This document shows, piece by piece, positions 1 through 64,000 of a DNA stretch of 64,000 bases (positions are counted from its first letter, which is position 1; the number at the start of each line of letters is the position of its first letter). The notes below the pieces were generated by a model, which saw only the letters and a program-made list of their open reading frames with translations, did no database searches and had not been told where the DNA came from. Position numbers and translations under genes: made by a program. This DNA is from Bacteroidota bacterium (GTDB lineage: Bacteria; Bacteroidota; Rhodothermia; Rhodothermales; UBA10348): assembly GCA_029262775.1 (NCBI GenBank), contig JAJCYR010000043.1, forward strand, positions 1 through 64,000, given 5' to 3'.

Positions 1-204
1 CTACATCGCCCACATCCTTTCAGCGCCGGATCCCACTGCGGAACTTCCCTTTCTCCGCTGCATTCTATTAGACTGGCTCAAATTTGGCCAACAGCATCCA
101 GGATTCGCGCAGGCGGCGCCAGCATTCACATCTGACCGCCCCATCCCGGAGCTCCAGATCTCTATTCCGACGGCGGCGCGACCGCACTCTTTCCCCCGAA
201 TTTT

Positions 205-1545
205 TTGACTTCTTTTTCCGACCTGGGACTCATTGAGCCCCTCGTGCGTGCTGTTGCAGCCGAAGGCTACGACACACCCACCCCCGTACAAGCTGCGGCC
301 ATTCCCCACGCGGCCCGCGGCCGTGACGTACTGGGCGTAGCCCAAACCGGCACCGGCAAGACGGCTGCCTTCACGCTGCCTATTCTGCAGCAGCTCGATG
401 CCGACCGGCGCCGACCCGAACCCCGCGCCCCCCGCGCACTCATCCTCACGCCGACACGCGAACTTGCCATACAGATTGGCGAGAGCATGACCACCTACGG
501 TAAGTACCTCCGCCTGAGCCATACCGTCGTTTATGGCGGCGTAGGCCAGAATCCGCAGGTGCAGGCCATGCGCCGCGGCGTGGATACCCTCATTGCCACA
601 CCGGGCCGCCTGCTCGACCTGATTGACCAGGGCTGGATTGATCTCGGCGCCGTCGAAATCTTCGTCCTCGACGAGGCCGACCGAATGCTCGACATGGGCT
701 TCATCCGCGACGTGAACAAGATCGTCTCCGAGCTGCCCCCGCGGCGACAGACGCTGTTCTTCTCGGCCACCATGCCGCAGGCCATAACAAAGCTTGCCTC
801 GGAGCTGCTCCACGACTACGAGCGCATTGACATCAAACCGGAGGCTACAACCGCCGAAAAGGTGTCCCAGCGCGTTCTCTTCGTCGAAAAAGCAAACAAA
901 CGCGAACTGCTCGGCGACCTGCTCGACAACCCGGCGCTCGACCGCGCCATTGTGTTTACCCGCACGAAGCACGGCGCCAACCGCGTCGCCAAATTCCTCG
1001 ACCAGCGCGGTATCGGGAGCGATGCCATCCACGGCAACAAGTCCCAGGGCGCCCGCCAGCGCGCGCTCGAGGGTTTCAAGGAAGGCCGCACACGCGTGCT
1101 CGTAGCGACTGACATCGCATCGCGCGGTATTGATGTGGACGACGTCAGCCATGTGATCAACTTCGATCTCCCGAACGAGCCCGAAAGTTACGTCCACCGC
1201 ATTGGCCGCACGGCCCGCGCCGGTGCGGACGGCGCCGCGGTTTCTTTCTGTGACTTCGACGAAGTAGCCTACCTGCACGCCATCGAGCATATTATCCGTC
1301 AGAAGGTCATGGTCGATGCGGAGCATGCCTACCACGACGACCGGATTGCCGCTCGGCACGCCGACGGGCCGCAGCGCGGTGCACAGGTCAAAAGTGGCAG
1401 ACCTTCCGGGGGCCGCTCCTCGAATGGTCGTTCGTCCGGGGGTCGTTCCTCAAACGGCCGCTCCTCCAGCTCCGGTTCTTCCAGTGCACGCTCCTCCCGG
1501 AACGGCCGCGCCGCAGGAAACGGCTCCTCCCGCCGCAGACGGTAA
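205..1545 (+). CDS. rhlE: DEAD-box ATP-dependent RNA helicase, RhlE type
   Basis: This 446-residue protein is an ATP-dependent RNA helicase for RNA remodelling such as ribosome assembly. The Q motif (Phe4, Gln29), Walker A motif AQTGTGKT (46-53), PTREL, DEAD, SAT, ARGID and HRIGRTAR are all visible, so both RecA-like lobes are intact. The last ~50 residues form a low-complexity Ser/Gly/Arg tail ending in RRRR, typical of RhlE-group RNA-binding tails. The start is a TTG, because no ATG lies between it and the upstream in-frame stop near position 133. No Shine-Dalgarno sequence is visible. It lies 5 nt before a second DEAD-box gene, so the two are probably co-transcribed. The family is certain; RhlE rather than another subgroup is inferred from the tail and length. 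Positions 1-204 upstream hold no supported gene. Confidence 0.9.
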
Positions 1546-1550
1546 ACGGC

Positions 1551-3356
1551 ATGACATTCCAGGATTTCAACCTTCCGGAGCCGCTCATGGCGGCCGTCCG
1601 CGACGTGGGCTACGAAACACCGTCACCCATTCAGGAAGAGGCCATTGGGCCGCTCCTCGAGGGGCGCGACCTGGTCGGTCGCGCCCCGACGGGCACCGGA
1701 AAAACGGCGGCCTTCGCGCTGCCTCTGCTCGCGCGGATTGACCTCAAAAACCGCAACGTGCAGCTTCTCGTGCTCACGCCGACGCGCGAACTCGCCATCC
1801 AGGTGGCCGAGGCGCTGCAGAGCTACGCCAGCCATCTGCACGGCTTCCACGTGCTCCCCGTCTACGGCGGTCAGGCCTACGGCGGGCAGATCCGTCAGCT
1901 CAAGCGCGGCGTACAGGCCATCGTAGGCACGCCCGGCCGCATCATGGACCATATGCGCAAGGGCACGCTCAAGCTCGATTCGCTGCAGGCTCTCGTTCTC
2001 GACGAGGCCGACGAAATGTTGCGCATGGGGTTTATTGACGATGTAGAGTGGATTCTCGAGCAGACGCCCCCGAAGCGCCAGATTGCGCTCTTTTCGGCGA
2101 CCATGCCCACGCAGATCGTCCGCATCGCAAAGAAACACCTTACCAACGCGCACGAAATAGCCATCAAGGCGCAGGCGGCCACCGCCGCGCTCATAAAGCA
2201 GACCTACTGGCTTGTGAGCGGGCTGCACAAACTCGATGCGTTGACCCGGATTCTCGAGGTCGAGCCCTTTGAGGGCATGCTGATTTTTGTGCGCACGAAA
2301 GTGGCAACCACCGAGCTCGCCGACAAGCTGGAGGCGCGTGGCTATTCGGCCGCTGCGCTGAATGGCGATATGGCGCAGCCCCACCGCGAGCAGATGGTCG
2401 AGCGCCTCAAGTCAGGCAGCCTGGACATCCTCGTGGCCACCGATGTAGCTGCGCGCGGTCTCGATGTGGACCGCATTACGCATGTGGTGAACTACGATAT
2501 TCCGAACGGCACCGAGTCCTATATCCACCGTATTGGACGCACAGGGCGCGCCGGACGCGAGGGCAAGGCCATTCTGTTCGTAGCGCCGCGCGAGCGGCGC
2601 CTGCTGCAGGCCATTGAGCGCGCCACACGCCAGAAAGTCGAGCCCATGAAGCTGCCGACCGTCGAAATGGTGTCGAACAAGCGCATCGCTGACTTCAAGC
2701 AGGGCATTACCGATACGCTCGGCGCCGGGGAGCTCGACTTCCTGCAGCGCCTCGTGGAGCAGTACCAGGAAGATCACGACGTACCCGCGATCGAAATCGC
2801 GGCTGCACTCGCAAAGATGGCCCTCAGTGGGCGCGACCTCGTACTCCAGCCCGACGCGAAACAAGGCCGCACGGAGCGGACCGGCCGGGGAGATCACGGC
2901 CGATCGGACGATCGCGGTGGTCGCAGCAAGCGAAACGGCTCGGACGATCGTGGTGGCCGCAGCGACCGCGGTGAACAGTCCGGTCGCAGGGAGAGATCCG
3001 GCGCGGGACCTTCCGAGCGCGTGGGCATGCTGACCTACCGCGTGGAAGTTGGCCAGTCGCACGACGTCAAGCCCGGCAACCTGGTGGGTGCCATTGCGAA
3101 CGAAACAGGGCTCGATGCGCGCTACATCGGCCACATCGACATCCAGGACGATCACAGCCTCGTCGACATGCCCGCCGGCATGCCCAAAGACGTGTTCCTG
3201 GCGCTCAAAAATGTCTGGGTCTGCGGTCAGAAACTGGATATCTCAACGCCCGGTGAAACAGGTGGCACGAAACCTCCCCGCAAGCGCGTGCCCTCCAAGC
3301 ACAAGTCCGCACCAAGCAAAAACGGCGCCCAGGCGCGACGGCGCCGCTTGAAGTAG
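1551..3356 (+). CDS. deaD: DEAD-box ATP-dependent RNA helicase, DeaD/CsdA type
   Basis: This 601-residue DEAD-box helicase follows the previous helicase after 5 nt. The core carries the Q motif, GRAPTGTGKT, PTREL, DEAD, SAT and HRIGRTGR within about residues 1-370. A region at ~445-490 is rich in Arg-Gly-Gly and Asp-Arg repeats. It precedes a DbpA-type RNA-recognition domain (about 495-570, starting TYRVEVG and containing GNLVGAIANETGL), then a Lys/Arg-rich tail. This order matches DeaD/CsdA proteins, which act in ribosome biogenesis and in unfolding mRNA at low temperature. The tandem arrangement suggests one transcript for both helicases. Confidence 0.93.
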   Translation: MTFQDFNLPEPLMAAVRDVGYETPSPIQEEAIGPLLEGRDLVGRAPTGTGKTAAFALPLLARIDLKNRNVQLLVLTPTRELAIQVAEALQSYASHLHGFHVLPVYGGQAYGGQIRQLKRGVQAIVGTPGRIMDHMRKGTLKLDSLQALVLDEADEMLRMGFIDDVEWILEQTPPKRQIALFSATMPTQIVRIAKKHLTNAHEIAIKAQAATAALIKQTYWLVSGLHKLDALTRILEVEPFEGMLIFVRTKVATTELADKLEARGYSAAALNGDMAQPHREQMVERLKSGSLDILVATDVAARGLDVDRITHVVNYDIPNGTESYIHRIGRTGRAGREGKAILFVAPRERRLLQAIERATRQKVEPMKLPTVEMVSNKRIADFKQGITDTLGAGELDFLQRLVEQYQEDHDVPAIEIAAALAKMALSGRDLVLQPDAKQGRTERTGRGDHGRSDDRGGRSKRNGSDDRGGRSDRGEQSGRRERSGAGPSERVGMLTYRVEVGQSHDVKPGNLVGAIANETGLDARYIGHIDIQDDHSLVDMPAGMPKDVFLALKNVWVCGQKLDISTPGETGGTKPPRKRVPSKHKSAPSKNGAQARRRRLK

Positions 3357-3397
3357 AAGGCGTCAGCGAGCTTTGGAAACGTGTTAACAGGCCCTAC

Positions 3398-3751
3398 TTA
3401 TCTGCTGAACCCGGCGAACTGGGTGTGATACACCATGGGCAGGTCCCGCGTGGCCTCTCGGAAGGCGTCGCTTACGCTGCCATAGCAGTCAAGCCGCTCG
3501 ACCGATACGAGTGCGAGCAGATTTCCCAGCACCGGGCCCATGTTGGCCAGGTGTGCGAGGGCGGCCTCGCTGCTGGCATAGCGCTCATGGATGTGCAGCC
3601 GGCTGTTATCGTCCGAGAACGACCACTCATAGGCCAGCGCCCCCGGCTCCGTCTTCGTTCTCTCGACAAAGGTTTTGGCGAGCGCCCGCAGCGCCGCCTC
3701 CTGGCCTTCGTTCACGTCGGCCACAAGGACCCAGTATAGATTGTCCGTCAT
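3398..3751 (-). CDS. antibiotic biosynthesis monooxygenase (ABM) domain protein
   Basis: This is a small (117-residue) dimeric alpha-beta barrel protein of the ABM family. Members include quinol monooxygenases such as YgiN and many uncharacterised cytosolic enzymes. Supporting features are the N-terminal strand YWVLVADVNEG, the helix with ALRALAKTFVERT, then EPGALAYEWSF and the conserved HIHERYAS segment. An upstream in-frame start at 3799 exists. The ATG at 3751 is preferred because family alignment begins at MTDNLYW and the upstream stretch is encoded by the end of a short tandem duplication. The substrate is unknown. It lies just downstream of hutF on the same strand and may be read with it. 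Confidence 0.75.
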   Translation of the reverse strand: MTDNLYWVLVADVNEGQEAALRALAKTFVERTKTEPGALAYEWSFSDDNSRLHIHERYASSEAALAHLANMGPVLGNLLALVSVERLDCYGSVSDAFREATRDLPMVYHTQFAGFSR

Positions 3752-3783
3752 GATTGATGTATCGGTAATGGGTTTGGAAGTGC

Positions 3784-3809
3784 CACTCAGCAGGGCCACT
3801 CAGCAGGGC
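3784..3809. repeat. 13-bp exact tandem duplication between hutF and the ABM gene
   Basis: CACTCAGCAGGGC occurs at 3784-3796 and again at 3797-3809, followed by a partial third copy (CACT). It sits in the gap between the hutF stop codon and the preferred start of the ABM gene. It is one of several such duplications at gene edges in this window. Confidence 0.9.
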
Positions 3810-3812
3810 CAC

Positions 3813-5456
3813 TTACGTTGCGTTCAGCGCCCTCATGATACGAGCGAATTCCCTTCGGTGCACCGGCGATAGGCCCGCGCACGCGCCGTCCACCACCGCC
3901 CAGCGCCCAGCCGTCAGGACCCGTTCGGCGTGAGGAGGGGTCGCCGAGAAAACGAGCGCGGAGAGCAGCGTGTCCGTATCGTTTGTCGCAGCACCCTCTG
4001 CCATAGAATCATTCTCGGCAAAATCGCAGCCCGCAAAACGCGGGTCATTCCTGCCAAACACGACCAGATCCGCCGGTGCGCCCGCCACCAGCCCGACGAT
4101 TTCCCGGCGGCGAGAGGCGGAATCCCGCCCATCTTCGCGGACAGCGTCCAATCCCGCCGCCCGATGCCCACCCCTGAGCACGGCATCGAACAAGACTTCG
4201 GCCGCGGGCCGAGACGCTCCAACGGCATGAGATGCCACGTTCCGCGTCCCCGTCGCAAGCCGCTGTCCGTACTCGAGCCAGCGCAGCTCCTCATAGGCGT
4301 TCGTGCCCACCTGACTGTCCGATCCGATGGCCAGCTGCCCACCGGCCCCGAGCCACTGGCGAAGCCGGAAAAAGCCATCGCCCAGATTGGCCTCCGTCGT
4401 CGGGCACAGGCAGACGACAGCCCCCGACCGGGCCAGCGCCTCCGTTTCGGCCTCATCCATGTGCGTCGCGTGGACGAGGCACCATGACGCATCTACGCCG
4501 GCCTCGGCAACGAGCCACGCCACCGGTCGCTTCCCTGTAGCCGCCACACAGTCTTCCACTTCTTGCGGCTGCTCAGCCACATGTAAATGCATGGGCCGCG
4601 CATGGCGGAGCGCCCAACCGGCCACGCGCCGCGTCATATCCATGTTCGCGGCCCGCAGGCTGTGCACGCCCGCTCCGACCCTGAAAAGCGCACTTTCCGC
4701 ACGGTGCGCCTCCTCAAGATGCGCCATGTAAACAGATTCATCCAGCACAAATGGCCGCTGCCCCACCGTCGGCGGTGCGCCCGTTCCCGGCGCTTCGCCG
4801 CTCACGCGCCCGAATCCCGAATAGGCATACAGTACCGGCACCCAGATGAGCCGGATTCCTACGTCCTCGGCCGCACCCGACAGCGCCCGCATCATGGCCC
4901 GAGCCCCGTCCACCGACCCCTTCGCCCCGGGCTCCCCCGCGAACAGGTAATGGAACTCCACGACACTCGTGTACCCGCCGGTCAGCAGCTCCGCATACAA
5001 TTGCCGCGCTACCGTACGCAGCGCATCTGGGGAGATGCGCGCCGCCAGGCGGTACATGCCCTCGCGCCACGACCAGAATGTATCGGCCTCGAATGCGGCT
5101 TCGATTTCACCTGCGGCTTCGATTTCACCTGCGGATTCAATTTCACCTGTGGATTCATTTTCACCTGCGGCTTGGGCTTCGCTTTCGGCCCGCGATGGCG
5201 CCCGGACGGGCGCTTCCGTGCTCGCCACCAGCGCCCGCTGAAAGGCATGACTGTGCGCGTTGACCAGGCCCGGTAGCGCCGCATCGACCCGGATATCCTT
5301 CGGACCGGCCACCTGATCGGCCTCCACCGCCTCGAAGCACCCATCCGACACGACGAGCCTCACATTCCGGGCCCACCCGCCTGGGAGCCACGCCCGCTCG
5401 GCAAAAATGGTTTCGCGTTCGGATTTGGTGTTGGTTTCGGTGTTGGTGGGGCTCAT
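3813..5456 (-). CDS. hutF: formimidoylglutamate deiminase HutF
   Basis: HutF hydrolyses N-formimidoyl-L-glutamate to N-formyl-L-glutamate and ammonia, in the five-step branch of histidine degradation. This 547-residue amidohydrolase has the metal-binding HSHAFQR motif, FWSWREGMYRLA, the HLHVAEQ motif and SDSQVGTNAYEELRWLE near the C-terminus, all typical of HutF. The protein is longer than the usual ~450 residues. An extra low-complexity segment (about residues 80-125) lies between HSHAFQRAL and FWSWRE. It contains four copies of a six-residue GEIE-type unit encoded by 18-bp tandem repeats. The gene is divergent from hutI across 111 bp, which probably holds both promoters. hutH, hutU and hutG are not in this window. 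Confidence 0.92.
   Translation of the reverse strand: MSPTNTETNTKSERETIFAERAWLPGGWARNVRLVVSDGCFEAVEADQVAGPKDIRVDAALPGLVNAHSHAFQRALVASTEAPVRAPSRAESEAQAAGENESTGEIESAGEIEAAGEIEAAFEADTFWSWREGMYRLAARISPDALRTVARQLYAELLTGGYTSVVEFHYLFAGEPGAKGSVDGARAMMRALSGAAEDVGIRLIWVPVLYAYSGFGRVSGEAPGTGAPPTVGQRPFVLDESVYMAHLEEAHRAESALFRVGAGVHSLRAANMDMTRRVAGWALRHARPMHLHVAEQPQEVEDCVAATGKRPVAWLVAEAGVDASWCLVHATHMDEAETEALARSGAVVCLCPTTEANLGDGFFRLRQWLGAGGQLAIGSDSQVGTNAYEELRWLEYGQRLATGTRNVASHAVGASRPAAEVLFDAVLRGGHRAAGLDAVREDGRDSASRRREIVGLVAGAPADLVVFGRNDPRFAGCDFAENDSMAEGAATNDTDTLLSALVFSATPPHAERVLTAGRWAVVDGACAGLSPVHRREFARIMRALNAT
5095..5166. repeat. four 18-bp in-frame tandem repeats inside hutF
   Basis: Units start at 5095, 5113, 5131 and 5149. 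The first two are identical (GCGGCTTCGATTTCACCT); the others differ at a few positions. On the coding strand they give acidic GEIE-type repeats inserted in the amidohydrolase N-terminal region. The array keeps the reading frame, so copy-number change would alter length without breaking the gene. Confidence 0.9.
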
Positions 5457-5567
5457 TTCAGTTACTTTTCATTCTGAATCGCATCGCTTCGTGCGTATGC
5501 GCCACGAAAGGTACCATACGGTGCTCGCCGGCGCACGCCACTCCCACTACCACCGCCACAAGGAATC

Positions 5568-6812
5568 ATGCCAGACTGGGACGTACTCATCACGAATGCC
5601 AACCTCGCCACGCTGACCGGCGCCGTTCCCTCCGGCTCCGCCACCGGCACCGCCACACCCTACGGAGCGATACCGGGCGGAGCCATCGCCATCCGGAACG
5701 GCCTCATAGACTGGGTGGGCCCCGCGGCCGACCTCCCAAAGAAGACAGCGGGCGATACGCACAGCGCCGAGGGCCGCTGGATTACGCCCGCGCTCATTGA
5801 CTGCCACACGCACCTTGTTTTTGGAGGAAGCCGGGCCGAGGAGTTCGAAGAGCGCCTCACCGGGGCCAGCTACGAGGACATCGCGCGCCGCGGCGGTGGG
5901 ATCATGTCGTCCGTCCGGGCAACCCGCGCAGCCACCGAGGACGAGCTCGTCCAATCGGCGCGCCCCCGCCTACGCGCCCTCATCGCTGGCGGATGCGCAA
6001 CCGTCGAAATCAAATCCGGGTACGGGCTCGACCTCGAAACAGAACTGCGCATGCTCCGCGCGGCGACGCGGCTCGGCCAGGAGGCCGGTATCACCGTGCG
6101 GCGCACGCTCCTCGCCGCGCACGCCCTGCCGCCCGAATTCAAGGGCCGCATGGATGCCTACGTCGACCTTATTCTGAACGACATCCTGCCGGCAGCGCAC
6201 AAGGAGGGTCTGGTGGATATGGTCGATGCGTTCCTCGAGTCCATTGCCTTCCATACCGAACACGTGGAACGGATCTTTGAGCGCGCCCGTGCGATGGGCC
6301 TGCCCGCGCGCCTGCACGCCGACCAGCTCACGCCGGGCGGCGGAGCGGAGCTGGCCGCCCGCTTTGGGGCGCTCTCGGCCGATCATCTGGAGTACACGTC
6401 GGACGCCGGCGTCCGGGCCATGGCCGCCGCCGGCACGGTCGCCGTGCTGCTGCCCGGCGCCTATCTCATGCTCGGCGAATCGAATCCGCCCCCGACAAAA
6501 GCTCTGCGGGCGGCCGGCGTCCCGATGGCTGTCGCCACCGACTGCAATCCCGGGACGTCCCCCATGGCCTCGCTTCGCTCGGCCATGTCGCTGGCATCGG
6601 CCCTCTTTGGGCTGACACCCGAGGAATGCCTCCGCGGAGCGACGCAGCATGCCGCCCGCGCGCTCGGCCTCACAGACCGCGGCGTGCTGGCTCCCGGCAT
6701 GCGCGCTGATCTGGCGTTCTGGAATGTGGATCACGTGCGGGATCTGACCTACTGGATGGGCACGCGGGATCTCGCCACGCTCTGGGTGGCCGGCGCGCCG
6801 AGAACCGCATGA
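5568..6812 (+). CDS. hutI: imidazolonepropionase HutI
   Basis: HutI opens the ring of 4-imidazolone-5-propanoate to give N-formimidoyl-L-glutamate, the substrate of HutF encoded divergently upstream. The 414-residue protein is full length. It shows the metal-binding DCHTHLVFGGSR motif, EIKSGYGLDLETELRML, the LHADQ segment, SADHLEY and the ATDCNPGTS motif characteristic of HutI. The ATG at 5568 starts the conserved N-terminal strand WDVLITNANLATL. Two successive histidine-pathway enzymes in divergent orientation suggest shared control from the 111-bp intergenic region. No clear operator or consensus promoter could be picked out there. Confidence 0.95.
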   Translation: MPDWDVLITNANLATLTGAVPSGSATGTATPYGAIPGGAIAIRNGLIDWVGPAADLPKKTAGDTHSAEGRWITPALIDCHTHLVFGGSRAEEFEERLTGASYEDIARRGGGIMSSVRATRAATEDELVQSARPRLRALIAGGCATVEIKSGYGLDLETELRMLRAATRLGQEAGITVRRTLLAAHALPPEFKGRMDAYVDLILNDILPAAHKEGLVDMVDAFLESIAFHTEHVERIFERARAMGLPARLHADQLTPGGGAELAARFGALSADHLEYTSDAGVRAMAAAGTVAVLLPGAYLMLGESNPPPTKALRAAGVPMAVATDCNPGTSPMASLRSAMSLASALFGLTPEECLRGATQHAARALGLTDRGVLAPGMRADLAFWNVDHVRDLTYWMGTRDLATLWVAGAPRTA

Positions 6813-6815
6813 TCC

Positions 6816-6839
6816 GACGACCATATTGACGACCATATT
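6816..6839. repeat. 12-bp exact tandem duplication after hutI
   Basis: GACGACCATATT is present at 6816-6827 and 6828-6839, three bases after the hutI stop codon. It has no recognised function. Confidence 0.9.
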
Positions 6840-6861
6840 ACCGGCAACAGGCATATCAAAT

Positions 6862-6886
6862 ATATGTAACAATAAAAGTTACATAT
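6862..6886. promoter_or_regulatory. 9-7-9 palindrome in the hutI/aldehyde dehydrogenase gap
   Basis: ATATGTAAC (6862-6870) and GTTACATAT (6878-6886) form a perfect inverted repeat around a 7-nt spacer. It lies in the AT-rich part of the 212-bp gap. It lacks the GC-rich stem and T-tract of an intrinsic terminator, so an operator for a dimeric repressor is more likely. Either neighbour could be its target; the aldehyde dehydrogenase starting at 7025 lies downstream. Confidence 0.5.
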
Positions 6887-7024
6887 GGATTTCTGGACAA
6901 ATTATGCGTTTTATTGGCAATGGGACGGCTGTACCTGTAGTTTGACGTAAAATTGTTCAGATAGCGTAATACGCGCCTCGAACCCGGCGTCAACCCAACA
7001 GCCTTCTAAAAAACTCTGCACCAC

Positions 7025-8569
7025 ATGTCGACCTCCACTGTCCAAGCCGTCAACCCCGCCACAGGCGAAGCACACGAATCCGCGTACCAGGTGGCCACTC
7101 CTGCGGACATCACGGGTGCGGCTGAAGCCGCGGGCCGCGCGTTCGGCCCTTTCAGCGTCATGCCAGGCAGAGAGCGCGCCGCATTCCTGCGGGCAATAGC
7201 CGACGAGTTGGAAGCCAGCCGCGACGACCTGATCGCCCTCGTCCCGCGCGAAACGGCGCTCCCTGAGGGCCGAGTGGGCGGCGAGCTCGGACGCACGATG
7301 GGCCAGCTTCGCATGTTTGCCGCTCTTCTCGACGAAGGATCCTGGGTCGATGCGCGCATAGAGCGGGCGCAGCCCGATCGCACGCCTGTTCCCAAGCCGG
7401 ACATCCGCTCCATGCTCATCCCGCTCGGCCCCGTGGCCGTCTTCGGGGCCAGCAATTTTCCGCTCGCATTCTCGGTGGCAGGCGGCGACACCGCGGCGGC
7501 GTTTGCAGCGGGCTGCCCGGTCGTGGCCGTCGCCCACTGGGCGCATCCGGGTACCAGTCAGCTCGTAGGCCAGGCCATTTTGCGCGCGGCCGCAAAAACC
7601 AATATGCCGGACGGCGTTTTCGCCCTGCTCCAGGGCACGGGCCAGCAGGTGGGCGTGCCGCTCGTTGAGCACGCGGCCATCAAGGCGGTTGGCTTCACGG
7701 GGTCACGCGGCGGTGGATTGGCGCTCGCCGGCGCGGCCGCGGCGCGGCCCGAGCCGATTCCCGTCTTCGCCGAAATGTCGAGCATCAACCCGGTCGTTAT
7801 TCTCCCTGGTGCCGCCTCGGGCCGCGCCGCGGCCATAGCCCAGGGCCTCGCCGGCAGCGTAACGCTCGGCGCGGGGCAGTTCTGTACCAACCCCGGCCTC
7901 GTGTTTGTCCCTGAAGCGGCGGCGGACGCCTTTGCGCGCGAGCTCTCGGACGCCCTGGACGGCGTCAAAGGAGGCACGGCGCTCCACCGCGGAATCGCCG
8001 AATCCTACGCGGCCAGCGTCGCTGCGCGCACGGGCCGCGACGACCTGGAAATCGTAGTCGGCGGGCAGGGACGTGGCGCTACCGGCGGCGACCACGCCGG
8101 GAAAGCCATGCATCCATTCGTCTTCAAAACAACGCTCCATGCATTCGCGCGCGACAGCAGCCTGGCCGAAGAAGCCTTCGGTCCGGCCACGACACTCGTG
8201 ACGTACGCATCCACCCAAAAACTCGCCGACATCATTCGCGGCATGGAGGGCCAGCTGACCGGAACCATTCATTACGATGAATCGGATCGGCCGCTCAGCA
8301 GCGATCTTGTGGAGGCGCTCAAAAGCCGGGTCGGGCGGCTACTGCTGAACAGTTTTCCGACGGGCGTCGAGGTGTGCAGCGCCATGGTGCACGGCGGGCC
8401 CTATCCTGCAACGAGCGATGGGCGCGAAACCGCCGTCGGTACGGCCGCCATTTTCCGCTGGACGCGTCGTTTCTGCTGGCAGGACATGGTCAAGGAATCG
8501 CTGCCGGAAGAACTCCAGGATGAAAATCCGCTCGGCATTCAGCGCATGGTCGACGGGAAACCTGAATAA
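7025..8569 (+). CDS. NADP-dependent aldehyde dehydrogenase, ketoglutarate-semialdehyde dehydrogenase type
   Basis: This 514-residue protein belongs to the ALDH superfamily clade that includes 2-oxoglutarate semialdehyde (2,5-dioxovalerate) dehydrogenase. These enzymes oxidise the semialdehyde to 2-oxoglutarate in sugar-acid or hydroxyproline catabolism. The catalytic Cys287 lies in GQFCTNPG and the general base Glu250 in FAEMSSINP. The cofactor-binding segments GPVAVFGASNFPLAFS and GFTGSRGGG are present. The C-terminal FPTGVEV segment also fits this clade. The start at ATG 7025 follows an AT-rich leader. No gene for a matching sugar-acid or proline pathway is adjacent, so the physiological substrate is open. 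Confidence 0.87.
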   Translation: MSTSTVQAVNPATGEAHESAYQVATPADITGAAEAAGRAFGPFSVMPGRERAAFLRAIADELEASRDDLIALVPRETALPEGRVGGELGRTMGQLRMFAALLDEGSWVDARIERAQPDRTPVPKPDIRSMLIPLGPVAVFGASNFPLAFSVAGGDTAAAFAAGCPVVAVAHWAHPGTSQLVGQAILRAAAKTNMPDGVFALLQGTGQQVGVPLVEHAAIKAVGFTGSRGGGLALAGAAAARPEPIPVFAEMSSINPVVILPGAASGRAAAIAQGLAGSVTLGAGQFCTNPGLVFVPEAAADAFARELSDALDGVKGGTALHRGIAESYAASVAARTGRDDLEIVVGGQGRGATGGDHAGKAMHPFVFKTTLHAFARDSSLAEEAFGPATTLVTYASTQKLADIIRGMEGQLTGTIHYDESDRPLSSDLVEALKSRVGRLLLNSFPTGVEVCSAMVHGGPYPATSDGRETAVGTAAIFRWTRRFCWQDMVKESLPEELQDENPLGIQRMVDGKPE

Positions 8570-8759
8570 GAAAAACGGGCATTCTGACAAAAGAAAGCAT
8601 TTTGTCATGTTTCTGTGAGGCGCCGCGCCGCACCAGTTGGGTAGATTTCGAATAGTTCAGTCAGCAGCGTTTTCGCGTGTCTGAATCCCATACTTCCCAT
8701 ACTGATGTGCACGGCCTTCGTATTCCCGAAACGTACACAACAGTCCTGCTGGCAGGGAA

Positions 8760-8800
8760 CGGACAGCACCAGTTTCCTGGGTCTCACTGGTGCTGTTCCG
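8760..8800 (+). other. strong hairpin in the recJ leader
   Basis: ACAGCACCAGT (8763-8773) pairs with ACTGGTGCTGT (8786-8796) across a 12-nt loop. The stem extends by CGG/CCG with one bulged T (8797). It lies about 60 bp before the preferred recJ start and about 190 bp after the aldehyde dehydrogenase stop. It has no T-tract, so it is not a classic terminator. A leader RNA structure, protein operator or small RNA are all possible. The remainder of 8570-8862 shows nothing else I can name. Confidence 0.5.
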
Positions 8801-8862
8801 CTCCGCCGGCTGACCATTTTTCGAACACGGACCTAGACGGCTGTTTCGGTGTAACAGGCCGC

Positions 8863-10626
8863 ATGAAGAGCCCACACACTGGGGGCACGGCTCGCAAATG
8901 GCAGCCCAAGCCCGCCGGACCCCAATCGACCGTAGATAGCCTCGCCGCCGCACTCAATAATATGCCCGAGCCGTTGGCCCGGGCACTGTGTGTTCGCGGA
9001 ATTACCACGTATGATGCCGCCCGGACCTGGTTTCGAGCCGGTCCGTCGAGCCTGCACAGCCCCTGGCTCATGCAGGACATGGATCGGGCGGTGGACCGCC
9101 TGCAACAGGCACTCGACCGCAGCGAGCGCATTGTAGTCTACGGCGATTACGACGTAGACGGGACCACAGCCACGACGCTCCTCGTCCGCTACCTCCGCGA
9201 CGTGGGCAACAAGGCGTCGTATTTCGTACCGACCCGATTCGAGCACGGATACGGCCTGTCCAAAAAGGGTGTTGACGAGGCGGTGGCCGATGGCGCGGAC
9301 CTGATTGTGGCGCTCGACTGCGGAGTGACGGCGATAGATGAGGCGGAGTACATTCGCAGCCTCGGAATTGATCTCATTGTGTGCGACCACCACACGACGC
9401 TCGAAACGCTTCCGTACGCCGTTGCCGTACTGAACCCCAAGCGCAAGGACTGCGCCTATCCGTTCAAGGATCTGTGCGCGGTGGGCCTCGCCTTCAAGCT
9501 GGTCGCCGCCATGGAGGAGCGGCAAAAGCGGAGGCGCGGCGATATCTACGATTTCCTGGATCTCGTGGCGCTCGGCACGGCCGCCGATGTGGTCTCGGTG
9601 ACCGACGAAAACAGGATTCTCCTGCGCGAGGGGCTCGCGCGGCTCAGGCAGGGCGCCCGCGTTGGGCTGCGCATGCTGGCCGAGGAGGCGGGGTTGCGAC
9701 TGAGTTCGTGCACGGCCACGCAGATCATGTTTTCCATTGGGCCCAGAATCAATGCCGCTGGCCGCGTCGGTAACGCTGAGCGCGCCGTGGCGCTCATGCT
9801 GGCGCCGGACGAAATCGAGGCCGCGGCGAGAGCTCGGCAGCTCGAAAGGCTCAATGAAGAGCGCCGCGAGCTCGATCGCGAGGCGCAGATATCCGCCTTC
9901 AAGGCGGCCGACCAGGTGCTGGCCCGCGGGCATCGGCATACGCTCGTGCTGCATAACGAAGACTGGCACATGGGCGTGATCGGAATCGTGGCGAGCCGTC
10001 TCGTGGAGCGGCATTTCCGGCCGACGGTCATGATGACCACCGTGAACGGACTCGCCAAGGGGAGTGCCCGCTCCGTGGCGGGTATCAACATCTACGAGGC
10101 ACTCGAATCGTGCAGCGATATGCTGACCGAATTTGGCGGGCACAACTTTGCCGCGGGTGTCACGCTGCCACTCGACAGGGTCGCCGAATTTGCGGAGCGA
10201 TTTGAGAAGGCGGTAACCAATGCCATTACGCCCGACGTCCTGACACCGGTCATGGAGTTTGATGCCGAGCTTCCCGTCTCCCTGATCGATCAGAAGCTGT
10301 GGAAAACGCTGCGCCAGTTCGCGCCGTACGGGCCGGACAACGAAATGCCCGTGTTCTGGGCGCGCAACCTGGTCGTAACGGGCCCGATATCGACCGTTGG
10401 CAAAGACCGTTCACACCTGCGTTTTGCGGTCCGGGATCGGGATGGTGGACCAAAAAGGAACGTGATCGGATTCAAACTGGCCAAGCATCTGGACGTTGTG
10501 ACCGAAAGCCAGGCAACGGGTGCGCCCCTCGAAATGCTCTATGCGGTCCAGGAAAACACGTGGAACGGGCGTACGTCGCTGCAGCTCGAGGCCAAGGATA
10601 TCCGGCTCGGAGAACCCGCGCCGTAA
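8863..10626 (+). CDS. recJ: single-stranded-DNA-specific 5'-3' exonuclease RecJ
   Basis: RecJ degrades single-stranded DNA 5' to 3' in recombination and mismatch repair. The 587-residue protein has the DHH-family motifs DYDVDGTTAT, VALDCGV, CDHHTT and DLVALGTAADVV. It also has the DHHA1 region with GHNFAAGVTL and a C-terminal OB-fold domain. An in-frame start at 8677 would add 62 residues without RecJ similarity that read across the leader hairpin. ATG 8863 is preferred because it begins 11 residues before the conserved KWQPKP segment. Length agrees with the usual 560-590 residues. Confidence 0.93.
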   Translation: MKSPHTGGTARKWQPKPAGPQSTVDSLAAALNNMPEPLARALCVRGITTYDAARTWFRAGPSSLHSPWLMQDMDRAVDRLQQALDRSERIVVYGDYDVDGTTATTLLVRYLRDVGNKASYFVPTRFEHGYGLSKKGVDEAVADGADLIVALDCGVTAIDEAEYIRSLGIDLIVCDHHTTLETLPYAVAVLNPKRKDCAYPFKDLCAVGLAFKLVAAMEERQKRRRGDIYDFLDLVALGTAADVVSVTDENRILLREGLARLRQGARVGLRMLAEEAGLRLSSCTATQIMFSIGPRINAAGRVGNAERAVALMLAPDEIEAAARARQLERLNEERRELDREAQISAFKAADQVLARGHRHTLVLHNEDWHMGVIGIVASRLVERHFRPTVMMTTVNGLAKGSARSVAGINIYEALESCSDMLTEFGGHNFAAGVTLPLDRVAEFAERFEKAVTNAITPDVLTPVMEFDAELPVSLIDQKLWKTLRQFAPYGPDNEMPVFWARNLVVTGPISTVGKDRSHLRFAVRDRDGGPKRNVIGFKLAKHLDVVTESQATGAPLEMLYAVQENTWNGRTSLQLEAKDIRLGEPAP

Positions 10627-10637
10627 CCACCTGGCGG

Positions 10638-10688
10638 GCGGGCCCGGCCTGGTCGTGAACGCTGCGGGCCCGGCCTGGTCGTGAACGC
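10638..10688. repeat. 25-bp exact repeat (26-bp period) downstream of recJ
   Basis: A 25-bp GC-rich unit beginning GCGGGCCCGG and ending TGAACGC is present at 10638-10662 and 10664-10688, separated by one T. It lies 11 bp after the recJ stop. The GGGCCC cores are themselves palindromic, so a role in transcript ending is possible but unproven. Confidence 0.9.
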
Positions 10689-10798
10689 GGCTGGAAACGT
10701 CCCGGGGAACGGCATTGGCGTCATGTCGGTTGGTACGGTTTCGGCACCGGCCACACGGGCCCCGCCAACCATGCTGACCCATCCGCCGGACCGTACCC

Positions 10799-12253
10799 AT
10801 GCTTTTCCGACAGATTTTCGACGAGAAACTGGCGCAGTATGCCTATCTGATTGGCTGCGAGGCCACGCATGAGGCCATCATTTTCGATCCCGAGCGCGAC
10901 ATAGACCAGTACCTTGCCTTGGCCGAAAAGGAGGGGATGACGATCGTCGCGGCGGCCGATACGCACATCCACGCCGATTACCTGTCCGGGCTGAGGGAGT
11001 TTGCTGAGCGCGGTACGCGGGTGTACGCATCCGACGAGGGGGACGCCGACTGGAAATACGAATTCCTTCGTGGCTCGGCGTTCGACCATGTACTCCTCAC
11101 CGACGGGGACGCATTCCAGGTCGGCAATATCCGTTTTACGGCCGTGCACACGCCGGGCCACACGCCCGAACACATTTCCTACCTCGTGACCGACCTGGGC
11201 GGCGGTGCCACCGAGCCGATGGGCCTGATCTCGGGCGACTTCGTGTTCGTCGGTGATCTCGGGCGGCCCGACCTGCTCGAATCGGCGGCCGGCGTGACGG
11301 GCGCCATGGAGCCCTCTGCGCATCGCCTCTACCACTCGGTACAGCGCTTTCTGGGGCTGGATGACTACCTCCAGGTCTGGCCGGCCCACGGCGCCGGGTC
11401 GGCGTGCGGGAAAGCCCTCGGCGCGGTTCCGGAATCGACCGTGGGGTATGAACGGCGTTTCAATGCCGCCATCCGCGCTGCGGACGGCGGCGAAGAGGCC
11501 TTTGTCCGCGCCATTCTGGATGGGCAGCCCGAGCCGCCCATGTATTTTGCCCGCATGAAGCGGGACAATCGGAAGGGGCCGGCCGTTCTGGGTGCGCTTC
11601 CCGTGCCGCGCAGCGTGGCCGCCGACGAACTGGAGGCGCTCCTTGGCCGGGACGACGTGGTGGTCCTCGATACGCGTCTCGACAAGAGCGCGTTCATGGC
11701 GCATCATCTTCCGGGAGCGCTCTATGCGCCGCTCGACAAGTCCTTCAATACGGCGGCGGGTAGCGTTATTGGCGACACCGAGTCGATTGTGCTCGTAATT
11801 GACGAGGAAAACGTGGCGACCGCCGTCCGGGATCTCGTGCGGATTGGACTGGACCACATTATCGGCTATCTGACGCCGGTTGCGCTCGGCGCTTATCATG
11901 AGGCCGGCGGCCGCACGGCCACTATTCGGGAAATGGATATCCTGGAGCTGCCCTCGCACGCGGAGCAGAGCCCCGTCCACGTGCTTGATGTGCGCGGCCG
12001 CACGGAATACGACGAGGCGCATGTGCCCCATGCCCAGAACATTGCCTACACGCGGCTCGTGCCGCGGCGCGGCGAAATCACGACTTCTCTTCCCATTGCC
12101 GTTCACTGCAAGTCGGGAGCGCGCTCGGCGGTCGCGGCGGCGCTGCTCACCCGATGGGGACACGACGTCATCCACGTGGGCGGCGACTTCGACGCGTTTG
12201 CGCGCGCACAGGGGCTCGGCCCGGCCGAGCTTCCCGCCCAGGCCACGACCTGA
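10799..12253 (+). CDS. MBL-fold persulfide-dioxygenase-like protein fused to two rhodanese domains
   Basis: This 484-residue fusion has a metallo-beta-lactamase domain of the ETHE1/persulfide dioxygenase type (about 1-255). It carries THIHADYLSG, HTPGHTPEH and SGDFVFVGDLGRPD. Two rhodanese domains follow at about 280-370 and 385-480. The second has the active cysteine Cys437 in HCKSGARS; the first has no cysteine at that place and is probably structural. Such fusions are known to oxidise glutathione persulfide to sulfite and to move sulfane sulfur. Two SulP anion transporters follow directly, so the operon plausibly handles sulfide oxidation and export of its products. Substrate is inferred. 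Confidence 0.85.
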   Translation: MLFRQIFDEKLAQYAYLIGCEATHEAIIFDPERDIDQYLALAEKEGMTIVAAADTHIHADYLSGLREFAERGTRVYASDEGDADWKYEFLRGSAFDHVLLTDGDAFQVGNIRFTAVHTPGHTPEHISYLVTDLGGGATEPMGLISGDFVFVGDLGRPDLLESAAGVTGAMEPSAHRLYHSVQRFLGLDDYLQVWPAHGAGSACGKALGAVPESTVGYERRFNAAIRAADGGEEAFVRAILDGQPEPPMYFARMKRDNRKGPAVLGALPVPRSVAADELEALLGRDDVVVLDTRLDKSAFMAHHLPGALYAPLDKSFNTAAGSVIGDTESIVLVIDEENVATAVRDLVRIGLDHIIGYLTPVALGAYHEAGGRTATIREMDILELPSHAEQSPVHVLDVRGRTEYDEAHVPHAQNIAYTRLVPRRGEITTSLPIAVHCKSGARSAVAAALLTRWGHDVIHVGGDFDAFARAQGLGPAELPAQATT

Positions 12254-12261
12254 GCCGCTCC

Positions 12262-14022
12262 GTGAAACCGGTGCCGCCACCTCCCCGCCCGGTGCAGCCA
12301 GAATCCGCCTACGGGCCGAACCGGCCTGAGCTGGCATGGACCCGCTTCGTGCCGCTCATCCGAACGCTCCGCACGTACCGCCGCGCCAGCCTACTGCCGG
12401 GCGATGTGAACGCTGGCCTGACGGTCGGCGTAATGCTCATTCCCCAGGGCATGGCCTATGCCCTCATTGCCGGCATGCCGCCCATTTACGGTCTCTATGC
12501 CGCGCTCGTACCGCTCGTGGTCTACGCCGCGCTGGGCACGTCCGGGCAGCTCGCCGTTGGCCCCGTGGCCATCGTGTCGCTGCTCGTGGCCTCGGCCGTC
12601 GGATCCATGGAGGCCGCTGCATCGACCGACTATATCCGGCTGGTCCTCGTGCTCTCCTTTCTGGTGGGCGCCTTCCAGATCGGGCTGGGCCTGGCCGGGC
12701 TGGGGTCGCTCACCTCGCTGCTTTCACGTCCGGTTTTGAGCGGATTCACGTCTGCTGCGGCGATTGTGATTGGCAGCACGCAGGTCAAGCACATCCTCGG
12801 CGTATCTATTCCGCGGGGGGACTTCCTGCATACGCTGTCGGCGCTCTGGCAGGCGCTTCCGGGCGCCGACGGGCCGACCGTCGTCATGGGCCTTGGCGGC
12901 ATGGCGCTCATCGTCGCCATCCGCCATATCTCTCGCCGGATGGGCCGAAAACTGCCCGCTGCCATGATCGCCGTACTCGTGGCCACGCTTATCACCTGGC
13001 TCCTGCGGCTCGACGAGACGGGCCTTCTGATTGTTGGCTTCGTCCCGGCTGGACTGCCGAGCGCCTTCCTGCCCACGGCCTCCTGGAGCGAAGTCCGCAC
13101 GCTCGCGCCAACGGTCGTCATCATCGGCCTCATCGGCTTCATGCAGTCCATTGCCGTCGCGCAGAGCTTTGCCACGCGCAGCGGTGCACGTATTGACCCG
13201 TCCCAGGAGCTTCGGGCGCTCGGCGCGGCGAACGTGGCCGGCAGCCTGTTCCAGGCATTTCCCGTGACGGGCGGGTTTGCGCGATCGGCCGTGAGCCACG
13301 ACGCGGGAGCGCACACGACAGTGGCCAGCCTCATCAGCGTTGCCATCGTTGTCCTTACGCTGCTTTTCCTGACGCCGCTCTTTACCCATTTGCCACAGGC
13401 CCTGCTCGGCGCCATCATCCTCCTGGCTGTGAAGAGCCTGATTTCCTGGGGCGACGTCGTGCGTCTTTACCGCACGAGCCGGCCCGACGCGTTTGTGCTG
13501 GCGGCAACGTTCCTCTCGACCCTCTTACTCGGTTTCGTGGCGGGCATCGGGCTCGGCATTGTACTCTCGCTGGCGCTCTTCACGTGGCAGGCATCCCGCC
13601 CGCACACGGCCCGGCTCGGCAGGATCCCGGGTACGACAAGTTACCGCAACACGTTGCGCTACAATGAGGCCGAGGTGCCAAGCGGCCTCGTCATTCTGCG
13701 CATCGATGCCTCTCTGTTTTTTGCCAACATGAATTTCGTCCGGGAGCAGATCGACGGCGCCGTGCGCGAATACCCCGCGACGCGGATTGTGCTACTCGAC
13801 ATGTACCCCGTGAACCGGATCGATGCGTCGGCCCTTCACGAACTCGACGTGCTCATGTCCGATCTTGCCGAGCGCGGCGTGGAGCTCCGATTCGCGGCCG
13901 TGAAGGGCCCTGTCCGCGACAAAATGGAAAAAAGTGCCATCGGCCGGCGCATCGAGGCCAACGACCTCCGGCTGGATCTGCATGAAGCGGTCCTACTCGC
14001 AGAAAGGTATCTTGCGGCATGA
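12262..14022 (+). CDS. SulP-family anion permease with STAS domain (first copy)
   Basis: This inner-membrane anion transporter of the SulP/SLC26 family has 586 residues. The N-terminal SulP motif GLTVGVMLIPQGMAYALIAGMPPIYGLYA and about a dozen hydrophobic segments are followed by a C-terminal STAS domain (about 470-580, with RIDASALHELD). An in-frame ATG at 12154 would start inside the upstream gene and give a basic, non-conserved leader. The GTG at 12262, 9 nt after the upstream stop, fits better. Members carry sulfate, bicarbonate or other anions. The upstream persulfide dioxygenase-like gene favours sulfate or sulfite. Confidence 0.88.
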   Translation: MKPVPPPPRPVQPESAYGPNRPELAWTRFVPLIRTLRTYRRASLLPGDVNAGLTVGVMLIPQGMAYALIAGMPPIYGLYAALVPLVVYAALGTSGQLAVGPVAIVSLLVASAVGSMEAAASTDYIRLVLVLSFLVGAFQIGLGLAGLGSLTSLLSRPVLSGFTSAAAIVIGSTQVKHILGVSIPRGDFLHTLSALWQALPGADGPTVVMGLGGMALIVAIRHISRRMGRKLPAAMIAVLVATLITWLLRLDETGLLIVGFVPAGLPSAFLPTASWSEVRTLAPTVVIIGLIGFMQSIAVAQSFATRSGARIDPSQELRALGAANVAGSLFQAFPVTGGFARSAVSHDAGAHTTVASLISVAIVVLTLLFLTPLFTHLPQALLGAIILLAVKSLISWGDVVRLYRTSRPDAFVLAATFLSTLLLGFVAGIGLGIVLSLALFTWQASRPHTARLGRIPGTTSYRNTLRYNEAEVPSGLVILRIDASLFFANMNFVREQIDGAVREYPATRIVLLDMYPVNRIDASALHELDVLMSDLAERGVELRFAAVKGPVRDKMEKSAIGRRIEANDLRLDLHEAVLLAERYLAA

Positions 14023-15716
14023 TATCACTGTTTCCATCGCTCGCCGGCTACACGCGCAGTGCACTCCGGGGCGATGTCACCGCGGGGCTGACGGTGGGCG
14101 TCATTCTGGTCCCGCAGGGTATGGCCTATGCGCTGCTGGCCGGACTTCCGGCCGCCTACGGCCTCTACGCCGGACTGGTACCCCTCCTGATCTACGCGCT
14201 CCTCGGCACCGGGCGGCACGTGGCCCTCGGCATTGTCGCCATTGACTGCCTTATCATTGCCGCAGCCGTGACGCCGCTCGCTGCGCCGGGCAGTGCCGGG
14301 TACGTTGCGCTTGTACTACTGCTGACGCTCCTTGTGGGCCTCTTTCAGTTGGTTTTGGGCCTACTGCGGGTTGGTTTTGTGGTCAATTTACTGTCCCGGC
14401 CTGTGCTGGCGGGGTTCGTCTCGGCTGCGGCCCTCATCGTGGTGCTCAGCCAGATCAAGGGTCTCATGGGGCTGCCCGTGCCCATGCAGAGCAGCGCCAT
14501 CAACCTGTTTCGATCGGCCGCCGGCGCGGTGTTCGCATTCAATGGTCCAACGTTTGCCATAGGCCTGGGAAGTCTCGGGCTGCTCGTAGCCCTGCGCCGC
14601 CTCGTTCCCCGCGTTCCCGGCCCGCTGGTCGCCGTCGTGCTCTCAGGCGCTCTCGTCTGGATGTTCGGGCTGGAATCACGGGGGGTGGACACGGTCGGGG
14701 TCGTGCCGCCGGGTTTGCCCCGCCCACAGCTGCCCATCTGGAGCCTGGAAGCCGCCCGCACCCTGATCCCGACCGTCGTTACGCTGTCGCTCATCCAGTT
14801 TGTCAACACGATTTCAATCGGCAAGCTGTTCGCATCCCGATTCGGATACAGGATCAATGCCAACCGCGAGTTCCTGGCCGTCGGCCTTGCCAATACCATC
14901 GGGAGTCTGTTTCTTGCGCCGCCCTCATCGGGGAGCTATTCCCGCTCGGCGATTGCCGCCGCGTCGGGGGCCAAAACCGCGCTCTCGAATGCCGTGGCAG
15001 CACTCGTCGTCCTGTTCAGCATTCTCTTTCTGACCTCCCTGCTGACGCACCTGCCCATTGCCGCGTTTTCGGCCATCATCATCGTAGCCGTGGCCACACT
15101 TGTCGATGTGCGCGAGCTGCGCTACCTCCTGCGCACGAAACGTACCGATGGCCTGATTGCGCTGTTGACGTTTCTCGTCACGCTGCTCGTGGGTATCCAG
15201 CAGGGCATTCTGGCGGGTATTGCGTTTTCCATTCTGGCCGTCATGGCCCGAAAAAGCCGCCCCAACATCTCCCTGCTCGGTCTCATGCCCGGCACGCAGA
15301 CGTTCAAGGAGCTGGAGCACCATGCGGACGCCCGGCCAATCGCCGACATTGTGGCACTTCGCATGGATGCCTCCTTCACGTTTATCAACGCCGAGCGCCT
15401 GCGCGATGCCGTCCTGGAGCTGACCGCAACGACGCCATGCCGCGCCATCATCATCGATGCCCAGCCCATAAACGACGTGGATACGACGGCGCTTGCCGTG
15501 CTATCGGAACTGCACGAAAGCCTTGCCTCGCGGCACATTGTCCTCGTATTTGGCGGCGTCAAGCCCCCGGTCATGGATCTTATCAGGCAGTCGGGCCTGA
15601 TCAACGAGCTCGGGGACGCCTGCTTTTTCCTGAGCCCGTATCAGGCGGCCGAAAACCTGATGCACACGTGGGGCCGCGAGCTGCACACCTCCACATCGGC
15701 ACAATACGTGCACTGA
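14019..15716 (+). CDS. SulP-family anion permease with STAS domain (second copy)
   Basis: A second full-length SulP transporter (565 residues) overlaps the previous stop codon by four bases (ATGA at 14019-14022), indicating translational coupling. It has the same family signature (GLTVGVILVPQGMAYALLAGLPAAYGLYAG), the membrane domain and a C-terminal STAS domain around residues 440-550. The two copies differ clearly in sequence, so this is an old duplication or a heteromeric pair, not a recent repeat. The STAS segment DVDTTALAVLSEL has Thr where the first copy has Ser. The substrate is not fixed by sequence. Confidence 0.88.
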   Translation: MISLFPSLAGYTRSALRGDVTAGLTVGVILVPQGMAYALLAGLPAAYGLYAGLVPLLIYALLGTGRHVALGIVAIDCLIIAAAVTPLAAPGSAGYVALVLLLTLLVGLFQLVLGLLRVGFVVNLLSRPVLAGFVSAAALIVVLSQIKGLMGLPVPMQSSAINLFRSAAGAVFAFNGPTFAIGLGSLGLLVALRRLVPRVPGPLVAVVLSGALVWMFGLESRGVDTVGVVPPGLPRPQLPIWSLEAARTLIPTVVTLSLIQFVNTISIGKLFASRFGYRINANREFLAVGLANTIGSLFLAPPSSGSYSRSAIAAASGAKTALSNAVAALVVLFSILFLTSLLTHLPIAAFSAIIIVAVATLVDVRELRYLLRTKRTDGLIALLTFLVTLLVGIQQGILAGIAFSILAVMARKSRPNISLLGLMPGTQTFKELEHHADARPIADIVALRMDASFTFINAERLRDAVLELTATTPCRAIIIDAQPINDVDTTALAVLSELHESLASRHIVLVFGGVKPPVMDLIRQSGLINELGDACFFLSPYQAAENLMHTWGRELHTSTSAQYVH

Positions 15717-15742
15717 GCGCCGCCTATTGTATCTTGACCGGC

Positions 15743-16408
15743 ATGTATTACTTCTACATCGACAAGGTCCGAAAAGCCAAAAAAGGAATTTCACCGGAGC
15801 GCTTTTCCCAGAAGCGGCTCTACCGGCTGCATCGGGAGGCAGAAAAAGCCGCAGAAAAGACCGTCAAGAAGGAAGTCCTGGTGGTCGATACGACGAAGCT
15901 CGAAGCGCCTGTCGCCGAGACCGGAAAGTTGCCGAAAGAAGCCCTGCTCAACGTGGGACCCTTCCTGCCCACACACGAAGTCATCGCTGGTGGGGGTGTT
16001 ATCACGCGCATGGGCAGGAAGAAAATGAAGGTGCTGCTCATTTTCCGGAAAGGGAAGTGGGACATTGCCAAAGGGAAACTCGACCCGGGCGAGACCATAG
16101 AGCAGTGCGCGAAGCGGGAAGTCTGCGAGGAGCTCGGTATTGACAGCGTCCGCGTCCTCGGTTTTCTGGATACCACGGTGCACGGCTATGCCGAGGACGA
16201 TTCCTTCGTTGTGAAAACCACCTACTGGTACCACATGCTGACCCCGGAGCGTCATTTCACGCCGCAGCTCGAGGAAAAAATCACCGACGTGAAGTGGTTC
16301 TCGTTCGAGAAGGCCCTGACCGTGCTCGGACACACGACACTCATTCATCTGCTGCAGCGCATCGAGGATCAGCTGCGGGCGAACACACCGCCCCGGAGTT
16401 TGAAGTAG
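15743..16408 (+). CDS. Nudix hydrolase
   Basis: This 221-residue protein has a perfect Nudix box (G-x5-E-x7-REV-x-EELG-I, from GKLDPGE to REVCEELGI). It will hydrolyse a nucleoside diphosphate linked to another group. About 90 N-terminal residues precede the Nudix fold. They start MYYFYIDKVRKAKKG and are rich in Lys and Glu, giving a charged helical region of unknown role. ATG 15743 is preferred over longer in-frame starts inside the preceding STAS gene. It follows the SulP pair by 26 nt and could be part of that transcript. Confidence 0.85.
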   Translation: MYYFYIDKVRKAKKGISPERFSQKRLYRLHREAEKAAEKTVKKEVLVVDTTKLEAPVAETGKLPKEALLNVGPFLPTHEVIAGGGVITRMGRKKMKVLLIFRKGKWDIAKGKLDPGETIEQCAKREVCEELGIDSVRVLGFLDTTVHGYAEDDSFVVKTTYWYHMLTPERHFTPQLEEKITDVKWFSFEKALTVLGHTTLIHLLQRIEDQLRANTPPRSLK

Positions 16409-16618
16409 GGCCGGTTGGCGCGATGCCAACACAACCCGCTGAAGCTGACGTACATAGGCGTGAGGAGCGCCCGTAGCGTATATTCCGTCTGCACGCCGAC
16501 CCGCAGGGAGTCCGGCTATGGTGTCCACCCCAACCTCGTCCGAACGCCCGTGAACCTCAAAGGTCTGAATCTGAACGTGAAGCAGAAACGCACCGTCCGT
16601 ACCAAGAAGCGTCACGAC

Positions 16619-16930
16619 ATGAGCGACCGCAAGACCGGTCTGCCAGCGGTTGTTGTCTTCTGGCTGGTCGCGCCCGTAGGTGCGGCCGGCGCCGTATTGC
16701 CGCTGAGTCTGAATCTGGGCTGGGCCTGGATGACGCTGTCGGCCATCTTCGTACAGGTGGCCATCCTGATGACGAACGACCGCCGCGGGTTCATCAAGAG
16801 CCGCGAAATCCGGCGCGCCTACGAGGCACGGCGGCACTTCTCGATGTTCGAGACAATCATACTCTTTTTGCTCGTCATGACCGACATCCTCGTTTTGGCC
16901 TACGCGTTCCTGACGGCCACCTCGCCCTGA
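16619..16930 (+). CDS. small membrane protein of unknown function
   Basis: I do not recognise this 103-residue protein. It has three hydrophobic segments: about residues 7-30, 33-52 and 78-101. A basic loop (NDRRGFIKSREIRRAYEARR) joins the second and third. ATG 16619 is chosen; the longer in-frame start at 16415 adds a basic, non-conserved leader. The stretch 16409-16618 before it shows no supported feature. The 3' end carries one copy of a 16-bp direct repeat. Confidence 0.55.
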   Translation: MSDRKTGLPAVVVFWLVAPVGAAGAVLPLSLNLGWAWMTLSAIFVQVAILMTNDRRGFIKSREIRRAYEARRHFSMFETIILFLLVMTDILVLAYAFLTATSP

Positions 16931-16956
16931 CCCCCTGACGGACGGCCACCTCGCCC
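16912..16956. repeat. 16-bp direct repeat at the 3' end of the small membrane protein gene
   Basis: GACGGCCACCTCGCCC occurs at 16912-16927 (inside the gene end) and at 16941-16956, just before the converging M14 peptidase stop. The copies are 29 bp apart, consistent with a local duplication that has since diverged between them. Confidence 0.85.
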
Positions 16957-16957
16957 C

Positions 16958-19648
16958 TTACTGCCCCACCAGAAACAGTGCGTTGGCCACGAGCCGGCGG
17001 CCGCTGTACCAGAATGCCCGGTATAGCGGATCATCGAGCAGGTAGACGACGCTTCCCCGGCCCATGGACTCGGCGCCAAATGACAGCGTCCCGTCAACCC
17101 GCTCCTCGGCCCGATACCCGATGTGGCCCGATACCCGGCGGCCGAGAATGCCGACATTCCAGGCCGAGCCGTCCAGCATGACCTCGTGCCCGGAGCCTTG
17201 GCGCGAGAGCATCCAGGAGGTCTCGCCGAAGCCGTATCCCAGCGGATGCGTTCCGTCGACGGCGACCTCAAAAATGGCTCCGGGGTTGTCCGTCGTCAGC
17301 CCGTCGCGCTCACGATCGGCGTAGCGTTTGGCTGCGGCCCGCTCGGCGCGCACGCTGTCTTCGGGAGTCTCGACCTTTTTCACTTCCTTGAGCGCAAATC
17401 CCTCCTTGCCCGCCAGCCATGACGCCGCGCCGCCAAAGGCCACGAGGCGTCCACCCGCGCGCACCCAGTCACGCAGCGCGCCGAGTCCCTCCTCGTTCCA
17501 GACAGTTGACCAACTTCCGGAAGGCAGCACGATCACATCCCACGTACTGAGATCGGCGCCTTTGAAATCATTCGGCTCCATCCGCGTCACCGGATAGCCG
17601 ATCACCTCGTCAAAATAATGCCAGAGCTGCCCGGCCGATGCGCTCGATGCCGGGCTGCCGAACGGCATGGCAATGCGCGGCGCCTCAATGTAGCGCACGT
17701 CGCCCGATCCCAGATCCGGGCCCTTGTCGACCATGCCTGTCGCCGAAAAAGTCGCCGCTTCTTCGTGCGCCGCAGCGATTTCAGCCAGCATGCCATGCAG
17801 CTTCCCGCCGAAAGCCTCATTTCCGCGCCGGGTCACAATCAGCGTACCGCGCGGAAACACGTCGCCGCCAAGCGTAATGGGCTCCGTATTGTAGCGCACC
17901 CGGATACCCCGCCGCAGCAGTTCAGCCAGAAATGCTGGATCGTCCCCCTCGAAATACCACGCATACGTGCCGGGCGGCGCCACGTCCGCGCGGGTCGCTG
18001 TTTTTCGCGCAGTTCCGGTAGATACGCTGCTTGGCGCCAGGTCCACCGCCGCGCCCCTCGCGAGCGAGAACGCGTCCAGGTCGTAGACATAGGGCAGCGC
18101 CCAGGCCGTGATATCGTACGTCAGGGAGTCGGGAAGGGCGGAGGTCCGCTCGAAAAGAACCCGCGCGAGCACCCGACGCGGCTGGTCGGCGGGTACAATG
18201 ATGTCGCGCTCGTGGAGTTCGACACGGGCATTTTCGCCCGAGCGCCACGCCGTGGCGTCTACACGCTCGCCGGCGCGCGATGGGTGCCCGTAGAGAATGC
18301 CCAGTCCGTCCAGATGGCGCGTGAGCGCGTCGAGCGCCTCGCCGCTCCCGGCGCTTCGCACGAGCCAGGCGGCAGCGCCATCGCTCTGGCTTTTATGCGC
18401 CGTGGCCGGCGACGTGCCCGCGAAAAACGCGGAGAACTGCGCAAGGAGCTCGTCGGCATACCGAGACGCGACCTCGACCGTTGACATGCCGGTCGTGTAA
18501 TGACCCGCAATACGATCCGAGAGGCGCAGCGTGTCGCCCTCGGCGGTTTCAACGGCGAGCCCGGCGCGGCCCGATCCGCCCTGCTCGTAGGTCATGCCAA
18601 TGGCGCCGTTGTAGATCGGGAAGGTATCGCCGTAGCCCGGATAATAGAGGTCGAACACCTGGCGCGTGAAGTAGAGCCACCCGTTGGCGTCGAAATAGGA
18701 CGCGTGGTTGCGTCCAATGACCTGCTGGAATTCCCGCTGCCAGTCGGTGATGACGGGATGGTAGGGCTCGGCCGCCGGCGCAAAGTAATACGGGCTGTCC
18801 ACGCCCTGCTCGTGAAAGTCCACGTGGACCTGCGGCAACCATTCGCGGTAGCGCGCCATGCGTTGCCGCGTTTCGGTCTGCGTCAGCCACGACCAGTCCC
18901 GGTTAAGGTCGAAAAAGTAGTGGTTCGTGCGCCCGCCCGGCCAGGTCTCATTGTGCTCAATGGCCCCGGGCGTCGCATCTACATGCATGCCCACCATGCG
19001 GTTGTACCAGTTCACGTAGCGGTCGCGCCCGTCCGGATTGATCATCGGATCCATGATGACGAGCGTGTTCTCAAGCCACGTGCCGGAGGACGGGTGCGTC
19101 TCGCGCGCAAGGTCGTAGAGCGTCTGCATGGAGGCTTCGCTGCTGACCGACTCGTTGCCGTGCACGTTGTAGCTGAGCCAGACAATGGCCACATCACTGT
19201 CCATCGCGGCGGCGCGCGGCGTCACGCCGTCAGCCGAGAGCCCGGCCCGCCGGAGATTGGACGTGCGTATGTCTGCGCGACGCACCAGATTCCCGGGCGT
19301 TGAAACGTAGAGAAGGATGAGCGCGCGGCCCTCATAGCTCTTTCCATAGGGCTCGATTTCAACGCGTTCGCTGTGCTCGGCCACGTGGCGCGCGTAGGCC
19401 AGGACGCGCTCGTGCCGCGTGAACCGCTCGCCGAGTTCGTAGCCCAGGAAATCGGCCGGCGAGAGGAGAGCCTCGGCCGGCGCAACCTGCGCCTGGGAAG
19501 ATTGCGCCTGGGAAGATTGTACTTCGGCAGTTTGCGCCTGCGCGGAGTGGACAAGGCCTGCCGCGATGAAAACCAGCGCAGCCAGGAAGAGAAGTGAAGC
19601 CGGAGACAGGAACTGGAGCCGTCGGTATATCATAAATCGGTATATCAT
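16958..19648 (-). CDS. secreted M14-family zinc carboxypeptidase
   Basis: This 896-residue exported metallopeptidase has an N-terminal signal peptide (hydrophobic LLFLAALVFIAAGLV, then AQA). The mature start carries a Gln/Ser-rich repeat. The M14 domain (about 65-400) shows HGNESVSSE (zinc His and Glu), NPDGRDRY, the third-ligand region VHVDFHEQG, and the catalytic Glu region near EQGGSGRAG/VETAEGDTL. The C-terminal half resembles the glutamine-amidotransferase-like fold often attached to these bacterial M14 proteins. Two in-frame ATGs (19648 and 19633) result from a 15-bp duplication, giving MIYRFMIYRR. Either could be used. The gene is divergent from the next one across 64 bp. Confidence 0.85.
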   Translation of the reverse strand: MIYRFMIYRRLQFLSPASLLFLAALVFIAAGLVHSAQAQTAEVQSSQAQSSQAQVAPAEALLSPADFLGYELGERFTRHERVLAYARHVAEHSERVEIEPYGKSYEGRALILLYVSTPGNLVRRADIRTSNLRRAGLSADGVTPRAAAMDSDVAIVWLSYNVHGNESVSSEASMQTLYDLARETHPSSGTWLENTLVIMDPMINPDGRDRYVNWYNRMVGMHVDATPGAIEHNETWPGGRTNHYFFDLNRDWSWLTQTETRQRMARYREWLPQVHVDFHEQGVDSPYYFAPAAEPYHPVITDWQREFQQVIGRNHASYFDANGWLYFTRQVFDLYYPGYGDTFPIYNGAIGMTYEQGGSGRAGLAVETAEGDTLRLSDRIAGHYTTGMSTVEVASRYADELLAQFSAFFAGTSPATAHKSQSDGAAAWLVRSAGSGEALDALTRHLDGLGILYGHPSRAGERVDATAWRSGENARVELHERDIIVPADQPRRVLARVLFERTSALPDSLTYDITAWALPYVYDLDAFSLARGAAVDLAPSSVSTGTARKTATRADVAPPGTYAWYFEGDDPAFLAELLRRGIRVRYNTEPITLGGDVFPRGTLIVTRRGNEAFGGKLHGMLAEIAAAHEEAATFSATGMVDKGPDLGSGDVRYIEAPRIAMPFGSPASSASAGQLWHYFDEVIGYPVTRMEPNDFKGADLSTWDVIVLPSGSWSTVWNEEGLGALRDWVRAGGRLVAFGGAASWLAGKEGFALKEVKKVETPEDSVRAERAAAKRYADRERDGLTTDNPGAIFEVAVDGTHPLGYGFGETSWMLSRQGSGHEVMLDGSAWNVGILGRRVSGHIGYRAEERVDGTLSFGAESMGRGSVVYLLDDPLYRAFWYSGRRLVANALFLVGQ
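19488..19517. repeat. 15-bp exact tandem duplication in the M14 peptidase gene
   Basis: TGCGCCTGGGAAGAT at 19488-19502 is repeated at 19503-19517. It adds five residues in frame (the QSSQA repeat) just after the signal peptide. Confidence 0.92.
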
Positions 19649-19652
19649 AAAT
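19623..19652. repeat. 15-bp exact tandem duplication covering the M14 peptidase start codon
   Basis: CGGTATATCATAAAT at 19623-19637 is repeated at 19638-19652. Each copy contains an in-frame ATG on the minus strand, so the start codon and its immediate upstream context are duplicated. Confidence 0.93.
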
Positions 19653-19712
19653 GGGCCTTTTGCCGTTTATTTCTACTCGTTGGAATTGTTTACCAGAACA
19701 TAGGACGCTACC

Positions 19713-22700
19713 GTGAGCCCTGCCATCAAAAAACCTGTCCGCCTGCGCGTCGCGCTGCTCGTTGTTTCCACAGTTCTTGTGACAGGACTCTTCTTCTGGG
19801 GCGTGCCCATGCGGCTTTCGCAGCCGGACGGCGGCGCGATGGGCCACCCTGGCCGCACCGCCGAGCCCAAATCGTCGAAAGCGGAAAAAGGACATCCGGA
19901 CCGCTTCCAGCAGATGCAGGCGCACATCCGGACGGCCGAAGGGGACGCGCAGCAGGGCTACGCGCCGTCCTACCGCATCGAGGCGCTTCGCGCGGCGCGG
20001 GCGGCGCGCAAAGGCGCCGCCGCGGCGCTACCATGGGAGGAGAGGGGCCCCTCGAACGTGGGCGGTCGAACGCGGGCCATCGTGGTGGACGCGCGCGATG
20101 CATCGGGCGACACGTGGCTGGCAGGCAGCGTGGGGGGTGGCATCTGGCGAACGACAACGGCGGGACAAAACTGGGAGCCGCTCACAGACGACTGGCCGAC
20201 GCTCTCCATTTCATCGCTCGTGCAGGCGCCGTCCAATCCCGATGTGATCTATGCTGGCACAGGAGAAGGCTTTTTCAATGTTGACGCCATCATTGGGACG
20301 GGGATCTTCAAGTCGGTAGATGGCGGCCTCACGTGGTCGCAGCTTACGGCGACCTTTGGCCTTGCTGATTTCAATTTCGTGAACCGGCTTATTGTCGATC
20401 CGGCCAACGAGAACGTCGTCGTGGCGGCGACCAATACCGGGCTCTTCCGCACGACCGATGGTGGCGTCTCGTTTGCGTTCGTTGCAGATGCCGGGGGGCG
20501 GGTCTCGCAGGTCGTGCACGAGCCCGGCAACTTCAGCATCCAGTATGCAGCGGTGACGGGCGTAGGCGTCTGGAAATCCGAAGACGGCGGGCAATCCTGG
20601 AGCGCCTCGAGCGACGGACTGTCGCTCGAGGCGGGGGCGCGTGTCGAGCTCGGCGTTTCGCCCGTCATGCCGTCCCGCGTCATTGCCTTGGCCGAAGTTA
20701 CCGAGGGCCCGGAAACCATTCACGTGTCGGACAACCGGGGAGCGCTCTGGGGAACACTCTCGCAGTCTTCCACGACGGATATTGCGCGCGATCAGGGCTG
20801 GTACGACATGGCCGTCACGCCGCACCCGTTCGACGAGAACATCGCGTTTGTGGGGGGCGTGAACATGCACCGCGTCACGCTCAGCGGGGAGGGCACGTTT
20901 TTCAGCGCGGACGTGGAGGAGGACGGCACAGGCGCCTTTTTGACCAAGGTCAACTTCGGCGGCGAGTTCTGGCAGGGGGGAATGCGGCTCGGGACGGCCG
21001 ACGATGAGGCCGTGATTGCCGCTGAAGACCTGGTGTCGGCCGAAATCCGTTTCGGTCCGGGTCGGTCGCAGAAGGCGCACCGCTTCACGCCGCCCGACGG
21101 GCCGGGCATACCGTTTTCAACGTATCCGTTCGCTGACTACGTGGACGTGCCCTTCGAGGTCTGGGACACGCAAAACAATCGACAGCTGCACGTGTCCTTC
21201 CGCGACCGCCTGGACGACGGGGCCTTCAACCTCATACCACGGGACGACAGCAATCTGGGTCGTGAATACATCCTGATTCACGCCAAAACATATACCCCAT
21301 CCGCGCCCGACCCGCAGATTTCGGCCAGCGGCGGTCTGGTAAACGGCCTCATGTATTTCATCTGGCCCATGCTCGAGGACGAGGTGGAGTGGACGCCCGA
21401 GAGCCTGCCCGTCTCCACACTGCGCTTTACGCTTACCTCCGGCACGGCGCCCGCTGCGTTCAGCGAAACACAGATCGGCGCGGCCGTACACGTCGACCAT
21501 CACATCCTCCTGCCACACATCACGGATGCGGACGCAGGACAGTTCGAGCTCATTTCAGGCAACGACGGCGGCGTCTGGCACTCGCCCGATGGCGGTATTT
21601 CCTGGAACGAACGCAGCCGCTTCTACAATACAAGCCAGTTCTACGGCGTGGACAAGAAGCCGGGTGCCCCGATCTATATAGGTGGCTTGCAGGACAATGG
21701 GACGTTCCGATCGTTTGCGCCGTTTATGGGCAATGTGCCGGGATGGACGCCTGCCATCGGGGGCGATGGGTTTGACGCCCTTTGGCACCAGGAGAATAAC
21801 ACCTGGCTGATGGGCGGCTTCCAGTTCAACGGCTTCCAGCGCTCGCTCGACGGCGGCGTCAACTGGTCGTCGGCCACGAACGGGCTTGCGGACACGGGCG
21901 AGAGCCCGAATGCGCCGTTCATCAATTCGCTCGAGCGGAATGCCTTCAATTCGGATATCATTTTTACGCTCGGCGGATCGGGCGTCTGGAAAAGCACGAA
22001 TTTCGGGGCAAACTGGCAACTGAAACCCATTCCGACATCCGCGTGGGGCTTCGGGGCGTCATCGCGCGGCGTCGTCAGGCCGTCGCTCGCCGCCACAGAT
22101 GTGGTCTGGGCCGGCTACGAGATGGATCCGTTCGACAACGACAACGGAGACGTTCTCGGTCAAATTCATGTCTCAATCGATGGCGGCGAAACGTTCTCGG
22201 CTACGACCCCTTCGCCGCTTTCGCCATCGCCCATATCGGGGCTGGCCACACACCCTGCGGACGCGGCCACAGCGTATGTCCTGTTTTCCGCAGCGGGACG
22301 GGCCAAAATATTGCGCACCAGGGATTTGGGGCAGACGTGGGAGGATATTTCGGGTTTTGAAGAGGGTTCCTCCGGCGTTCTCAGCGCACGCGGCTTTCCT
22401 GACGTTGCGGTGTACGACCTGCTCGTCATCCCGGATTTCCCCCATATCCTGTGGGCCGGAACTGAAGTCGGACTCTTCGTCAGCGAAGACGACGGTGCGT
22501 CGTGGCAGCTCTCCGACAGCGGGCTGCCTTCTGTCTCCATTTGGCGCATGAAGGTGCTCGATAACGAAATCGTGATGGCCACCCACGGCCGCGGCGTGTG
22601 GGTTGTGCCCGTGGGCGCGGTGACGCCGCTCACAACCGACGTGGCCACGGGCGACGACGTGCTACCGCACCGGCTGGCCCTGACCGGCGTCTACCCCAAT

Positions 22701-22937
22701 CCGCTGGGTGCCGAGGCCACGATCACATTCGAACTACCGGCTGCCGCACACGTGCGCCTGGAGGCACTCGATCTCGTGGGCCGCCGCGTGGCACTCGTTG
22801 AGGACGCGGTTCGGAGTGCCGGCCGCCACGACGTGCGCTGGCAGGCCGGGCCACTCGCGGCAGGAACGTACTTCATCCGCCTCACAACACCCACGGGCAG
22901 CGACACGCGCACGGTGGTAAAGGCAGGTCAGCAGTAA
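19713..22937 (+). CDS. secreted Asp-box (BNR/VPS10-like) propeller protein with T9SS sorting domain
   Basis: This 1074-residue protein is probably exported through the type IX system. It begins with a membrane-spanning or signal segment (about 13-32). A beta-propeller follows, with at least six Asp-box units such as SVDGGLTW, SEDGGQSW, SPDGGISW and SLDGGVNW. This is the sialidase/VPS10-like fold used for carbohydrate or surface interactions. The last ~85 residues form a type A sorting domain (GVYPNPLGAEATI to AGTYFIRLTT). The start is a GTG with AGGA eight bases upstream. No catalytic residues could be assigned, so it may be a binding protein or a glycosidase-like enzyme. Confidence 0.82.
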   Translation: MSPAIKKPVRLRVALLVVSTVLVTGLFFWGVPMRLSQPDGGAMGHPGRTAEPKSSKAEKGHPDRFQQMQAHIRTAEGDAQQGYAPSYRIEALRAARAARKGAAAALPWEERGPSNVGGRTRAIVVDARDASGDTWLAGSVGGGIWRTTTAGQNWEPLTDDWPTLSISSLVQAPSNPDVIYAGTGEGFFNVDAIIGTGIFKSVDGGLTWSQLTATFGLADFNFVNRLIVDPANENVVVAATNTGLFRTTDGGVSFAFVADAGGRVSQVVHEPGNFSIQYAAVTGVGVWKSEDGGQSWSASSDGLSLEAGARVELGVSPVMPSRVIALAEVTEGPETIHVSDNRGALWGTLSQSSTTDIARDQGWYDMAVTPHPFDENIAFVGGVNMHRVTLSGEGTFFSADVEEDGTGAFLTKVNFGGEFWQGGMRLGTADDEAVIAAEDLVSAEIRFGPGRSQKAHRFTPPDGPGIPFSTYPFADYVDVPFEVWDTQNNRQLHVSFRDRLDDGAFNLIPRDDSNLGREYILIHAKTYTPSAPDPQISASGGLVNGLMYFIWPMLEDEVEWTPESLPVSTLRFTLTSGTAPAAFSETQIGAAVHVDHHILLPHITDADAGQFELISGNDGGVWHSPDGGISWNERSRFYNTSQFYGVDKKPGAPIYIGGLQDNGTFRSFAPFMGNVPGWTPAIGGDGFDALWHQENNTWLMGGFQFNGFQRSLDGGVNWSSATNGLADTGESPNAPFINSLERNAFNSDIIFTLGGSGVWKSTNFGANWQLKPIPTSAWGFGASSRGVVRPSLAATDVVWAGYEMDPFDNDNGDVLGQIHVSIDGGETFSATTPSPLSPSPISGLATHPADAATAYVLFSAAGRAKILRTRDLGQTWEDISGFEEGSSGVLSARGFPDVAVYDLLVIPDFPHILWAGTEVGLFVSEDDGASWQLSDSGLPSVSIWRMKVLDNEIVMATHGRGVWVVPVGAVTPLTTDVATGDDVLPHRLALTGVYPNPLGAEATITFELPAAAHVRLEALDLVGRRVALVEDAVRSAGRHDVRWQAGPLAAGTYFIRLTTPTGSDTRTVVKAGQQ

Positions 22938-22940
22938 CAC

Positions 22941-22959
22941 GGCGCCCGCGACGGGCGCC
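22941..22959 (+). terminator. GC-rich hairpin just after the Asp-box protein gene
   Basis: GGCGCCCG (22941-22948) pairs perfectly with CGGGCGCC (22952-22959) across a 3-nt loop, four bases after the stop codon. There is no T-tract, so it may slow polymerase or protect the 3' end and not act as a complete intrinsic terminator. Confidence 0.45.
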
Positions 22960-23067
22960 CGCGGGCTGTAGGAACGCGCGCCGGCGCATCGCAAAAAATG
23001 GATTTCCGGACGTACTCTCCATGCGGACGAACCGCCGCTTATTCCTCGTCCACGATTTTCTGTGATC

Positions 23068-25023
23068 ATGTCCTTTTCCCGAGTCGACGCCAGCGCTGCC
23101 CGCCACGGGCGCGTACGCTGGACGCTCTTTTTTGCAGGTGTGCTCGCCATACATGCACTCCTGCCGCGCACGGTAGACGCGCGGCAGGCGAACGTGCGCG
23201 TCGTATACCAGGTGGAGGAGGTCCGAAGTGGCCGGTTCACGGCCAACGTATTCATGACCAACGTGACGCCCGCTCCCATTGCGTCGTGGTCGCTGGCATT
23301 CGAGTTTCCATCGCCCATTGACCAGATGGACAACGTTACATGGACACAGACCGGCGGACTCTTCCGCGTTGAGGGCGCCGGATGGACGCACCGGATAGAG
23401 CCCGGTGAGGTCGCGTGGTTCACCATTCATGGCGTTGCAAGCGGGCCGCTGGCGCCACGACCAGCATCGTGCGCGTTCAACGGCGCCGCCTGTACGATCG
23501 AGAACGCAGATGAGCCCGATGTGGCCGAAACCGACCTCTCGCAGCTGCGCATTGCGGCCTGGATTGCCGAGGAGGATCAGACGACGTACACAGGGCATGT
23601 TTTCATCCGCAATCCGACGGAAGTGGATCTGGAGCCCTGGCGCATGACGTTCTCCACGTCGTCGCTCATTACGGGTATGGACGGGGTGAACTGGACGCGG
23701 AGCGGATCGTCCTACGAGGTCAGGGGTACGGGCGCTACGAACGCCATTCGCGGCCAGGATTTCGTGTTTTTCACGTTCTCGGGCGTGCATTCGGGCACGG
23801 CGCAGCTTCCCACATCGTGCCAGATCAACGGCGTGGCATGCACGTTTGTCGAGCCCGACGAGCTCATTGAAACGCCGCGCATGAACCTCTTTTTCAAGGT
23901 AGAAAAAATCACAGGGTCTATTTTCGAGGGGTTCATTGAGCTCATAAACCCGTCGGCGCAGGATCTTTCGTCCTGGACGCTGCGCTTCAACCTGGAGGAT
24001 CGGATCACGTTCGTCGGCGGCGATGTGTCATGGTCGCGTGCGGGCGATCTGTATACGCTGCACGGCATCAACGGCAAACGACGTGTACGCGGTGAGGGGT
24101 CGGTGTTTTTTCCCATTGCCGGCACCTTCGAGGACGACATTGAGCCGCCGAGCGACTGCACGGTCAACGGGGTCGTCTGTCTGATCGAGGCTGAGGGCAC
24201 GACCGTGCAGCCCGATGAGACGGACCCGGGGACGGGCGGTGGTGATACTGGAGGAGGCGATACCGGGGGTGGCGGTGGCGGCGATACGGGGGGCGGCGAT
24301 ACCGGCGGAGGTGACACGGGCGGAGGCGATACAGGGGGCGGTGATACCGGAGGTGCATGCACCGATGGCGTCGAGCCGACGAATCAACTCCCGGATATCG
24401 ATTTCCGTTTTCTCAGCGTTACTTCGTCCCAATACGTTGCGCTCGTTCGTATTACGAACAATACGAGCGGGTTTATCCGAGGCTGGAGCCTGCAGTTTTC
24501 GCTCATTGAAAACATGACCGTAGGGCGGCATTGGGAGAGCGTCTTTACGCAAAACCCCGACGGCTCCTACCTGGTCACGAACATCGAGAGCAACGCCTGC
24601 ATCCCGGCGGGCGAGAACATTACGTTCGGGTTCGACGGGAGCCACGACGGCACGTTTGCCGAACCTCTCGGATGCGCCTTTGACAGCCGGTCGTGCACAT
24701 TCCTGCGGATGGTGCAGGTTTCCAACGAGTCTGACAGGACGAATGAGCTCCCGAGTGGCCTGGAATTGGGATCACCCTATCCGAATCCGTTTCACAGCGA
24801 AACGCGACTCGACCTTGCGCTCGGTGCCACAAGCCACGTGCGCGCTACCCTCTGGGACGTCTCCGGACGCCTCGTGCGCGTTCTGCACGACGGCATACTG
24901 GCGGCCGGAAATGGTCACGCACTGCGCGTCGACGCCGGATCGCTCAGCCCCGGACTCTACCTCGTGCGTATTGAGGACGGACGAGGGCACGCTGAAACCC
25001 GAAAAATTCTGCTTGGGCGCTGA
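23068..25023 (+). CDS. secreted protein with four CBM2-like modules and T9SS sorting domain
   Basis: This 651-residue exported protein has a signal segment (about 18-39). It then has three similar modules at about 43-144, 160-260 and 271-373, a GGGDT-repeat linker (389-429), a fourth module at about 443-546, and a C-terminal type IX sorting domain. Each module ends with a C-x6-C pair around an NG-like turn (CAFNGAAC, CQINGVAC, CTVNGVVC, CAFDSRSC) and has the sxWsL/F and W-x-R patterns of family-2 carbohydrate-binding modules. No enzyme domain is present, so it looks like a polysaccharide adhesin or scaffold. ATG 23068 is preferred over the GTG at 23062. CBM2 assignment is by pattern and needs a profile search. 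Confidence 0.72.
   Translation: MSFSRVDASAARHGRVRWTLFFAGVLAIHALLPRTVDARQANVRVVYQVEEVRSGRFTANVFMTNVTPAPIASWSLAFEFPSPIDQMDNVTWTQTGGLFRVEGAGWTHRIEPGEVAWFTIHGVASGPLAPRPASCAFNGAACTIENADEPDVAETDLSQLRIAAWIAEEDQTTYTGHVFIRNPTEVDLEPWRMTFSTSSLITGMDGVNWTRSGSSYEVRGTGATNAIRGQDFVFFTFSGVHSGTAQLPTSCQINGVACTFVEPDELIETPRMNLFFKVEKITGSIFEGFIELINPSAQDLSSWTLRFNLEDRITFVGGDVSWSRAGDLYTLHGINGKRRVRGEGSVFFPIAGTFEDDIEPPSDCTVNGVVCLIEAEGTTVQPDETDPGTGGGDTGGGDTGGGGGGDTGGGDTGGGDTGGGDTGGGDTGGACTDGVEPTNQLPDIDFRFLSVTSSQYVALVRITNNTSGFIRGWSLQFSLIENMTVGRHWESVFTQNPDGSYLVTNIESNACIPAGENITFGFDGSHDGTFAEPLGCAFDSRSCTFLRMVQVSNESDRTNELPSGLELGSPYPNPFHSETRLDLALGATSHVRATLWDVSGRLVRVLHDGILAAGNGHALRVDAGSLSPGLYLVRIEDGRGHAETRKILLGR
24232..24354. repeat. 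degenerate 15-bp coding repeats (TGGGD linker)
   Basis: About eight 15-bp units encode TGGGD/GGGDT between the third and fourth CBM2-like modules. Third positions vary between units, which argues that the peptide, not the DNA, is under selection. It acts as a flexible spacer. Confidence 0.88.
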
Positions 25024-25080
25024 TTCCTCACATTTTTCATGACTGAATCGATTGAAATCGAGGGCTGATCAGCCGACTAC

Positions 25081-25701
25081 ATGAAAGAAGTTGTTTGCCA
25101 TTTATTGGTGTCCGTTGTGAACAGATCCCTGCGTATAGGCGTCCCTCTCGCCGCCGCAGCACTCCTCATGGTGCTCGTGGTAGGACCCGCTGCGTCCCAG
25201 TCGGCTCCGGGCAGCAGGGCCCTGGCCTCTGGATCACATACGGTTCGGATCGGCGTCGCACCCATCATGGTCATGGTGGTGAGTAGCCATCCCGTGCCCC
25301 TGATTCTTGACCGGAATATGATCGCAGGCCGCGCGGTGATAAGGGACGAGAGCACCTTCTATAACCTCACGTCCAACGTGGACAACGTCCTGATTGAGGT
25401 CAGCCTTGATCGCCCCATGCCGCCGGGCACGCGCCTGTCCGTCTCCGTTGCCAGTTCGCTCGGTCGAAGCAATGGGTGGGTCGATGTGACGCGCGGCGGA
25501 CGGGAGGTGGCCGCTGTCACAGGTATGTCGCGTGGGCTTGAAAATGGGCAAACGATTTCGTTTCAGCTCGAAGTGGCCAGCCACATTGGGGAGCTCGACC
25601 TCGAAGACCGCCTGCTGACGATTACGCTCACTGACCCCGTCTCGCGCCAGTCCCACACCGCGTACCAGAGCGTGCAGTTCGGCGTGCTGTCCCGGCTGTA
25701 A
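25081..25701 (+). CDS. secreted subunit-like protein of unknown function
   Basis: I do not recognise a named family. The 206-residue protein has an N-terminal hydrophobic segment (about 18-36) ending ASQS, so it is exported. The mature part is predicted beta-rich and ends with alternating strands (LLTITLTDPVSRQSH, then SVQFGVLSRL). This resembles the C-terminus of the subunit-like protein at 30605-31063 (HTVTFTLTEQ). That pattern is common in periplasmic-chaperone-dependent surface subunits. A 12-bp palindrome GGCTGATCAGCC lies at 25063-25074, six bases before the ATG. It converges on the sigma-factor gene next to the chaperone-usher-like operon, so a role in that system is plausible but inferred. 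Confidence 0.55.
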   Translation: MKEVVCHLLVSVVNRSLRIGVPLAAAALLMVLVVGPAASQSAPGSRALASGSHTVRIGVAPIMVMVVSSHPVPLILDRNMIAGRAVIRDESTFYNLTSNVDNVLIEVSLDRPMPPGTRLSVSVASSLGRSNGWVDVTRGGREVAAVTGMSRGLENGQTISFQLEVASHIGELDLEDRLLTITLTDPVSRQSHTAYQSVQFGVLSRL

Positions 25702-25748
25702 CACTGCTCGCGGCTGCGGGCGTGTGTCCGGCGGGAAGCACGCGCGGC

Positions 25749-26516
25749 TCAGGCCGCCTGGCGCAGCGACGACTCCACGGACGGCCGCATTTTTTCGAGG
25801 GCCCGGCGACGAACCTGTGACACCCGCGCCTCGGATATGCCATAGAAAGCCCCGATTTCGGCCTGCGTCAGCCCCTCGTTGAAGAACAGGTTCAGAATCT
25901 CCTGTTCACGCGCGCTCAGCCGGCTACCAATCTGGGCCAGGTGGCGCGCTACATCCGCCCACTCAGCATCATCGAACCGCTCCGTAGCCAACGGATTTTC
26001 CAGCAGGTCCAGAAATTCCGAATTTCCCGATTCCCCAACAGGAGCGTGCAGCGACAACCGCTCGCGCCAGCGCGCATCGAGCCGCGTTGTCTCAACGCGA
26101 GCCGGATCCACACACAGTGTCCGGGCCACATCCTGTACGGCCGGCCACTCACCATATTGCTGCGCCAGTTCATTTTCCACGCGGTACAGGGCGGCAACCG
26201 TGGCTCGGCGGCGACGGGGAAGGGGATCCATGCGCCGCAGGAGATCGATGATTTCTCCGCGGATACGCACCCACGAGAAGGTCACAAACCGGACCTCCAT
26301 GTCGGACCGATACTGATCAAGCGCCTGCAGCAGGCCCACAACGCCCGCCTGAAACAGGTCGTCGTGCGTCATGATATCGGCGCCGGGCGCCCTCAGTCCC
26401 GAGATGATATGCCTGATGACAGGCTCCATGGAGCTGACCACGCGATCGCGGCGTTTCTGTACAGGGTCCGCCAGCCAGGCACGGACGTACTCTTCGGTCT
26501 TGTAGGAAGTTGACAT
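25749..26516 (-). CDS. FliA/WhiG-family RNA polymerase sigma factor
   Basis: This 255-residue group-3 sigma factor has region 2 (DDLFQAGVVGLLQALDQYR to FVTFSWVRIRGEIIDLLRR), region 3 (ATVAALYRVENELAQQ) and region 4 (LSAREQEILNLFFNEGLTQAEIGAFYGISEARVSQVRRRALEKMR). This is the FliA/WhiG/SigB architecture. FliA controls flagellar late genes in many bacteria, yet no flagellar gene occurs in the window. It sits directly downstream of the usher-like operon on the same strand, with 192 bp between them containing a palindrome shared with the other end of the operon. It may direct transcription of that surface system. No anti-sigma gene is adjacent. Confidence 0.85.
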   Translation of the reverse strand: MSTSYKTEEYVRAWLADPVQKRRDRVVSSMEPVIRHIISGLRAPGADIMTHDDLFQAGVVGLLQALDQYRSDMEVRFVTFSWVRIRGEIIDLLRRMDPLPRRRRATVAALYRVENELAQQYGEWPAVQDVARTLCVDPARVETTRLDARWRERLSLHAPVGESGNSEFLDLLENPLATERFDDAEWADVARHLAQIGSRLSAREQEILNLFFNEGLTQAEIGAFYGISEARVSQVRRRALEKMRPSVESSLRQAA

Positions 26517-26631
26517 GGCGGCATTTTGTTGGGTTCGCTGCCTGTTGCCATGTCAATTCGGGTGCCGTTTGCGACCATGGGCGCCGTTTGGTCTTCTGGG
26601 GCCTTTTTCCGGCAGTCCGGGTCGGGTCAGC

Positions 26632-26647
26632 GTTTCGCCAACGAAAC
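26632..26647. promoter_or_regulatory. palindrome GTTTCG-N4-CGAAAC upstream of the sigma-factor gene
   Basis: GTTTCG (26632-26637) and CGAAAC (26642-26647) flank a 4-nt spacer, about 115 bp before the sigma-factor start. The identical half-sites recur at 31422-31437 at the other end of the operon. I found no third copy when reading the window. A shared operator for a dimeric regulator is the simplest reading. Confidence 0.5.
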
Positions 26648-26708
26648 ACTCGCGCTGCGCGGCCGCTACACGCGAACGCGGTACACAGGCACTACGGCGC
26701 CGTGTGCA

Positions 26709-29700
26709 CTACTGCTGCGAGTAGCGACGAATGGCCTCCCATTCTGCCTGTGAGAGTGGGCCTGCGGCGGGCAGGCACAAGCTGGCCCCAAGGGGAAGCA
26801 GGTCCGGCGAGCGGAGCACATCCCGGTTGGCGAGCCAGATCCGGATCCAGTGCCACTCGCTCGCATAATAACGGCGAGCGAGCGAAAAGAGCGTGTCGCC
26901 GTCCCTCACGCGGACCGTGTCCACGGCTTCTGTGGGCGCAACTTCTTCCGGACCTTTTTCCGGTCCGCCTGCCGGACCAGCGTCTTCAGCCGACACGCTT
27001 ACCGACACGCCTGCTCCCGGCGTAACGAACCGGATACGGCGTTCGGTGGGCTCGAGGTAAAACACGGCCTCGCCAACACCCCCCGGAATGAGCTCCACGG
27101 TCGCCGCGCCTGGCTCGGTACGATAATTTTCGGGTAGCGTCCTCTCCAAAACGAACACCTCCCAGCGCCCGGGCACAAGCGGCGGAAACTGAGCCCGACC
27201 ATCGGTATCGGTCAGGCGCCGAAACCGCACCTCGCCCGAGCGGGCTTCCACAACCAGCCCGGCCAGCGCTGCGCCGCGGAGGCCGCGCTCGAGCGCCGCA
27301 TCCAGAGCCGCTTCCTGCCCGCCGGGCAAAACCCGCGCCACGAGCCGCGCCGGCCGCACAATCCCGACGTCCACGGGGCCGCGCTGAACGGCATCAACTT
27401 CTACCGGAAACGGCACCGTCGGCATGCGATCGAGTCCAATGCTCTCCTGATCCAGCAGTACAAACCGCTCCTCGCCCGTGAGCACGAGCCTTGCCAGCCC
27501 CTCGCTGTTCGTTTCAGCCCGGACGCGATCTGCCACAAAGACCACTCCTTGCAGCGGCTCCCCCGTTTCCTCGTCGCGTACGCGGAAGGAGATGGTGGTC
27601 TCAGCGCCTGGCCCGGAAAACGGGGCCCGCACCGAAAACGGAATGCGATAGGCGAGGCTGAACGTTCCCGTGCGCACGTCCGATGAAAAATTCGTCTGCG
27701 ATCCGCGTGCACGCAGTTCAAGCTCGTGACTGGACCACATTTCGGCCGCGACGCGCGCATCAAACAGGGTGAATGTCTGCGACAGGGTACCGGACACCCG
27801 GCTCTGGAACGCCGAGGCCGACGCGCGGAGCCCCCGGCCCGCATCGAACGAAAACGTTGAGCCTACGGTTACGCGTTCTTGCCGGGTAGGGCTGAAAAAC
27901 GTGACCCCTTCCAGGTACGACGCCGTCAGACTCAGCGACCACGCACCCAGCACCTTGAAGGCGGAGCCGCGCACCGAGGAAAACGTGCCGTCGGCAAATG
28001 CGGTGTCATCAATCCTGCCGGTCTCTCCCGCCACATTGAGCCCGAACCCGCGCTGGTTGAAATTCAGGCGCAGCGTCACGCTTTCTTCCGATCGGTCGAG
28101 CCCGGTCTCGGCGACGCGGCGATCCTGGAACTGCCCGAGCAGCATGGCCTGCAGGCGACTTCGTCCAAAGGAAAACGACCCGCCGGCCCCCCCGCGGAAG
28201 AGCCGGTTTTCAAGAGCACGGTCCTCATTTCTGGATGCATCGAAAAAGCGGCGCTCCGCACGACCCAGCCCTTCGAGCCGGATCCAGTGATCTCCACGCA
28301 CGGCGAAACTTCCTCGCACCTGCTCCGAATTCTGGATGCCCCCCAGAAAGAATGGGTCGGCCGACTCGGCGTGCCCTGAGAACACGATCCAGGGAAACGA
28401 TCCCTGCGCGGATAGCTGCACCGCGCTTCCTTCTCCAATGTCGTAACGGCCGTGCGCCACCTCGGCCGCCAGTTCGGCGCCGTCGACGGGCAGCCACCGC
28501 GCGGCCACGGACCCGGCCTCGCCCGGCTCGAATTCCCCACGGGACAGCGCGCTCAGCTCAACGGCCAGCCTACGGTGTGGCCACAGGTGAACAAACCCAC
28601 CGGCGCGCTCCGTCTCCGGAAACACGTGACGCGTGCGCGATGCGAAGGCGGCGCCCTGCAGGCGCTCCCGGTCGTAGGAGAGTTCACTGCCAAAACCAAA
28701 GAACGACGTGTCGAGCAGATCCGACACCTGGAAATTCTGATCGCCCAGCCGTAGACCGACGCGTCGCCCCTCCACCGATGCCGCGTACTCGTCCCGCTCC
28801 CCGAAGGACGCCGTCGAACGAATGTCCGGCCCGCGCAGCCGGGCCGTATACACCTGGTCCCCGATCCGCGTGGCGGGAAGATCGAGTTCTGCCTGCGCGT
28901 CGGCCCGGCCGGACTCGGCCGTACCCCGCGCCGTGAACATGATGGGCAGGCGGCCTTCCTCGAGGCGCCTGGCCCGGCGCCGGACGGGCACAATCTGCGT
29001 CGTGAGCCGGGCTTCGCCGCCGGCCACCTCCGTGCCGGAGGCCGACGCGCTGACCCGCAGCACATGCGATATTTCATTGACCAGATCGTCGCGCGTGCGG
29101 GCCGTCACGAGAATTTCTGTGCGCGCCGACGGCACAAGATCGACCACGTCCGACGGCATGCGAATCTCGTAGCCGAGCGAGCTTTCCGCCTGAATCCGGA
29201 ATTCAGCCCTGTGGTTGCCCGTGTTTTCAATGGAAAACGTCGCCGTGATGGCCGCGCCCGCCCGGACCCGCGCGGGCGCCTCAACGAGCAAAAGTGCCAA
29301 CGACGTCCTCTCGGCGACCACAATTTCGGTTTCGGCCGACGCCAGCGTGCCCTCGTTCTGGTCCTTTGCAGGCTCGCCGTCCACACCTTCCCGACGCAGG
29401 CGAAACTCCACGCGCCAGGCGCCGGCTGTGGCCGTTGCCGGAATCTGGATCGATACGATCCGCGTGACAGGCTTTCCCGGTTCTGCCCGGATGACAGGCG
29501 GCGGAATCAGGATGCTCCAGCCGGGTGGCAGAACGGGATCGACCCGGAGAATCCTTCCGCCGGCCGATACCGCGCGAATGGGCAGGCTGATGACCGACCC
29601 GGGCGCCGCTTCCGCACGCACAGGCGCCGATACCGATACGTCCTGCGCAAGTGCGGTGCGCGGCGCCAGAAGGCATGAAAGGACAACAAACCACCCTACA

Positions 29701-29744
29701 CCAACCAGTAGGGCGGCCTGATCTGTGCCCCTCATTCCGATCAC
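26709..29744 (-). CDS. usher-like outer-membrane protein with NEW3-like N-terminus and C-terminal LysM domain
   Basis: This 1011-residue exported protein starts with a signal peptide (to about residue 34). Two Ig-like domains follow: about 40-135, NEW3-like with PPGWSIL and PGKPVTRIVSIQIP, and about 145-250. Then comes a long stretch of alternating strands (about 265-715, with GLRLGDQNFQVSDLL and many short amphipathic strands), read as an outer-membrane barrel. After it are two carboxypeptidase-regulatory-like Ig domains, and a LysM domain near the end (VRDGDTLFSLARRYY to LCLPA). It follows the chaperone-like gene by 2 nt. The operon order subunit-chaperone-usher suggests a divergent chaperone-usher secretion pore anchored to peptidoglycan by LysM. 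The usher assignment rests on architecture and context, not on recognised usher motifs. Confidence 0.6.
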   Translation of the reverse strand: MIGMRGTDQAALLVGVGWFVVLSCLLAPRTALAQDVSVSAPVRAEAAPGSVISLPIRAVSAGGRILRVDPVLPPGWSILIPPPVIRAEPGKPVTRIVSIQIPATATAGAWRVEFRLRREGVDGEPAKDQNEGTLASAETEIVVAERTSLALLLVEAPARVRAGAAITATFSIENTGNHRAEFRIQAESSLGYEIRMPSDVVDLVPSARTEILVTARTRDDLVNEISHVLRVSASASGTEVAGGEARLTTQIVPVRRRARRLEEGRLPIMFTARGTAESGRADAQAELDLPATRIGDQVYTARLRGPDIRSTASFGERDEYAASVEGRRVGLRLGDQNFQVSDLLDTSFFGFGSELSYDRERLQGAAFASRTRHVFPETERAGGFVHLWPHRRLAVELSALSRGEFEPGEAGSVAARWLPVDGAELAAEVAHGRYDIGEGSAVQLSAQGSFPWIVFSGHAESADPFFLGGIQNSEQVRGSFAVRGDHWIRLEGLGRAERRFFDASRNEDRALENRLFRGGAGGSFSFGRSRLQAMLLGQFQDRRVAETGLDRSEESVTLRLNFNQRGFGLNVAGETGRIDDTAFADGTFSSVRGSAFKVLGAWSLSLTASYLEGVTFFSPTRQERVTVGSTFSFDAGRGLRASASAFQSRVSGTLSQTFTLFDARVAAEMWSSHELELRARGSQTNFSSDVRTGTFSLAYRIPFSVRAPFSGPGAETTISFRVRDEETGEPLQGVVFVADRVRAETNSEGLARLVLTGEERFVLLDQESIGLDRMPTVPFPVEVDAVQRGPVDVGIVRPARLVARVLPGGQEAALDAALERGLRGAALAGLVVEARSGEVRFRRLTDTDGRAQFPPLVPGRWEVFVLERTLPENYRTEPGAATVELIPGGVGEAVFYLEPTERRIRFVTPGAGVSVSVSAEDAGPAGGPEKGPEEVAPTEAVDTVRVRDGDTLFSLARRYYASEWHWIRIWLANRDVLRSPDLLPLGASLCLPAAGPLSQAEWEAIRRYSQQ

Positions 29745-29746
29745 GG

Positions 29747-30601
29747 TCAGAGCGTCAATTCAAACTGCCCGCCAAAAACAGCGTCGCTGCCCGCATCGAC
29801 CACAAAAACGGCCTGATACGTCCCGGCAGGTACCCCGTCCAGCTCGATACGCTGCCGGGTGGAGGTATTGGGATAGAGTCGATACTGAACGCCAGGAAAC
29901 GGACCGTATTCCTGCCCCTCAGCATCAAAAAGGCGCATATATACATCGGGGCGCATCATGACCTGACCCACATTGAGTACATCGATCTGGAATACGGTGC
30001 GCCCGTCTTCGAGCGCCTGCAGACGGACATTTTCGAGCTCGACACCCGGTTCGGCGCTGGCCGAACTGACGTGCGTAGCCAGTTGTACACCGTAGCGCGT
30101 GACCTGACGAAAGCCGACTTCCCGGTCGCCGGGCGCGTCCTCGCCGAGTGTCGACTCGGCCGACTCGCGGTCAATGGCTTCCACCATGAGCATACTCCAC
30201 CAGGAGCCGGCACCGGCAGTGTCGGGTACGTTGATCTGGTAGGACACGGTCATGGATCCGCCCGGCGGCACGGTGGCCTGCTCGGGCGAAAAAGAGATCC
30301 AGGGCGCGTTCGAGCGCGCGGTGGTACCCGGGTCGTCGTAGGCATTCGTGCCATCGGCGAAAAACAAATAGTCGCGCTGGTAGATCCGGGCCTGCTGCAG
30401 TTCGTTCGTGTCGTTGGCGATCGTGACCGATCCGGTAAGCGTAGCGCCGGGCACGGTCTCCAGATCATGGGCCAGTTGGCCGCGCACGGTGATCTGCGCC
30501 GAGGCCGCGAAGGATCCCAAAAGGAGCGACAGGTAGAGCACCAGGCAGAACATCGGCCCCCATGCACGGACCCTCAAGCGGAAGAAACGGACAGGAAACA
30601 T
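29747..30601 (-). CDS. PapD-like periplasmic chaperone-type protein
   Basis: This 284-residue exported protein has a signal peptide (hydrophobic segment then ASAQ) and two beta-sandwich domains. The first has the layout of pilus chaperones: a tolerant N-terminal strand, IANDTNELQQARIYQRDY, then APWISFSPEQATVPPGGSMTVSYQINVP and a long strand region. The second (about 175-284) includes FQIDVLNVGQVMMRPDVYMRLFD. The aPwIsfsP-PG pattern also occurs in WxL-interacting proteins of Gram-positives, which share this fold. It lies between the subunit-like and usher-like genes with 2-3 nt gaps. A role in folding and delivering the subunit in the periplasm is inferred. Confidence 0.6.
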   Translation of the reverse strand: MFPVRFFRLRVRAWGPMFCLVLYLSLLLGSFAASAQITVRGQLAHDLETVPGATLTGSVTIANDTNELQQARIYQRDYLFFADGTNAYDDPGTTARSNAPWISFSPEQATVPPGGSMTVSYQINVPDTAGAGSWWSMLMVEAIDRESAESTLGEDAPGDREVGFRQVTRYGVQLATHVSSASAEPGVELENVRLQALEDGRTVFQIDVLNVGQVMMRPDVYMRLFDAEGQEYGPFPGVQYRLYPNTSTRQRIELDGVPAGTYQAVFVVDAGSDAVFGGQFELTL

Positions 30602-30604
30602 GGG

Positions 30605-31063
30605 TTACTGCTCGGTAAGGGTGAACGTCACTGTATGCTGGTCACTCGCGCCGGTTTCGCTCGACTCGTCGGTAATGGCCGCCTCTGCAATGTAGCGGAT
30701 GTTGGCAAAGCCTGCTTTGCCCTTCCTGATATTCACGATCAGATCCGTGTCGTTCATGCCATCACGAAGCGCTACGCGGCCCGCTGGTTTACCGCGCTTC
30801 ACGTTCACGGCCTCGGCGTAGAGCCGGTACGTCTGTCCGGGAGCAAACGTCGAGACGGTAACCTTGGAGCGCGATCGGGTCTCGTCCCACAGGATTTGCG
30901 TTGAGTCGTCCGTGTCCTGGTACGTCTCGCCGCCATACGGCGAAGGGGACACGCTGAGCTGCACGGCTGCGCTGCCGAGCATCATCAGGCGCTGGGCCGA
31001 CGCGGGCGTGGCCAGAGCGCCAAAAAGCGCAGCAAGGAAGAGGATATGTAGGAGTCGTTGCAT
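30605..31063 (-). CDS. pilin/subunit-like secreted protein
   Basis: This 152-residue exported protein has a signal peptide (LLHILFLAALFGALATPASA) and a mature part predicted as a single beta-sandwich. It ends GASDQHTVTFTLTEQ, like many chaperone-dependent surface subunits. ATG 31063 is preferred over an in-frame start at 31099 because the signal peptide starts there and TTACAGGT with an AGGT core lies just upstream. It is the first gene of the tight three-gene operon with the PapD-like and usher-like genes (3 nt to the next start). The major structural subunit of the proposed appendage is the likely role; no known pilin family was recognised. Confidence 0.58.
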   Translation of the reverse strand: MQRLLHILFLAALFGALATPASAQRLMMLGSAAVQLSVSPSPYGGETYQDTDDSTQILWDETRSRSKVTVSTFAPGQTYRLYAEAVNVKRGKPAGRVALRDGMNDTDLIVNIRKGKAGFANIRYIAEAAITDESSETGASDQHTVTFTLTEQ

Positions 31064-31095
31064 CACACCTGTAATAACGGCAAATACCGTGCCTG

Positions 31096-31299
31096 TCACA
31101 TTTCCCAGGATGGGAGCTCGTCCCTGGGCTCCGCTATTCTGTAGACGGGACAGGCGCCACAGGCAACCTTGTCAAGCCGAATCCAGTCGGGGCGCTGCCG
31201 AACCGGGCGAACCGATACGAGTCGGTGCATGCGCGCCACATGTTCGTTGTCGGGCGCGATGAGAAAAAGAGGTTTCCAGGCGGTTTGGACAGATGTCAT
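31096..31299 (-). CDS. possible small cysteine-containing protein at the head of the usher-like operon
   Basis: This is a 67-residue open frame upstream of the subunit gene on the same strand. It ends 33 nt before the preferred subunit start and overlaps the longer alternative start. It begins MTSVQTAWKPLFLIAPDNE and has a CGACPVYR motif (C-x2-C) and an acidic end. Codon third positions in the part examined are GC-rich, like real genes here. No family was recognised. It may be a small cytoplasmic protein or a chance frame. Confidence 0.35.
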   Translation of the reverse strand: MTSVQTAWKPLFLIAPDNEHVARMHRLVSVRPVRQRPDWIRLDKVACGACPVYRIAEPRDELPSWEM

Positions 31300-31420
31300 G
31301 GTGGTAGCGGTTGGTGTCTGCGCAGCAATGGGCAAACCCCGTACCGTGCCCTGGCTCCGGCTTTGCATCGACCAGAATCAGCCTGGCAGGGCATATGGAC
31401 ACGCGAACGGTCCGTCATAG

Positions 31421-31438
31421 TGTTTCGTTTTCGAAACA
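31421..31438. promoter_or_regulatory. palindrome TGTTTCG-N4-CGAAACA upstream of the receiver-kinase gene
   Basis: A 7-4-7 perfect inverted repeat (31421-31427, 31432-31438) ends three bases before the -35 element of a candidate promoter. It shares the half-site GTTTCG with the palindrome at 26632-26647. It lies between the divergent usher-like operon and the receiver-kinase gene and could serve either. Confidence 0.5.
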
Positions 31439-31441
31439 GTC

Positions 31442-31471
31442 TTGGGGCTGAGTCGACACGGTGCGTATACT
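31442..31471 (+). promoter_or_regulatory. sigma-70-like promoter for the receiver-kinase gene
   Basis: TTGGGG (31442-31447) and TATACT (31466-31471) are separated by 18 bp. They lie about 57 bp before the GTG start at 31528. The -10 is near consensus and the -35 is weak. The palindrome at 31421-31438 sits around -48 relative to the expected start point, a position suited to an activator. The rest of 31300-31527 shows nothing further. Confidence 0.4.
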
Positions 31472-31527
31472 TGGGGCGTGCGGCCCGTGCCCGCGTTCCG
31501 GCTCGTCTACACATACCGGTTTTTTTC

Positions 31528-32637
31528 GTGACCCCGCTTCAAGCGCCTCCTGCCACTGCCCTCATCCTCGTTGTTGACGACAGCAAGCTGAACCGGGATC
31601 TGCTGTGCGAATACCTGGATGCGCTCGGCTATGCGTCCGAATCCTGCCAGAACGGGACCGCGGCCGTGGCGCGTCTCGAGGAGCGTTCGTTCGATGCGGT
31701 GCTTCTCGATATTGATATGCCCGAGCTCGATGGGTACGGCGTGCTTGAGTACATGAAAACCCGCGATGCCCTGCAGTTCATTCCGGTCATCATGATTTCG
31801 GGCCGGGATGATGTGCCGAGCATTGCCCGCTGTCTGGAACTGGGCGCAACCGATTTCCTGTCAAAACCATTCAACCCGAAAATCCTGGAGGCGCGGCTCT
31901 CCGGGAGCCTCGAGAAAAAGCGGCTTCGCGAAGCCGAGCAGGAACTGATCCGAATGCGCGACGCACTCACCCACATGATTGTGCACGACCTGGGCAACCC
32001 GTTGTCGGTCATTCAGATGAACCTCCAGATGATGCGCATGCTCGGAGAGGGGGACACCGAGCGGCTGGGGCATTTGGACCGTGCGGCCTCCGCCATGGGG
32101 ACCATGATCGAGTCCATGCTTGACCTCTCGAAACTGGAGTCGGGCACCATGCCGGTCCGTCTGGCCGAGGTCGACATGACCGCCCTTCTCGAGCAGGTAG
32201 AAGCGGAATACGCGCCGTTTGCGTCGGATCGTGACCTGGTACTCGGCGTCGAGGTGGAAAGCGGCCTCGTGGCGATCGCCGACGTGCTGCTCCTCGGACG
32301 CGTACTCGCCAATTTGCTGACCAATGCGTTCAAATACGCGCGCCCGGCGACACGCATCCTGATTTCCGCCCGGCGCGATAATGGCGATGTCCGCCTCATT
32401 GTTGAAGACGACGGCCCGGGCATACCCGATGAGCTGCACGAACGGATTTTTGACCGGTACTACCAGGTGGAATCGGCCGAGTCGGGCGTTAGGGCAGGCG
32501 TAGGACTGGGGCTGGCTTTCTGCCGGCTCGCCATGAATGCCATGGACGGCGCCATTCGCGCCGAGTCGGCCGCGCCGCACGGGACGTGCTTTGTGGTTAC
32601 GCTAATCGACGCTAATAATCGACGCCGAATTTCTTGA
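31528..32637 (+). CDS. response-regulator receiver domain fused to a histidine kinase
   Basis: This 369-residue cytoplasmic signalling protein has an N-terminal receiver domain (phosphorylation site Asp61 in LLDIDMPE). A short coiled linker, a HisKA domain (His153 in IVHDLGNPLSV) and an HATPase domain follow (NLLTNAFKY, EDDGPGIPDE, GVGLGLAF). It has no membrane segment, so it probably receives phosphate from another kinase or senses a cytoplasmic signal. The GTG at 31528 is preferred; in-frame codons reach back to 31225 but give a non-conserved leader crossing the promoter. Its 3' end overlaps the converging NtrC-like gene by 26 bp. Confidence 0.87.
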   Translation: MTPLQAPPATALILVVDDSKLNRDLLCEYLDALGYASESCQNGTAAVARLEERSFDAVLLDIDMPELDGYGVLEYMKTRDALQFIPVIMISGRDDVPSIARCLELGATDFLSKPFNPKILEARLSGSLEKKRLREAEQELIRMRDALTHMIVHDLGNPLSVIQMNLQMMRMLGEGDTERLGHLDRAASAMGTMIESMLDLSKLESGTMPVRLAEVDMTALLEQVEAEYAPFASDRDLVLGVEVESGLVAIADVLLLGRVLANLLTNAFKYARPATRILISARRDNGDVRLIVEDDGPGIPDELHERIFDRYYQVESAESGVRAGVGLGLAFCRLAMNAMDGAIRAESAAPHGTCFVVTLIDANNRRRIS

Positions 32638-33982
32638 GCTTGGCGTAGATGTTCGAGCGCTGCAGGTCTATTTCCTCGGAGAGCCGGGATATGTTGCCCT
32701 CGCATTGAGACAGCTTGCGGCGAAGGAAGGCCGCCTCGGCGGCATCCCGGAAGTCGGCAATTTTGGGGTGCCGCTCGGCCAGGTAGGCAATGGAGTCCTG
32801 CGGCGCCTTGCCCGGATTGGCGAAGAGTTCGACATCGTCGACGCCGATCTCGTCCTCCTCGCTGAGCACGATCAGGCGCTCTACAGCATTATGGAGCTCG
32901 CGCACGTTCCCCCGCCAGGGAAATGTGCGCAGCAGCTGCAGCGCCTCGTCCGAAAAGTACTTACCCGGCATGCCGTTGCGCACACTGAGCTGCCCGCAGA
33001 AGTGCTTTGCCAGAAGGTCAATGTCCTCAATCCGGTCGCGCAGCGGAGGGGATTCAATACGGATCACGGCCAGGCGGTGAAAAAGGTCATCCCGGAATGC
33101 GCCGTTTTCAATGGCTTCTTCCAGGACTTTATTGGTGGCCGCCACAACGCGCACATCGACCGAGATGGCCTTGTCGCCTCCCACGCGCCGCACCTGATTC
33201 TCCTGCAGTACGCGCAGCACCTTGGCTTGGGCGGTTGGCGACATGTCTCCGACTTCATCGAGAAAGAGCGTGCCGCCGTCGGCCTGCTCGAAGGACCCGA
33301 TGTGCTGCTTGTGGGCACCCGTAAATGCGCCCTTTTCGTGTCCAAAGAGCTCGCTTTCAATCAGCTCACCCGGAATGGCAGCACAGTTGAGCGCCACGAA
33401 CGGCCCCGATCTGCGCTCGGACAGGTGGTGGACCCACTGGGCAATGAGCTCCTTGCCGCTGCCCGCTTCGCCCGTTACCAGCACCCGGGCCTCGGACGGG
33501 GCGACTTTGCCGAGCAGCTTCTTGATGCGTTTCATGGCCGCACTCTCACCGAGGAGCGGTGCAATGGAGGTATCTATTTTTTCGAGGCGCGCCTTCATGC
33601 GCGTGTGTTCACGCTGCAGCCTGTCTGCACTGAGCGCATTGCGGACCGTCACCAGAAAGCGCTGCAGGTTGGGCGGCTTGGGCACAAAATCGTACGCACC
33701 CTCCTTGATGGCCTCCACGGCCAGCTCGATGGTGGCATTCGCCGTGAGCATTACGAAAGGAAGCTCCGGCCAGCGCGATTTGGCGGCCCTGAGCAGCTCC
33801 ATGCCGTTCATCTCGGGCATCATCATGTCCGAAAGAACCAGGTCGAAGGCGTCCTCCTCGATCTTTTTAAGCCCTTCGGCCCCGTTCCCGGCTTCGACCA
33901 CCTCATACTTCTGCATGGTCATCAGCTCCTTCAGCGTGCGGCGTATGGAGGGCTCGTCATCGACGATGAGAAGACGTGGCAT
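32612..33982 (-). CDS. sigma-54-dependent response regulator, NtrC type
   Basis: This 456-residue transcription activator has a receiver domain (Asp52 in LSDMMMPEMNG) and a sigma-54 AAA+ domain. The AAA+ domain carries Walker A GEAGSGKE, the sigma-54-contacting loop GAFTGA, Walker B GGTLFLDEVGDM and the R-finger region. A C-terminal Fis-type helix-turn-helix (NISRLSEEIDLQRSNIYAKLKKFG) follows. It needs RpoN and binds enhancer-like sites. The ATG at 33982 begins the receiver fold; the longer frame to 34594 is discarded. It lies between a receiver-kinase and a hybrid sensor, one of which probably phosphorylates it. Confidence 0.92.
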   Translation of the reverse strand: MPRLLIVDDEPSIRRTLKELMTMQKYEVVEAGNGAEGLKKIEEDAFDLVLSDMMMPEMNGMELLRAAKSRWPELPFVMLTANATIELAVEAIKEGAYDFVPKPPNLQRFLVTVRNALSADRLQREHTRMKARLEKIDTSIAPLLGESAAMKRIKKLLGKVAPSEARVLVTGEAGSGKELIAQWVHHLSERRSGPFVALNCAAIPGELIESELFGHEKGAFTGAHKQHIGSFEQADGGTLFLDEVGDMSPTAQAKVLRVLQENQVRRVGGDKAISVDVRVVAATNKVLEEAIENGAFRDDLFHRLAVIRIESPPLRDRIEDIDLLAKHFCGQLSVRNGMPGKYFSDEALQLLRTFPWRGNVRELHNAVERLIVLSEEDEIGVDDVELFANPGKAPQDSIAYLAERHPKIADFRDAAEAAFLRRKLSQCEGNISRLSEEIDLQRSNIYAKLKKFGVDY

Positions 33983-34075
33983 GGCACTCTCGGCGGGTAG
34001 GTTCACGGACCAACAGGATTCGGGGAGCAATATACTGTGCTGTGGCGTGTACCTTTCCGTTTTCAACGCGGGGGC

Positions 34076-37000
34076 ATGACTCGACTTTTTTTCACCCGAT
34101 ACCTGCGCCGGATCTTCGTGATCACGGCCGCCATGGTCGCGACCGGTACCGGTCACGCCCAGGTACCAGAGTTTCCGCATGTGCGTCATTTTTCGCCGGC
34201 CGAGTACGGTTATCATCCGGGAAACCATGACATTGCCGTACTCGATCAGGGGCTCGTTTATGTAGCCAACGAAGAGGGGCTGCTCGAGTACGACGGTCTG
34301 ACGTGGAGGCTGCTGCCCCTGCCCGGGCGCCGGACGCCCCAGAAGCTGGCCATACACAACCATGTGGTTCACGTCGGTGCGACGGCCGAGTTTGGCCGTC
34401 TGGCTCCCGATTCGCTGTATCGACCCGTTTTTACCACGCTGCTGGACGCCGCGAGCGAGGCCCGTGGCCGCTTTGACGACGTGATCGCCGTATTGCCCCA
34501 CGAGAAGGGCGTGTACTTCGTCACGGCCAACCGCCTGTTTGACGCCCGGCCCGACACGCTCCTGACCACCACCACGGACGCGCCCGTTCAACATGCTTTT
34601 TCGGCCGATGGAAAGCTCTGGGTTTCACAATGGGGCCGCGGCCTGAACCTCGTTGACAACGGCGACTTTGCGCTCGCTCGCGGTGAGGCGGGAATGTTCG
34701 CCCGCGATGCACTGACCCTGTCCGTGGCGACGTCCGATACGACGCAGCTCCTCGTCTCCGCCTCGGGCGCGTTCATGCATTTTGAGCGCGGCCGGGTGTC
34801 CCCCTGGGACGCGTTTCTGGCCGATCAGCTGAACGCCTACAGGCTGCTTTCGGGTGTTCTCCTGCCCGACGGGCGCCTGGCATTCGGGACGCGGTCAAGC
34901 GGGCTCCTCCTGGTGGACCAGAAAACGTCGTCCATTACGCGACTCGACCACGCGGCAGGCCTGCCTTTTGGAGAAATCCGATCCCTGACGCTCGACAGCG
35001 CCGGGCGCGTATGGCTCTCCACGAGCGACGGCCTGGCAATGATCGAGTTTGGCAACGCCCTCTCGGAGCTCCCTGAAAACGCCCGGCCTGCGGGCGCCGT
35101 ACGGGCCATGGAAACGCACGACGGTCGGCTCTGGGCAGGTACGGAGCGCGGACTATTTGTGGCAGGACTTCCCGGCCTTTCGGCTCCGGCTCAGGCCGCA
35201 TCTCCCGCTCCAACCCGTTTTGACGCCGTCGCTGGCATGACCGTTCCGGTTTTTGACGTGCTCTCCACTGGGCAGGGCCTGCTCGTCGCCGCTGGGGACG
35301 GCATCCACATATGGCGGGCACAGGGACTTCCCATGGAGCGCCTGGACATTCCGGGCGTACCTCAGGCCATGGTCCCGTATGGCACGCCCGCAGACTCGAC
35401 CGGCGTGCACGCCTGGGTGGTTGGCCACACGCGGGGACTCACGCTGCTCGAGCACGACGCCCTGTCAGACACATGGACTGCCACGCAGCACGCCGAAGAC
35501 AACCTCGGATTCGTGTCGCATCTGGCCATTTCCGCTGACGGAACCATCTGGGCAGGGCTTTCGCCTTCTGGTATTGTCATGACACGTTATGACAGCACGT
35601 TTACCCGCACCACACAATTTGATGAGCGGAGCGGTCTCGGGGCGGGTCTCACGCGGCCCGTCGTGTTCGGTGGTCGGGCCCGGTTCCTGGGCAGGGCCGG
35701 CCTGCAGCGTTTTGACGCCGATGCCGCACGTTTTGTAAACGATACGTCGCTCATTCGCCTTGTGAACGGCCCTCCCGATCGTATCTCCTGGGTGGGGGAG
35801 GACGGGCTCGGCCGCACGTGGATGTTTGCCCCCTCGCTCTCGGGCCGCATCCGGACAGAGAACGACACCGAGGGGGTGCTCGAGCGATTCGAAGACCTCG
35901 AGCGACTCTCGGGCACGCGCCTGACCGATTTTTTGTGCACGTCTCCGTCCACGTGCTGGATTGGTACGGACCGCGGCCTGTTTCTTTTCAATGAGTCGCG
36001 TGTACGGCCCCGGCGGCAGACTCCGGCGCCGCTTATCCGCCAGGCGCGCACGCGCGCGCACCTACTTTTCGGAGGACTCGCCCCCGAGGCCGATGACATG
36101 CCCTCATTCACACTGCCGTTCGTGGAAAACGGCTTCGACATTGATTTTGCGGTTCCTGATTTTGACCAGATCGGCTCCATACGCTACCAGACCCGGCTCC
36201 TCGGAGCAGACGACGCGTGGTCCGAGTGGTCGCTCAATCCGGCCGCCTCGTGGGCAGGCCTGATGGAGGGCGCCTACACGTTCGAGGTCCGGGCGCGCGG
36301 CACCATGGGCAGCATCAGCCCTGTACGCAGCATGTCGTTTGTCATCCGCCCCCCCTGGCACCGCGCCTGGTGGGTCTACCTGTTCTATGCACTGTTTTTG
36401 AGCACATCCATCTTTCTGGCCGGAAGGGCCCTCTCCCGCTTCCACGTCTCGCGACTGGAGGCATCGAACCGCCGCCTCGAGGAGCGGCTTGGCGCGCAGA
36501 CGGCAGCGCTCGAAGAACAGCGCCGCGAGCTCGCCCAGCGCAACGACGAACTTACCGGGCGGAACCGCCAGATCCAACAGGCCCAGATGCAGCTCCAAAT
36601 CCAGATCGACGAGCTGCGCCTGACCAAAAACCGGACCGAGGAGCAGGCCCGGCAGCTCTCAGCCCAGAACACGGAAATGGACATCCAGCGGCGGGAAGTG
36701 GACCGGCAGAAGCGTCTGCTGTCCAAGGCCAACGAGGCGCTCGAGCTCAGTAGCGAGCGGGCCGAGCGCTTCGCCGAAGATGCCGACCGGGCCAACCAGG
36801 CAAAATCCCGCTTCCTGGCCAACATGAGTCACGAAATCCGCACCCCGATGAATGCCATTATCGGGTTCACGGACCTGTTGGCACGCCGCGTCACCGAATC
36901 AGACATGCAGCGCTGGGTCGATCACATCCAGACGTCCGCCCGCAGCCTGCTCACGCTCATCAATGACATTCTGGACCTGTCGAAGGTAGAGGCGGGCAAG

Positions 37001-38245
37001 CTGGATATTGAGCCGCGCGTGTGCGACCTCCGCCAGATCGTGCACGACATGGGGGTCGTCTTTCATCAGAAAGCGGAAGAGAAGGGTATTCAGATTCGCA
37101 CGGAAGTCGACGAGGATGTGCCGCGCATGGTCACCCTCGATGACCACCGACTGGGACAGGTACTGACCAACCTCGTTGGCAACGCCGTCAAATTCACGTC
37201 CAACGGGCACGTGGTGCTTCGCTGCCGAGTGGATGCGCCTCCGGCCAGCGGGTTGACCACGCTGTTGATAGAAGTCGAAGACACAGGAATCGGTATCGCA
37301 GACGACCAGTTGGATACGGTTTTCGGCGCCTTCGACCAGGCGGCTGGCCAGACAGCGGCCGAGTTTGGCGGAACGGGTCTGGGGCTTGCCATTTCGAAAC
37401 GCCTCGTGGAGCTCATGGGGGGGACCCTTTCCGTCGGCAGCGAACTCGGCAAGGGATCCACGTTCCGGGTTGTACTTGAAGACGTTCCCATTGGCCAGGA
37501 TTCGGACCCGGCCAGCGCTGCAACCGGCCATGTCGAGAGTGGCGAGCGTCCCTTCCTGCCGGCACGTATTCTGGTCGCCGATGACAACGCGCGCAACCGC
37601 GAGCTTATGCGCGCCATGCTCGAGCCGCTGGGGCTGCAGGTCGAGGAGGTGACCAACGGCGTCGGTGTCCTCGAAAAACTCGCGGAAAGCCCTCCCGACC
37701 TGCTTCTGCTCGACGCCAAGATGCCGGTCATGAACGGCCTTGAAACCGCACAGCGCATCCGTTCGGCGCGCGCGGTCGCTGATTTGCCGATTGTCGTGGT
37801 CAGCGCCGCCGTCATGAGTGATGACGTGGCCGAGCTGCGACGCCTCGCTGACGCCTACCTGCCCAAACCCATTTCACGCGATGAGCTCATCCGGACGCTG
37901 GCCCAATTCCTGGCACAGGACGTGACGCCAGCGGCCGCGCCGCATCCACAGAAACACGCCGCAGCAACGCTGACCTCGAACGAGGTGGCCATCATGGACG
38001 CCCACCTCCGGGACGAACTGAGCGCACTTGCGCCGGCCTGGGAGGCCGCCAACGAGCGACTCGTCATCGGAGACATCGAATCTCTCGCGCATTCCATGGA
38101 GGAACTGGCCCGGCGGCACGAGCATGCCGATCTTGCGCGCATGGCACAACGTCTTTTCGATGCGGCGGCTTCCTTTGATCCCGACCACATGGAGCGTGTG
38201 CTCGGAGCGGTTCGCCCGCTTGTTCAACCGGCAGAAAACATATGA
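34076..38245 (+). CDS. hybrid two-component sensor with periplasmic beta-propeller
   Basis: This 1389-residue one-piece sensor has a signal sequence (to about AQ at 29), then two-component-propeller repeats ([36 protein letters not shown]) and a Y_Y_Y-type domain. A transmembrane helix ([19 protein letters not shown]) and a long coiled coil follow. Next come HisKA (His919 in [15 protein letters not shown]), HATPase ([22 protein letters not shown]) and a receiver (Asp1213 in [11 protein letters not shown]). The C-terminal ~95 residues are helical and HPt-like, but a phospho-accepting His is uncertain. Such sensors often detect polysaccharide fragments in Bacteroidota. A TATACT hexamer lies at 34031-34036. 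The gene overlaps the next by ATGA. Confidence 0.88.
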
Positions 38246-39435
38246 CCTCGACGCCTTCCCCTTCCGACGCAGCCGCCCGGCCCGGGCACGTGCTCATTGT
38301 CGACGATACGCCCAAAAACCTGCAGGTTCTGGGTAGTATCCTCCGGCAGGCCGGGCACGATATCAGCGTGGCCGTGGACGGACGAAAGGCGCTTCAAGCG
38401 GTTGGGCGGGCGCGCCCGGATCTTATACTGCTGGATGTGATCATGCCGGTCATGGATGGGTTTGATGCCTGCCGCGCCCTCAAACAAAACCCCGCGACGT
38501 CCGGCATTCCTATCATCTTTCTGACCGCCAAAGTGGAAACGGAGGATGTGATCCGCGGCTTTGAGCTGGGGGCGGTAGACTATGTCACCAAACCGTTCCA
38601 GTCCGACGAGCTGCTTCAGCGCGTCGATACCCATCTGACGCTGGCGCGACTTCGCGCCGATCGGGAAGTCCAGATTCAGGAACTCGGGCGCGCACTTGCA
38701 CAAATAAAGCGTCTCCATCGCGAACAGGATGCCTTCCTGCGCCATGAAGTGAACAACGCGCTCGGCCCCATTTCGGGCTACGCTGAGCTGCTGGCTGGCG
38801 GCGCCTCAGACTGCCTCACGGAGCGCCAGATGGCCTGGCTTGCGAACATCCGGGACGGTACGCGCATGGTGGAAAACCTGCTCGTCGCCATGAAGCGCCT
38901 GCAGTCATTCGAGCAGGAAGATGTATCGCTGAGCCTGCGCCGAATGGATCTGAAACTGCTTCTCGATGACCTGTTGCAGACGGGCATTCGGAATTTAGAA
39001 CCCGAACAACTTTCTTTCGACGTAGCGTCTGGACAGCCTTTTTTTGTCGATGCGGACCCCGATTTTTTGCCGGGCGTATTTACAAATCTGATCAAAAACG
39101 CCCTTGAACACGTTGCCCAGCATCCGGAAGCGCCCGATCACACGGTGCGCATTCGGCTTGCGCGGGAGGGAGGCGACGTCGTGGTAGACATCCAGAACGG
39201 CGGCCCGGAAATAGCGCCTGCTCGCCTTGAGACCTTTTTCGACAAGTTCAATTCAACAAAAGCGGACCGCGGTGGCACGGGCCTCGGAACGACATACGCC
39301 GCCGTGGTCACACGTGCCCACGGCGGCGATATCGCCGTCCGGTCCACCCAGGTGGAAGGCACAACGGTTACCGTCCGGCTACCCGTTTCTGCAGTCCGGC
39401 GAGGAACGTCCACATTGACAGGTGCTGGGGAATAA
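38242..39435 (+). CDS. response-regulator receiver domain fused to a histidine kinase (second)
   Basis: This 397-residue protein overlaps the hybrid-sensor stop by four bases (ATGA at 38242), so it is translationally coupled. It has a receiver domain (Asp65 in [11 protein letters not shown]), a coiled linker ([12 protein letters not shown]), HisKA with His168 in [16 protein letters not shown], and HATPase ([19 protein letters not shown]). The HE(V)NN box resembles a minor HisKA subfamily. With no membrane part, it is likely a downstream partner of the hybrid sensor. The overall layout matches the receiver-kinase at 31528, but the sequences differ. Confidence 0.86.
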
Positions 39436-39500
39436 ACCTCGTGTAGCGTGGATCATTGACCTCTATTGTCATGTTTCAGAACGTGTAATTACAGGTCGCC

Positions 39501-40292
39501 ATGCCCAACGAAAATCCAGCAAAATCACGGCACGAACAGGTCTCCGATTGGCTTCGGAACCAGATTGAGCAGGGCGCACTCGCCGAAAATCATAAATTAC
39601 CGAGTGAGAGCGCTCTCGGATCCCGCTTTGGTGTGAGCCGCATCACGGTTCGGCGTGCCCTCCAGACGCTCGAGTCCGAAGATCTCATTTACCGGCGCCA
39701 GGGACTTGGCTCCTTTGTCAGGGGCAGACAGGCGGGCCGGGGCGTGGTCCGGCTCACAGATTTCATCGAAGACATGCAGCGGGCGGGACTCGAGCCCTCC
39801 TCACGCATCTTGCACCATGCCCGGGAGGAGGCGTCCGCGCACGTGGCGCATCATCTCGGTCTGGAGACGGGTACCACGGTACTCCGTCTGGACCGGCTGC
39901 GCCTCGGTAGTGGGGAACCGATGGCCATGGACAGAACGTGGCTCCCTATGACCTATGCGACCCTTGTCGCGCCACACGACCTGGAGGCGGACTCCATTTT
40001 TTCCATTCTTGAACGGGACTACAACATCTGTGTCTGCCGGGACCGGTTTCGTCTTGAATCGGTCAATGCGCCAAACGACGTAGCGCAATTCATTGACGTC
40101 CCATGGGGCCGCGCCCTGCTCTTGATTGAGCGCACCTCCTACGCGGAGGGGGATCGTCCAATCTATTATCAGCAACGATGGTACCGTAGTGACCGTGTCG
40201 CATATGAAATCGAATTGCGGCGGCGAAGCGGCCATGCGTCGAAAGCACCCCTTCCCCTGAGCGAGTTCGAGCCCGTATTCAAACGTTCATAA
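39501..40292 (+). CDS. GntR/HutC-family transcriptional regulator
   Basis: This 263-residue repressor-type regulator has an N-terminal winged helix (KLPSESALGSRFGVSRITVRRALQTLESEDLIYRRQGLGSFV) and a UTRA ligand domain (about 90-245, with TTVLRLDRLRL and IYYQQRWYRSD). UTRA domains bind small metabolites such as sugar phosphates or urocanate. The next gene, pgi, lies 23 bp downstream, so a sugar-phosphate ligand is a reasonable guess. TTACAGGT at 39489-39496 precedes the ATG. Confidence 0.88.
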   Translation: MPNENPAKSRHEQVSDWLRNQIEQGALAENHKLPSESALGSRFGVSRITVRRALQTLESEDLIYRRQGLGSFVRGRQAGRGVVRLTDFIEDMQRAGLEPSSRILHHAREEASAHVAHHLGLETGTTVLRLDRLRLGSGEPMAMDRTWLPMTYATLVAPHDLEADSIFSILERDYNICVCRDRFRLESVNAPNDVAQFIDVPWGRALLLIERTSYAEGDRPIYYQQRWYRSDRVAYEIELRRRSGHASKAPLPLSEFEPVFKRS

Positions 40293-40315
40293 TCCCTTCT
40301 TACAGGTCTCACCTT

Positions 40316-41602
40316 ATGCTTCACACTGATTTTTCAGGCGTTGACGTCCACCTCCCGGCCGACGTCCTTGGCAGCGCACTCGAGCGCGCTGCCAATGCCC
40401 ACAACCTGCTGGTGTCCGGCTCCGGACCAGGATCCGAGTGGCTTGGTTGGCGGAGCATGCTCGACAGCCCGAACGATGCACTCCTTGAGCGCCTGGACCG
40501 TCTGGCCATGGAAATCCGGGAGGAGGCAGATGTTTTGGTGTGCGTGGGCATTGGTGGCTCCTATCTCGGTGCCGATGCGGTGATTACGGCCCTGGCTCCT
40601 GCTTTCCGTTCCCACGGCGTGGAAGTCATTTTCGCAGGCCACCATCTTTCGGGGGCCTACCTGGCTTCGCTCGTCCGCCATCTGGAAGGAAAGTCCGTGT
40701 ACGTCAACGTCATTTCCAAAAGCGGCACCACGCTGGAGCCGGCACTCACGTTCCGCGTTTTGCGCGCCTTTGTTGAGCGTTCGTTCAGCAACCCGGAAGA
40801 GCGGATTGTGGCCACAACAAGCCGCGACAGCGGCGCCTTGCAGCACCTGGCGGCCGACCAGGGATACCGGCAGTTTGCGATTCCCGACGATGTGGGTGGG
40901 CGTTTTTCCGTGCTGACTCCCGTAGGACTGCTACCCATCGCTGTCGCGGGAGGTGACATCCGCTCGTTGTACTACGGAGCCGTGAGCATGCATTCCAACT
41001 CGGGGCGCGTACCAGCCGAGACGGCCGATGGCCTTCCAACTGCGGCAGCCTACGCTGCGCGGCGTATTGCTCTCTATGAATTGGGCTACAAGACTGAAAT
41101 TCTGGCCACCATGGTGCCGGAGCTTGCCCGCCTGGGCGCCTGGTGGCAGCAGCTTTTCGGCGAGTCTGAAGGCAAAGAGGGTAAAGGCCTCTTTCCAGCC
41201 GTATGCACGTTTACGACGGACCTGCACTCACTCGGGCAGTTCATCCAGGACGGCGATAAATCGGTTCTTGAGACCTTTCTTACCGTCGAGGCCACATCCG
41301 ACGCACTCACGATCCCTGAATCTGATGATAACCTGGATGGACTCAACTATCTCGCTGGTCGCACCTTCAGCGACGTGAATCGCGCAGCGTTTGAAGGAAC
41401 ACGCGAAGCCCACATATCTGGCGGTACGCCCGTCATTCATCTTACTCTTGCCCGGCAGACCGAAGAACACCTCGGAGCGCTCATCTATTTTTTCGAGCAC
41501 GCCGTCGCCACGGGGGCCTACATGCTGGGCGTCAACCCGTTCGATCAGCCCGGCGTCGAGGCCTACAAAAAGGGCATGCTCACGCGCCTTGAAAAGGAGT
41601 GA
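40316..41602 (+). CDS. pgi: glucose-6-phosphate isomerase
   Basis: PGI interconverts glucose 6-phosphate and fructose 6-phosphate. This 428-residue protein is of the short Bacillus/Thermus type. It has VCVGIGGSYLGADAV, the sugar-phosphate-binding VISKSGTTLEPALTFRVLR, the catalytic region around DDVGGRFSVLTPVGLLPIAVAG, and the C-terminal NPFDQPGVEAYK with the catalytic Lys. TTACAGGT (40300-40307) lies just before the ATG, as it does before the GntR gene. The two genes are probably one transcript. Confidence 0.95.
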   Translation: MLHTDFSGVDVHLPADVLGSALERAANAHNLLVSGSGPGSEWLGWRSMLDSPNDALLERLDRLAMEIREEADVLVCVGIGGSYLGADAVITALAPAFRSHGVEVIFAGHHLSGAYLASLVRHLEGKSVYVNVISKSGTTLEPALTFRVLRAFVERSFSNPEERIVATTSRDSGALQHLAADQGYRQFAIPDDVGGRFSVLTPVGLLPIAVAGGDIRSLYYGAVSMHSNSGRVPAETADGLPTAAAYAARRIALYELGYKTEILATMVPELARLGAWWQQLFGESEGKEGKGLFPAVCTFTTDLHSLGQFIQDGDKSVLETFLTVEATSDALTIPESDDNLDGLNYLAGRTFSDVNRAAFEGTREAHISGGTPVIHLTLARQTEEHLGALIYFFEHAVATGAYMLGVNPFDQPGVEAYKKGMLTRLEKE

Positions 41603-41776
41603 CTATCCGGTCGTCAGAGCTGTTGATAGACTGTGGGCATGCTGTCCAAAGTTCGTTCACAAGCCTTCGGCCTGCCTCCACGCACAAAGCACAACCAATT
41701 TTCCCACAAACAGACGGTATCCAAGAAACATACTGAAACCAACCACAAGCGACTCCTTCCACAGGCTCCATGATTG

Positions 41777-41793
41777 TTGTCCACATATCCACA
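41777..41793 (+). promoter_or_regulatory. two adjoining DnaA boxes
   Basis: TTGTCCACA and ATATCCACA share one base (41785) and point the same way, toward the CTA repeats. Each has one mismatch to the TTATCCACA consensus. Confidence 0.65.
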
Positions 41794-41797
41794 CGAC

Positions 41798-41809
41798 CTA
41801 CTACTACTA
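41798..41809 (+). repeat. DnaA-trio array (four CTA units)
   Basis: CTACTACTACTA lies four bases after the second DnaA box and directly before the AT-rich tract. Its complement reads 3'-GAT repeats, the element known to guide DnaA onto single strands during unwinding. Confidence 0.62.
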
Positions 41810-41917
41810 TCTTTTCAAATTATTTCAAAAGAATACTGAAGAGTCGTGTGGATGACGACCTTGCTGACTCTCATCCCGTATCATACTTTCGAACAGGACA
41901 CTTCCCCGTAACGCCTC

Positions 41918-42757
41918 ATGATCAAGCGCATTCTCGTCGCTCTCGACCCCGATTCTGATACCCCGGTTGCCACCCGCTACGCCATAGATATGGCAAAGCG
42001 TTTCAACGCCCGCCTGACCGGACTGGCAGTAGTCGATATGGAAAGCATTGAATCAAGCACCCGTGGGGGCGGTATCGGATCCATGTACTACGCCGAAAAA
42101 CTCCGCGACAAGCTCACCAAAGAGACGCGCGGCCGGGCCAGCTCGCTGATAAAAGAGTTCAAGCAGATTGCCGATTCATCGGACTGTGACCACGTTGAAC
42201 TCGTCGAAGAAGGTGTTCCGTTTGAGCGCATTGTCGAAGACATGAAGTACCACGATGTGCTCGTCATTGGTCAGGACCCCCATTTCTTTTATGCGCATCC
42301 AAAAAAAGAAACAGAGACGCTGGCGCGGGTCATAGCACAGACCATTGGTCCAAGTCTCGTCGTTTCTGGATCTTACCGCCCAGTGCGCCGCGTCCTCGTT
42401 GCCACAGACGGCGGCGAGCCCGGGGCGCGGGCCTTGAGACGGTTCATACAGATGCTGCCCTTCGGGTCTGATATTGAGCTCGATGTGCTTCACGTGGAGT
42501 CCAAGGACTCCGCTGAAAGTGCGCTCTACCTCGAACTGACCCGCGATTATCTGGCCGATCACGGTTTTACGCCGAACATCGTCAGCATGAAAGACAACGA
42601 TGTGGAAGCGTGTATTCTGAGGGAGGTCAAAAACCGAAAGGCTGACCTGATTGTTGCGGGTGCCAAGACGAAATCCGGCATGAGGAATCTGCATCTTGGA
42701 AAATCCACAAAGGAGCTTCTGACGATGGCGACCGTACCTGTTTTTATCGATCACTGA
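41918..42757 (+). CDS. tandem-domain universal stress protein
   Basis: This 279-residue protein is made of two UspA folds. The first (about 1-145) starts IKRILVALDPDSDTPVATRYAIDMA. The second (about 150-279) starts VRRVLVATDGGEPGARALRR and ends IVAGAKTKSGMRNLHLGKSTKELL. That last segment deviates from the ATP-binding G-2x-G-9x-G-S/T pattern, so nucleotide binding is uncertain. Members help survival during starvation, redox or other stress. The gene follows the origin-like gap, and its end overlaps the converging comEC by 14 bp. Confidence 0.88.
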   Translation: MIKRILVALDPDSDTPVATRYAIDMAKRFNARLTGLAVVDMESIESSTRGGGIGSMYYAEKLRDKLTKETRGRASSLIKEFKQIADSSDCDHVELVEEGVPFERIVEDMKYHDVLVIGQDPHFFYAHPKKETETLARVIAQTIGPSLVVSGSYRPVRRVLVATDGGEPGARALRRFIQMLPFGSDIELDVLHVESKDSAESALYLELTRDYLADHGFTPNIVSMKDNDVEACILREVKNRKADLIVAGAKTKSGMRNLHLGKSTKELLTMATVPVFIDH

Positions 42758-44864
42758 GCACGAAAGCGCCGTGCGTCGCCGTTACGTGAACGCTGTCGGC
42801 ACGCGCCCGCCACGTGGCAACGACATCCTCATGGGGATGTCCGAACGGGTTCCTGCGACCTGCGCTCACAACGGCTACGCGCGGCGATGTTCTGGTCACA
42901 AACGGTATTGTGCTGCTCGAACGAGACCCATGGTGGGCGACCTTCACTATATCCACATCGAGTAGCGGACCAAAGGCTCCCGCAAGGGTGTGCTCGGCAG
43001 CCTGCTCCGCATCGCCCATGAAAAGAAGGGATGTCGATTCCACCTGCAGGCGCAGGACAAGTGACGCCTCGTTCGTTGAGAGCTGGTTTTTTTTTGGTGG
43101 ATGCAGCACATACAGCCGGCCAAGACCGCCGAGTGCAAGGGTATCGCCGCGGTGTGCCCGCGTGTTGTCCATGAATTGGACGATGGGCATGGCCTGTGCC
43201 AGGTAGCGGCTTCCACCCGTGTGATCGGCGTGGGGGTGAGAGTGGATGAGAAGGTCAATACGGCGCTGGCCGAGCGAGCGCAGGTGCCGCTCCACGGCGC
43301 GTCCGGCGAATTCCGACGCGCCCGTGTCGATCACGATGGAAACCGTTCCTGATAGTATGATTACTGTCGCATCTCCTTGTCCTACATCGATTTGTGTATA
43401 GTGAAGAGGTGGTGGTACGGGCCACGCCCCGATCACGCCCGATGCCAGGACGAGCGCAAAGGTAGCCTTTTTTACACGCGCGCGCCTCGACGCGGGGGCG
43501 CACACCAGCAGGAGCAGCCACGGCCAGACCATCACATGCATGCCGGAGAGCCGTGTCCACTCGGGCCAGTGACTGCCCCAAAGCGCAGCGTACCGCAGCA
43601 GCGTGACGAGCCAATCGGCCACCCAGGCCGAGAGGGGACCGGGATCTACGAGGGCGAATGCGCCCATGACCAGGATGGGAGGCATGAGAGGAATGACCAG
43701 TGGACTCGTGACGGCGCCCGAAATGGGAACCTGCCCCATATGGAAGGCGAGAAGGGGAGCTGTTCCGAGTGTTGCCACAGCAGACACAACGATGCTGGCC
43801 AGTACGGGCCGCGTGCGAAGCCGTGAGAGCGTCGGCAGAAACAGGAATATGGCCGCAACGGCGGCAAATGAGAGCGAGAAGCCGGCCGTTTTCCACGCAC
43901 CGGGCGAGCTCAAAACGCCGGCTGCGAGTGCCCACCACCAGGCCACCCACGGCGAGTAGGCTTCGCGCCGCACGAACGCACCGAACAATACAAGGCCCAT
44001 GAGCGCGGCCCGGAAGACCGACGGGGTTGCCCCCATCCACAGCGCGATAAGCGATATTCCGAGAATGGATAGACTGCCCGACAGCGCCCGCCGCGCCTCT
44101 TCGCGCACCCGAAGGCGGCGGAACAGGGAGCGGGCAATAGCCAGCATGATGAGCGCCAGAAGTCCTATATGCAGTCCCGAGACGGCCAGCACATGCGACA
44201 GACCGGAATCGGAAAACTGCCCTCTGATGCTGGCGTCGAGTGACGACCGATTGCCCGTCAAGAGGGCAATCAGAATGGAGGCTGAAGGCGGGTTGGTTAC
44301 GCGCTCTTCAATGCGCCGGGCGACAAGGCCGCGGGCATGCGCCACGCGGTGGGCCAGGCGCTTTGGATGGTGCTCAATGCGCATCCATGAAGGGCGCTCG
44401 ACAAAAGCGGCGACGCCGAGCGAGCGGGCCAGCTGGCGCTCATCCAGATCATGAGGGTTGCGGGGCGGTATGGGAATTTTGACGTGGCCGCGCACGAGCA
44501 CGTCATCTCCCACATGGAGGTAGGGAGCGTCTTCCCGTGGTGCTACCACCTGGACACATAAGCCGTGGTCGCAGAGCGAAAAGCGGTGCTCACGGATTGA
44601 CGTGACCGTTCCCTCGAAGAAACCTGTATCGTTCGGCAAACGGACGTCGTCATGCAGCAGACCGGTCGTTAAAGCAAGCGCCAGAAGGGTCCAGGAGCAG
44701 ACCGTTCGGTGGTCACGGTGCGCTACGAGAAATGCGGCAAGCACCAACCATGCACAGGCTGTCGCGCCCACAGGAAGCGCAAGTCGTTCGGAGAGCAGCA
44801 GTCCCATGAGCATGGAGACCGCGGCGCTGATCCGCGGGTCGAAGCGGGAAACAAGCCAAGGCAT
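42744..44864 (-). CDS. comEC: DNA internalisation competence protein ComEC/Rec2
   Basis: ComEC forms the inner-membrane channel that imports single-stranded DNA during natural transformation. The 706-residue protein is complete. It has N-terminal membrane helices with an OB-like DUF4131 region (about 75-165) and the ComEC membrane domain (LLTGNRSSLD, HVLAVSGLHIGLLAL, ALWMGATPSVFRAALM). A C-terminal MBL-fold domain (about 490-706) carries QIDVGQGDATVI, HSHPHADHTGG and VAHHGSRSSS. The intact MBL metal site suggests the nuclease function is kept. Natural competence of the host is therefore possible. No comEA or pilus genes lie nearby. Confidence 0.93.
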   Translation of the reverse strand: MPWLVSRFDPRISAAVSMLMGLLLSERLALPVGATACAWLVLAAFLVAHRDHRTVCSWTLLALALTTGLLHDDVRLPNDTGFFEGTVTSIREHRFSLCDHGLCVQVVAPREDAPYLHVGDDVLVRGHVKIPIPPRNPHDLDERQLARSLGVAAFVERPSWMRIEHHPKRLAHRVAHARGLVARRIEERVTNPPSASILIALLTGNRSSLDASIRGQFSDSGLSHVLAVSGLHIGLLALIMLAIARSLFRRLRVREEARRALSGSLSILGISLIALWMGATPSVFRAALMGLVLFGAFVRREAYSPWVAWWWALAAGVLSSPGAWKTAGFSLSFAAVAAIFLFLPTLSRLRTRPVLASIVVSAVATLGTAPLLAFHMGQVPISGAVTSPLVIPLMPPILVMGAFALVDPGPLSAWVADWLVTLLRYAALWGSHWPEWTRLSGMHVMVWPWLLLLVCAPASRRARVKKATFALVLASGVIGAWPVPPPLHYTQIDVGQGDATVIILSGTVSIVIDTGASEFAGRAVERHLRSLGQRRIDLLIHSHPHADHTGGSRYLAQAMPIVQFMDNTRAHRGDTLALGGLGRLYVLHPPKKNQLSTNEASLVLRLQVESTSLLFMGDAEQAAEHTLAGAFGPLLDVDIVKVAHHGSRSSSTIPFVTRTSPRVAVVSAGRRNPFGHPHEDVVATWRARADSVHVTATHGAFVLSDR

Positions 44865-45010
44865 GGCCTATGGACCCTTCTGCAGGGCACCGATAACCTG
44901 GCCCATACCGTTTCAAGGGCGAACCCTTCATGAATTGATGCATCCTGATTGCCTATATGGATACGGGCGGTCTATTCTTCCCGGATCAATCCATTGTTAT
45001 TTGAAAGGTC

Positions 45011-45478
45011 ATGAGCACCCGTAGAGAGGCCAGAGAGCGCGCCATGCAGGCCCTGTATGCGTTTACTGTCGGAATGGACAGTGCGGAGCATGTGATTGAG
45101 ACCATCATTGACGAGCAGATGGACGATGCGGAAGGCCGAGCGTTTGCCAAACGTCTGTTCCTTCGCGTTCTTGACATGCAGCCGGAGGCGGAGCGTCTCG
45201 TGTCGGAGTATACCCAGAACTGGGAGCTGTCCAGAATTGCACTCATTGACCGGGTTGTGCTGCGGATGGCCATCGCCGAACTGCTTCATTTTCAGGATAT
45301 TCCCCCGAAGGTGACCATCAACGAGGCCATTGAAGTGGTCAAGAAGTATTCGACCGAGCGATCCGGTCAGTTTGTGAACGGCGTACTCGACGCGATACTG
45401 GATGACCTGAAAAAAAACGGAACGCTGAAAAAGAAGGGCCGCGGACTCATCGATACGGACGCAAACGTAAAGAAATGA
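45011..45478 (+). CDS. nusB: transcription antitermination factor NusB
   Basis: NusB joins NusE (S10) on boxA RNA to prevent early termination of rRNA transcripts. This 155-residue all-helical protein starts STRREARERAMQALYAF and has the conserved LSRIALIDRVVLRMAIAELL and PPKVTINEAIEVVKKYSTERSGQFVNGVLDAI segments. It is divergent from comEC across 146 bp. A PPP phosphatase gene follows after one base. The C-terminal Lys-rich tail is normal for the group. Confidence 0.95.
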   Translation: MSTRREARERAMQALYAFTVGMDSAEHVIETIIDEQMDDAEGRAFAKRLFLRVLDMQPEAERLVSEYTQNWELSRIALIDRVVLRMAIAELLHFQDIPPKVTINEAIEVVKKYSTERSGQFVNGVLDAILDDLKKNGTLKKKGRGLIDTDANVKK

Positions 45479-45479
45479 T

Positions 45480-46136
45480 ATGGGACTTGTAGTGGTAGGA
45501 GACATTCACGGCTGCGCTCGAAGTCTCGACGATCTGCTGGCTGCCATCAACCCCGGCGCGAACGATCATATCGTCTTCGTGGGAGATTACATAGATCGGG
45601 GTCCCGACTCGAAAGGCGTCATTGACCGACTGCTTGCCCTCAGGGAGTCGGTATCGTGCACGTTTCTGCGTGGCAACCACGAAAAGCTGTTTCTGGACTA
45701 TCTGGACAAGGACGAGTACGAGCTCTTTGCCATCAATGGTGGAATTACGACGCTGGAGAGCTACCGCGATGAGGATGGAGTGATTTCCATTCCGAAGGCG
45801 CACATTGATTTCGTCCGCGAAACGGAGCTCTGGTACGAAACCGAAGACGAGGTGATTGTGCATGCAGGGCTCGACCCCGCGCTGAGTATTGCCGAGAACC
45901 TGGAGCGGGCCGACCCGGAAGTGCTGCTTTGGGAACGCAGCCACCTGAAGCGACCCACGCTCAACTGGGAAAAAACGGTGATTTGTGGGCATACGCCTGT
46001 GCCGAAGCCCGTCAACAAGAGAAACCTGATCAATATTGATACGGGGTGCGTGTTTCACGGCAACTCGGCGCTCGGAACGCTCACGGCCGTGCGTCTTCCA
46101 CAGCGCACCTTCCTTTCTGTGCCGTACTCGGGCTGA
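45480..46136 (+). CDS. PPP-family serine/threonine phosphatase (calcineurin-like)
   Basis: This 218-residue metallophosphatase has the full PPP signature set: GDIHGC, GDYIDRGPDSKG, RGNHE, HAGLDP and GHTPV. It resembles the bacterial PrpA/PrpB or bis(5'-nucleosyl)-tetraphosphatase group. Protein-phosphate or Ap4A substrates cannot be separated by sequence alone. Its start is one base after the nusB stop, so they share a transcript. Confidence 0.88.
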   Translation: MGLVVVGDIHGCARSLDDLLAAINPGANDHIVFVGDYIDRGPDSKGVIDRLLALRESVSCTFLRGNHEKLFLDYLDKDEYELFAINGGITTLESYRDEDGVISIPKAHIDFVRETELWYETEDEVIVHAGLDPALSIAENLERADPEVLLWERSHLKRPTLNWEKTVICGHTPVPKPVNKRNLINIDTGCVFHGNSALGTLTAVRLPQRTFLSVPYSG

Positions 46137-46182
46137 GACGAACGGGCCGGTTTACCACGTCTGCCTCTCAACAGCCTTCTCA

Positions 46183-46360
46183 AAGCGTGTTGAAAAACCA
46201 TCACACACCCTATCTGCGGCGGCGAAACGCCATCTACTGCGTTGTCCCTCCTTCTTGCGCCGGTACCGGCGCAGAACGCGCTGCTATTCGGCGTCGGGAC
46301 GCCTTGTATCTGGCATTCCGGCGCTCGCATCCTGGCGCACGCTGGTTCTTCAACACGCTT
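46183..46360. mobile_element. 178-bp MITE-like element with 18-bp terminal inverted repeats
   Basis: AAGCGTGTTGAAAAACCA (46183-46200) and its inverted copy (46343-46360) match at 17 of 18 positions. The 4-bp direct repeat CTCA flanks both ends exactly (46179-46182 and 46361-46364), as a target-site duplication would. The interior has no gene. A perfect 16-bp palindrome, GCGCCGGTACCGGCGC, lies near the centre (46257-46272). The right-hand CTCA contains the stop codon of the converging outer-membrane gene, so insertion left that gene intact. No transposase of matching ends is present here. Confidence 0.6.
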
Positions 46361-46361
46361 C

Positions 46362-46937
46362 TCAGGGATGAAGCCACAGGCCGATCCGGAGGGCGGGTTT
46401 GATGGTACCCACGTCCAGGAACCAGATCCGCCCGGCGGGCCTCACATGGGAAATACGGACGGAAGGCTCGACAAGCAGAGAGAATCGGCTGTTTCGGGCC
46501 ACCGTATTGTCGCGCGAGGAGAAGGAGAGCGCAGGTCCCGCCCGGATACCGAGGTCCACATCATAACCCCGGTAGCCCACGTTGCCAACGGTTCGTTCCA
46601 CTCCGAAGACGCGCAGCGATGCGCCAAGAAGAAGCGCTGTACGCACCTGTTCGCGGCTTTTTCTGAGCAGCGGGTCGAGTTCTGCCACCAGGTGCGCCTC
46701 GCGCGTGTGCATGCGACGCGCCCCGACGAGTCCAAGGGATGTGCCATAGCCGCCAGCGGCAGCCAGGCCCGCCTGCAGGTACACCCCTTCCGGCGCCTTC
46801 TGGCCCGATTGACGCGCCAGTATACCCGGCGCCGCGGCCAGCATGAGAACCGTACACGCGGCCAGGCCGAGCACGCATTTTCCATGCAGACGAAACAAAA
46901 CACCGCCTGTATGCTTGATGCGGGCAACTTCTCGCAC
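46362..46937 (-). CDS. small outer-membrane-type protein of unknown function
   Basis: This is a 191-residue protein with a hydrophobic signal region (CVLGLAACTVLMLAAAPGILARQ). The beta-rich mature part has short alternating strands (GVYLQAGLAAAGGYG, VRTALLLGASLRVFG, IKPALRIGLWLHP) and an aromatic-like C-terminal strand, consistent with a small barrel. The annotated ATG is only 14 bp from the divergent ychF start, so a shorter form from an internal TTG or GTG near the signal peptide is possible. Its stop codon coincides with the target duplication of the MITE-like element. Confidence 0.55.
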   Translation of the reverse strand: MREVARIKHTGGVLFRLHGKCVLGLAACTVLMLAAAPGILARQSGQKAPEGVYLQAGLAAAGGYGTSLGLVGARRMHTREAHLVAELDPLLRKSREQVRTALLLGASLRVFGVERTVGNVGYRGYDVDLGIRAGPALSFSSRDNTVARNSRFSLLVEPSVRISHVRPAGRIWFLDVGTIKPALRIGLWLHP

Positions 46938-46951
46938 GACACCCTCCTGTT

Positions 46952-48046
46952 ATGGCTCTTCGATGTGGAATAGTGGGATTGCCGAATGTAGGCAAGTCCA
47001 CCTTGTTCAATGCGCTCAGTCAAGCGGGCGCCGAATCGGCAAATTACCCGTTCTGCACCATTGAACCCAATGTAGGCATGGTTCCGGTTCCGGATGAGCG
47101 GTTGGGCGTGCTGGGCCGGCTGAATAATTCAAAAAAAGTGGTGCCCGCCACCATTGAATTCGTGGATATCGCTGGCCTGGTGGCTGGCGCATCGAAAGGA
47201 GAAGGGCTGGGTAACAAGTTTTTGGCCCACATCCGCGAGGTGGATGCCATTGTCCACGTCGTGCGGTGTTTCGATGACGAGGACGTGGTACATGTGTCGG
47301 GGCGCGTCGACCCCGCGTCGGATATAGAGATCATTGAAACCGAACTCCTGCTGAAGGATCTCGAAGCGGTTGAAAAACGGATTGAGCGTACCACGAAAGT
47401 GGCTCGAAGTGGCGACAAGGTGGCCCGCGAAGAACTGGCGTTCTACGAGCGTGTACTCGCCCACCTGTCCGATGGCGGGGCGGTTCGGGCCCTGTCGGTG
47501 TCTGAAAAAGAGCAGGCGTGGCTGGGGTCGCTTTTCCTGCTCTCGGGAAAGCCCGTGCTCTACGCGGCGAATGTATCCGAAGCCGACCTGCCAGGTGGCA
47601 ACGCCCATGTCGACGCCGTGCGGGCGCGCGCCGAGGAGGAGGGTGCAGGTGTTGTTGTTGTCTCTGCCGAGCTCGAGGCGCAGGTAGCCGAACTTGAACC
47701 CGAAGAACGCGTCGATTTTATGTCGGAGCTTGGACTGACGTCCGGTGGACTCGAACGGCTCATCCAGTCGGCCTATGCGCTTCTGGATCTGATCACATTC
47801 TTTACGTCAGGGCCGACCGAAACCCGCGCGTGGACCATACCGCGCGGACTCAGGGCGCCGCAGGCTGCCGGGCAGATCCACTCCGACTTCGAGCGCGGAT
47901 TCATCCGCGCCGAGACTATTGCCTACGAGGACTATGCCCGTCTCGGCAGCGAATCCAAAGCCCGCGATGCGGGCCTCATGCGCTCCGAAGGAAAGGAATA
48001 CACGGTCCGCGACGGTGACGTTCTGCTGTTCCGCTTCAACGTTTGA
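46952..48046 (+). CDS. ychF: redox-regulated ATPase YchF
   Basis: YchF is an Obg-related P-loop ATPase that binds ribosomes and responds to oxidative stress. The 364-residue protein shows GLPNVGKSTLFNAL (P-loop), FVDIAGLVAGASKGEGLGNKFLAHIREVDAI, and an NxxE-type base-recognition segment in place of NKxD. A C-terminal TGS domain follows (LDLITFFTSGPTETRAWTI to VRDGDVLLFRF). All YchF hallmarks are present at the standard length. Confidence 0.95.
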   Translation: MALRCGIVGLPNVGKSTLFNALSQAGAESANYPFCTIEPNVGMVPVPDERLGVLGRLNNSKKVVPATIEFVDIAGLVAGASKGEGLGNKFLAHIREVDAIVHVVRCFDDEDVVHVSGRVDPASDIEIIETELLLKDLEAVEKRIERTTKVARSGDKVAREELAFYERVLAHLSDGGAVRALSVSEKEQAWLGSLFLLSGKPVLYAANVSEADLPGGNAHVDAVRARAEEEGAGVVVVSAELEAQVAELEPEERVDFMSELGLTSGGLERLIQSAYALLDLITFFTSGPTETRAWTIPRGLRAPQAAGQIHSDFERGFIRAETIAYEDYARLGSESKARDAGLMRSEGKEYTVRDGDVLLFRFNV

Positions 48047-48106
48047 CACAACAGAGGACCTTCTTCAACGGTTTTTCAAGGTGCCGGGTGCTCCCTGGAG
48101 ACGAGA

Positions 48107-48817
48107 TCAGCGTTGCCGCCCGAAGTGGAACATGATGAAGGGGGTCGTGAGCACGTTGTCGGGCGCCTTGACCGCAGGCTCCAGCAATTCGATGGCCTCG
48201 TTATAGACGTTCATCCGAAAGCCGAGGCGGACGCCCTGTGTCAGGCCTTCGAGCTCGCCAAAATTGGCACCGATACTGACCGATAGCCCAAGTCCCGGCA
48301 CAAGGTGGCCTTTGAACATACCACTCAAGACGCCGAACGTGCGCTCTCCCTCGTCGAATGTGTCATTTCCGTTCTGGTCCCGGAAATAGGGGTAATTCCA
48401 GCCGAGGACGGGTCCTCCAGCAATGTGGAAATAGGGCCGGAAGTTATCCTCGATGAACGGCCGGAACAGCCGCCTCTCGAGGCCAATAAGGATGGGTACT
48501 TCCACAAGATAGGTCCGCTTGTTGGGCACGTCACGGTCTCCGAACCGGTCAAAGAAGCTGACTTCGCGCTCATCTTCAGCCGCGGACAGACTGATTTCGA
48601 GGGTGGCCGTCTGGTCGTCTCGCAGTAGTTTTCGCACGTAGCCACCCAGACCGAAGCCCGCGTTGGTGAGCAGTACCTGCGCACCAAGACCGCGGGGCGC
48701 TTCCTGCTCGCCCGGCTCGCGTAGAGGCTCGGACTGCTGGGCCGCAACCGCGTCCTGGAAACCCCAGGTGCTGGAAGCGAGGAGGATCAACACGATGTAT
48801 ACGGTGATTTTCGGCAT
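48107..48817 (-). CDS. outer-membrane beta-barrel protein of unknown function
   Basis: This is a 236-residue protein with a signal peptide (MPKITVYIVLILLASSTWGF to AVA). Alternating strands run through the mature part: GAQVLLTNAGFGLGGYVRKLL, YLVEVPILIGLERRLF, YFHIAGGPVLGWNYPYF, and the end FIMFHFGRQR. A loop FRDQNGNDTFDEGE resembles a calcium-binding DxNxD turn. It looks like a small barrel of the type common in this phylum. The function is unknown. It is divergent from the lipoprotein gene across 96 bp. Confidence 0.6.
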   Translation of the reverse strand: MPKITVYIVLILLASSTWGFQDAVAAQQSEPLREPGEQEAPRGLGAQVLLTNAGFGLGGYVRKLLRDDQTATLEISLSAAEDEREVSFFDRFGDRDVPNKRTYLVEVPILIGLERRLFRPFIEDNFRPYFHIAGGPVLGWNYPYFRDQNGNDTFDEGERTFGVLSGMFKGHLVPGLGLSVSIGANFGELEGLTQGVRLGFRMNVYNEAIELLEPAVKAPDNVLTTPFIMFHFGRQR

Positions 48818-48913
48818 CGGAAATCAAAACACCCCATCCGTGCGTATTGTTCGTTCTGGGACGTATTTTTGCCCGGTACGTCTGCGTAGTCCGGATTTCC
48901 AGTAAACAAACCC

Positions 48914-49750
48914 ATGCCCACCATGAGATATATCCCATTATTGCTTCTTTTTGCTCTGGCGGCGTGCACGTCGAAAGCGCCGACGCCGGAGCCTGAGCTC
49001 GGCCCGGTGGTTTCTATCGAATTGCCGCCCCTTGCCACACGCGCTGACACCCTCGCCATGCGGTCTTTTGATGCGGTTGGAGGACCCGATGCGTGGTCAC
49101 GCGTCCGCTACCTGAAATTTGACTTCGGTCGCGAGGCCGGGATCGGCAAAACGGTTTTTCGAACGCACCTTTGGGACCGGGCAACGGGCGACTATCGTCT
49201 CGAGTGGAACCAGGATGAGGATCGAATTGTGGTCGTCTTCAATGTGAACACGCGGGAAGGAACGGCTGCGGCCAACGGGGAGGTGCTTCCGGCTGCGGAG
49301 CAGGAAGATCTACTGGCGCGTGCCTACCGGGCCTACATCAACGACACGTACTGGCTGTTGGCCCCCATCAAGTTGCTCGATGAAGGCGTTACGCGAACGG
49401 TCGTTCCCGACTCAGCAACGGCCGAACAGGAGGTCATCAAACTGACCTACGACAATGTCGGGCTCACGCCGGGCGACCGGTTCTGGTTCTGGCTCAACAG
49501 GACCACGGGTCAGCTCCAGAGATGGGGCTACATCCTGGAAGGACGCGAGGATGCTCCCATCACGAGGTGGGACTGGCTGGGATATACACCGTTCGACGTG
49601 GGAGACGTGACCGTACGCCTGTCTAAGCGGAAGACGGACATGGCCGGAACAACGCACCTGATGACGGACAATATTTCGCTTCCGGACACCGTGGACGCGC
49701 GCTCCTTTTCGAGTTTTGAGCCCTTGTTCGACGAGGCGGCTTCCCGCTGA
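48914..49750 (+). CDS. lipoprotein upstream of a LolC/E-like permease
   Basis: This is a 278-residue protein with a lipoprotein signal (LLLLFALAAC), so it is exported and lipidated on Cys18. The mature part is beta-rich, with phrases such as TREGTAAANGEVL and LDEGVTRTVVPD. It suggests an LolA/LolB-like or sugar-binding half-barrel fold, but no motif is decisive. The stop overlaps the start of the LolC/E-like permease gene by one base (TGATG). That pairing suggests a role in outer-membrane lipoprotein handling; this is inference. Confidence 0.6.
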   Translation: MPTMRYIPLLLLFALAACTSKAPTPEPELGPVVSIELPPLATRADTLAMRSFDAVGGPDAWSRVRYLKFDFGREAGIGKTVFRTHLWDRATGDYRLEWNQDEDRIVVVFNVNTREGTAAANGEVLPAAEQEDLLARAYRAYINDTYWLLAPIKLLDEGVTRTVVPDSATAEQEVIKLTYDNVGLTPGDRFWFWLNRTTGQLQRWGYILEGREDAPITRWDWLGYTPFDVGDVTVRLSKRKTDMAGTTHLMTDNISLPDTVDARSFSSFEPLFDEAASR

Positions 49751-51015
49751 TGGATTTCCGGCTGGCCATTGCGCAGCGCTACCTCTCCGGACGGCGCTCC
49801 ATGCCGCTCATTTCCAGGATTACAGCGATATCGGCCATCGGTGTAACCCTCGGCGTGGCGGCGCTCATCGTGGTGCTCTCCGTTTTGAACGGGTTTTTCG
49901 ATTTTGTGCGTGACATGCTGCTCTCGCACGATCCCCACGTGCGGATTGTCCAGGTCGATGCAGAGGCTGGCATGGATGAAAATGCGCTCATGGCCCTGGC
50001 TGCGGAACACGCGTCGGTTGTCAGCGCGGTGCCGTATATCGAAGGCAAAGCGCTCATCATGCATGACGCGGCGGCCGATGTCAACAAAATTGTGCGTGTG
50101 AGGGGCGTAGATCCGGCGCATGTGCCGACTACGTCCGGTGTGGCGTCGGCAATTTCGTTTGGGCACTACGCGCTCGAAAGGCAGAACCAGCGGCCCGGTA
50201 TCGTCATTGGAAAAAGGTTGGGAGAGCGGCTGCTGCTCACGCCGGGTAGCCCCGGCCAGCCTGCCTCGCGCATTGCACTCGTTTCGGCCCCCGCCATCGA
50301 ACGTATGTTCACCCGCGTGCTCTCGGGTAGTCCGCTTCGGCAGTTCGAGGTGCGCGGATTGTTCGAACTGCAGTCCGTGTTCGATGAGAGCTACGTGGAA
50401 ATACACATCGAGGAAGCGCGGCGTCTATTCGATCGGCCTACCGGCCTGACGGGGCTGGACCTGCGCCTGGTGTCGCTCGACGATGCCGACGACGTGAAAA
50501 CGTTTTTGGCGGCGCATCTCGATCCGGAGCGGTTTACCATTCAGACCTGGTATGACCTGCAGCGCCCGCTCTACAACGTCATGCAACTCGAAAAGTACGG
50601 TGCGCTGCTTGTGCTCCTGCTTATCGTGCTCGTGGCTGCATTCAATATCGTAGGCTCACTGACCATGATCGTGATTGAGAAACGGCGCGATGTGGGGGCG
50701 CTTCGGGCCATGGGGGTCACCAAGCGTGATATCAAACGGATATTTCTGCTCGAAGGCCTGCTGATCGGAGTGGCAGGAAGCGGGGCGGGCGTGCTCGTCG
50801 GCGTTCTGGTGTCGCTGGCGCAGAAGAACTTCGGGCTTGTCAAGCTGGCCGATGCCGGCTCCTTTTTGATAGATGCCTATCCGGTTGCGATTCGCGCCTC
50901 CGATGTCACGCTGATCGGGATCCTGGCGCTTGGGCTGTGTGTACTGGCAGCATGGTATCCTGCCGTGCGGGCGGCAGCGATCAACCCGGCCGAAGCCGTG
51001 GCCATGTCGGGCTGA
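49750..51015 (+). CDS. ABC transporter permease, LolC/LolE family
   Basis: This is a 421-residue inner-membrane permease. One helix near the N-terminus (ISAIGVTLGVAALIVVLSVLNGFF) is followed by a large periplasmic MacB-like domain (about 45-270). Three C-terminal helices complete the FtsX domain, with VIEKRRDVGALRAMGVTKRDIKRIFLLEGLLIG. LolC/E releases lipoproteins from the inner membrane for transfer to LolA. The ATPase LolD is not adjacent. A related role in other lipophilic export cannot be excluded. Confidence 0.85.
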   Translation: MDFRLAIAQRYLSGRRSMPLISRITAISAIGVTLGVAALIVVLSVLNGFFDFVRDMLLSHDPHVRIVQVDAEAGMDENALMALAAEHASVVSAVPYIEGKALIMHDAAADVNKIVRVRGVDPAHVPTTSGVASAISFGHYALERQNQRPGIVIGKRLGERLLLTPGSPGQPASRIALVSAPAIERMFTRVLSGSPLRQFEVRGLFELQSVFDESYVEIHIEEARRLFDRPTGLTGLDLRLVSLDDADDVKTFLAAHLDPERFTIQTWYDLQRPLYNVMQLEKYGALLVLLLIVLVAAFNIVGSLTMIVIEKRRDVGALRAMGVTKRDIKRIFLLEGLLIGVAGSGAGVLVGVLVSLAQKNFGLVKLADAGSFLIDAYPVAIRASDVTLIGILALGLCVLAAWYPAVRAAAINPAEAVAMSG

Positions 51016-51093
51016 AGGACCCGGCATCGCGCTGCCTGTGTCCGGCTTCACGAAAATTAGGCGGAACTGGCCGCAATGAGACCGGTTGCGAGG

Positions 51094-51123
51094 TTGCTTC
51101 GATGCAGTCCGGGGCAGTATATT
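51094..51123 (+). promoter_or_regulatory. sigma-70-like promoter for the ribosomal-protein genes
   Basis: TTGCTT (51094-51099) and TATATT (51118-51123) are separated by 18 bp and lie 55 bp before rpmB. They are the best housekeeping-type elements in the 162-bp gap. Confidence 0.4.
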
Positions 51124-51177
51124 TTCCAGTCTGTGCCGTTTGTGCGGCCGAGAATCGGGAAACAAGCTTACAATCAC

Positions 51178-51414
51178 ATGGCAAAGAAAGATCAGCTTAC
51201 AGGGAAAGGTCCAGTGGCCGGAAACCACGTTTCCCATGCACACAACAAGGCCAAGCGGCGTTTTGAACTCAATTTGCAGAAGAAGCGCTTCTTTGTCCCG
51301 GAAGAAGACCGCTGGGTGACGCTGCGTGTGTCAGCCAAAACCATCAAGACCATCAACAAGAACGGAATTTCAGCGGTACTGAAGGATGCCCGTGCCAACG
51401 GCATCAACGTCTGA
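51178..51414 (+). CDS. rpmB: large-subunit ribosomal protein bL28
   Basis: bL28 is a 78-residue protein of the 50S subunit. It reads [20 protein letters not shown], with the conserved [17 protein letters not shown] and [18 protein letters not shown] segments. ATG 51178 is chosen; the longer frame back to 51076 has no bL28 similarity. It is followed by rpmG and the DUF4295 gene with gaps of 20 and 11 nt. Confidence 0.95.
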
Positions 51415-51434
51415 CCTGACACGAGGTAACTACT

Positions 51435-51605
51435 ATGGCAAAAGCGAAAGATGTCCGCCACAAGGTGATTCTGGACTGCACGGAAGCCCCAGGCTCGTCG
51501 CGGTATTCCACGATGAAGAACCGGCGCAACACGCCAGGTCGACTTGAACTCAAGAAGTACAATCCCGTACTGCGTAAGTACACGCTGCACCGGGAAACGA
51601 AGTAA
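51435..51605 (+). CDS. rpmG: large-subunit ribosomal protein bL33
   Basis: bL33 is a 56-residue 50S protein reading [20 protein letters not shown], then [20 protein letters not shown] and [16 protein letters not shown] single Cys replaces the zinc-binding Cys set, so this is a Cys-poor type. AGGTAACT lies upstream of the ATG. It is in an operon between rpmB and the DUF4295 gene. Confidence 0.95.
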
Positions 51606-51616
51606 GGACGTAAACC

Positions 51617-51793
51617 ATGGCAAAGAAACAATCGTTCGGTGACAAGGTCCTCCGCCAGAAGGCAGACTCCAAAAAGATGGCCAAGGTGGTCCTCGCCGAA
51701 AAGAAAGCAAACGGGCAGTATTCCTTCCGGCACAAAATGGTGCACGTGGATAATGTCCAGGATGAACTCAAAGAAGCCAAGACGAAGCTCTAG
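51617..51793 (+). CDS. DUF4295-family small protein
   Basis: This is a 58-residue basic protein starting MAKKQSFGDKVLRQKADSKK and ending DELKEAKTKL. DUF4295 proteins follow rpmG in Bacteroidota and relatives and are thought to be ribosome-associated; the exact role is not established. It is a useful lineage marker here. tRNA-Pro starts 12 bp downstream. Confidence 0.85.
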   Translation: MAKKQSFGDKVLRQKADSKKMAKVVLAEKKANGQYSFRHKMVHVDNVQDELKEAKTKL

Positions 51794-51805
51794 GCTGTCC
51801 ATACT

Positions 51806-51880
51806 CGGGGTGTAGCGCAGCCCGGTTAGCGCATCTGCTTTGGGAGCAGAGGGTCGCAGGTTCGAATCCTGCCACCCCGA
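51806..51880 (+). tRNA. tRNA-Pro (anticodon UGG)
   Basis: The acceptor stem CGGGGTG/CACCCCG is perfect. The anticodon loop TTTGGGA places UGG at 34-36, and the T-loop TTCGAATC is standard. CCA is not encoded. Confidence 0.95.
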
Positions 51881-51910
51881 CACATATTTTCCGGCGGGTC
51901 CGACATTCCT

Positions 51911-51987
51911 GCGCCCGTAGCTCAACCGGATAGAGCAGCGGTCTTCTAAACCGCAGGTTGCAGGTTCGAGTCCTGCCGGGCGCGCCA
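51911..51987 (+). tRNA. tRNA-Arg (anticodon UCU)
   Basis: The acceptor stem GCGCCCG/CGGGCGC is perfect. The anticodon loop CTTCTAA gives UCU, the T-loop is TTCGAGTC, and CCA is encoded. Confidence 0.95.
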
Positions 51988-51996
51988 CAAAAACCT

Positions 51997-52070
51997 GGTG
52001 ACGTGGCCGAGTGGCTAGGCAAGGGTCTGCAAAACCCTGTACGGCGGTTCGAATCCGCCCGTCACCTCCA
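51997..52070 (+). tRNA. tRNA-Cys (anticodon GCA)
   Basis: The acceptor stem GGTGACG/CGTCACC is perfect. The anticodon loop CTGCAAA gives GCA, and CCA is encoded. An intrinsic terminator follows. Confidence 0.95.
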
Positions 52071-52077
52071 ATGCAAC

Positions 52078-52099
52078 AGGCCCCCTCGTGGGGCTTTTT
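52078..52099 (+). terminator. intrinsic terminator of the ribosomal-protein/tRNA operon
   Basis: GCCCC (52080-52084) pairs with GGGGC (52090-52094) across a 5-nt loop and is followed by TTTTT. It lies eight bases after tRNA-Cys. Confidence 0.85.
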
Positions 52100-52124
52100 G
52101 CTTTGATTCAAACGCCTCCTCGCC

Positions 52125-52148
52125 TGTCCCTGCCCAATGTCCCTGCCC
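52125..52148. repeat. 11-bp direct repeat (13-bp period) over the start of the HTH gene
   Basis: TGTCCCTGCCC occurs at 52125-52135 and 52138-52148. The second copy overlaps the ATG at 52137. Confidence 0.85.
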
Positions 52149-52517
52149 GGTGAACAGATCATATCGGCCTACCGCGAAGGTCTTCGCGTGGGTGAAATTG
52201 CCTCGGCCTTCGGGGTGACCTCCACCCGTGTGCATCGCATCCTCGAACAGGCGGGTCTGCGCTCGCGGGAGCAGGAGAAAAAAGCCAGGGAGGAGGAGCG
52301 TCGCCAGGTTCGACAGCGCATCATGTCCATGGCGCGCAAAGGGTTTCGGACGGTCACAATTTCCCGAATGACCGGGGTGGCACATACAGATGTGCGCCGC
52401 ATGGTGTCGGCTGCATACATCGTTTCGCGCGATCATACGGGAGCCGAAGTGCTGCTGCCACGGCACGAGAAGAACCGGATCGAGCGGCCACGCAAGGAGC
52501 ATTTCCGAAGCGGTTAA
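52137..52517 (+). CDS. small helix-turn-helix protein of unknown function
   Basis: This is a 126-residue protein with an N-terminal resolvase-like helix-turn-helix (IISAYREGLRVGEIASAFGVTSTRVHRILEQAG). A charged helix (REQEKKAREEERRQVRQRI) follows, then a second HTH-like segment (FRTVTISRMTGVAHTDVRRMVSAAY). It probably binds DNA. No catalytic resolvase domain is present. It lies after the tRNA operon terminator and converges on a secreted-protein gene. Confidence 0.6.
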   Translation: MSLPGEQIISAYREGLRVGEIASAFGVTSTRVHRILEQAGLRSREQEKKAREEERRQVRQRIMSMARKGFRTVTISRMTGVAHTDVRRMVSAAYIVSRDHTGAEVLLPRHEKNRIERPRKEHFRSG

Positions 52518-52554
52518 GAGAGGGGGAGCGGCGACAGCCTCTCGCGGGCCGGTA

Positions 52555-53790
52555 TTACCTGACCAACAGGAACGTGGCACTATTCGTACGCTGCCGCCCA
52601 GAAAAGACAGCCCAATAAAGGCCCGGAGAAAGCGCAGACACGTCCAGCGCATGCTCTCCCGCGGCCAGCACATACGAGCGCACACGGCGCCCGTTCGCGC
52701 TATAGAGAGCGACCGATCCCGGCTCGCCGAGGCCCAGCATGACCTCATCACGCGCCGGATTGGGCCAGATGGAGAGCGCGGCCGTGAGATCTGGCACCAC
52801 CGGCGCATCGTCCGTACCGACATCGGTGACGACGGTGACTTCGGCGCTCGAGAGCGCAGTGGAAATACCGTCACTGACCATAACACGGATGGTGTGTGCG
52901 CCTATCTGGCCACCTACCGGCGTCCAGACGAAGAGTCCCGTGGTGGGGGCAAGAAAGGCGCCTGCCGGAAAGTCGTTCGCAGCGAAGAGTAGAAACTGGC
53001 CGTCGGGGTCGGTGGCCCTATAACTGAACTCAAGGCGCTCTCCAACACCGATCGTTGTGTCCGGAAGCGCCGCCGTAAACATTGGAATGGCGTTCAGTAT
53101 GCCCGTGACCGCAAACGGATTGAGCTGCAGGTTGAGATGGAATGCGTTCTGACAGATCCACCCCGACGGATCCGAAATGAGTACCAATAACTCCGATTGC
53201 CTCCCATTTGATACGCCGATATAGACCACGTTGTCACAGTGGGGGAGCGACACGGCCGTAAAGCCGTTAGCGAGCTGGGTGGGCAGCGCGGTGTCCAAAT
53301 CACTGACGGAATCCTGTTGCCAGGCATCCTCAAGGGGTGTATTGTTGATACCGTAGAGAAAGCGGATGGTGCCATCGGACGCAAGCTGGTAAGCAAAAAG
53401 CTGGTCACCGGCCGTGCCGAGCCCGGGCACGCGGCCCACCGTTCCGTTCACCACGACGACCGTACCCCGGGAAATAAGACCGGGAGCGACGTATCGCATC
53501 GTATCCTCCTCCTCGCGAAACCTGCCGGCTGCCGTCCACCCGTTGTTGGTGAAAAAGATTTCGGTGCCCTCGGGGATATCAACGAGCGCAACGAAGGCAA
53601 ATTCGTTGGGATCGGTCATGTTCATGCCCGTAATGGCAATATCCCCCGTCGAAAGCAATTGTGCGCGCGCAGGGTGAGGGATCAGGAGCGCGGCGCAGGC
53701 CATGGCGGCCAGCCATACTTTCCGTGAGACGTTCACGGGATAGCGATCGGCGAACGTTTTGATGCCGGATCGTCTCCCGTCTCGACGCAT
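52555..53790 (-). CDS. secreted Ig-like protein with T9SS sorting domain
   Basis: This is a 411-residue exported protein. Its signal peptide is KVWLAAMACAALLIPHPARAQ. The N-terminal domain begins GDIAITGMNMTDPNEFAFVALVDIPEGTEIFFTNNGW, a lamin-tail-like type often found in secreted proteins of this phylum. An Ig/cadherin-like domain follows (RLEFSYRATDPDGQFLLFA to HTIRVMVSDGIS). The end is a type IX sorting domain (LSIWPNPARDEVMLGL to LSPGLYWAVFS). Several in-frame starts exist. ATG 53790 is given, but a GTG at 53736, right before the signal peptide, is equally possible. The 296 bp up to phr (53791-54086) hold nothing else I can support. Confidence 0.68.
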   Translation of the reverse strand: MRRDGRRSGIKTFADRYPVNVSRKVWLAAMACAALLIPHPARAQLLSTGDIAITGMNMTDPNEFAFVALVDIPEGTEIFFTNNGWTAAGRFREEEDTMRYVAPGLISRGTVVVVNGTVGRVPGLGTAGDQLFAYQLASDGTIRFLYGINNTPLEDAWQQDSVSDLDTALPTQLANGFTAVSLPHCDNVVYIGVSNGRQSELLVLISDPSGWICQNAFHLNLQLNPFAVTGILNAIPMFTAALPDTTIGVGERLEFSYRATDPDGQFLLFAANDFPAGAFLAPTTGLFVWTPVGGQIGAHTIRVMVSDGISTALSSAEVTVVTDVGTDDAPVVPDLTAALSIWPNPARDEVMLGLGEPGSVALYSANGRRVRSYVLAAGEHALDVSALSPGLYWAVFSGRQRTNSATFLLVR

Positions 53791-54086
53791 TGAACGAATC
53801 ATGAAACTCTTGATAACCATGTGGATAGCATCGATGCTGCAGGCCATGATGATCGTGAAGTCACGAGCAGACAGTTTGAAGCTGGTCCCAATCTCGTACT
53901 CTCGGAGCGGTCGGCGGGTCCGCTCTCGGAATGGGATGCAACATACGGCGCGGCGGATATCCCGCTCAACGTGCTGAATGTCGATATCATAACCTGTGCG
54001 GCGCGGCCCACCAGCATTGCAACGCGTCGTGGGGTCATGCATGCTGTGAGTCATTTTGATGGCGGCCTGGCTGGTATCCTGTCCCG

Positions 54087-55544
54087 ATGAAAGCCATTGT
54101 ATGGATGCACCGTGATCTGCGCCTGGCGGACCATCCAGCCCTTTGTGGCGCGCTGGCTACCGTGGCAGAAGGTGTGGCTTCAAGGGTCGAGGTAGTATAC
54201 GCGTGGAGCGATTGCGTCTACGGCGACTGGATGCCTGGCCAGGCGCAGCAAGGGTGGATTTACGAGCACTTGCAGGACGTATTGCTGCGGCTTTCTGAAT
54301 ACGGCGTGCGCCTGAGGGTGACCCGGCAGGCGCCCTCGGTGTATGTGGCTCGGGCGCGCGGCGTGCACGGCGTGCATTTCAACGACCCGCTTCTACCCGC
54401 CGCGCGTCAGGAAGCGGACCGGCTGTGCAGGGAAGCAACGCACCGGGGCATTGCTGTCACACAATATTCCGGTGACCTGTTGCACGACCCTGGCTGTATC
54501 CGAACCCAGCAGGGTAACCCCTACAGCGTTTTTACGCCATTCAGCCGCCGATTTAGGGAACAGGTGCCCGATGAACAGTGTGAGCCGCTGGCTGTGGACT
54601 GGTCCGGTGGGTACGCACGCGGGGGTGCTGGTGCGGAAGCGGGAGGGGGTACAGCGCGAGCTCGCGTTTGCGCCGAGACGGCCCATGCGCTGGCACACCG
54701 CGCGCAGGAGGATCTTGACGCGCTCGGCCTGCACGCGCAGCACATCGGTGCCCGGCCGCTTGAGGCCAGCTTCGAGGTGGGCGAAGCGGCGGCTCATCGC
54801 CGTCTCGAAACATTTGCCGAGGGTCCCATCATGGGCTACGCTGATCGGCGCAATTGGCCACATCATGACGGTACAAGCCGGCTTTCTCCGTACCTCGCAA
54901 TAGGCGTGCTGAGTCCAAGGCAGGTCTTCACAGCCGTTCTCCGGGCCCGGAATGCCGCCGCGTCGGATGCAGACGCACGCGGCGTCGAGACGTATGTTCA
55001 GGAGCTTATCTGGCGCGAATTCGCCTACCACCTGTTGCACCATTTTCCCGGGACACCCTCCGAGCCACTTCGACTCGAGTGGAGCCGCTTTCCGTGGCGC
55101 GACGACCCGGCCGCGTACGTCGCATGGCAGCAGGGTAGGACCGGGTTCCCCATCGTGGATGCCGGGATGCGCCAGCTCTCGCAGACGGGCTGGATGCACA
55201 ACCGCGTGCGTATGATTACGGCCTCCTTTCTGACGAAGGACCTGATGATATCCTGGCAACAGGGTGCTCAGTGGTTCTGGCATTCCCTGATCGATGCGGA
55301 CCTCGCATCGAACACGCTGGGCTGGCAATGGGCAGGAGGATGCGGTGCCGATGCGCAGCCCTATATTCGTATCTTCAACCCGGAAACACAGCTCAGAAAG
55401 CATGATCCGGACGGGAGGTATGTGCGCACGTGGATTCATGAGCTTGGAGACTCGGCCTATCCAGCCCCAATGGTGGATCATGCGGTAGCGCGCGGGCGGG
55501 CGCTCGGTGCCTACACGTCGTTTCGAAAGAAGCTGCGTGCGTAG
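54087..55544 (+). CDS. phr: deoxyribodipyrimidine photolyase
   Basis: Photolyase repairs UV-induced cyclobutane pyrimidine dimers using light, with FAD and an antenna cofactor. The 485-residue protein has the N-terminal Rossmann antenna domain (IVWMHRDLRLADHPAL). The helical FAD domain carries DGTSRLSPYLAIGVLSPRQV, ELIWREFAYHLLHHFP, GFPIVDAGMRQLSQTGWMHNRVRMITASFL and WQWAGGCGADAQPYIRIFNPETQ. These match class I enzymes or close cryptochrome relatives. A Gly/Ala-rich insertion (about residues 170-200) separates the two domains. Confidence 0.93.
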   Translation: MKAIVWMHRDLRLADHPALCGALATVAEGVASRVEVVYAWSDCVYGDWMPGQAQQGWIYEHLQDVLLRLSEYGVRLRVTRQAPSVYVARARGVHGVHFNDPLLPAARQEADRLCREATHRGIAVTQYSGDLLHDPGCIRTQQGNPYSVFTPFSRRFREQVPDEQCEPLAVDWSGGYARGGAGAEAGGGTARARVCAETAHALAHRAQEDLDALGLHAQHIGARPLEASFEVGEAAAHRRLETFAEGPIMGYADRRNWPHHDGTSRLSPYLAIGVLSPRQVFTAVLRARNAAASDADARGVETYVQELIWREFAYHLLHHFPGTPSEPLRLEWSRFPWRDDPAAYVAWQQGRTGFPIVDAGMRQLSQTGWMHNRVRMITASFLTKDLMISWQQGAQWFWHSLIDADLASNTLGWQWAGGCGADAQPYIRIFNPETQLRKHDPDGRYVRTWIHELGDSAYPAPMVDHAVARGRALGAYTSFRKKLRA

Positions 55545-55551
55545 CGACGAT

Positions 55552-58500
55552 TCAGAACGAGGCCTTGACCACGGAGGCGCGCGCCGCGTGGCCACTCGAC
55601 GCGTTCATCTGTATGAAATAGACGCCGGGCGCAAGATGGCCAAGCGACAGGTCTATCCGGTTTTCTCCAGCTACAAGGGGCCAGCGCGTGGCCCTTCCCA
55701 CCATCTGTCCAAGAACCGAGTGGATACGCACGTCGAGCCACCCGGACACGGGGCTGTCCACGATGACAGTGGCCTCGTGCGCGGCCGGCTGCGGATAGAC
55801 GCCTCGTACGACGAACGCGCGCCCGGAGGCCGGCAGCAGTGGTTCGCGGGAGGTCACGGTCGGATTCAGCGGAAACACCGCCCAGGCGCTGGTGTCGGTG
55901 GGCGTAAGCGAGCGGATACGGATGCGCGAGGCGAACACAGCCTGGGAGGCCGCGAGCGTCCACGTGGTATCGCGGGTTGTGATGGCGGTGATCTCCTCCA
56001 GCGCAGCGTTTTCGAGTGCGGCCTCATAGCGCGCCACAGGGCGCGCCGACCACTGGACGACGAGCGAATCGGGTCCCGCCTGGCCGCCCGTATGAACGAG
56101 GACGGTGTCGGGTGCGGACGCTGGGATACGGAGCGCGACCTCGTCACCGGCCGCCACGAGAAGCAGCCGCGCCAGGAATCCGGCCCGCGCCGCGGCTCCG
56201 CTCACGTGCTCGGCGCGCAGCGTGGTGACGAGTGCGCGGCCCGAGCGCACGACGAGCGGGCGACTTGCCACGAGGAGCACGCTGACCTCGCTGGCCATGG
56301 GTTCGAGCGCCGCAATACGCTCGCGCGCTGAAACCTGCGGCGCCCAGCCCTCGAAAACGGGTGCAGCCTCGCCCAGCACAGAGAGGACGTCTGCTGCCGC
56401 GAGGCCGCTGTCTACGCCGCTGAATGCGCCGCCGGTACCGGGTGGCTGCACCAGAATACCAAAATCACGCTGCAGCCAGGCACGTGCCGGCTCCGGCACG
56501 GATTCCGGAAGCATGATGACGAGGCGCGTGCCGCCCTGCAGCAATGCGTTGATTTCGGCCTGCACCTCGGCACGCGCCACATCGGAAGCGGACGGCGCCC
56601 ATGCCAGCATGTCGTGGCCTCGAAACGCCCCTGGTGGCGGTTGTCCGCGTACAAACGTGTCCCAGGTGGCCGCCTGAATACGTGCCAGGCCGAGACCGCT
56701 CCACAGATGCGCCGTGCTGCTCTCAAAGTAGGACGAGGTCCACAGACCTGTCTGCGCGCCCTTGTCGTACGGGCGCGAGGAGTAGACGACGCGGGTCATG
56801 CGTCGGGAGCGGTTGCCGAGCGCATCTTCGGCCACGAGTATAAGGCGGAAATCACCGGCCTCAGGCGGCGCAAATTCGCCCGAGAACACGCCGTCTCCCG
56901 GCACGAAGTCCTGAAAGGCGACCAGGTCTCCGTTGTCGGCGAGCGGGACACGCGCCACCTCCACGGTCGTATCGGCAGCGAACACCATGAGGGCATGGGT
57001 CACCACGAGATCCGACCCATCCCAGAAGGTGGCCTCGACGGGCGCATCCCCGCCTACGGGCGAAAAGGCAAGGCCGGGAAGGCGGGCGCGAAAGCGGGCC
57101 AGTGGCGCCTGGTGGTCGGGCTCGCCGACAGGAATGCGCAGTGTGTCGACAGCGAGTAGCACCCCGGAATCGGCGCTTCGTAGCGTGAGGCCAATGGAAA
57201 CCGTGTCGCCCGGGCGCGCCTCGCCCGAAATCCAGATGAGCGGGAGGCGGGCCCGCCAACGGGCGCCGGGGCCGTTGGTACTCGGGTTGTCCGGGCCGTC
57301 TTGAACGGGTGAGGCGCGCCAGGCCGACAGGTCCGTTACCCATTGCCGGGCCCGCTCACCGATCCATGGCGCGGCCAGTGGGTCCGAGTCCACGTCGAGT
57401 TCAATAAGGATGGACGGGCTCGCGAGAGGGGCACCGGCCTCGAAGAAGAGCTCGGCGCCATAGACGCCGCCCGCTTCGGCCACCGTACGCCGCTCGGCGG
57501 CCGATTCTCCCGGTTCGAGCAGACGGGGCGTCCGAAGCAACTCGAACGATTCCAAGCTGAGGAGCGGCGCCACGTTGACGTCGAGCGGCTCCAGGCGAGG
57601 CAGGTCCACGGGGCCGGCCTCGAGCGGTGGCCGTTCTCCGGCGGAAAATTCAACACGAATAGTGTAGCGGCCCGCGGGCAGCCCCTCCAGGCGATACGCG
57701 CCGTCGCGCCCGCTCGTTGTCTCGGCCTCGACCGGTCCCGTGAGCCGGATCTGAACCGCATGAAGACCGGTTCCTCCCATGCGGATACGCCCCGCGAGTT
57801 GGTGCGTCGCATGGTCCCCGGCGTCTCCACCCGCCGCGGGGAGCGGCACCCGGCCCGTGAGCAGGGAAAAGGCCTGTGCTCCGCCTTTGAGCACCCCGGT
57901 GTGCGTCAGGTGCACCACGAAGGTGCCACTCCCGGGCGCAGCCACGCTCACCTGCTCCACGTTGTCAACGCGGTTTCGGCCACGACTGGCGGCGGCGCCG
58001 GGGTGGTCCGGATCCAGCGTCCAAGGCCAGATGACGGCACCGCCTGGTGTTTCTACCCACAGATCCAGATCATTGACGAGCACGGGCCGCCTGTCGTCAA
58101 GAACGCGCTCGGCTGGCGTCCCAGCCGGATCGGTCCAGGCAAGCGTAACGTGCAGCGGCTCGCCGTCGGCCAGCTCCACCGCCTGGGACACCGTCTCACC
58201 TTCGGCGAGCACGCCCTCCACGATCTGCCCGGAAGCTACGTGGGCCGCCGCCTGCGGCACGCGCACCAACCCCCACCCGAAGCCGTAATCCGGACCTTCC
58301 GCCGGCCCCACGTCGAGCGCCGTGTGGATGAGCAGCGCTTTCATGGAGGCCGCGCTCAGCGGGGCGCCGCCTGCGCGGCGCCCCACCTCCTGCAGCAGCA
58401 GGGTCGCGCCGGCTACAGCAGGCGCAGCGTGCGAAGTGCCCGTTGACGTGCCGTAGGCATCGTCCGAAAACGTGAAGGCCGACTCCACATACTCGCCAGA

Positions 58501-59634
58501 GGCTACGAGGTCTGGCTTGATGCGGCCATCATCGGCCGGACCCATCGACGAGAAGGACGAAAGGCGGACATCGGTAGCCGCGAAGCCGTCCCACGCCATG
58601 TCCCCCACCGACCCGACGGTGAGTACGTTCTTGGCGAGCGATGCATCGAGAATGGTGTCGAAGCCATCGGCGCCGCCATCTGCAGGCCTCGGGGTGACGG
58701 CGCGTTCCCACCGCGTCGTAAACTGGTTGTACGGCGCGCCGACCTCGGGTCCCCAATCGGCGCGCTCGTTACCCGCCGACTTCACGATCAGGTAGGCGGG
58801 CGCGGCGGCAGCGATCTCATCCCAGGAAGCGGCCTGTTCGTCGTAGCGCCCAAAGCGGGCATCTTCCGAGCCGCTTACGGACGCATTGCCCAACCAGGCC
58901 CAGAGGCCGTCACCGCGGGCATTGAAGACCCAGCCGCCCGCCGTGCCATAGGAATGGTTGGAAACGAGTCCGCCGTCGAGGGCCCAGGCGGCCATTTCTG
59001 TGAGGTCATTGTTCCAGTCATGGGCCACGAGGGTGGCGCCGGGCGCCGCGCCCCGGGCCTCGATGCGCACCCCGGATGCGATAAGCGTACCGGCCACGTG
59101 AGAGGCATGGTTGCGCCGCCCAACAGGGGTATCCCGCTGCTCGACGCGCCCCGCCCATTCGCGGTGCGAAAGCCGCACACCCGAGGCATCCCACAGGCCC
59201 ATGCGCTCGCCTGAGCCGTCAACATCGAAGCCGAGCGCTGCGCCGGGTAATACCAGATGCGCCCCGATGGTGGCCAGGGCGGCCGCGTTTCGTCCGGTCA
59301 TTGCGTGCGTAATGGCATACGTCGGCCGCAGGGAGGGCAGCACGCGGAGCTGCCGGAGGCGACCCTCCCCGTCGGCTGTGAAGAGCGGATCCGAAAATGC
59401 GCGCTGGAAGTCCGCCAGGCGGCGCCCGGAAGCGATTTCCTCCTGCGCCTGGCGCGACACAATACGCTCGATCTGGCTGCTGTCGGGACGCAGACCGAGC
59501 GGCGCGCCGCGGGTTGGCGCCACCTGTTGCGCCCGGGCATCGCGGACCGACAGTCCGGAGAGGGCAAAAACAAGCACCACCGTCAGCGCGATAACCCGCG
59601 TGAAAACGAGCGGAGTGGCGCCGCCCGGCCGCAT
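55552..59634 (-). CDS. secreted subtilisin-family (S8) peptidase with T9SS sorting domain
   Basis: This is a large exported serine protease of 1360 residues. It has a signal peptide (VIALTVVLVFALSGLSVRDARA) and the S8 catalytic triad: Asp in MGLWDASG, His in NHASHVAGT, and Ser in GTSTGTSHAAPAVAGA. A jelly-roll P-domain-like region follows, then a carboxypeptidase-regulatory Ig domain (GRIRMGGTGLHAVQIRL) and long beta-rich regions. A type IX sorting domain ends the protein (VYPQPAAHEATVIV to GVYFIQMNASSG). ATG 59634 is chosen; the frame extends to 60066 but that part opposes the TerC gene. It would digest protein outside the cell or at the surface. Confidence 0.88.
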   Translation of the reverse strand: MRPGGATPLVFTRVIALTVVLVFALSGLSVRDARAQQVAPTRGAPLGLRPDSSQIERIVSRQAQEEIASGRRLADFQRAFSDPLFTADGEGRLRQLRVLPSLRPTYAITHAMTGRNAAALATIGAHLVLPGAALGFDVDGSGERMGLWDASGVRLSHREWAGRVEQRDTPVGRRNHASHVAGTLIASGVRIEARGAAPGATLVAHDWNNDLTEMAAWALDGGLVSNHSYGTAGGWVFNARGDGLWAWLGNASVSGSEDARFGRYDEQAASWDEIAAAAPAYLIVKSAGNERADWGPEVGAPYNQFTTRWERAVTPRPADGGADGFDTILDASLAKNVLTVGSVGDMAWDGFAATDVRLSSFSSMGPADDGRIKPDLVASGEYVESAFTFSDDAYGTSTGTSHAAPAVAGATLLLQEVGRRAGGAPLSAASMKALLIHTALDVGPAEGPDYGFGWGLVRVPQAAAHVASGQIVEGVLAEGETVSQAVELADGEPLHVTLAWTDPAGTPAERVLDDRRPVLVNDLDLWVETPGGAVIWPWTLDPDHPGAAASRGRNRVDNVEQVSVAAPGSGTFVVHLTHTGVLKGGAQAFSLLTGRVPLPAAGGDAGDHATHQLAGRIRMGGTGLHAVQIRLTGPVEAETTSGRDGAYRLEGLPAGRYTIRVEFSAGERPPLEAGPVDLPRLEPLDVNVAPLLSLESFELLRTPRLLEPGESAAERRTVAEAGGVYGAELFFEAGAPLASPSILIELDVDSDPLAAPWIGERARQWVTDLSAWRASPVQDGPDNPSTNGPGARWRARLPLIWISGEARPGDTVSIGLTLRSADSGVLLAVDTLRIPVGEPDHQAPLARFRARLPGLAFSPVGGDAPVEATFWDGSDLVVTHALMVFAADTTVEVARVPLADNGDLVAFQDFVPGDGVFSGEFAPPEAGDFRLILVAEDALGNRSRRMTRVVYSSRPYDKGAQTGLWTSSYFESSTAHLWSGLGLARIQAATWDTFVRGQPPPGAFRGHDMLAWAPSASDVARAEVQAEINALLQGGTRLVIMLPESVPEPARAWLQRDFGILVQPPGTGGAFSGVDSGLAAADVLSVLGEAAPVFEGWAPQVSARERIAALEPMASEVSVLLVASRPLVVRSGRALVTTLRAEHVSGAAARAGFLARLLLVAAGDEVALRIPASAPDTVLVHTGGQAGPDSLVVQWSARPVARYEAALENAALEEITAITTRDTTWTLAASQAVFASRIRIRSLTPTDTSAWAVFPLNPTVTSREPLLPASGRAFVVRGVYPQPAAHEATVIVDSPVSGWLDVRIHSVLGQMVGRATRWPLVAGENRIDLSLGHLAPGVYFIQMNASSGHAARASVVKASF

Positions 59635-59704
59635 AAGTGCCGCCCGCAACCTATACTGGACACCGCTCTGCTCCCCATCCCTTTCGCGCCCGAGCGTACG
59701 CCCC

Positions 59705-60409
59705 ATGTTTGAATGGATTGCCGACCCGAATGCCTGGGTTGCCCTTGCCACGTTGACTGCACTCGAAGTCGTGCTGGGCATTGACAATATCATCTTCATC
59801 TCCATCCTGAGCGGGCGGCTTCCAGAGCACCAACAGGCGAGGGCGCGCTTCATTGGCCTTATTTTGGCACTCGTGGGCCGCGTCGGGCTGCTTTTGTCGC
59901 TCGCTTGGATCATGCGCCTCACAGCGCCGGTGTTTTCCGTCCTCGGGACGGCCATATCGGGGCGCGACATCATTCTGCTTCTCGGGGGGCTGTTTCTACT
60001 GGCCAAGAGTACGCATGAAATCCACAATAAGATAGAGGATACCGGGGGAGCGATGCCTGCCGTCAAGGCGGTTACGTTCCAGAGCGTGCTCTTTCAGATC
60101 TTCCTGCTTGACCTCGTCTTTTCACTCGACTCTGTCATTACGGCGGTGGGCATGGTAGACATCGTGCCGGTCATGATCACCGCCATCGTGATCGCCATCC
60201 TGTTCATGATGGTCCTGGCCGGGGCCGTCTCCCGGTTCATCGAAAAGCACCCCACGATCAAAATGCTGGCGCTCTCCTTCCTGCTCATGGTCGGGGTCGC
60301 ACTCATCGCTGAAGGCCTCGACTTCCATATCCCTCGCGGCTATATCTACTTCGCTATGGCCTTTTCCATCTTTGTAGAAATGCTCAACCTGCGGATACGG
60401 GAGCGGTGA
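59705..60409 (+). CDS. TerC-family integral membrane protein
   Basis: This is a 234-residue membrane protein of about seven helices. The TerC signature is EVVLGIDNIIFISILSGRLP near the N-terminus and LDLVFSLDSVITAVGMV in the centre, with the paired Asp residues implicated in metal transport. Relatives include Alx and export or handle manganese or calcium ions; TerC itself is linked to tellurite resistance. ATG 59705 is selected within a longer frame. It is divergent from the S8 peptidase gene across 70 bp. Confidence 0.9.
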   Translation: MFEWIADPNAWVALATLTALEVVLGIDNIIFISILSGRLPEHQQARARFIGLILALVGRVGLLLSLAWIMRLTAPVFSVLGTAISGRDIILLLGGLFLLAKSTHEIHNKIEDTGGAMPAVKAVTFQSVLFQIFLLDLVFSLDSVITAVGMVDIVPVMITAIVIAILFMMVLAGAVSRFIEKHPTIKMLALSFLLMVGVALIAEGLDFHIPRGYIYFAMAFSIFVEMLNLRIRER

Positions 60410-60422
60410 GCCTACGCCCGGA

Positions 60423-61622
60423 TCAGGGTGCACGTTTGATGATGAGCAGCGTGGAGTCATCCTCCAGGATGTCCGACTCGTGGTCGAGCGAGAGGGCCTT
60501 GTCGAAAATCAGATTGACCATCTCTTCTGACGGTCTCTCACGGTAGGCGTTGACGAGGCGGATCAGGCCTGCCTCGCCGAACTCGGAGCCGTCCTCTTCA
60601 ACCCGCTCCGTGATTCCGTCTGTATAGAGCACGAGAATGCCGCCTTTTTCCATGTGGACGTAGGCGCGTTCGAGCGGAATGTCCGGTAGCGGCCCCATCA
60701 TCGGACCCGTCGGGTGCAGCATGGTCACGTCATCGCCGTCGAAAAGCAGACCCGACGTATGGCCAGCATTGGTGTAGAGAATACCCCCACTGGCTTCGAG
60801 CTCGGCAAAGAACACGCTGATGAAGCTCGAGGAGAAGGTGCTCTCGTGGATGACCCGGTTGAGCTTCTTCATGGTGTAGATCATTTTCAGGTTGGTGCCA
60901 ATACCCATCCTGAGGCCCATCAGCACGTCCCTTACGAGCAGAGCCGCCGGGAGGCCGTGCCCCGATGCATCGCCAATGGCCACGCCCAGAATATCGTCGC
61001 CGAGATTCAGGAAATCGTACAAATCGCCCCCAACGGCTTCCGCGGGCTCCGTACGCACCGCGATGTCGTAGCCATGGAAGACAGGCGACTTCGTGGGCAG
61101 AAGGCTGCGCTGAATGGCCGCCGCCTGGTCCAGGTCCGAACGCGCGGCCTCGGCCTTGAGGCGGAAGTTGATGGCAAATCGGGCCCCGTTAAGACAAAAG
61201 GCAACTTCTTCACGCTGCCAACCGGGAAGCAGGCCGAAAAGGATCAGTGCCGAGGGTCCGCCGGGCGGGCCCTGGACCAGGAAGCCCACGAACGCCACAT
61301 ACGGACGCAATCCATAGAACCACTCGGCCGCCAGGTCCGGATCGTCAAAAATATAGCCGCCCTCCTGCTCAATACGCTCCAGTACGGGGTCGTCGGGCGC
61401 AATATGTTTGGGGAATACCGCGGGTGGATGCGTTACTTCTACCAGATGGAAGCCCTCGGTGGACTGCTGATAAAGGTGTCCGTTGCCAAACTCCAGGTCG
61501 GCCCCGAACGCATTTTCCAGTTCCACCAGGATGTGGCCTATGAATGTGTCACCGGAACCGGACTCGGAAATTTTTCCGAGCACCCGGTCCATTTTTCGGT
61601 AGAATTGTTTGGGGTCAATCAT
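60423..61622 (-). CDS. PP2C-type phosphatase, SpoIIE/RsbU family
   Basis: This is a 399-residue protein. Its N-terminal half (about 1-170) may be a GAF-like sensor. The C-terminal PP2C SpoIIE domain (about 180-399) carries AVGGDLYDFLNLGDDILGVAIGDASGHGLPAALL, YTNAGH, LVLYTDGITE and DILEDDSTLLIIK. These enzymes dephosphorylate anti-sigma-factor antagonists in partner-switching systems. No STAS antagonist or anti-sigma kinase lies adjacent. It follows dnaB by 22 nt, so it is probably transcribed with UDG and dnaB. Confidence 0.88.
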   Translation of the reverse strand: MIDPKQFYRKMDRVLGKISESGSGDTFIGHILVELENAFGADLEFGNGHLYQQSTEGFHLVEVTHPPAVFPKHIAPDDPVLERIEQEGGYIFDDPDLAAEWFYGLRPYVAFVGFLVQGPPGGPSALILFGLLPGWQREEVAFCLNGARFAINFRLKAEAARSDLDQAAAIQRSLLPTKSPVFHGYDIAVRTEPAEAVGGDLYDFLNLGDDILGVAIGDASGHGLPAALLVRDVLMGLRMGIGTNLKMIYTMKKLNRVIHESTFSSSFISVFFAELEASGGILYTNAGHTSGLLFDGDDVTMLHPTGPMMGPLPDIPLERAYVHMEKGGILVLYTDGITERVEEDGSEFGEAGLIRLVNAYRERPSEEMVNLIFDKALSLDHESDILEDDSTLLIIKRAP

Positions 61623-61644
61623 TGAGTGCTTCTGAACAGCCTGT

Positions 61645-63096
61645 TTAAAACGGCGCGTCGGAATCGTTGCCTGGAGAGGAGTCTCCTTCCGGAGGAACGT
61701 AATCGGTGGGCCCGTAGAAGGTGGTCAGGTTCTCGAAACGTGCATGTCGGTCCACGAACGCAAGCGTGATATCTCCGACGGGTCCGTTTCGTTGTTTTCC
61801 GATGATGATCTCGGCAATGCCGTCAGTCGAGTTGCCGTTGTCATCGACCGTGATGCCGTAACGCTCAGCGCGGTAAATGAAGGCCACCACGTCGGCGTCC
61901 TGTTCAATCGACCCCGATTCGCGCAGATCCGAGAGCTGCGGCCGCTTGTCGCCGCCCCGCGTCTCGACCGCGCGTGACAGCTGTGAAAGCGCAATGACCG
62001 GCACGTTCAGTTCTTTGGCGAGCCCCTTCAAGGCGCGCGAAATGCCCGCAATTTCCTGCTCACGGTTCGCGTTCTTACCGAGTCCGGATCCATGCATGAG
62101 CTGCATGTAGTCCACAATCACGAGCCCGATGTCATGCTCGGCCTTGAGCCGCCGGCATTTGGCGCGAAGCTCGAGCGCCGTCAGCCCTGGAGTATCGTCA
62201 ATAAATATGGGTGCATCCGAGAGGCTTCCCGCCGAGCGGGCCAGGCGCGGCCAGTCGGCATCGGAGAGCCGACCGGTGCGGGCCGCCTGGGCATCGACCC
62301 GGGCCTCCGAGGTCAACAGGCGCTGGGCCAGCTGTCCGGAACTCATTTCGAGCGAAAAAATGGCCACGCCGGTTCTGTGGTCCTTGTGCATGGCCGCATT
62401 GCGCGCCATGGCCAGCGTGAGCGCCGTTTTGCCCATGGATGGCCGAGCGGCAATGATAATCAGGTCCGAAGGCTGCCAGCCGCCCGTCATCTGGTCAAGG
62501 CGCGTGAACCCGCTGGGCACGCCCGTAATACCGCCGTCGCGCCCATGGATGGATTCGAGTCGCGTGAGTGTCTCCTTGAGCACCTCGCTCAGCGACGTCG
62601 CCGATTTGCGCAGCTGCGACTCCGAGATCCGGAAAATATCCCCTTCCGCCTCGTCGAGCAGCTCGAAGGCGTCTGCCGCCGGGTCATAGGCCTTTCCGAC
62701 GACCGAGGTCATGGTCTCGATCATCTTGCGCAGCAGCGACTTTTCGGCAATAATGCGTGCATGGTATTCAACATTCGCAGCCGATGCCACAGCATTCGTG
62801 AGCTCCGACAGGTAGTAGGCACCACCGACGGCCTCGAGCTCACCGGCTCGCGTCAGCTCATCGGACAGCGTAATCACGTCGACCGGGTTTCCGCGGTCAA
62901 AAAGCCCCAGGATGGCGGCGTAGATTTTGCGGTGCCGGTCACTGTAAAAAGCGTCCGGTGCCAGGATTTCCACCGCCCTTGGAATGGCATCGCGTTCAAT
63001 CAGCATGGCGCCGAGTACGGACTGCTCGGCATCGGTGGCCTGCGGGGGCAGTCTCCCTGGCGAACGGGTCGTCCTGAATTCTTCAGGAGGTATCAT
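61645..63096 (-). CDS. dnaB: replicative DNA helicase DnaB
   Basis: DnaB is the hexameric helicase that unwinds the fork ahead of the polymerase. The 483-residue protein has the N-terminal domain (ATDAEQSVLGAMLIERDAIPRAVEIL) and the RecA-like C-terminal domain with Walker A AARPSMGKTALTLAMARNAA, Walker B GLVIVDYMQLMHG, the SQLSRAVE loop and SGSIEQDADVVAFIYR. No intein interrupts it. ATG 63096 overlaps the UDG stop by four bases (ATGA), which favours it over the longer start at 63147. Presence of dnaB some 20 kb from the origin-like region is not by itself evidence for an origin. Confidence 0.95.
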   Translation of the reverse strand: MIPPEEFRTTRSPGRLPPQATDAEQSVLGAMLIERDAIPRAVEILAPDAFYSDRHRKIYAAILGLFDRGNPVDVITLSDELTRAGELEAVGGAYYLSELTNAVASAANVEYHARIIAEKSLLRKMIETMTSVVGKAYDPAADAFELLDEAEGDIFRISESQLRKSATSLSEVLKETLTRLESIHGRDGGITGVPSGFTRLDQMTGGWQPSDLIIIAARPSMGKTALTLAMARNAAMHKDHRTGVAIFSLEMSSGQLAQRLLTSEARVDAQAARTGRLSDADWPRLARSAGSLSDAPIFIDDTPGLTALELRAKCRRLKAEHDIGLVIVDYMQLMHGSGLGKNANREQEIAGISRALKGLAKELNVPVIALSQLSRAVETRGGDKRPQLSDLRESGSIEQDADVVAFIYRAERYGITVDDNGNSTDGIAEIIIGKQRNGPVGDITLAFVDRHARFENLTTFYGPTDYVPPEGDSSPGNDSDAPF

Positions 63097-63875
63097 GATG
63101 TTACCAGCGTATCGTAGTGATCCCGGAGCTTCTGGACATCCTCCCACGTGGGGCGTTTCCAGTTCGGATTCCGAAGCAGCGCAGCCGGATGGTAGGTGAC
63201 CATCACGGGAATCCCGTGGAAATCATGAAACCGCCCCCGAAGATCCTTCAGCGAGGACTCCACGCCGAGGAGGGAAGTACCGGAGGTCCGCCCCACGCAC
63301 AGAATCAGCTTCGGCCGGATGAGTGCCATCTGCTTGAGCAGGATGGGCATGTGGGCTGCGATCTCGTCCGCGTGCGGTTTCCGGTTCTCGGGTGGACGCG
63401 ACTTGAGGATGTTGGCTATGTAGACGTCGTCGCGCGAGAACGAAATGGCTTCGAGAATCTTTGTAAGCAGTTTTCCGGCGCGCCCCACAAACGGCTCACC
63501 CTGCTGGTCCTCGTCGGCTCCCGGCGCTTCCCCGATCACCATCAGATCGGCCTCCGGATGGCCTGTCCCGAAAACCGGTCTGATGCGTGTCTCGTCGAGC
63601 GGAATGAGGACAGTTTCAGCCACCCACGCCTCGAGTTCCGCGAGCGTACCGATCGCGGAGAGTGCATCGTACGGCGGCGCGGTCGGAATCCGGGATTCAA
63701 TCATGGACTGGGGGGCTCTGGGTTCGGGCTTGGTGGAGTCCTGCCCGGCGTCTTCGCAGGCACTTTCTGCTCCCGATACCGGAAAAAAACGCCCGTACGC
63801 CTCCACGTGCCACGCAAGCGTGTGTTTCAGGCGGCAGATTTCGTGGTTCATCGCGTCATGGGGCTGGCTCGCCAA
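63093..63875 (-). CDS. family-4-like uracil-DNA glycosylase lacking Fe-S cysteines
   Basis: This enzyme should remove uracil from DNA. The 260-residue protein has the family-4 motifs IGEAPGADEDQQGEPFVGRAG, NILKSRPPENR and TYHPAALLRNPNWK. The four cysteines that bind a 4Fe-4S cluster in family 4 are missing. The CxxC position reads ETVL, the third reads KSRPP in place of KCRPP, and the fourth falls in EIAAHMPILLKQ. The N-terminus is about 90 residues long before the core. A shorter start at Met9 (63851) is possible. It is coupled to dnaB by an ATGA overlap. Confidence 0.85.
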   Translation of the reverse strand: MASQPHDAMNHEICRLKHTLAWHVEAYGRFFPVSGAESACEDAGQDSTKPEPRAPQSMIESRIPTAPPYDALSAIGTLAELEAWVAETVLIPLDETRIRPVFGTGHPEADLMVIGEAPGADEDQQGEPFVGRAGKLLTKILEAISFSRDDVYIANILKSRPPENRKPHADEIAAHMPILLKQMALIRPKLILCVGRTSGTSLLGVESSLKDLRGRFHDFHGIPVMVTYHPAALLRNPNWKRPTWEDVQKLRDHYDTLVTS

Positions 63876-63975
63876 AATACGGGATCACGGGCCTCTGCGT
63901 TCAGGTCAAGCTGCGGATTGGGAGTGAATCTGCGTCAACAAGTTTCCCACGCGCTGTTCACACGCCAAGGAGCGT

Positions 63976-64000
63976 ATGATGCACAATGGCCGCGGCCACC
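63976..64000 (+). CDS. possible start of a gene running off the window
   Basis: AAGGAG (63967-63972) precedes ATGATG at 63976-63981, an unusually good ribosome site for this genome. Only eight codons are visible (MMHNGRGH), so the product cannot be named. It is divergent from UDG. Confidence 0.25.

Follow-up and report, generated by a model that had tools for sequence, protein, structure and literature searches.

The window, a 64,000-nucleotide stretch of a contig from a member of the Bacteroidota, carries a gene cluster that probably builds a thin surface fibre in a chaperone-usher-like manner, with one secreted protein (P4) as the polymerising subunit and another (P3) at the tip. Our best reading is that the cluster represents an unrecognised and widespread branch, or an analogue, of the chaperone-usher pathway that uses donor-strand exchange. 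No earlier description of it was found in a search of open-access papers.

Organization and recurrence of the gene cluster

A preliminary description of this DNA proposed a tight operon encoding a subunit, a chaperone and a 1011-residue barrel protein, with a second subunit-like secreted gene and a sigma factor gene adjoining it. All of these were confirmed, with the five open reading frames lying where that description had placed them. The gaps within the operon are 3 nt between P3 and P2 (CCC between TAA and ATG) and 2 nt between P2 and P1. The genes, and the parts of their products discussed below, are as follows.

30605..31099, minus strand: P3, small secreted subunit gene, member of a single subunit family
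29747..30601, minus strand: P2, periplasmic chaperone gene, two Ig domains, WxLIP/PapD-like fold (fold and profile match)
30074..30100, minus strand: predicted G1 donor strand of P2, residues 168-176 (alternation kept in homologues)
26709..29744, minus strand: P1, usher-like outer-membrane barrel protein, 1011 aa (AlphaFold2 and Foldseek)
27627..28952, minus strand: predicted beta-barrel of P1, residues 265-706 (AlphaFold2)
27045..27602, minus strand: two small C-terminal beta-domains of P1, residues 715-900, at the place of usher CTD1/CTD2 (alignment to FimD)
26769..26921, minus strand: LysM domain at the P1 C-terminus, residues 942-992, predicted peptidoglycan anchor (PF01476)
25749..26516, minus strand: P5, FliA/WhiG-like sigma factor (TIGR02479 and Pfam sigma-70 r2/r3/r4)
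25081..25701, plus strand: P4, secreted subunit with a donor-strand-like N-terminal extension, kept beside the operon in six genomes
25234..25275, plus strand: N-terminal extension of P4, SHTVRIGVAPIMVM, with an alternating hydrophobic V-I-V core (lines up with the extension columns in 93 subunits located upstream at other loci)

The true start of P3 is likely the internal ATG at 31063 (its relatives begin MKR...).

Linkage of the cluster genes is far above chance. Among 80 independent chaperone loci from many phyla, a barrel gene lies downstream on the same strand in 78 (in 72 of them across an ORF gap of at most 150 nt), and at least one subunit gene lies upstream of the chaperone in 76, the remaining four loci being cut by contig ends. 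The gene-neighbourhood search suggested in the preliminary description therefore found recurring linkage, but the system is not confined to this phylum, as had been supposed: the cluster is present in at least 17 bacterial phyla. Closer to the window, homologues of the P1 barrel were found in 26 of 60 related genomes, and the order subunit-chaperone-barrel was seen in about 20 Rhodothermales loci.

The barrel protein P1

The AlphaFold2 model of P1 (pLDDT 86.9) contains a predicted transmembrane barrel of 26 strands, in agreement with the large beta-barrel anticipated from structure prediction; the plug that was expected with it is absent from every barrel loop of the model, the longest of which has 13 residues. 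In a Foldseek search of the PDB the top match of P1 was FimD (3rfz, E 1.5e-12), with PapC lower on the same list, and the barrel and C-terminal domains align together to FimD residues 138-833, so that the predicted model has the fold of an usher-type outer-membrane barrel. At the sequence level the C-terminal domains gave a weak profile match to the CTDs of K-12 ushers (E 1e-4, prob 56). The N-terminal domains are two NEW3-like Ig domains and not the FimD NTD, and at the other end of the protein the LysM match (PF01476, E 2.9e-5) exceeds the curated cut-off, its place being taken by a SPOR domain in other lineages.

It had been claimed that none of these proteins carries a classic FimD/PapC sequence signature, and this held. 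The Pfam Usher model (PF00577) had no match in P1 and nine diverse homologues, and none in 60 Rhodothermales genomes, with a positive E. coli control; a PapD model (PF00345/PF02753) did not appear in the family listings of 64 members of the chaperone family. Searches with single proteins against Pfam, NCBIfam and the PDB returned only LysM, carboxypeptidase-regulatory and NEW3-like scraps, and profiles built from Rhodothermales only brought no improvement against the PDB.

When the barrel was aligned on its own by VIA, the best single barrel was MtrB (Z 22.1), which fitted better than FimD (18.5) or PapC (18.2). Taken by itself, this match would make P1 the MtrB-like sheath of an electron-transfer conduit, a reading that we regard as exceedingly improbable, given that the constant partners of P1 are a chaperone and subunits, that no multihaem cytochrome gene was recognised by eye in the loci read, and that P1 also has Ig domains, C-terminal domains and LysM.

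The chaperone P2 and its kinship with WxLIP

P2 was modelled (pLDDT 88.5) within an in-silico P3-P2 fusion in which the intervening TAA is read as a residue; this is a modelling device only, with no claim of read-through, and its alignment included loci that have the subunit and chaperone genes in one frame. The fold search hardly tested the subunit half of this model. For P2, the best VIA match was WxLIP (Z 17.3), followed mostly by chaperones of the chaperone-usher pathway, including CfaA (13.2), FimC (12.6) and CsuC (12.2), and the predicted model shows the two-Ig-domain chaperone fold. Consistent with this ranking, hhalign matched the P2 family to WxLIP with a prob of 95.6 (E 1.1e-8) over 221 columns spanning both Ig domains, and to seven K-12 chaperones with a prob of only 42, while a control alignment of PapD-like chaperones with WxLIP gave a prob of 0.6. 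The only significant matches of the P2 profile among PDB sequences were to EfmWxLIP1 (E 6.5e-4). P2 is thus homologous to WxLIP (DUF916/DUF3324) of Gram-positive bacteria, which is its closest known relative, ahead of PapD, by both fold and sequence profile. The earlier designation of P2 as a PapD-like chaperone was right as to the fold, and the pattern on which it drew (aPwIsfsP...PPG) is present at residues 99-115, but the nearest kin of P2 is WxLIP rather than PapD.

The predicted G1 strand of P2 has hydrophobic residues at positions 168, 170, 172 and 174, an invariant R169 and Q173 between them, and G or A at 171, and this alternating pattern is kept in 61 of 64 chaperone homologues. A hairpin strand of WxLIP is itself predicted to enter WxL and complete its beta-sandwich, and WxLIP is described as a protein that binds WxL and keeps it stable on peptidoglycan (PMC10599100). 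For the 2026 WxLIP structures 9i25 and 9i1y, no paper was found in a search of the open-access literature.

This homology, the published role of WxLIP and the LysM domain of P1 here (SPOR elsewhere) would also suit a different arrangement, like the one proposed for Gram-positive WxL/WxLIP, in which P2 is a permanent partner that stabilises a subunit on peptidoglycan rather than a recycled chaperone, and P1 is a mere anchor through LysM or SPOR. We consider that arrangement very unlikely. P2 ends at its second Ig domain and has no C-terminal transmembrane helix of the kind reported for WxLIP (PMC10599100), anchoring needs no barrel of this size, and the subunits have no detectable relation to WxL domains: a subunit profile compared with 10 WxL proteins aligned signal peptides only, and Pfam WxL was absent among the families listed.

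The subunits P3 and P4

The subunit genes fall into two classes according to their N-termini. A 14-residue extension of alternating hydrophobic pattern is present in 93 of 96 upstream subunits, among them P4, and is missing from the chaperone-adjacent subunit in 15 of 16 cases; P3 has no such extension, and its core starts directly after the predicted signal-peptide site. Strict alternation at three extension positions was found in 73 of 95 subunits, compared with 5 or fewer in shuffles, in a test that was chosen post hoc to replace a parity test of the whole extension. Over all 14 positions the latter gave no more than shuffles did, since the alternation falls out of phase past position 8. 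In the literature, the donor strands of Csu pilins are marked by alternating N-terminal residues (PMC4654587). In the P3 family, 17 aligned relatives share a conserved C-terminal strand with the consensus HTVTYTLxAQ. As judged from these patterns, P4, rather than P3, has the features of a polymerising subunit, and P3 is the predicted tip or first subunit.

The subunits had no match to known pilin families. A match to a phage coat protein in a profile search of the PDB (E 0.001) comprised two tandem copies (2.5 each) and was judged to be due to chance.

Since only two subunit genes occur at the window locus, and the plug-less barrel resembles MtrB as much as it does ushers, it is conceivable, if unlikely, that P1 exports one by one the subunits which the chaperone delivers, that these end up soluble or attached to the surface, and that there is no fibre. 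The up to 8 subunit paralogues found upstream of a single chaperone in the 80-locus set point to ordered polymerisation instead, as do the division into N-extended and non-extended subunits and the usher-like C-terminal domains on the barrel protein.

It is highly improbable that the cluster encodes type V (FimA/Mfa1) pili. Two observations pointed that way: RefSeq gives the chaperone of Deinococcus deserti, a relative in culture, the name 'FimB/Mfa2 family fimbrial subunit', and a single weak match to PF08842 (E 0.065) occurred among the 64 chaperone members. However, FimA/Mfa1-type models in Pfam or NCBIfam gave no supported match, no lipobox cysteine is visible in P3 or P4, and the cluster has a constant barrel partner, which type V pili are not known to have. 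Another protein of the D. deserti cluster is annotated 'carboxypeptidase regulatory-like domain-containing protein', and names such as these show how the cluster could have been overlooked.

The sigma factor P5

P5 matches TIGR02479 (E 3.9e-44) and the Pfam sigma-70 r2, r3 and r4 models. Flagellin, the expected companion of a flagellar sigma-28, was not detected: its model PF00669 had no match in this genome, which is about 95% complete, and matched in 4 of 14 control genomes. In the six closest genomes (L031-L036) both P4 and P5 lie beside the operon, and for P5 these are the only ones. The suggestion that the system has its own sigma factor is therefore correct in that P5 adjoins the operon, but P5 is a local partner in the closest relatives and not a general component. 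It is probably a local regulator and may regulate the operon.

Proposed assembly mechanism

We propose that P3 and P4 would reach the periplasm via the Sec pathway, where P2 would lend its G1 strand (the residues at 168/170/172/174) to complete the unfinished Ig fold of each subunit and would also hold the C-terminal strand of the subunit. The sequence patterns are consistent with such donor-strand complementation between P2 and the subunits. P1 would form a wide barrel in the outer membrane, tied to peptidoglycan by its LysM domain, and its N- and C-terminal beta-domains would handle the arriving chaperone-subunit complexes. The extension of the next P4 would then displace the chaperone strand, so that P4 would polymerise and leave through the barrel. 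P3, having no extension, could not donate a strand and would thus exit first and form the tip. The analysis establishes the gene linkage, the predicted barrel and chaperone fold, the strand patterns and the homology of P2 to WxLIP, whereas donor-strand exchange, export through the barrel, the fibre, the place of P3 at the tip and regulation by P5 are inferred.

Implications

According to a published overview, chaperone-usher pili occur in Proteobacteria, Cyanobacteria and Deinococcus-Thermus (PMC4654587). Here, a chaperone-usher-like system that escapes the Pfam Usher and PapD models is seen in at least 17 phyla, some of them environmental lineages whose adhesion organelles are little studied. 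It also joins pilus chaperones with the Gram-positive WxL/WxLIP proteins, two fields that are unconnected in the literature found; WxLIP itself, a protein of the cell surface, was known until now from Gram-positive bacteria. We tentatively suggest, as something a little short of an even chance, that the cluster is an ancient, unrecognised chaperone-usher branch across many diderm phyla and that the WxL/WxLIP systems of monoderm Firmicutes are its remnant, or else a sister line, in cells that lost their outer membrane and thereby the usher. If so, one donor-strand machinery would underlie both the assembly of pili and the WxL surface proteins of Gram-positive bacteria. Direct tests are now possible of donor-strand exchange with a plug-less usher and of the origin of WxL systems.

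Comparison with known systems

Of the original proposal of a chaperone-usher-type system, the gene set, barrel, chaperone fold and linkage stand, whereas the plug, the nearness to PapD, the limitation to one phylum and the sigma factor as a general partner do not. Neither of the two outcomes named beforehand as refuting it was obtained, since the model of P1 does contain a transmembrane barrel and the genes are linked in many other genomes. The cluster shares with the chaperone-usher systems (FimC/FimD, PapD/PapC and the archaic Csu) the order subunit-chaperone-usher, a barrel with C-terminal beta-domains that match FimD and PapC in fold, a two-Ig chaperone with an alternating hydrophobic G1 strand and, as a sequence pattern, subunits with an N-terminal donor-type extension alongside one without. 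It differs from them in lacking a Pfam Usher or PapD match and a plug, in its two NEW3-like N-terminal Ig domains and LysM or SPOR tail, in subunits that lie outside known pilin families and in a chaperone that is closer to WxLIP. The barrels of FimD and PapC have 24 strands, whereas that of P1 is predicted to have 26.

The WxL/WxLIP clusters of Lactobacillales resemble it in that a small WxL gene is often immediately upstream of WxLIP, in the homology of the chaperone over both Ig domains and in the predicted insertion of a strand into a partner; unlike it, the eight WxL clusters viewed have no usher, WxLIP features a C-terminal transmembrane helix, and no relation of its WxL partner domains to the subunits here was detected. 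Type V pili (FimA/Mfa1, with the anchors FimB/Mfa2) are likewise found in Bacteroidota, and one relative of the cluster is annotated FimB/Mfa2, but here there is a barrel and a chaperone partner, and the family match is unsupported. MtrB is the nearest barrel by VIA alignment, but no cytochrome partners were recognised and P1 has additional Ig, C-terminal and LysM domains.

Gene set and regulatory neighbourhood

The window derives from a 3.3-Mb draft genome (contig G000:C43) whose closest named relatives are Rhodothermales/Bacteroidota metagenome-assembled genomes (MAGs), and five reading frames were found at the positions given in the preliminary description. They are listed here with three signalling genes located upstream of the operon:

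30605–31099, minus strand: P3, small secreted subunit
29747–30601, minus strand: P2, chaperone with two Ig domains
26709–29744, minus strand: P1, usher-like barrel protein of 1011 residues
25749–26516, minus strand: P5, sigma factor, just beyond the operon
25081–25701, plus strand: P4, second secreted subunit, just beyond the operon
31225–32637, plus strand: response regulator-histidine kinase
32612–33982, minus strand: NtrC-type sigma-54 activator
34037–38245, plus strand: hybrid two-component propeller kinase

Gaps of 3 nt between P3 and P2 and of 2 nt between P2 and P1 bear out the proposal of a tight operon. Only in the six nearest genomes do P4 and P5 remain next to it. P5 resembles FliA/WhiG sigma factors (TIGR02479, E 3.9e-44, below the cut-off of that model), and since no flagellin match was found in the source genome, a flagellar role for it is improbable; from gene position, we would guess that it controls the P3-P2-P1 operon. 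The three signalling genes are possible regulators, the first two being again beside the operon in several relatives.

On the other side of P4 lies a secreted protein (23062–25023, plus) that combines four cellulose-binding-type CBM2 domains with a sorting tail for type IX secretion; in the nearest genomes P4 adjoins a protein resembling it in size and start. The neighbour of the CBM2 protein in this synteny block is a Sortilin/BNR-repeat protein (19713–22937, plus), which also bears a type IX sorting tail. Three clustered tRNA genes, Pro(TGG), Arg(TCT) and Cys(GCA), were also present (51806–52070, plus).

Recurrence and distribution of the cluster

Homologues of P1 were identified in 26 of 60 related genomes, and the order subunit-chaperone-barrel was seen in ~20 Rhodothermales loci whose surroundings were fetched, with two copies in some genomes. 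A scan with the chaperone alignment, using one genome per species, gave 112 relatives, of which 80 were kept. The linkage on which the preliminary description depended recurs: the barrel gene was downstream on the same strand in 78 of the 80 loci (ORF gap ≤150 nt in 72), and a subunit gene was upstream in 76, the other four being cut by a contig end directly before the chaperone. At one locus only, L133 (Candidatus Ozemobacter), pieces of a barrel gene directly follow the chaperone on the opposite strand; this locus also has a very long branch in the chaperone tree.

By record title the carriers belong to Bacteroidota, Rhodothermota, Ignavibacteriota, Pseudomonadota (Chromatiaceae), Armatimonadota, Spirochaetota, Planctomycetota, Thermodesulfobacteriota and other 'Deltaproteobacteria', Bacillota (Orenia and one Clostridiales MAG), Verrucomicrobiota, Zixiibacteriota, Rifleibacteriota, Krumholzibacteriota, Acidobacteriota, Synergistota, Gemmatimonadota and KSB1, with Deinococcota added through Deinococcus deserti, and individual assignments may be wrong because many source genomes are MAGs. 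Cultured, non-MAG carriers are Thiohalocapsa marina, Thiococcus pfennigii, Orenia metallireducens and D. deserti. In a quick chaperone tree, phylum labels were clustered above shuffled labels; five gammaproteobacterial rows formed one supported group and several other phyla were split.

At a second, paralogous chaperone-usher-like locus of the same family, a secreted protein of 1000–1400 residues with a type IX sorting tail is encoded upstream of the subunits (L040:1358–4423; L042:2607–5684; L047:13036–17190), possibly a tip adhesin or partner.

P1 is predicted to be a barrel without a plug

The AlphaFold2 model of P1 (pLDDT 86.9, 72 homologues) comprises:

residues about 35–120 and 130–255: two Ig-like domains
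residues 265–706: 26 long strands
residues 715–900: two small beta-domains
residues 942–1010: LysM, after a disordered linker

Foldseek placed FimD first (E 1.5e-12) and listed further FimD and PapC entries. In the VIA structure comparison the barrel scored highest with MtrB (Z 22.1), followed by FimD (18.5) and PapC (18.2), and several ushers aligned to residues 266–898, that is, the barrel plus C-terminal domains. When the P1 profile was compared with seven K-12 ushers, the C-terminal domains alone aligned (E 1e-4, prob 56). The plug that had been expected is missing from the model: loops between predicted strands reach 13 residues at most, and there is therefore no plug insertion. Pfam Usher had no match in P1 and nine other family members, nor in 60 Rhodothermales genomes, with a positive E. 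coli control. In several lineages the barrel protein ends in a peptidoglycan-binding domain, LysM in Rhodothermales and SPOR in Ignavibacteria and Desulfobacteraceae.

Subunits and their N-terminal extension

The loci yielded 148 candidate subunits; 137 fell in one connected family and nine in a second. A 14-residue extension precedes the core in 93 of 96 subunits located further upstream and is missing in 15 of 16 directly adjoining the chaperone. Three alternating positions are hydrophobic in 95–100% of rows, versus 2–4% at the positions between, and strict alternation occurred in 73 of 95 extensions versus ≤5 when shuffled. The P4 extension is SHTVRIGVAPIMVM; P3 begins at the core. The subunit family had no Pfam or NCBIfam match, and comparison with WxL domains detected no relation. 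Members of the second family (DISVSGSWSETI...), which lack the extension, directly precede the chaperone in several non-Bacteroidota loci (L118:9492–9980; L106:1963–2424; L120:9506–9961).

The chaperone is tied to WxLIP

A P3-P2 read-through fusion, purely a modelling device, gave a model with pLDDT 88.5. The top fold matches of its chaperone half were Enterococcus faecium WxLIP (DUF916/DUF3324 surface protein; Z 17.3 and 16.1), followed by many chaperone-usher chaperones (CfaA 13.2, FimC 12.6, CsuC 12.2). A profile of 64 chaperones had two significant PDB matches only, both WxLIP (E 6.5e-4 and 7.5e-4). By hhalign it matched eight Lactobacillales WxLIPs with prob 95.6 (E 1.1e-8, 221 columns), compared with prob 42 for PapD-like proteins and 0.6 for PapD-like proteins versus WxLIP; the families listed for these 64 proteins included no PapD model. 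In the predicted G1 strand of P2, residues 168, 170, 172 and 174 are hydrophobic (61/64 homologues), with R169 and Q173 invariant.

WxLIP was predicted to insert a hairpin strand in its partner WxL, completing the beta-sandwich (PMC10599100). In substance this is donor-strand complementation, though not by that name; the words 'chaperone' and 'usher' are absent from that paper. A plasmid record labelled Klebsiella pneumoniae (CP069367.1, 101788–102283) contains a stretch that at protein level is 92.5% identical to E. faecium WxLIP, likely through contamination or misassembly.

Relation to known systems

The predicted folds, linkage and strand patterns suggest that the cluster functions like a chaperone-usher system. 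Subunits would be held by P2 before export through the plug-less usher P1 and would undergo donor-strand exchange with one another, and in the putative fibre P3 may be the tip and P4 the polymer.

No earlier description of the cluster was found in the open-access papers searched. In D. deserti plasmid 2, the chaperone and usher genes (L150:6953–7723 and 7725–10244) are labelled in RefSeq 'FimB/Mfa2 family fimbrial subunit' and 'carboxypeptidase regulatory-like domain-containing protein', respectively; since both match the P2/P1 families, these labels look misleading. The cluster resembles the chaperone-usher family in fold, gene order and strand features, but differs from it in having no Usher or PapD model match and no plug. 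We regard it as a variant of the chaperone-usher type that is unexpectedly linked to WxLIP.
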